Made by a program: the position numbers and the translations under genes
Notes under the pieces: generated by a model
Database searches by the model: none
Told to the model about the DNA's origin: nothing
The model's input: the letters and a program-made list of their open reading frames with translations, nothing else
DNA from: a virus
Direction: 5' to 3' (one strand)
IMG/VR virus record: IMGVR_UViG_3300009052_000034
Coordinates: 1-21,057 of that record
Length of the DNA: 21,057 nucleotides
Part shown: piece after piece, positions 1 through 21,057 of the stretch
Layout of the letters: each line of letters opens with the position of its first letter
Numbering within the stretch: position 1 is the first letter of the stretch

Positions 1-555
1 CCTCCTAATGTTATTCCATTGGGACAGAAAAACTATAAGTTTGATAAAGACGGTAATATTATCTTTGGTGCGCAGGCTCAAAATGGCCCTGTTAATCCAA
101 GGTCAGGTGGAAATGCAACCGGAGGTTCTGGTGGAAGCGGAAGCGGAAATGGTACAGGATCCGGTGGAACTGATGCAGTAGTTGATGAAATATTTAACGA
201 TTTAGGACAGGACTTAAGAGACAGTGTTTTAGCAGCACAAGGATCTGGAAACGGATCGGGCTCAGGTGGAAACGGATCAGGTTCAGGTAATGGTAAAGGA
301 TTAACTGAAACCCAATTAAACAACTTATTAGATAACAAGTCAGGTGGAAGTGGCCGTGGAAATGGATCTGGAAACGGAACTGGTTCAGGTGGAAACGGAT
401 CTGGAACTGGAAATGGAACTGGAAATGGAACTGGATCTGGAAGAGGTACTGGAAATACAGCAACAAATACAGGTAACAACAATAATTCGGGATCAGCTCC
501 ATCGGGTAGTAATAATGCATCAGGAGTTTCTAACGACGGAGCACCTTGTAATTAA
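1..555 (+). CDS. Gly/Ser/Asn-rich phage protein, C-terminal part (5' end outside window)
   Basis: The reading frame is open from base 1 with no in-frame stop or ATG upstream of residue 1, so this is the 3' end of a gene that starts left of the window; the first visible residues are PPNVIPLGQKNYKFDKDGNI. A TTG at 19 could be read as a start but has nothing to recommend it over continuation from the left. From about base 106 to 500 the protein is an almost pure Gly/Ser/Asn/Thr low-complexity tract broken by two short ordinary segments (DAVVDEIFNDLGQDLRDSVL and GLTETQLNNLLDNK, both predicted-helix-like). The end is SNDGAPCN. The gene stops 9 nt before the hub gene, so it is probably co-transcribed with the baseplate genes. 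I do not recognise the family; a flexible linker or tail on a structural protein is an inference. Confidence 0.6.
   Translation, partial: PPNVIPLGQKNYKFDKDGNIIFGAQAQNGPVNPRSGGNATGGSGGSGSGNGTGSGGTDAVVDEIFNDLGQDLRDSVLAAQGSGNGSGSGGNGSGSGNGKGLTETQLNNLLDNKSGGSGRGNGSGNGTGSGGNGSGTGNGTGNGTGSGRGTGNTATNTGNNNNSGSAPSGSNNASGVSNDGAPCN
112..456 (+). repeat. Degenerate short DNA repeats encoding Gly-Asn-Gly-Ser units
   Basis: Within the Gly-rich gene the DNA itself is repetitive. GGAAACGGATC occurs at 247-257, 268-278 and 391-401, and GGAAATGGAACT is a perfect tandem pair at 409-432. Glycine is mostly GGA or GGT and the unit is a multiple of 3, so copies can be gained or lost without breaking the frame. This is consistent with expansion by slippage or recombination. 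Confidence 0.75.
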
Positions 556-564
556 TATTAAAGA

Positions 565-2079
565 ATGGAATTAGAAAATCACATTTTAGCGGTTGTAGAA
601 CCGGCAATACTCCCAACGGAAATCAAGATGGACGCACTGGCTGAAGAATCTGGTGAGAACGTAGATAAACAATCAAAAGAGATTGGTGGGTTTGAACCAT
701 TTATTTTATGTAATGGTGTTCAAGTAACGTCAAATGAAATAGAAAGTGTTGCATTAGAATTAAAAGGGCAAATACCTAGATGTACTGTAAGTTTTGATGA
801 TTCACATGGTGCCTTTAAAGTAGACTCTATGCCAAGAGATGGTGACTTCTTTACAATTCTTTTAAACTCAAAACACCAAGAGACTTTTAAATCAGTCCAC
901 ATGGATTTTGATATTACAGAAATTAAAACTGAAGCAGACAATGCTAATACACCAGGAGGTAGTATGATTACATTGAATGGTATTGCTAAAATACCTAGAT
1001 TATTCGCAGAAGACTGCCAGGTATTAGATTCTGATACTTCTTTAAATCATTTAGAAACTATTGTTAGAGATTTAGAAATAGGTCTTGCTACAAATGTAGA
1101 TTCTACTGATGATGCTCAGCCTAGAATACAAGCTTATGATTCTTATCTTACTTTTATTAAATCAATTGTACAAGACTCATATATTTCTGACGATTCTTTT
1201 GTTAAATTTTATATAGACCAATATTACTATTTAAATTTTATAGATATTAATAAGATCTTTAATTCACCTAGCCCAAAATTAGATGAAGTAATGACAGTAT
1301 TAACTGGATTTGCAGAATCTGAAGGCAAGAAAGCGGGAAATGAAGATGCAACTGATTCTGATAATGTAGAAGTACCTCTATTGTTAACTAACCATAAAGA
1401 CCTTTCAGGTTTAACCTGTTTTATTAATTCTTATGAACTAGTGAATAACTCATCTACAGTTAGTCTTAAGGCAGGGTATGCTAGAACGGCTCAGATATAT
1501 GATAATAACTCTGATTCTGGAGATAGATTTCAAGAATTTACAATTGAGCCTTTAGTAACAGAAGAATTATCTGAACTTGATGAACCATTAAGAGGAAATA
1601 GAAAAGATGAGCGCTATAAAGATCAAGTTAAGTTTAAATACATGGGCAGACAAAACGCCGGTGATGATGGGCTAGGTAATACTCATTCTAATGCTATTTA
1701 CACTAAACTACATGACGCTCAAAATAACATGGAAATAGAAAAGATGAAGTTAATAGTTGATGTAGTTGGCTTTAACCCATCCATATATAAGTTTTGTAAA
1801 ATACCGGTAGTAATGTATCATTATGATGGAGTAAAAATAGAGGCTGAACAAAAAGCAGACCAAAAGAGAGAAGAGGCTGGTTTAACAGAAAGACCTCTAG
1901 GTGCTGGAAAGCCAGATGGTGATCAAAATGACTTGACTCAAATGATGGACAAATTTATTTCAGGCTATTATATAGTAGAGAATATTGATTACTTATACGA
2001 TAAAGAAGAGGCTATTACAACTAAGCTAACTCTAATTAGAAGAGAATGGCCTAGTAGATCTGCTAATTTAGCAGAATAA
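565..2079 (+). CDS. Baseplate hub protein, gp27/gpD-like
   Basis: A 504-aa protein. In T4-like tails the gp27-type hub is a ring joining the tail tube to the spike. Residues about 41-120 (GGFEPFILCNGVQVTSNEIE onward) read as the first tube-like beta domain of hub proteins: a ligand/axis statement followed by alternating strands ending in HMDFDITEIK. Around 395-421 is a second strand-rich stretch (LIVDVVGFNPSIYKFCKIPV), and the end (SGYYIVENIDYLY ... LIRREWP) has the 'Y-I-V-I-Y ... L-RREWP' look of phage hub C-termini. The middle (about 190-270) is rich in Tyr/Asp and unassigned. It is followed by the tube-initiator-like and spike genes, which supports the call. The start ATG at 565 is preceded by TTAATATTAAAGA, A-rich without a strong Shine-Dalgarno. 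A tube-initiator identity is the main alternative. Confidence 0.65.
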   Translation: MELENHILAVVEPAILPTEIKMDALAEESGENVDKQSKEIGGFEPFILCNGVQVTSNEIESVALELKGQIPRCTVSFDDSHGAFKVDSMPRDGDFFTILLNSKHQETFKSVHMDFDITEIKTEADNANTPGGSMITLNGIAKIPRLFAEDCQVLDSDTSLNHLETIVRDLEIGLATNVDSTDDAQPRIQAYDSYLTFIKSIVQDSYISDDSFVKFYIDQYYYLNFIDINKIFNSPSPKLDEVMTVLTGFAESEGKKAGNEDATDSDNVEVPLLLTNHKDLSGLTCFINSYELVNNSSTVSLKAGYARTAQIYDNNSDSGDRFQEFTIEPLVTEELSELDEPLRGNRKDERYKDQVKFKYMGRQNAGDDGLGNTHSNAIYTKLHDAQNNMEIEKMKLIVDVVGFNPSIYKFCKIPVVMYHYDGVKIEAEQKADQKREEAGLTERPLGAGKPDGDQNDLTQMMDKFISGYYIVENIDYLYDKEEAITTKLTLIRREWPSRSANLAE

Positions 2080-2090
2080 AATAAAAGCTA

Positions 2091-2098
2091 GATAAATA
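2091..2098 (+). promoter_or_regulatory. GATAAATA box, T4 late-promoter-like
   Basis: GATAAATA differs by one base from the T4 late promoter TATAAATA and lies 12 nt (motif start to ATG) before the gene at 2103. The surrounding 12-mer GCTAGATAAATA (2087-2098) recurs exactly at 7156-7167. It could instead be a translation-initiation element. Confidence 0.45.
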
Positions 2099-2102
2099 TA
2101 AC

Positions 2103-3650
2103 ATGGCTGAAAAAGATAACAGCAGAAATGCATTTAGAAAAGGAGCGAGAAGCGCTAAGATCCATGAAGATCCTACGTACTTGTCTTTTATGATTTTGTT
2201 TCACGCGAACGATCATTCGAGTGAGGCTCATTCGCCCCTATTAAATGGTGAAGCAGAGAGATATTTAAGGAATGTTGTTAGAACAGACTTGGGTGACATA
2301 TATGCTAATAATTTAGCCACTTTTAATAGAGTATTACTAAAGGTTAACAGAGAATTGCCTTGGTTTTGGCAAGGGCTTAAAGGTGTTGAAAAGGCTATGA
2401 CTTATGGCGATATGAAAGAGCCATGGAGAGGAAATGATAAACCACAACTAGAAATTGAATGTTTAGAAGAGAATGTTGAATTAACAGCAATAGGTCTTAT
2501 GGAATTATACAAGAACTCTTGTTTTGATTTAGATCGATACGTAGAGATTGTTCCTAAAAACTTAAGAGAGTTCTCAATGGATATTTACTTTTCAGAAATA
2601 AGAACTTTTCAAAAAGATACAGATGCTAGAAACTTAGGAATTACAGATAACCCAGATTCTAGAATTAATTCATCAGGATCAGATGCTAAGACTGTAAAAG
2701 ATATTCATCCAGTATTTAATTCAAACCTAGTCGGCATGGGTGCTGATTCTAGGCCTTTCGTGGCATTAAGATTTACACATTGTGAATTTGACATTGATTC
2801 TATTGCAGATTACTTTGCAGATATGAGTAGAAACCCAGAGGCTAAAAAACCCACTCTTAAAATAAAGTGGGGAACTTGTAGACCTCTTGGTGCAAGAATA
2901 GGTCCAAATATGTTTAATGAAAACAGAGACGCTGGACTAGTAACTACAGGGCAGCCTGTAAATGATGCTACTGATCCAAGCCAAATACCATTAAATACAG
3001 TTAGTCCTAATGCTCAACAGAATGTTAGCTCAATGGATTCATTAACTAATGTACATGATGCTTCTGATCCTAGGGCACAATCTGTAACTGAAAGAAAAAG
3101 AATTGGACTTAAAGATCTAGCAAAAGATACAATAGGTAGTATTAAAGATGATATTCAAGATACTGCAGCAGGTTTAGTAGCTGGAGTAACAAATGCTATT
3201 GATAGTTTTAGCCTACAACCAAATGGAATTGGTAATGTACATGGTACACAAATCGGTGGTTTTGCAGGTAATCTATTAGATAGTGCCGTTGGTAATTTAA
3301 AAGGCAAATTATTATTAGATAATGTACATGGTGCTGGTGGATTAGGTAGTATACAAGATGCTATTAATGGCGGTCTAATTAATGCCGTTGGTAATTTAAT
3401 CCAAGGCCAACTTAATAGCGGTGGAAGTGCTGCAAGTGCATTTGCAAGCGGTGGCGGCGGTTCTGGCGTTGGTGATAGAATACATGAATTTGCAATCGAT
3501 AGTACACCAGATGGTAACTTAAACGCTAATGTAAACGATCCAATTGCTCAAAAACAAGCAGGTCCATTAAATGATAATGTACACGGAGGTGTTAATACAG
3601 GAATAGACTCAACACCAGACGGTAACTTAAACAGCAATATACATGAATGA
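2103..3650 (+). CDS. Tail-tube/tube-initiator-like structural protein with repeat-rich C-terminus
   Basis: A 515-aa protein between the hub and spike genes. Residues 1 to about 280 look like a folded tube-type domain: PWFWQGLKGVEKAMTYGD, then LEIECLEENVELTAIGLMEL, then IVPKNLREFSMDIYFSEIRT, then FVALRFTHCEFDIDS. By position and style it may act like T4 gp48/gp54 at the tube-baseplate junction, but I cannot prove homology. From about 300 onward it is low-complexity Gly/Ala/Asn-rich, with NVHD at 316-319, NVHG at 378-381, 407-410 and 492-495, and the nonapeptide DSTPDGNLN at 466-474 and 502-510. It ends in SNIHE. The stop overlaps the next start by 8 nt (3643-3650), so the spike is probably translationally coupled to it. 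The start is fixed by the GATAAATA box just upstream and the absence of earlier in-frame ATGs after the previous stop. Confidence 0.5.
   Translation: MAEKDNSRNAFRKGARSAKIHEDPTYLSFMILFHANDHSSEAHSPLLNGEAERYLRNVVRTDLGDIYANNLATFNRVLLKVNRELPWFWQGLKGVEKAMTYGDMKEPWRGNDKPQLEIECLEENVELTAIGLMELYKNSCFDLDRYVEIVPKNLREFSMDIYFSEIRTFQKDTDARNLGITDNPDSRINSSGSDAKTVKDIHPVFNSNLVGMGADSRPFVALRFTHCEFDIDSIADYFADMSRNPEAKKPTLKIKWGTCRPLGARIGPNMFNENRDAGLVTTGQPVNDATDPSQIPLNTVSPNAQQNVSSMDSLTNVHDASDPRAQSVTERKRIGLKDLAKDTIGSIKDDIQDTAAGLVAGVTNAIDSFSLQPNGIGNVHGTQIGGFAGNLLDSAVGNLKGKLLLDNVHGAGGLGSIQDAINGGLINAVGNLIQGQLNSGGSAASAFASGGGGSGVGDRIHEFAIDSTPDGNLNANVNDPIAQKQAGPLNDNVHGGVNTGIDSTPDGNLNSNIHE
3048..3650 (+). repeat. Dispersed coding repeats (NVHG/D and DSTPDGNLN units)
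   Basis: AATGTACATG occurs in frame at 3048, 3234 and 3321, with a variant AATGTACACG at 3576, each encoding Asn-Val-His plus Gly or Asp. The nonapeptide DSTPDGNLN is encoded at 3498-3524 and 3606-3632 with silent differences between the copies, which suggests selection at the protein level. Related RIHE and NIHE tetrapeptides lie near 3477 and at the very C-terminus. Confidence 0.7.
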
Positions 3651-4359
3651 TAAAGAACTTTTCAAAGATAATATTCGAGAAACACATTGGCTCGGAGAAG
3701 TAGTTATCAATGAAGATCCACTACTACAGGGTAGAGTGCGTGTAAAAGTTTTCGGTAAATTTGATAAATTAACAGATGACGCTATTCCATGGGCAACTCC
3801 TATGAATAGGGATCAGGTTGGTGCGCATGCAGTTCCTAGAGTTGGAGATGTTGTTGCAGTTAGATTTGATAACGGTAACATTTATCACCCAGAATACTGG
3901 TTTCAAGTAGATCAAAACGAAGACTTAAAGGGAGACATCTTAGAGGCATCTGATGCACCGCATGATGTAATTAGTTTAGTCTACGATGCAGAACGTAACG
4001 TAAGAATTTACCACTCACCAGAAGATGGCCTAGTCATTACAAGAGGCGAGGGTAAAAAAGAAAGACCTATCATTCAATTAGACGAAGAAGGCATTATTAA
4101 GATCTCAACTGATAATAAGATCTTTATGGATTGTGGAGATATATTTGTATCTAATACAGGGGAAGGCGGAGCAGATGAAACTGAACCGGCGGTAAGAGGT
4201 CAATCTCTACAAGATTGGTTACAAGCCCTATTAGATGATTACAATGCACATATCCATCCAACAGGAGTTGGACCATCAGGTCCACCAATGCCACCAACAC
4301 CGGCAACTGTTGCAAAATTATCTAGCACACATATTAAGTATCAACAAAAGAATAAATAA
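3643..4359 (+). CDS. Baseplate central spike, gp5/VgrG-type OB-fold, no lysozyme domain
   Basis: A 238-aa protein that should form the trimeric spike under the hub. Residues about 12-90 are the OB-fold: WLGEVVINEDPLLQGRVRV, then IPWATPMN, then VPRVGDVVAVRFDNGNIYHP. Residues about 105-170 are short strands (VRIYHSPEDGLVITRGEGKK, IIKISTDNKIFMDCGDIFVS), consistent with the beginning of a beta-helical needle. The C-terminal part has a short helix (LQDWLQALLDDYNAHIHP) followed by a Pro/Gly-rich GVGPSGPPMPP run of the kind common at the ends of phage baseplate V/spike proteins; His203 and His205 form an HxH. T4 gp5 is far longer (575 aa) because it carries lysozyme plus a long helix; here there is no lysozyme domain. 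The start overlaps the end of the upstream gene by 8 nt. Confidence 0.85.
   Translation: MNDKELFKDNIRETHWLGEVVINEDPLLQGRVRVKVFGKFDKLTDDAIPWATPMNRDQVGAHAVPRVGDVVAVRFDNGNIYHPEYWFQVDQNEDLKGDILEASDAPHDVISLVYDAERNVRIYHSPEDGLVITRGEGKKERPIIQLDEEGIIKISTDNKIFMDCGDIFVSNTGEGGADETEPAVRGQSLQDWLQALLDDYNAHIHPTGVGPSGPPMPPTPATVAKLSSTHIKYQQKNK
4351..4358 (+). promoter_or_regulatory. AATAAATA box, T4 late-promoter-like
   Basis: AATAAATA followed by ACT and ATG, 11 nt from motif start to the ATG at 4362. It overlaps the last codons of the spike gene. It is one mismatch from TATAAATA. Confidence 0.4.
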
Positions 4360-4361
4360 CT

Positions 4362-6236
4362 ATGCCTGCACTGTGGCCCAAATTTATTCCTGAACTCGCT
4401 AATACAATAATGAGTCAGCAGTTTACTAAACCAGGTGGAGCGATACTTTCATATCCACTGCCAAAGGTTGGAACTGATCAAGTGCCTATATTTCCCCCAT
4501 CCGGAGACTTAATAAAATCTATTGCTCCTGGAAATCCTATCAATGGACAATTAACTACGAATCCTGCAGGGATGATAAACGCTATTAATCTTGCACCACT
4601 AAGTGGACGTTATGATTTTGGTAAAGCAGTTGCTCAACATTATATTGATGCAGTAAAAGGAGCACCAAAAGCTCAAACTCCTTTCGGAGCGTTCCATGCT
4701 AATAATGGTCTTGCTGAATTAATATTAAAAGAGGGTTATGGTATTGCGTTCGAGCGATTATTAAAAGAGGGAGATATACCTCTAATGGACCAATATGATG
4801 AAGATGGTAATCTAACAGAAATGGGTAAAGAATCTCATCCTGCATACGCTGACTTTTGTCCAGATGTTGATGCTCCGCCAGATGAAGAGGAGTTAGCAGA
4901 AATGAGAAAGAAGAATGATTTAGCATTTAATAAGTTTGTTGATTCTAAAAAAACAGAATATAATTTACATAAGTTTAGATTCTTTCAATTCCCATGTCTT
5001 TTAGGCGGAGAGTCTCAATCAGATCTAGAAAAGATATTTGCATCTAGACTTTTACAACAGTTTGAAAGAATTACAAATAGAACTACTAAGTGGGAATTCT
5101 ATATCTGGGTAGCATGTCTTGGTAAAGAAAATTATAGCAACTCTAGTGGTTTTGGAGGCGGGTGGTCAGGTATGCCTTATCCAAATATAAACACACAGGC
5201 AAGAACAGATATTAATGCTGCCGGATATGATTGGAGAAAACTAGCAGATAATGTAAGTAAGTTAGTTACTGATGCTATTTTAGAAGTACATCCTGAAAGA
5301 GAAACTAATACATCGATGTTTTTTAACACCTCTGTTTTAAAGAGGAGAATTAAAGCCGATCCTTCCGGACCAATTACATTACCACATAATTTAGAATGTC
5401 CACTAAATGAATATAAGATACAAGTACCTTATGATTTTGAACATAGCCCACCGGAAAACCCAAGTGCTAGACCGAAAGTTTTAACATCAAATGTTGTGGC
5501 TACTTTTAGCTGGTACCCAAATAAAAGGACTGGTTCATTTAGTATAAGTAATGCAAATGATCCCCCGATAATCACGAATGCGCCAAAATTTACTAAGACT
5601 GAGAATTGGGTAAAATCAAAATATGAAAACGATGAGTGGAAAAACCATTGGAGAAAAGTGCCTGCAAATAAACTAGCGGCGGCTGCTCAAAAGCCAGATG
5701 CGCAAGCAGCATTTTTTGAAATTGATCCTAAGCCAGAAGGTACTCTATTTAAATTTGAATATCATAAAGCTAAATGTGCTAAAGAGGCAGCGGCAGCATG
5801 TGAAGAAGATGCGGCAGCAGTCGATCACCCATTTGAACCAAGTGGCACTACGCCTGGTGGTAAATCTTTTAGTGGAGATCCGTATGAAATGATGGCAAAA
5901 GTAACAATAGCTTATTGGTATGCTTGTATTGTTAAACCATTCGGTCCAATGCCAGCAGCTCTACCAGCAATGATTAACGCTCCATTAGGAGGTTTATACA
6001 TTCCAATCTATTATGGAAGTGCAAATAGACTTGCTAACAATTTAAGAAAGGCATGGAATACCGGTAAAGTCTTTAATAAAGTACCTATGACTCAACCGCC
6101 AGCATTTGCAACATCCACAGCAGTTGCAGGAGCTTATGCCCTGCATCTACTTGAATTTAAACTATTATATCTTGGTGGTATTCCAACACCAGTCGGTCCA
6201 GTGCCGATGGTTGGTTTTGTACCGGTGGTATTTTAA
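4362..6236 (+). CDS. Unknown 624-aa protein following the spike, probably structural
   Basis: I do not recognise this family. The N-terminus (PALWPKFIPELANTIMSQQF) is followed by a Pro/Gly-rich stretch to about residue 90, a charged central part with Trp/Tyr-rich segments (KWEFYIWVACLGKENY, about 243-258), an Ala-rich stretch near 440-490 containing KAKCAKEAAAACEEDAAAV, and a hydrophobic Pro/Gly-rich C-terminus (PFGPMPAALPAMINAPLGGL and ending GPVPMVGFVPVVF). There is no obvious signal peptide; the C-terminal hydrophobic patches are broken by prolines and do not look like clean membrane helices. Placement 2 nt after the spike gene and before a strand switch suggests a virion or baseplate-centre component, for example a spike-tip or hub-associated protein or a carried effector. 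That is inference from position only. Its stop overlaps the stop of the convergent minus-strand gene (6233-6236). Confidence 0.55.
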   Translation: MPALWPKFIPELANTIMSQQFTKPGGAILSYPLPKVGTDQVPIFPPSGDLIKSIAPGNPINGQLTTNPAGMINAINLAPLSGRYDFGKAVAQHYIDAVKGAPKAQTPFGAFHANNGLAELILKEGYGIAFERLLKEGDIPLMDQYDEDGNLTEMGKESHPAYADFCPDVDAPPDEEELAEMRKKNDLAFNKFVDSKKTEYNLHKFRFFQFPCLLGGESQSDLEKIFASRLLQQFERITNRTTKWEFYIWVACLGKENYSNSSGFGGGWSGMPYPNINTQARTDINAAGYDWRKLADNVSKLVTDAILEVHPERETNTSMFFNTSVLKRRIKADPSGPITLPHNLECPLNEYKIQVPYDFEHSPPENPSARPKVLTSNVVATFSWYPNKRTGSFSISNANDPPIITNAPKFTKTENWVKSKYENDEWKNHWRKVPANKLAAAAQKPDAQAAFFEIDPKPEGTLFKFEYHKAKCAKEAAAACEEDAAAVDHPFEPSGTTPGGKSFSGDPYEMMAKVTIAYWYACIVKPFGPMPAALPAMINAPLGGLYIPIYYGSANRLANNLRKAWNTGKVFNKVPMTQPPAFATSTAVAGAYALHLLEFKLLYLGGIPTPVGPVPMVGFVPVVF

Positions 6237-6631
6237 CCCCAGTCTTTTTCGAAGGTATACCAATGGTCTGCAGACGCACAGTCCCTACAAGCATCGGCAA
6301 CAAGTGTTACCTTATCTTTCATTGTTAACATCGGTAGAATGGCTCCTACGTGCATCTCGATTAACTCACTTGTCGGGAGATATTCAGCCACGTGTCCTGC
6401 TATTCCAGTAATAAGTCGGTATGCATTATCTTCTACAGAATTAAATCTAGTACCTTGGTGATAATCCACATTAGGATCTGTAGTTGCTAGTTCCCATAGT
6501 TTTTCAATACCGATAAGATCTCTAACTTCTTGACAAATTCCTTGGATTGCATCCTTGTGTTTAAGAACTGCCTGGTAACCGGAGCCACCGACTCCATTAC
6601 ATGTTACTTCATTTACATTAAATTTACTCAT
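6233..6631 (-). CDS. Hypothetical 132-aa protein with its own upstream repeat cassette
   Basis: Soluble small protein, no membrane segment or signal peptide. The N-terminus SKFNVNEVTCNGVGGSGYQA is Gly-rich. The middle has helix-like segments (IQGICQEVRDLIGIEKLWEL, VEDNAYRLITGIAGHVAEYL, HVGAILPMLTMKDKVTLVAD) and the C-terminus contains a CRDC pair plus DHWYTFEKDWG. I do not recognise a family. The start codon lies 5 nt downstream (in minus orientation) of a 52-bp repeat that also precedes the next minus-strand gene, so it is likely expressed from its own promoter, opposite to the structural genes. It is a moron-like insertion by layout. Its stop codon overlaps that of the convergent 624-aa gene within TTAA. 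Confidence 0.65.
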   Translation of the reverse strand: MSKFNVNEVTCNGVGGSGYQAVLKHKDAIQGICQEVRDLIGIEKLWELATTDPNVDYHQGTRFNSVEDNAYRLITGIAGHVAEYLPTSELIEMHVGAILPMLTMKDKVTLVADACRDCASADHWYTFEKDWG

Positions 6632-6636
6632 ATTTT

Positions 6637-6688
6637 TTTGTTTTTAATTACAGTACTAATATACGAAAAATAATTGACATAAAAAAAT
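6637..6688 (-). repeat. 52-bp perfect direct repeat, copy 1 (putative promoter/leader cassette)
   Basis: Identical over all 52 bases to 7064-7115. On the minus strand it ends in TTAAAAACAAA 5 nt before the ATG of the 132-aa gene. It contains TATATTAG (6656-6663, minus strand), one mismatch from the Bacteroidota -7 consensus TAnnTTTG, and a central AGTACT palindrome (6652-6657). I could not find a well-spaced -33 TTTG partner. A TTGACA hexamer is present on the plus strand (6674-6679). Confidence 0.9.
6656..6663 (-). promoter_or_regulatory. Possible Bacteroidota-type -7 element TATATTAG
   Basis: It lies inside repeat copy 1, 24 nt upstream of the minus-strand start codon at 6631. It is close to TAnnTTTG but lacks a clear -33 element at the usual distance, so the call is tentative. 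The same element in copy 2 at the same relative place is the main support. Confidence 0.35.
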
Positions 6689-6698
6689 CTAGAGGCAA

Positions 6699-7061
6699 TT
6701 ATTTTGCAGTAACTAGCAAAGTTTTTTTAGCCTTGATGTGTTTACAATCTCCTCTAAAGAAATTCATTGCCGGGCAATTACAACCCCATGCTCCATTTGC
6801 CTCAGTAACTTCATAGAATTTACCAGGTTTAGAAGACTCTACTTTCCACGTCTTAGCTTTAACTTTAGCTTTAGTAACTACGGGTGTTGGTTTTGGTTTT
6901 ACTATTTTAGCACTCTTGTCAAATTTGATTTGATCTCTAGTAGTTCCTTTAGGTATTGGATGCCATCCTGGACAGACATAAGATTTATCCATTAGATTTA
7001 CTATCGCGAATACGTCACCGTAACAGTGATCTTGCGGGAATGTATATGTTTTATCTGACAT
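6699..7061 (-). CDS. SWIM zinc-finger protein
   Basis: A 120-aa protein. The C-terminal part carries Cys94-x-Cys96-x9-Cys106-x-His108 (GAWGCNCPAMNFFRGDCKHI), which fits the SWIM zinc-finger pattern CxCx(n)CxH; the preceding strand (KFYEVTEANG) matches the usual beta lead-in. SWIM domains bind DNA or proteins and are found in transposase-linked, SNF2-linked and recombination-linked proteins, but also alone in phages. The N-terminal half is different: DHCYGDVFAIVNLMDKSYVC then PGWHPIPKG, with Cys13, Cys30 and His34 that might form a second metal site, and it is joined by a Lys/Pro/Val linker (about 50-72). The partner is unknown. It is preceded at 2 nt by copy 2 of the 52-bp repeat, so it probably has its own promoter and could be expressed at a different time from the structural genes. 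Confidence 0.8.
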   Translation of the reverse strand: MSDKTYTFPQDHCYGDVFAIVNLMDKSYVCPGWHPIPKGTTRDQIKFDKSAKIVKPKPTPVVTKAKVKAKTWKVESSKPGKFYEVTEANGAWGCNCPAMNFFRGDCKHIKAKKTLLVTAK

Positions 7062-7063
7062 AG

Positions 7064-7115
7064 TTTGTTTTTAATTACAGTACTAATATACGAAAAATAA
7101 TTGACATAAAAAAAT
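7064..7115 (-). repeat. 52-bp perfect direct repeat, copy 2 (putative promoter/leader cassette)
   Basis: Identical to 6637-6688. It sits 2 nt before the ATG (minus strand) of the SWIM gene. It occupies about half of the divergent intergenic region 7062-7173. The two downstream proteins are not similar to each other, so only the upstream cassette is duplicated, not the genes. Confidence 0.9.
7083..7090 (-). promoter_or_regulatory. Possible Bacteroidota-type -7 element TATATTAG
   Basis: Same element as in copy 1, 21 nt upstream of the SWIM gene start. The 3' part of the cassette would then supply an A-rich 5' leader without a Shine-Dalgarno. Confidence 0.35.
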
Positions 7116-7159
7116 TATTTGGTATTTATTTTGTAAGAAAAGCCAACTCTTTTGAGCTA

Positions 7160-7167
7160 GATAAATA
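7160..7167 (+). promoter_or_regulatory. GATAAATA box, T4 late-promoter-like, at a divergent junction
   Basis: GATAAATA lies 14 nt before the ATG at 7174. This is the most persuasive of the boxes as a promoter, because the gene downstream begins a plus-strand block right after two minus-strand genes. The 12-mer GCTAGATAAATA (7156-7167) repeats that at 2087-2098. Confidence 0.5.
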
Positions 7168-7173
7168 ACTTAT

Positions 7174-7536
7174 ATGAAAACACCTATTATTAAGTACAGT
7201 GATAAATTTTTAAACAGCATCAGCTGGTTTATGAAAGTTGGTGGTATTACTCTTTGGCCGTTTGTCGTTTTAAGAGAACGATATAATGTACCGAATGCTG
7301 ATTATGGTAAGAGAATTGTTAATCACGAATCGATCCACATTAAGCAACAAGAAGAATTATTAGTTATACCATTTTATATTTTGTATATTATTGAGTGGTT
7401 TATTAAGCTATTCTTTTATGGCAAAGATGCATACTATAATATCTCGTTTGAAAGAGAGGCTTATAGCAATGAATATGATTATGAATACCTTGAAAATAGG
7501 AAAAAGTACGCATGGATAAAACGTGTGGTTAAGTAG
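7174..7536 (+). CDS. Small HExxH protein, possible membrane-associated metallopeptidase-like
   Basis: A 120-aa protein. HESIH at residues 51-55 matches the HExxH zinc-metallopeptidase signature, followed at 62-82 by a hydrophobic helix (LLVIPFYILYIIEWFIKLFF) and then SFEREAYSNE (91-100), whose glutamates could supply a third zinc ligand. The N-terminal half has a second moderately hydrophobic segment (GGITLWPFVVL, about 24-34). The C-terminus is Tyr/Lys-rich (ENRKKYAWIKRVVK). The pattern resembles short uncharacterised proteins I associate with Bacteroidota, though I cannot name a family. Substrate and activity are unknown; cell-envelope or lysis-related proteolysis is speculation. It has its own upstream GATAAATA box and is followed by the S1-like gene after 37 nt. 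Confidence 0.7.
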   Translation: MKTPIIKYSDKFLNSISWFMKVGGITLWPFVVLRERYNVPNADYGKRIVNHESIHIKQQEELLVIPFYILYIIEWFIKLFFYGKDAYYNISFEREAYSNEYDYEYLENRKKYAWIKRVVK

Positions 7537-7573
7537 ATATATAATATGTTAATACCTTTTAAATAAAAAATAA

Positions 7574-8866
7574 ATGTCAGACAAAAAAAGACGAAGAATT
7601 AATTCTTCAGCCCCAGAGGCAAACACAGTAGAACTAGTTCAAACAGTTCAAAACCCAAACAACCAGGAAGAAGTAAAAATAGAAACAAAGATCGAAGATG
7701 ACGGTCCGGACTATTTACTACCAGATGGAGAATTCGATTGGAACGCGTACGAGGCAACCTGCCCAACAAGAACGCGAAAAGCAAATCCACATATTAAAAC
7801 CAAAAACGGAGATAAAGTATTCTCTCGTGAGTCTTATGCTCAAGAGTTATATGATCTCATGGAAGGTACTAATGCATGTGACATCATACCTCAATTATTT
7901 ATAGGTGAGATTCATGAAGGTATCATTTATGCAGTGGACCAAGAATATATCACGGTAGATATTAAATATAGAGAGTTAGTCTATATTAAAGCTAATAAGG
8001 AATCAGATGAGGTTAGGCAAATGCTCCCAGGGCAAGAAACTGCAGTTTTAATTACAGAAACTAAAGGTACATTAACTGGTACTATTACTGGTGGTGTAAA
8101 ACATAAAACATTCATGGATCTTAGAGCTGCGATCGACGAAGGCAATACTGCTTGGATCGGTACAGTAAATAACATGATTGAAAATGGTGGTTATATTGTA
8201 AAAGTACAAGGCGTAGATTGCTTTATGCCAGGATCACTTGCAGGTATTAATAAATTATCAGACTTTAGTTCTATCGTTGGAGAAGAATTATATGTTGTTC
8301 CAGTAAGTTTCTCACCAGATAGAGGTACGTTAGTGGTTTCACATAGAAAATATTTACAAGCTCTAATACCGAGTCAAATTAATGAATTAAAAGAAACTCT
8401 TGATGAACCTAAATCCGGTTTAGTTACAGGTACTGCAAAATATGGAGTATTTGTTGAATTCAATAAATGTTTAACTGGTATGATTCATACAAATGAACTT
8501 GATGAAGCAACATCTGCAAGATTTAAATCTAGAGACATTAAGCCAGGGGAGCCAATTGAATTCTTTGTAAAAGATATTATTACTAATAATAAAATTACAT
8601 TAACTCAAAAGGAAACTACTACAGCTAATCCATGGATCAATATATCAACTAGGTATCAAATACCTTCGGTTATTAAGGCTAAAATTAAGACTAAAAAAGA
8701 ATATGGAGTCTTTGTAAATATTGAAGATGGTGTAACTGGGTTACTGCATGTAAGTGAATTACCTGGTGATACATTAGATAACTATATGGTTGGTGATGAG
8801 ATCGAAGTACAAATTACTAGGATTGATGAGGACTCCATGAAGGTGTTTCTTAAACTACCCCAATAA
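7574..8866 (+). CDS. Phage-encoded S1-domain protein, ribosomal protein S1-like
   Basis: A 430-aa protein with four S1 (OB-fold, RNA-binding) domains at about 108-175, 190-258, 279-347 and 361-428. The clearest signatures are in the last two: GLVTGTAKYGVFVEFNKCLT then GMIHTNEL, and IKTKKEYGVFVNIEDGVTGL then LHVSEL. Domain 2 has GYIVKVQGVDCFMPGSLAGI, which is typical of S1 domain 2-3 in ribosomal protein S1. The first about 100 residues are a charged linker with FDWNAYE (54-60), recalling the FDWDAFE-type N-terminus I associate with Bacteroidota S1. Cellular S1 usually has six domains and about 550-600 aa, so this is shortened. Likely role: binding mRNA and/or the ribosome to favour phage translation, or binding a phage polymerase complex as S1 does in Qbeta. 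The start ATG at 7574 follows AAATAAAAAATAA with no Shine-Dalgarno. Confidence 0.88.
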   Translation: MSDKKRRRINSSAPEANTVELVQTVQNPNNQEEVKIETKIEDDGPDYLLPDGEFDWNAYEATCPTRTRKANPHIKTKNGDKVFSRESYAQELYDLMEGTNACDIIPQLFIGEIHEGIIYAVDQEYITVDIKYRELVYIKANKESDEVRQMLPGQETAVLITETKGTLTGTITGGVKHKTFMDLRAAIDEGNTAWIGTVNNMIENGGYIVKVQGVDCFMPGSLAGINKLSDFSSIVGEELYVVPVSFSPDRGTLVVSHRKYLQALIPSQINELKETLDEPKSGLVTGTAKYGVFVEFNKCLTGMIHTNELDEATSARFKSRDIKPGEPIEFFVKDIITNNKITLTQKETTTANPWINISTRYQIPSVIKAKIKTKKEYGVFVNIEDGVTGLLHVSELPGDTLDNYMVGDEIEVQITRIDEDSMKVFLKLPQ

Positions 8867-8919
8867 CTATTGCCACGGAGTTTGATATATATTGAAAAGT
8901 AATATCATACTCTTAATTA

Positions 8920-10233
8920 ATGCAAAAGTTAAAAAGTAATTCAACAAGGCACGAAGTACTGAATGCCAGTCAAATGGGAATCGAATTTGAGTTCTATTCT
9001 AACCTAGAACTTGAAGAGACGCAAAAGTCTGTATCTAAACTATTAAATAGAAAGATACAACTAGAAGAAAAAGCCCATTCTGACTTTGTACCATCTGCAG
9101 ATGTGTTTAAGATGGAACCAGATATGTCTGGTGGCGCAGGACTAATTGAACTTGTGACTGGCCCGATGCCTTATAGGAGTGCCAGATTAGTTATTATTCA
9201 AATGTTAGGGTGGATTCGTGAAAACGGGTACACATCTGATCGAGCATCGATCCACCTTAATATGTCCTTTAATCCTGATTATTTAGAAAAACCAAATATG
9301 ATACAACACATGGACGTGTTGAAATTTATACTTGAGTTTGATGAATCTAGGGTATATAAGTATTTCCCTGGCAGAGAGAATTCTACTTATGCAAAATCTA
9401 TTAAATGGATAATGCCTAAACATGAAGCCTTTTATTACAACGCAGATTTAATTAATAAGGATAACTTTACATTTGCCAACACTAAATATTATGGTATTAA
9501 CTTTGAAAAGGCTCAAAGTAATTATTTAGAATTTAGATATATTGGTGGTAAAGATTATGAAAAGAAACAAGAGGATATTCTAACGTTAGCCGATAGATTT
9601 ATATTAGCAATATTTAGATCTTGTAGAGATCCTAGGTTTACAGATGCTAATAAAATAGAGTTACAACGTATTTTAAGAAAGAACGAACCCCTAATGGCGA
9701 TGTTAAAAGACTATACCGCCGTAAATAAGCATTGGCCTAAGATAGATATATTAGTAGATTTACAATCAGATCCTACGGTAATTAACGTACAATGGGATAG
9801 ATTTAAACATAAAGTATTAGATTTACTATCAAACGGTACAATGGAAGAGGGAATTATTAACTACGATTCAGATTATTCTACAGTTCAAGTTAAAGATGGC
9901 AGGTTTAAAACTGCATATTTATTAGATGGTTTTGAATTTATAGACTGTGAACTATCAGGTAATATTGAAAACTCAGCAATATATGGAGGGGATATAAAAG
10001 GAGCACAAGTCCTAAGATCTCAAATATATAAAGGATGTGCAGTTATAGATTCTAAAATAGAATCTTGTTTTGTGCATGGTAGTGTAGAAGTTAAAAACTG
10101 TTTTGTTTTTGGAAGAGATGGTATCTTTAAAGGCAGAATGGAAGGAGGCATCTTTAGAGAAGGCGGTATGGGACCTCATGCCAGAATCTCAGATGAAACC
10201 GAAGTTGTGGTAAGTAAAAAAATAAAATCATAA
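8920..10233 (+). CDS. Amidoligase-like (glutamine-synthetase-fold) protein with C-terminal beta-solenoid
   Basis: A 437-aa protein. Residues about 15-240 match the layout of the amidoligase_2/carboxylate-amine ligase group: MGIEFEF (19-25), PDMSGGAGLIELVTGP (67-82), a helical segment, SIHLNMSF (110-117, HxN), and NYLEFRYIGG (201-210), where the ExR-type end resembles the 'EFR' motif of that fold. Such enzymes join a carboxylate to an amine using ATP; some are thought to make peptide or isopeptide modifications. Residues about 325-415 form a regular strand-turn pattern (FEFIDCELSGNIENSAIYGG, AVIDSKIESCFVHGSVEVKN), suggesting a right-handed beta-solenoid, which could bind a virion or cell-surface partner. 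I have not seen this fusion named. It starts 53 nt after the S1-like gene; the next gene begins 1 nt after its stop, so it is in the same transcription unit as the structural genes. Confidence 0.6.
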   Translation: MQKLKSNSTRHEVLNASQMGIEFEFYSNLELEETQKSVSKLLNRKIQLEEKAHSDFVPSADVFKMEPDMSGGAGLIELVTGPMPYRSARLVIIQMLGWIRENGYTSDRASIHLNMSFNPDYLEKPNMIQHMDVLKFILEFDESRVYKYFPGRENSTYAKSIKWIMPKHEAFYYNADLINKDNFTFANTKYYGINFEKAQSNYLEFRYIGGKDYEKKQEDILTLADRFILAIFRSCRDPRFTDANKIELQRILRKNEPLMAMLKDYTAVNKHWPKIDILVDLQSDPTVINVQWDRFKHKVLDLLSNGTMEEGIINYDSDYSTVQVKDGRFKTAYLLDGFEFIDCELSGNIENSAIYGGDIKGAQVLRSQIYKGCAVIDSKIESCFVHGSVEVKNCFVFGRDGIFKGRMEGGIFREGGMGPHARISDETEVVVSKKIKS

Positions 10234-10234
10234 A

Positions 10235-11077
10235 ATGAGTGAAATTAGAAGCGGCAATGAAAATAACTTAAACGTTGGAAGAAGTTTCGGCGATGGTTGT
10301 TTAAACGCATTTTTACAAGAGCTTGGTGATGAGCTAACTGGAGCATGTATGGTCCCAGTAAATTTACCACAGAGAGAAATAGTGAATATTATTAAAAGAG
10401 CTAAGAAATGGTTCTATAAACAATATGAAGATTCTGTACTAGAAAATTATTATCATATACCAAATGCTGTGTTTAGCAGTGAATATTTTAAAAAGAATAG
10501 AACATTAAATTTACCTGGAGCAAGTGAAGATGGATCTGGGTCTGTATTTTCAGTATTTGGAGTACACGATATTGCATCTGGTTTTGGTTCAACCGGTGGT
10601 GGATTAGATGTTAGATTTCAAAGCGGTGGAGACTTTGCAGTAGAGAAGATGTTATTCAGAGGAATGTACGACGGATCTGGAGCAGCAGAATCTGCAGAAG
10701 AATTAGAATATTATGTACTAAATCAGTCTTTAGCAGATATGGCTAGACAGATTTTAGAAAACCCAATTTCTTTTCAATACTCTAGACTGACTGGAGAGCT
10801 AAAGATAATGGGAGATACTCCGAAGGGAGATCTGATACTTGATGTGTACGAAACGATTCCGGATTGTGCACTATTTGACGACGAAATCTTTTTTAGATAT
10901 TGTTCTGCTAAGATTAAGCAATCACTAGGCGCTAAGCTTGGTATTTTTAAGTTTGCATTACCTGGTAATGTGGAATTCGACTACGACGCAATAAAAGACA
11001 TGGGAGACACCGAATTAGAGTCAATTATTGAGGAGATAAAGGGAGACGAAGGAGTGGACTGGATGTTTCACTCATAA
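10235..11077 (+). CDS. Probable virion structural protein (280 aa), neck, tail-completion or baseplate type
   Basis: The N-terminus has helical segments (LNAFLQELGDELTGA, EIVNIIKRAKKWFYKQYEDS), then a Gly/Ser-rich middle (GASEDGSGSVFSVFGVHDIA, about 95-115). The C-terminal third reads LILDVYETIPDCALFDDEIF, then FRYCSAKIKQSLGAKLGIFK, then LPGNVEFDYDAIKDMGDTEL. A 'YxxAxIKxxLGxxLxxFxxxLPGxVxxN/D' pattern like this recurs in structural proteins of T4-like phages, in my recollection sometimes annotated as neck or tail proteins; I cannot name the exact family. Its place immediately before gp25 favours a baseplate or tail role. It is 1 nt after the stop of the amidoligase-like gene. Confidence 0.55.
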   Translation: MSEIRSGNENNLNVGRSFGDGCLNAFLQELGDELTGACMVPVNLPQREIVNIIKRAKKWFYKQYEDSVLENYYHIPNAVFSSEYFKKNRTLNLPGASEDGSGSVFSVFGVHDIASGFGSTGGGLDVRFQSGGDFAVEKMLFRGMYDGSGAAESAEELEYYVLNQSLADMARQILENPISFQYSRLTGELKIMGDTPKGDLILDVYETIPDCALFDDEIFFRYCSAKIKQSLGAKLGIFKFALPGNVEFDYDAIKDMGDTELESIIEEIKGDEGVDWMFHS

Positions 11078-11092
11078 AAAGTAGAATACATA

Positions 11093-11100
11093 TATAAATG
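11093..11100 (+). promoter_or_regulatory. TATAAATG box overlapping the gp25 start
   Basis: TATAAATG matches TATAAATA in the first seven bases, but its last three bases are the ATG of the gp25 gene. A T4-type late promoter here would start transcription inside the gene, so a translation-initiation or chance explanation is more likely than for the other boxes. Confidence 0.2.
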
Positions 11101-11454
11101 GATTTTTATATAAAATACATAGGAGACCCTAATTATCAAACTGGCATTGTTCAAAACGTAAGTGAAGTTGAACAGTTACTAGCTCAGATAGAAACAGTTC
11201 TTTTCACAAGAAAGAGAGATGTTTTAGGTGCTCCAGGATTTGGTTGTAACTTAGAAGATATTGTATATAGTTTAGGTCAAAATGAATTTCAAATTAAAAA
11301 TGAAATACAGGGGCAATTAGCTAACCACGTACCTCTTGCTAGTAAGTATAGAGTTAGTGTAAGCGTTAAGTTTATGCGAGGTGAAGTTAGGGATGTTGCG
11401 TTCATTGATATTACTGTTAACAACGAGTATATAATCAAAGTAAATTTAAGATAA
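11098..11454 (+). CDS. 25: Baseplate wedge protein, gp25/GPW family
   Basis: A 118-aa protein; T4 gp25 is 132 aa. gp25 is the small wedge subunit that initiates sheath assembly. Residues about 22-115 follow the family layout: a helix (VSEVEQLLAQIETVLFTRKR), the conserved 'R-x-x-GxPxFG' turn (KRDVLGAPGFGCNLEDIVYS), a second helix (FQIKNEIQGQLANHVPL), then paired strands (YRVSVSVKFMRGEVRDVAFI and DITVNNEYIIKVNL). It is followed 7 nt later by gp6, the usual partner. The start at 11098 gives MDFYIKYIG and fits the family length. Confidence 0.9.
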   Translation: MDFYIKYIGDPNYQTGIVQNVSEVEQLLAQIETVLFTRKRDVLGAPGFGCNLEDIVYSLGQNEFQIKNEIQGQLANHVPLASKYRVSVSVKFMRGEVRDVAFIDITVNNEYIIKVNLR

Positions 11455-11457
11455 ATA
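11450..11457 (+). promoter_or_regulatory. GATAAATA box, T4 late-promoter-like
   Basis: GATAAATA followed by ACTA and the ATG at 11462, 12 nt from motif start to ATG. It overlaps the stop codon of gp25 (11452-11454). Confidence 0.4.
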
Positions 11458-11461
11458 ACTA

Positions 11462-13291
11462 ATGGCAGAATTAAAATTTTTAAGCACACTAAAAATATCG
11501 GCTAATCAAATCAAGACCGATGCTCGAACATATATCTCGAGGGTATATAAACGTGCAAACACTTTATTTAGTGAAGCGTCGCCATTTGCTCAGATTATCT
11601 CTGTTATGGCAGAGCTCGGTGAATTAATAATGTTCTATATAGAAGACTCTTTAGTAGAACAAAACATATACACTGCTCAGCAGCCAGAATCTATATATGG
11701 TTTATCAAGGCTAACAGGACATGATGCGACTAGAGGCTTTGCAGCAACCGGTGAGATAGAGTTTAGATGGAAAGTTGGAGCAGATCTTAGTAAGGTTGCA
11801 GGTACTGGATTAAATATTGATGCCAGATCAGAATTACAATGTGAATTAAATGGATTAACTTATACTTTACTATCTTCACAAGAAAAATTCAGATTAGAAA
11901 AGGCTAATAAGTATAACATAAAATGTGCAATCATTCAAGGTAAATTTGAAAAGCAAACCTTTACTGGAACTGGAGAATCAATGCAATCATATAATATACA
12001 AACAAGCTCTTTAACAGATCATTCTAAAGTTAGTGTTTCTATAAACGGTGAAAAATGGACGAAGCATGATTCTATGTACGATCTATTAAATAACGAAAAA
12101 GCATATATTCTTAAAACAGGTATTTCCGGTGGCCTTGATGTTTATTTTGGAACTGGTAATTTTGGAGCACTGCCTCCAGCTGGATCTGCAATAGAAATTG
12201 AATACATTAAACATGCTGGATTTCAAGGTAATTTAGATGATGCACAAGACATCACATTTAAATGGGATGCAGAAGGATCGGATTCTAACGGTGATGAGTT
12301 TGATTTAAATGAATATTTAGAAATGACTGTAACATCATCTCCTAAAATGGGAGCTGATAAAGAGTCAACTGATTTTACAAAGTTAATGGCCCCTTTGGCG
12401 TCAAAATCATACGTTCTAGCGACACCTGATAACTATGAGTATTTCCTATCAAGATATGGAATGTTCTCGTATGTGGATGCTTACAACACGACTGCGGATC
12501 AATATTTAGATGATGATAACGTAATTTATATTTTTGCTATCCCCGATGCTAGAAGAAAGTTATTAGCAGATCAAGATTATTTCTCAATACCAATGAATGA
12601 AATGTTTTTTGATCAGAATGAATATGACAAAATGTCACAAGTAATTCAGGATAGTGGACAACAAATGGTTACGACTGAAGTAGTATTTGTAAAACCACAG
12701 GTTAGAAAATATAGTATGGATATTAATATTAGATATTTTGAAGGATATACTAAACAAGAAATATTCGCTGATGTTAGAGTAGCAGTAAGTGATTATATGC
12801 TTAATATTACAAGAAGAGATAAATTGCCTAAATCAGATATAGTGTATATCCTAGAATCGATTGATGGTATTGATGCAGTAAATGTGAGATTTATATCTGA
12901 AACAGAAGAGACTGCAAGAAGATTAGGCTATTATGAGTCTAAGACTGTTACTGTTGTACCACAAGAACCTGTAGTTCTAGAAGAGATAGGTAATGGTAAA
13001 CAAAAATATATTTTCTTTAAACAAATAGAAGAGGTTAAGACCGTAACGGTTGATGCGACTACTGCAATTCCGTATACTGTAGCTGGATTAGATGAGTGGG
13101 GTGATATTATTATGGAAAAGGAAGAAGTTGCAGTCTTTAGAGGCGGATGGCAAGACCGAGATGGTGATCAAATCGTTGACGAGGCTTTAATGAATGCAGA
13201 AGCTGCACTTTCAGTTAATTTTGACGCAGTAGCTGTACCTAGAACTATTTACACTAGAGTACAGGCTGGAAATAGAAAATCCTTAAAATAA
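11462..13291 (+). CDS. 6: Baseplate wedge protein, gp6-type (baseplate J-like)
   Basis: A 609-aa protein; T4 gp6 is 660 aa. gp6 dimers link neighbouring wedges in the baseplate ring. The N-terminal signature is clear: SPFAQIISVMAELGELIMFY, then IEDSLVEQNIYTAQQPESIY, then GLSRLTGHDATRGFAATGEI (about residues 40-100), matching 'aq.i..l...l.yYIeDs..e.ni..A..p.Si..lsrl.GH.ptR'. The middle (about 180-290) is beta-rich, followed by a baseplate-J-like core with FVKPQVRKYSMDINIRYFEG and ISETEETARRLGYYES. The last about 80 residues (KTVTVDATTAIPYTVAGLDE) are Thr/Val-rich. Its stop overlaps the next start by one base (TAATG at 13289-13293), so the 89-aa gene is translationally coupled. Confidence 0.9.
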   Translation: MAELKFLSTLKISANQIKTDARTYISRVYKRANTLFSEASPFAQIISVMAELGELIMFYIEDSLVEQNIYTAQQPESIYGLSRLTGHDATRGFAATGEIEFRWKVGADLSKVAGTGLNIDARSELQCELNGLTYTLLSSQEKFRLEKANKYNIKCAIIQGKFEKQTFTGTGESMQSYNIQTSSLTDHSKVSVSINGEKWTKHDSMYDLLNNEKAYILKTGISGGLDVYFGTGNFGALPPAGSAIEIEYIKHAGFQGNLDDAQDITFKWDAEGSDSNGDEFDLNEYLEMTVTSSPKMGADKESTDFTKLMAPLASKSYVLATPDNYEYFLSRYGMFSYVDAYNTTADQYLDDDNVIYIFAIPDARRKLLADQDYFSIPMNEMFFDQNEYDKMSQVIQDSGQQMVTTEVVFVKPQVRKYSMDINIRYFEGYTKQEIFADVRVAVSDYMLNITRRDKLPKSDIVYILESIDGIDAVNVRFISETEETARRLGYYESKTVTVVPQEPVVLEEIGNGKQKYIFFKQIEEVKTVTVDATTAIPYTVAGLDEWGDIIMEKEEVAVFRGGWQDRDGDQIVDEALMNAEAALSVNFDAVAVPRTIYTRVQAGNRKSLK

Positions 13292-13560
13292 TGTTATTTA
13301 AAGATCTATTAGTATACAAGCGTAAAAGGCTATATAAAATAGCTAAGCATAGAAAGGATGAAAATCTTAATGTCAAATATGACTATAAGAAGCATGGTTT
13401 ATTAAAGAATCAAGTATCGCCGCATATCATGAGAAATCAAACAATGAGAGAATTTCTTTTATTTGTTAATGATTATATGGTTGCGTTGTTAGATCAGGTT
13501 AGATACTTAAAGAATTTTGGTAATTTTACGGTAGAAAAAGACGAAGAAAGAACTAGATAA
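13291..13560 (+). CDS. Small basic protein between gp6 and gp7-like genes
   Basis: An 89-aa, Lys/Arg-rich protein (LVYKRKRLYKIAKHRKDENL at the N-terminus, ending KDEERTR) with helical segments (MREFLLFVNDYMVALLDQVR). No signal peptide, no clear membrane helix, no family recognised. It overlaps the gp6 stop by one base (TAATG) and the next gene starts 1 nt after its stop, so it is embedded in the wedge operon and probably made in fixed proportion to gp6. A small wedge subunit or assembly chaperone is an inference from position. It is not a shadow ORF: it is the only long frame in the gap and it closes the operon spacing exactly. Confidence 0.7.
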   Translation: MLFKDLLVYKRKRLYKIAKHRKDENLNVKYDYKKHGLLKNQVSPHIMRNQTMREFLLFVNDYMVALLDQVRYLKNFGNFTVEKDEERTR

Positions 13561-13561
13561 T

Positions 13562-16363
13562 ATGTGGAATAATTTAAGATTTTTTAATGGTACTATTTCA
13601 GAGCTACAGTTAGTTCAAGACGAAAATAATGTCTGGGCAGGAACTGTATACTTACCTGAAGTATCTGCATCGTTATATGAGACAGTCAATCTTTTTATTT
13701 TAGAGGAATGTATTCAAAATAGCGATTTAGTTGTTAATAAACCTTTGTCGCCAGATAATATAATTAATACCTTTAAATTTTCATGGGAATTAACGAGACC
13801 TGATGAATCTGAAGATGTTATTATGTATGGCATGAGAATGAACAATGGTTCAGCGTTTGTTAAAGAAATTAAAACTCAAGAATTAGAATTAGCACCTAAT
13901 AGTAATATTGAATCCCAGGATGCTGATTTCTTTAAAACTATAACCGATCATGATAATGTTGCTTTACAAGTAAATATCGCAATTGCATCTGAAAACCCAG
14001 GTATTCATAAGAGGACTTTATTAGTTACTGCAGGGGATGTTGTGGTTGCTAGAATTAAATTTTATGGTGAAGTAGAAACAGAAGATGATAGATTTAAAGT
14101 ATTGCTTGCTAACTTAGGAGCATCTTTAGAAGCTGAAGACTTTATGATATTTAAGTCTCATGATATTTCTGAAATGCACCCTGATTATCAACTATTAAAC
14201 CAAAAGAGAAAGGAACTATTATTAGAACTTAATAATATTAAACCTTTTGTTGGTACATATAAAGCAATCTTAAATGCGATTGATTTCTTTGGCTATGATA
14301 AAATTACACTTAAAGAATATTGGATTAACATAGATAACGCATCGAAAACTTTCGGTAAGTTACATGCAATTCCAGTACCTAACTCATCTGTTAGGGGTGA
14401 AATGACTAGAAAGAGACTAAGATTTAAAGTACCTTCTAAAACACAAAAGAAAACTAGTAGGTTCTCATTAGTTTACAGACTAAACGAACCGAATGGAACT
14501 TTCGATCAGTGGGATTTTGCTAATGTTGATGAAGTCTTTGATTTCACACCAGAAGAAGTCCTAATCAAATTATATGGTTTAAAGAATAGATTACAAAGAG
14601 ATTTTTTACCCCTCGAATCTAAAATCGTAGACATTACAGGAGAAGGCGACTATTTCACTCAGAAGAATATGAACATGTGGAAGATTCAAAATCCAATTGG
14701 ATTCTTCTCAGAGGGACATAGGGTTAAATTTGATGTATGGCCAAGAGATAGAGATCTTTTTATTGAAGATACTTCAGTTGTTTTAAAATCTACATTAGAT
14801 CAAAACGATGCTGCTAGTAATTACGATGAATTCTTAACGTTAGGAATTGGTAATGAGTCTACTATATCAAATAAGAAAAGATCTGAAATAAAAAACATCT
14901 TTGAAGATTTTTATGGATCATACCACGATAGAACTTTAGAATCGTATAACCAAAACTTTTCAAATACTAATATACCGATAGGCTGTCCTGTTATTCTAGA
15001 TTCTACTGAATCTTGGGATGATATTTGGGACGAGGCTACTTTTGTATGGGACGATGCAGTTGATGCTAATCAAAACTTAAAAGTAACTTGGAATAATTGG
15101 TATAAAAGATGGGTATATGAAATTGAATGGATTATTGATGGGCCAAATGATTTTCATCAAGAGTACAGAGGTCCGGTTGATTATATAGATGATAATGGAC
15201 TTGCAGCAGATGACTATAAAAGATTACCGATTACTTTACCATACGTTGGAAACTACACGGTAGAGATGCGAATGTACGATCTATTTGGTCACATGTCATT
15301 CTATAAAAAATCAGATCTTTTTGAAGTTAAAGCAAAGGAATTAGAGTTATACGGAGTCTATAAATGGTTAGAAACTGATGCGAAGGGCAATGCAATTCCA
15401 TGGAATTCTAAAACATTAGACTGGGACCTATCAGGTGGCTACTGGGATATGCCACAAGACAATACCCAAAAGGTAGAAGATACTATTGCAACTTTATACC
15501 AAACCTTAGACAGGGCAAACTATTTACATAATGATACAATAGACCAGGGTTTAAGATTTTCAATGGTAAGAAGACATAAAGATCTATTCTCAGATACAGG
15601 TTATTCTGAAACTACAGGCCCTTATCAATGGGACGAATGCAGATTTAGATGGAAAGATACTGAACATAACTGGTGGGACAATTTAAGAGTTGGTCCGGAT
15701 TTAACAGCATCTTTTAAAATAGACTGGATTGAAAACGGAGATATACTTACAATTACTCACAAAAACCCTACAACAAACGTAGTTAGAACAGGAACACATG
15801 TAATCATGTCTCCGACACCAGCTGGCGTAAATGATACAGATGGTTGGAAATTAATAGCGAATGAATTAGAGGCATCGATAGATCCTGTAATTTCAAAGTT
15901 TAATTACAATCCTGTATTTAAAGATATAGATTCTGATAATGATATAGATTCATTAGATCAGTTCTACTATATTTTATGTACTGGGCAAGAATATTCTAAA
16001 AACTATGATTTTGAAACAGTAGCAATAGATACTGATTCAAATATTTCTGCGGTAAGTGGCGAGGTGCATGTAGTCCACTATAATCCGACATGGGATAACT
16101 TAAAAGTATTTAAAGACTATGCCGTGGTCGAAAGATCTACGCATTTGACTATATCAACTGACATTTCTAAGTTTCCTGGTGCTAGAAAACCAAAATGGAC
16201 TATCACCAATATAACTAACCCAGAAATTAATGATATATACTATAATAATATGTGGCTTACTTACATTTTTCAAGAACCGGGAGATTACTCGATTCAACTG
16301 GAAGCAGAAGACACGTATGGAAATAAGAACGTTGTAAAACGCAACATGTTAAAAGTAAAATAA
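13562..16363 (+). CDS. Large baseplate wedge protein, gp7-like by position, with PKD-like modules
   Basis: A 933-aa protein; T4 gp7 is 1032 aa and follows gp6, as here. Residues about 1-200 are beta-rich (NNVWAGTVYLPEVSASLYET). At about 207-255 is a helical motif (LLNQKRKELLLELNNIKPFV, then GTYKAILNAIDFFGYDKITL) that recurs in wedge proteins of T4-like phages. Two immunoglobulin/PKD-like stretches are visible: about 511-590 (WVYEIEWIIDGPNDFHQEYR and YVGNYTVEMRMYDLFGHMSF) and the last 64 residues (KPKWTITNITNPE ... EPGDYSIQLEAEDTYGNKN). Trp is frequent (WDDIWDEATFVWDDAV at about 480-495). The gp7 assignment rests on length and order more than on motif identity; a phage-specific tail protein with adhesive domains is the alternative. 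Confidence 0.55.
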   Translation: MWNNLRFFNGTISELQLVQDENNVWAGTVYLPEVSASLYETVNLFILEECIQNSDLVVNKPLSPDNIINTFKFSWELTRPDESEDVIMYGMRMNNGSAFVKEIKTQELELAPNSNIESQDADFFKTITDHDNVALQVNIAIASENPGIHKRTLLVTAGDVVVARIKFYGEVETEDDRFKVLLANLGASLEAEDFMIFKSHDISEMHPDYQLLNQKRKELLLELNNIKPFVGTYKAILNAIDFFGYDKITLKEYWINIDNASKTFGKLHAIPVPNSSVRGEMTRKRLRFKVPSKTQKKTSRFSLVYRLNEPNGTFDQWDFANVDEVFDFTPEEVLIKLYGLKNRLQRDFLPLESKIVDITGEGDYFTQKNMNMWKIQNPIGFFSEGHRVKFDVWPRDRDLFIEDTSVVLKSTLDQNDAASNYDEFLTLGIGNESTISNKKRSEIKNIFEDFYGSYHDRTLESYNQNFSNTNIPIGCPVILDSTESWDDIWDEATFVWDDAVDANQNLKVTWNNWYKRWVYEIEWIIDGPNDFHQEYRGPVDYIDDNGLAADDYKRLPITLPYVGNYTVEMRMYDLFGHMSFYKKSDLFEVKAKELELYGVYKWLETDAKGNAIPWNSKTLDWDLSGGYWDMPQDNTQKVEDTIATLYQTLDRANYLHNDTIDQGLRFSMVRRHKDLFSDTGYSETTGPYQWDECRFRWKDTEHNWWDNLRVGPDLTASFKIDWIENGDILTITHKNPTTNVVRTGTHVIMSPTPAGVNDTDGWKLIANELEASIDPVISKFNYNPVFKDIDSDNDIDSLDQFYYILCTGQEYSKNYDFETVAIDTDSNISAVSGEVHVVHYNPTWDNLKVFKDYAVVERSTHLTISTDISKFPGARKPKWTITNITNPEINDIYYNNMWLTYIFQEPGDYSIQLEAEDTYGNKNVVKRNMLKVK

Positions 16364-16366
16364 ATA
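16359..16366 (+). promoter_or_regulatory. AATAAATA box, T4 late-promoter-like
   Basis: AATAAATA followed by TAAA and the ATG at 16371, 12 nt from motif start to ATG. It overlaps the last codons and stop of the 933-aa gene. Confidence 0.4.
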
Positions 16367-16370
16367 TAAA

Positions 16371-16934
16371 ATGGCAAACATTACTGAAATTTTAGGTACA
16401 GACTCGGTTTCATCAACAAGACCCGTTATTAATAGTAACTTTGAATTGTTAAATGACGAATTGGCGTCTGTAACAGCATTATTAAACCCTGTGACTGGAG
16501 TCTTAAGCGGTTTAACATCTGCTACATCACAACAACTAAGCGTAGTTGATGGTACAACACTATTCGTTGTAAATTCATCTGGCGCTCAATTTGGTACAGC
16601 TGCAGCATTTACTAGCTCTGCGACATTTGGTGGTTCAATCATCAAATCAGGAGCATCTGGATCTGCAACTAACGGAACTGGCCAGTCAACACCTTCTAGT
16701 TTAAATAAGAGTACTTACTTTATTGATGAAGGCTTTCAACTTCCGGTTGGAGTTGACGGACAAGAAGTTACACTTATTAATGTAGCGAGTGCTTTAGTAG
16801 CAATCTCTGCTGGAACTGGTGCAACTCTTGGTGCAGCTACAATTGCGCTAAACAATGCAAATTCAACTATAACACTTAGAAGCTTTAACTCTAAATGGTA
16901 TATTATTGGTTCGCATAACGCAACAATATCGTAA
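16371..16934 (+). CDS. Small beta-rich tail or fibre protein
   Basis: A 187-aa protein. The N-terminus is a conserved-looking helix-type anchor (ILGTDSVSSTRPVINSNFEL then LNDELASVTALLNP), a pattern seen in phage proteins that trimerise on the baseplate ('SRPVINxNFxxLNDEL'). The middle is Ser/Thr/Gly/Ala-rich (TFGGSIIKSGASGSATNGTG). The C-terminal about 70 residues are strand-rich (FQLPVGVDGQEVTLINVASA, ATIALNNANSTITLRSFNSK, then WYIIGSHNATIS), a fold style common at the ends of tail fibre and virion decoration proteins. No signal peptide. A trimeric fibre or whisker-type component at the baseplate edge is the best guess. Confidence 0.55.
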   Translation: MANITEILGTDSVSSTRPVINSNFELLNDELASVTALLNPVTGVLSGLTSATSQQLSVVDGTTLFVVNSSGAQFGTAAAFTSSATFGGSIIKSGASGSATNGTGQSTPSSLNKSTYFIDEGFQLPVGVDGQEVTLINVASALVAISAGTGATLGAATIALNNANSTITLRSFNSKWYIIGSHNATIS

Positions 16935-16957
16935 ATTAAACAAAAACCAAACTGTAG

Positions 16958-18895
16958 ATGGCAACTCCGTTAGTTAGAATACCACAGCCGCAAGGTGGCA
17001 CAATGTATGCTTTTGCTTCATCAGCAAGAGATATTACCAGAGCGTTTAACAGTGCTGATATTAATTTTGAGTTTAGTAAATATGCTTTACTAGACTTACC
17101 TGATTTTACACAATCTGTTAATAATGAAAATTCAATTAATTTTGGATTAAATCTGAAGCAACCTTCTGGTCAGCCTTATGTGGCTGGCATGCCGAATGTG
17201 GATTTCGCACAAACATTTCAAAACTATGCATTAAATTTAGAAGAGCTTCTTTTAAATGATGATGATTATGACCCGATTATTTTAGCATCTGATGCTGAAA
17301 AGATCTTTTTTAAGTGGTTATCAGCATTAGGTGCAATAGATTTTAGACCGTCGGATTCTAATGAATCTTCGACTGGTGCTTATGCGGAGAATGACAACGC
17401 AATTTTAGGGGGATCAAATTATGATAGAGTGGTAAAGTATTTAGGTAGCATCGACGCAGAGAATGACGTTGCATACCAGGGAAATACATATCATGAAGTT
17501 TATATTAACGTACCAACATCGGTAGGTTATACTCCTCAAGTCTTATTTAAGCCTACTGACTATAATACAACAGCAACTAAATTATTTCCTAGCGATGTAA
17601 ATGCTGTAAATATAGAGGGTAGAGAGGGACAAACACACCCAGATCCTAATATTGACTTATTGCCAGTTGTAGATCAATGGACTGCTAATTCAGGTCCATT
17701 TTATGATGTGCAAACAAATGCTACAAATTCTGTACAAATAGATTGGGACACTGCTTCTTATGAGCAGATTCAAAATAATCCTGACGTTAAATCGTTATTG
17801 GATTATGCCAAAACTGGACAACAGTTCAGATTTAATGCCGTTTTAGTATACTATGATTTATATAGCTCTTCTGTACCTGCTAATAGATCTACAAATTTAT
17901 ATGGTATCTTAATATTAGATGATATTACAGATTCTCCAGGACCTGGTTCAAAGATACATGAACAAATTAAATTTAAGCCTAACGAAGTAACAGGCCTAAA
18001 TGGTAATGCATATTCTTTAAAGTTAAATCTTAAATTCAATTCATCTCTTGATAACGTAGGTGTTGAGACTAGTGTGAATGATTTCACTACATTCTCTATG
18101 GATTTATTCATGGACACTACTACAGCGCTTGAGAACGCGACTGATCTACTATTACAAGCTAATAATAGATATGGTGCACTTGCAGATAGATTTACTAATT
18201 TAGAAAATGTAATTTTAGGAACAGCTCAAGCTGCTCAACTAGAAACAAGAATAAAAGAATTAGAAGATGACTTTACTGCGTCTTCATTACAGTTACAAGA
18301 TTCAAATGCGCTATTAAGTTTAATTAATAATGCACATGAAAAAATTAATCAACTAATAGACGGTACAATCCCAGTAGAATTACAATATAACACAGATGTA
18401 ATATTCTCAGGTAAAGGTACTACAGTTGATAAATCAATCGCTGGTAAAATTAAAATTAATAACGAGGTTGAAGGTTATGTAGTATCTGATTTATACAAAT
18501 GGGATATTGCTTCTAAAATTACAACAGGAGTTTTAAATTCATCAAGCTTATTCGATAATTCACAGGCTAATCAATACGGAGTATGGGCTAAATTAAACCT
18601 TTACACTAATAGATTAAGTCTGAATAACATATTAAATAACGAGTCACTAAATAGTAGCCTAGATATATACATTGATGATTCCACTAACGGGTGGAAGAAA
18701 GGTCAAGTATTTAAAATAGCGATAGATACTATTGATGTAAATGGTAACAACATAAAGGTTTTAACTAACAAATCTGGAGGTTGGCAAAATATCGCAGACA
18801 TCGACCCATCACAGTTAATAACGACTAAACCTTACATTGAATTGGTTTGTATAGATCCAATAAACTATGTATTTGAAGTAGATATTTTAAGATAA
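16958..18895 (+). CDS. Large virion protein of the baseplate periphery, with a coiled-coil segment
   Basis: A 645-aa protein. It starts with PLVRIPQPQGGTMYAFASSA, then a mainly beta N-terminal half (SINFGLNLKQPSGQPYVAGM, FNAVLVYYDLYSSSVPANRS). Residues about 390-475 are heptad-like and helical (ATDLLLQANNRYGALADRFT, LETRIKELEDDFTASSLQLQ, LLSLINNAHEKINQLIDG), probably a trimeric coiled coil. The C-terminal about 160 residues are again beta-rich (WKKGQVFKIAIDTIDVNGNN). I do not recognise a family; T4 gp8 or gp10 are candidates only by gene order. The 23-nt gap before the ATG (16935-16957) holds no A/GATAAATA box, and the ATG is preceded by ACTGTAG. The next gene begins 1 nt after its stop. Confidence 0.6.
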   Translation: MATPLVRIPQPQGGTMYAFASSARDITRAFNSADINFEFSKYALLDLPDFTQSVNNENSINFGLNLKQPSGQPYVAGMPNVDFAQTFQNYALNLEELLLNDDDYDPIILASDAEKIFFKWLSALGAIDFRPSDSNESSTGAYAENDNAILGGSNYDRVVKYLGSIDAENDVAYQGNTYHEVYINVPTSVGYTPQVLFKPTDYNTTATKLFPSDVNAVNIEGREGQTHPDPNIDLLPVVDQWTANSGPFYDVQTNATNSVQIDWDTASYEQIQNNPDVKSLLDYAKTGQQFRFNAVLVYYDLYSSSVPANRSTNLYGILILDDITDSPGPGSKIHEQIKFKPNEVTGLNGNAYSLKLNLKFNSSLDNVGVETSVNDFTTFSMDLFMDTTTALENATDLLLQANNRYGALADRFTNLENVILGTAQAAQLETRIKELEDDFTASSLQLQDSNALLSLINNAHEKINQLIDGTIPVELQYNTDVIFSGKGTTVDKSIAGKIKINNEVEGYVVSDLYKWDIASKITTGVLNSSSLFDNSQANQYGVWAKLNLYTNRLSLNNILNNESLNSSLDIYIDDSTNGWKKGQVFKIAIDTIDVNGNNIKVLTNKSGGWQNIADIDPSQLITTKPYIELVCIDPINYVFEVDILR

Positions 18896-18896
18896 T

Positions 18897-21057
18897 ATGA
18901 ACACTAACAATTCCATATCTAATTCCTTAAAGAAGCTTTTAGAAATTAATACTAATTCTCTAAAGACATTTGAAAGAATCAACGAAGCAGTAACTACTAA
19001 TGCGAAATCTATTCCATTAGAAATACTGACCGACGAGGGTACTAAAATAGTATCAATTCCTGGGTTTGGTTATATGAAACAAGAATTACTAAGATTAGAT
19101 AATAATCTTAAAGCACTTGCTGGATTAGGAAAAGGTAGCACTAAAGTAAAATTACCAGATGGTACTTTTCAAAATATTATTACAACTTCATTAAAGACTC
19201 CTGCTAATGATATTACTACATTAGCTAGACCTACTTCATTTGCATCTAAAGCAAACTATTTTGCTGAAGACTTTTTAAACCCAATGTTAACTACATCTAT
19301 TGATGTAAGCGGTCAAATACCAAATGATACAGAAAGGATTCTTGTTAAAAGAATTTTATTCGATGGAACAAATCAAGTTGCTGTAGATTTCTTTAACGAG
19401 AATTACAGAGACCAGGATGGCATCGATTACTTAACGGCAATTAGAGATATTGTCAATAATAATATAGCATATACTCTTGACGAAGAATTAAGAGATATGC
19501 CTTATAGAACTACACAATATACTGGAAAGTTTGACGTTCTATCAATTTCAAATTCTAAGAGAGAAGTTATTGAAGCTGGTGTAACTAAAAAACAGGCTAT
19601 AAAATTATACACATTAGATAGCTTAACTTATTCAGATAATAATAAAGACTTAGACTCTACTGAATTACTTCGCGTAGGAGATCAATTGATGGTCACTGGC
19701 GGTTCTAAAAACACTAGATATGTAATTGACAGGCTGGATTCTTCGTCTAGACAGGTTGAGCTTAGATTAGTCGAAGGCTATGAAGCTATTAAAATTGGAG
19801 CAGGTACTTTATCTTTATCAATCTACAAGACTGAAGATAACAATTTAAGTATTGAAGTTCCTGTAGGATTTGATGAAAGAATCTTAATGTTTGTAAAAGC
19901 AGTTGATGCTGAATCAAAAATCTTAGCTGAGAAATGGTCGCCAGGTGCTGGATTCTATTCAAACGATTTAGAAGTATTACAAGAAGATGGTAGTATTATT
20001 TTCTTATCAGAATTCTATAAAGAGAACGTAGCTGACTTTGGTAAGTTTATTACTTCTATTAAAGAAGATAACATTCCTCCGGCAACAGTTGGTGTTACAC
20101 CAGATGCTCCGGAATTAAATGGAGAGAACTTTAAAGTAGTTCAAATCAATAAACATTTAACTGAAAATGATGCGGCTGATAAAATTAAGAAATTATCTGC
20201 TGATAAAATATCTGTACAAGAGGCTATTAAAAAGCTAGACGAAACGATTACTAAAAAGAGATCGGTTATTGCTAGTACTAAATATGCTTCTCAAGTACAA
20301 AAAGATAAAGATAAAAATGAGTTAATAGCTTTAATAGAAGAAAGAGCTTCTGAGGCAAAATTATATAACTCGATTGTAACACAAATACAAGCGTTATCTT
20401 CTTCTTCAAATGCAAAGAATATAAACCCTAAATATAGAGTTAGAGGTTTTTGGAAAGTGCCTACTGCAAAACAAGTTGCTGATACGTTAGATCAAGAAGT
20501 TGTACAATTTATTATACAATATAGATACCTATCAACATCCGGTAAAGCTGCAGAAGCTGCTCAATTAAAGTTTACTGTTGATGGTAGAGATAAATCTGCA
20601 ATCTTCTCGAACTGGAATGAGCGTAAAGGCAAGGTAAGACAAAGAGCTAAGACTATTAATAGCGATGGAACTATCGAAAAGAGGTTTACATGGCAAGCTA
20701 GTAAAATAGAAGACGGTCAAGAGATCAACTTTAATCAATTAGATATTGCAATTAATCAAGGAGAACTAGTAGAAATTAGAGCTAAATCTGTTTCTGAGGC
20801 TGGATTCCCTGGTAACCCAATAATGTCTGATTGGTCAGAGCCAGTAACTATTTCATTCCCAGAAGAAGAAATCGATACAACCGATGTTGCTGCAGTAGTT
20901 CAAGTTAATACTGCTGAATTAGCTAAGGTACAAATTACAGAGGAGTTAACTGGACAAGGTGTATTCACTCACGTTAGTGATGCATTTACTGCAAATGAAA
21001 ACTATTATGCTCACGTTGCAACTAATATTGCATCAGGGTTCTTATCTCCAGAACAAA
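18897..21057 (+). CDS. Large tail/baseplate protein with FnIII-like domain (3' end outside window)
   Basis: An ATG at 18897, 1 nt after the previous stop, opens a frame with no stop to the window end (720 complete codons). The N-terminus is MNTNNSISNSLKKLLEINTN. Residues about 60-410 are mixed beta (RVGDQLMVTGGSKNTRYVID, VEGYEAIKIGAGTLSLSIYK). Residues about 419-510 are a Lys/Glu-rich coiled-coil-like stretch (IKKLDETITKKRSVIASTKY). Residues about 511-656 look like a fibronectin type III domain: KYRVRGFWKVP, then VVQFIIQYRYLSTSGKAAEA, FSNW, then GELVEIRAKSVSEAGFPGNP and SDWSEPVTISFP. Domains of this kind in tailed phages often sit on the baseplate or tail exterior and touch carbohydrates. A gp10-like wedge or fibre-attachment protein is an inference from gene order. 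The protein is incomplete, so total length is unknown. Confidence 0.75.
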   Translation, partial: MNTNNSISNSLKKLLEINTNSLKTFERINEAVTTNAKSIPLEILTDEGTKIVSIPGFGYMKQELLRLDNNLKALAGLGKGSTKVKLPDGTFQNIITTSLKTPANDITTLARPTSFASKANYFAEDFLNPMLTTSIDVSGQIPNDTERILVKRILFDGTNQVAVDFFNENYRDQDGIDYLTAIRDIVNNNIAYTLDEELRDMPYRTTQYTGKFDVLSISNSKREVIEAGVTKKQAIKLYTLDSLTYSDNNKDLDSTELLRVGDQLMVTGGSKNTRYVIDRLDSSSRQVELRLVEGYEAIKIGAGTLSLSIYKTEDNNLSIEVPVGFDERILMFVKAVDAESKILAEKWSPGAGFYSNDLEVLQEDGSIIFLSEFYKENVADFGKFITSIKEDNIPPATVGVTPDAPELNGENFKVVQINKHLTENDAADKIKKLSADKISVQEAIKKLDETITKKRSVIASTKYASQVQKDKDKNELIALIEERASEAKLYNSIVTQIQALSSSSNAKNINPKYRVRGFWKVPTAKQVADTLDQEVVQFIIQYRYLSTSGKAAEAAQLKFTVDGRDKSAIFSNWNERKGKVRQRAKTINSDGTIEKRFTWQASKIEDGQEINFNQLDIAINQGELVEIRAKSVSEAGFPGNPIMSDWSEPVTISFPEEEIDTTDVAAVVQVNTAELAKVQITEELTGQGVFTHVSDAFTANENYYAHVATNIASGFLSPEQ

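Follow-up and report, generated by a model that had tools for sequence, protein, structure and literature searches.

Amidoligases that share the fold of glutamine synthetase (GS) are annotated in many phages, and the roles given for them in print are, as far as the available texts extend, proposals only. For phage genes of the Amidoligase_2 family, two studies propose a role at the cell envelope (PMC5498523, PMC10580990). In phages of the phiEco32/LUZ24 type, an Amidoligase_2 enzyme forms part of a peptidoglycan cassette, which is compact in phage tf, where the genes for a COOH-NH2 ligase, the amidoligase, a GATase, an ATP-grasp protein, and AIG2 all lie within positions 7593-13587. A further phage amidoligase, AUZ94978.1 (500 amino acids), is encoded by Agrobacterium phage Atu_ph07, for which 131 virion proteins are reported in PMC6102473.

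Here, we describe an amidoligase gene found in a 21-kb virus record (hereafter the window, meaning the whole stretch of 21,057 nucleotides that was analyzed). The kind of enzyme is already known; its new features are a C-terminal solenoid and a place near virion genes. In the open-licence literature, within the portions of text available, we found no description of an amidoligase-solenoid fusion or of its location near virion genes, which is not proof of absence.

Results

Overall architecture

The gene lies on the plus strand, begins with an ATG, and encodes a protein of 437 amino acids, in which no signal peptide was seen by eye. An AlphaFold model built on a 61-sequence alignment (pLDDT 91.0, pTM 0.83) divides the protein into an N-terminal catalytic domain, a helical linker, and a C-terminal solenoid (Table 1). 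An initial annotation, made from the sequence alone, had read the gene as an amidoligase fused to a beta-solenoid, and both halves of that description are borne out, the first by a GS-like fold in structure comparisons and the second by profile and models. The motifs GIEFEF, ELVTGP, HLN, and LEFR likewise occur in the order that had been claimed for them.

Table 1. Positions of the amidoligase gene, its parts, and its neighbors in the window.
Feature	Position	Strand	Evidence
"Hub" gene (working label), upstream	565-2079	+	Matches a PHROG without assigned function
"Tube" gene (working label), upstream	2103-3650	+	No PHROG match
gp5-like OB protein, upstream	3643-4359	+	Family matches
S1-domain protein, 53 nt 5' of amidoligase gene	7574-8866	+	Pfam S1, 1.6e-20, 3 stretches
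Whole gene: amidoligase domain, helical linker, and solenoid, 437 aa	8920-10233	+	ORF, AlphaFold model
GS-fold amidoligase domain, residues ~18-236	8971-9627	+	Pfam PF12224; AF2 pLDDT 91; Z 11.7 to glutamine synthetase 8fbp_B
G-x-E-F-E-F motif, residues 20-25	8977-8994	+	E22, E24 invariant, 124/124 alignment rows
E-L-V-T-G-P motif, residues 77-82	9148-9165	+	E77, T80 invariant, 124-row alignment
H-x-N motif (HLN), residues 112-114	9253-9261	+	H in 122/124 rows, N in 123/124
K-Y-Y-G-I-N ... L-E-F-R block, residues 189-206 (LEFR = 203-206)	9484-9537	+	K189, Y190, G192, N194, E204, R206 invariant
Helical linker, residues ~237-306	9628-9837	+	AlphaFold model
Pentapeptide-repeat-like beta-solenoid, residues ~307-415	9838-10164	+	Profile, two models, structure comparison
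Neck / head-tail adaptor protein, 1 nt 3' of amidoligase gene	10235-11077	+	phrog_211 head-tail adaptor, 6.8e-10; "neck protein" of Tenacibaculum phage PTm1
gp25-like (start 11098) and gp6-like (start 11462) baseplate wedge genes	11098-13291	+	Pfam/PHROG-type matches

Fold and family of the catalytic domain

Sequence support for membership of Amidoligase_2 is marginal: the Pfam model (PF12224) covers residues 18-130 with an E-value of 1.4e-4 and 22.2 bits, 0.2 bits above the curated cut-off of 22. The model stands at the edge of the solenoid-fused group, since it reached E ≤ 0.1 in 19 of the 61 aligned members and was above cut-off in none of 13 large records that carry the gene (0/13). NCBIfam gave no match for the window protein, and a search of PDB sequences with this protein alone returned nothing useful. 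Some distant members matched the HalA and PipB2 models of NCBIfam, but with scores well short of the cut-off, and these matches were put down to shared repeats.

When the model was compared with the PDB by Foldseek, ranks 1 to 10 were taken by chains of a single glutamine synthetase entry (8fbp; E 1.1e-3 to 3.1e-3, probability 0.98-1.00), at low TM-scores of 0.26-0.30, and the further high-probability matches among those listed were mostly glutamine synthetases. VIA-align, used as a second comparison on the same candidates, superposed model residues 9-239 on 8fbp_B over 181 residues (Z 11.7, rmsd 3.3). In BFVD, the best match was a full-length uncultured phage protein of 439 amino acids (TM 0.87, 21% identity), and 22 named amidoligases stood among the best 50 matches listed. 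Foldseek against both PDB and BFVD, together with VIA-align, hence recovered the GS-like barrel on which the initial annotation depended.

Glutamine synthetase and the window protein share the fold of the catalytic domain but are only 8-15% identical across the structural alignments, and hhalign against E. coli GlnA, a weak test with a single sequence, gave no alignment over this domain. Glutamine synthetase has an N-terminal beta-grasp domain, which is absent from the element list of the window model. The likeness to Amidoligase_2, a phage and bacterial family of GS-like COOH-NH2 ligases, extends to the fold, the motif order, and the H, E, and R residues. The window gene differs in adding a C-terminal solenoid and in sitting among virion genes, and the large carrier records searched mostly lack the GATase and COOH-NH2 ligase partners. 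Judged by its modeled fold and its motifs, the window enzyme is a GS-like amidoligase.

The Atu_ph07 protein AUZ94978.1 carries a homologous amidoligase domain that aligns firmly by hhalign (prob 97.9; profile E 9e-21), including the R...KY..N...EFR block; a plain profile search with default filters reported no match for it. The profile match spans positions 28-256 of 450, so this protein has no matching solenoid, and it differs further by a long insert near its N-terminus, seen by eye. Its gene is one gene away from the portal gene, on the strand opposite to both of its neighbors. The alignment to the phage tf amidoligase is weak (prob 4.6, E 0.0088) and that to the CW02 enzyme very weak (prob 0.3), but both still keep KY..N and EFR in register.

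Conservation of catalytic residues

Conservation was counted over 124 alignment rows, which represent 123 distinct proteins because the window protein is counted twice. Three homologues were left out: Atu_ph07 (L082); L182, which ends at a contig end; and L079, whose frame is split and whose shortened frame lies 181 nt from its neck gene. This last homologue (8001-9138 of contig IMGVR_UViG_3300046167_000307) is spread over two frames, either because the gene is disrupted or because of an error in sequencing.

In addition to the invariant motif residues of Table 1, D68, K135, R152, Y157, Y207, G209, N314, and R413 never changed in any row. Exceptions at other conserved positions were few, with H112 replaced by Q in two rows, N114 by S in one, K159 by R in three, and H53 by D in one, and motif conservation reaches members that are 31-39% identical to the window protein. 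A loss of the acidic and His/Arg residues among homologues, named at the outset as a result that would speak against an amidoligase, was not seen across the 123 distinct proteins, in which these residues are invariant or nearly so. Because of this invariance, the window enzyme is likely to be catalytically active. By analogy with glutamine synthetase, the E-x-E, E, H, and E-F-R positions are presumed to bind metal and ATP; since profile mapping onto E. coli GlnA gave no alignment, the roles of single residues are read from motif order.

Median dN/dS was 0.053 for the catalytic region, 0.112 for the linker, and 0.079 for the solenoid (185-190 of 200 sampled pairs, 85-97% identity), values that are approximate because synonymous sites have diverged strongly (median dS 0.5-0.85). 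All three parts are under purifying selection, strongest in the catalytic region, where the ratio is lowest.

These data also bear on whether the protein could be a structural or assembly component of the virion that has kept the fold without catalysis. The neck and baseplate genes close by would fit such a role, as would the loss of His112 in two of the 124 rows, but the motif residues are otherwise invariant even in the members at 31-39% identity, and neither the linker nor the solenoid has as low a dN/dS as the catalytic region. We consider a non-catalytic protein quite improbable. That the gene is a spurious ORF or the domain call false, as a Pfam score barely at threshold might suggest, is refuted by at least 547 related stretches in viral contigs, by dN/dS well below 1, and by a confident fold, and this chance reading is given negligible weight.

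C-terminal solenoid

The C-terminal part, when folded alone, was predicted with a pLDDT of 93.3. The strand-turn repeats that had been noted from the sequence are real and all-beta in both models, but they extend over about 109 residues (307-415), not the roughly 90 given before. In structure comparisons, autotransporter-type beta-helices scored highest (Z 10.6 and 9.8), no pentapeptide-repeat protein exceeded Z 9.7, and in a profile search of PDB sequences the pentapeptide-repeat proteins led (best E 2.3e-4). Foldseek with the solenoid placed luminal domains of neurotoxin receptors first (E 6e-4 and 8e-4), which were taken as beta-helix look-alikes, and MAP kinase kinase 7 and other weak profile matches in the PDB were judged to be chance.

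The Pfam Pentapeptide_4 model reached E ≤ 0.1 in 34 of 61 members, with the matches listed for five members lying below the cut-off, and no Pfam pentapeptide family matched the window protein itself. A five-residue hydrophobic period in the window protein is suggestive (p 0.06, 5000 shuffles), with period 7 outscoring period 5; among the 61 aligned members, 23 show the five-residue period at p ≤ 0.01. By profile, the window solenoid resembles pentapeptide-repeat proteins such as MfpA, Qnr, AlbG, and HetL; its modeled fold is likewise similar to their right-handed quadrilateral beta-helix, but to autotransporter beta-helices just as much. It differs from the pentapeptide-repeat proteins in being short, in having no Pfam pentapeptide match, and in being joined to an enzyme. 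Most simply, the modeled solenoid would be a protein-binding or dimerization module.

Genomic neighborhood

The amidoligase gene had initially been placed next to baseplate genes, with a structural gene following after 1 nt. The spacing is exact, the next gene being structural and starting at 10235. This immediate neighbor is, however, a neck (head-tail adaptor) gene, and the gp25- and gp6-like wedge genes come after it. The arrangement is constant among close homologues: the neck gene is next within 7 nt in all 73 distinct near relatives (>40.5% identity), and the S1 gene lies upstream in 72 of the 73, the remaining one being cut off. Viewed from the gp6 side, the enzyme is present in all 56 of the gp6-bearing loci whose upstream sequence extends for at least 4.5 kb; the other 24 of the 80 loci have too little upstream sequence to judge, and the loci are not independent. 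The "hub" and "tube" genes recur in 6/6 phages compared, and one "hub" relative gives a match to a tape-measure family. A scan for promoters and terminators stayed at the level of chance, with 26 promoter-like sites where 24.2 were expected and 4 terminator-like sites where 2.7 were.

Several other features of the window were observed in passing. Relatives of the S1 protein also occur in LR756500, LR745206, and Lak-A1 and were not found in PTm1, pT24, or PAU. Between the gp5-like and S1 genes, a small protein with a HESIH motif (7174-7536, plus strand) matches eCIS_core (E 0.028) and peptidase M56 (E 0.054) weakly and has relatives in LR756500 and Lak-A1; a short protein in a small minus-strand stretch (6699-7061, minus strand) has a SWIM-type zinc finger just below the curated cut-off. 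The tail genes are preceded by a low-complexity ORF rich in Gly, Ser, and Asn (19-555, plus strand) that has no Pfam match, and the C-terminus of the "tube" product (2103-3650, plus strand) repeats a TPDGNLN / NVHG-like element, as seen by eye.

Distribution

Outside viral contigs and phage records, one relative was found in 84,980 prokaryotic species genomes by a pattern scan that rests on two short peptides and can miss relatives; it comes from a metagenome-assembled genome, in which its contig is 5.9 kb long. Some of the distant relatives are carried by phage records of 462-735 kb; among huge phages, five genomes above 634 kb are predicted to infect Bacteroidetes (PMC7162821). In a profile search, all 13 large records examined (126-735 kb, some closely related to each other) had a single full-length copy of the enzyme, with short, weak extra matches in two.

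Gene order in the large genomes is scrambled. In LR745206, the enzyme (108 kb) is close to gp5, "tube," and "hub" (114-119 kb) but far from the neck gene (459 kb) and gp6 (550 kb). We examined 25 distant representatives, defined as relatives below 70% identity. A gp5, neck, gp25, or gp6 relative lies within 10 kb of the enzyme in 14 of the 25, against a background in which 8% (LR756500) or 14% (LR745206) of genome positions qualify. With eight presumed virion genes as markers, four of which (the hub, tube, 13562, and 16958 genes) are working labels without a firm family name, the count rises to 20 of 25, against 11% and 23% of positions in these two whole genomes. Because the 25 representatives are related, these figures are not clean probabilities. 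A marker is on the opposite strand in 9/25, and in 5/25 there is no marker within 10 kb of fetched sequence, two of these having a 3' flank shorter than 7 kb and one a 5' flank shorter than 2 kb. At 21 distant loci (L115-L162 type), the nearest upstream opposite-strand gene encodes a 129-amino-acid protein with no family assigned and no PHROG match, whose cluster is found in 36/55.

The enzyme profile was not found in Lak-A1, Lak-B6, Lak-C1, Tenacibaculum PTm1 and pT24, Chryseobacterium MA9V-2, Sphingomonas PAU, Flavobacterium MaF61, or Vibrio 207E48.1, all nine of which share neck and/or wedge genes with the window; the profile did detect Atu_ph07 in the Lak-A1 run, besides the 13 carriers above. 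Gene by gene, Lak-A1, PTm1, pT24, and PAU contain relatives of "hub," "tube," gp5, neck, gp25, and gp6. As these nine phages have common neck or wedge genes without the enzyme, a tail can evidently be made without it, and it is a lineage-specific addition. A co-occurrence search for a substrate showed 20 of 85 genes to occur in both of two carriers and to be undetected in four non-carriers; the amidoligase gene is one of the 20, among which no convincing partner or substrate gene was seen.

It could be argued from this distribution that the enzyme targets a host protein or small molecule, in takeover or resistance, and that closeness to virion genes reflects only timing or inheritance. Its absence from nine tail relatives and the opposite-strand markers would agree with such a target, but closeness outlasts large rearrangements, with 14 of the 25 distant representatives retaining one of the four firmly named markers nearby. 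On balance, a host target of this sort seems somewhat unlikely.

Comparison with the peptidoglycan cassette

Apart from the Amidoligase_2 enzyme, the three members of the phiEco32/LUZ24-type cassette that were searched for are mostly missing from the 13 large carrier records: GATase_6 was found in 1/13 and COOH-NH2_lig in 0/13, while gamma-glutamylcyclotransferase (GGACT, PF06094), another cassette partner, is present in 4/13. As controls, tf and CW02 match COOH-NH2_lig and GGACT, and GATase_6 was detected in 14/14 cellular genomes. Separately, a GH19-like lysis enzyme, recognized by eye, is encoded at 17114-17713 of LR756500 and 89309-90112 of LR745206; the two copies are 65% identical.

These observations concern the possibility that the enzyme modifies the cell envelope, where a peptidoglycan precursor with an uncommon amide linkage would block superinfection, as proposed for phiEco32/LUZ24-type phages. 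This is a role already put forward in print for such genes, and the GGACT genes could be counted in its favor, as could the GH19-like enzyme, which was not found in the four non-carriers and occurs in nine fetched loci. The classical cassette is compact, yet the partners searched for are mostly absent here, which weakens a cell-wall function, and the gene lies near virion genes and encodes no signal peptide recognizable by eye. We therefore regard an envelope substrate as unlikely.

Discussion

The window enzyme, of the GS-like amidoligase superfamily, would be an amide (peptide) ligase that depends on ATP and metal and is probably competent for catalysis. We suggest that its solenoid recruits a partner protein and that the enzyme, encoded directly before the neck gene in the clade of the window, may act in the cytoplasm during late assembly, where its substrate for amide bond formation would be a phage protein or, alternatively, a host protein. 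We tentatively favor this reading of a protein-modifying ligase, in which we infer activity, timing of expression, the role of the solenoid, and the protein nature of the substrate. A more specific version, in which a dedicated ATP-dependent ligase is aimed by its solenoid at a neck or tail protein and places isopeptide or added-amino-acid links on it in assembly, is possible, if doubtful.

The question of the substrate is testable, since one clade retains the gene immediately ahead of the neck gene and records of up to 735 kb still have it near virion genes. If the favored reading is correct, the enzyme would add an enzymatic protein-modification step to the assembly of the tail or neck of tailed phages.
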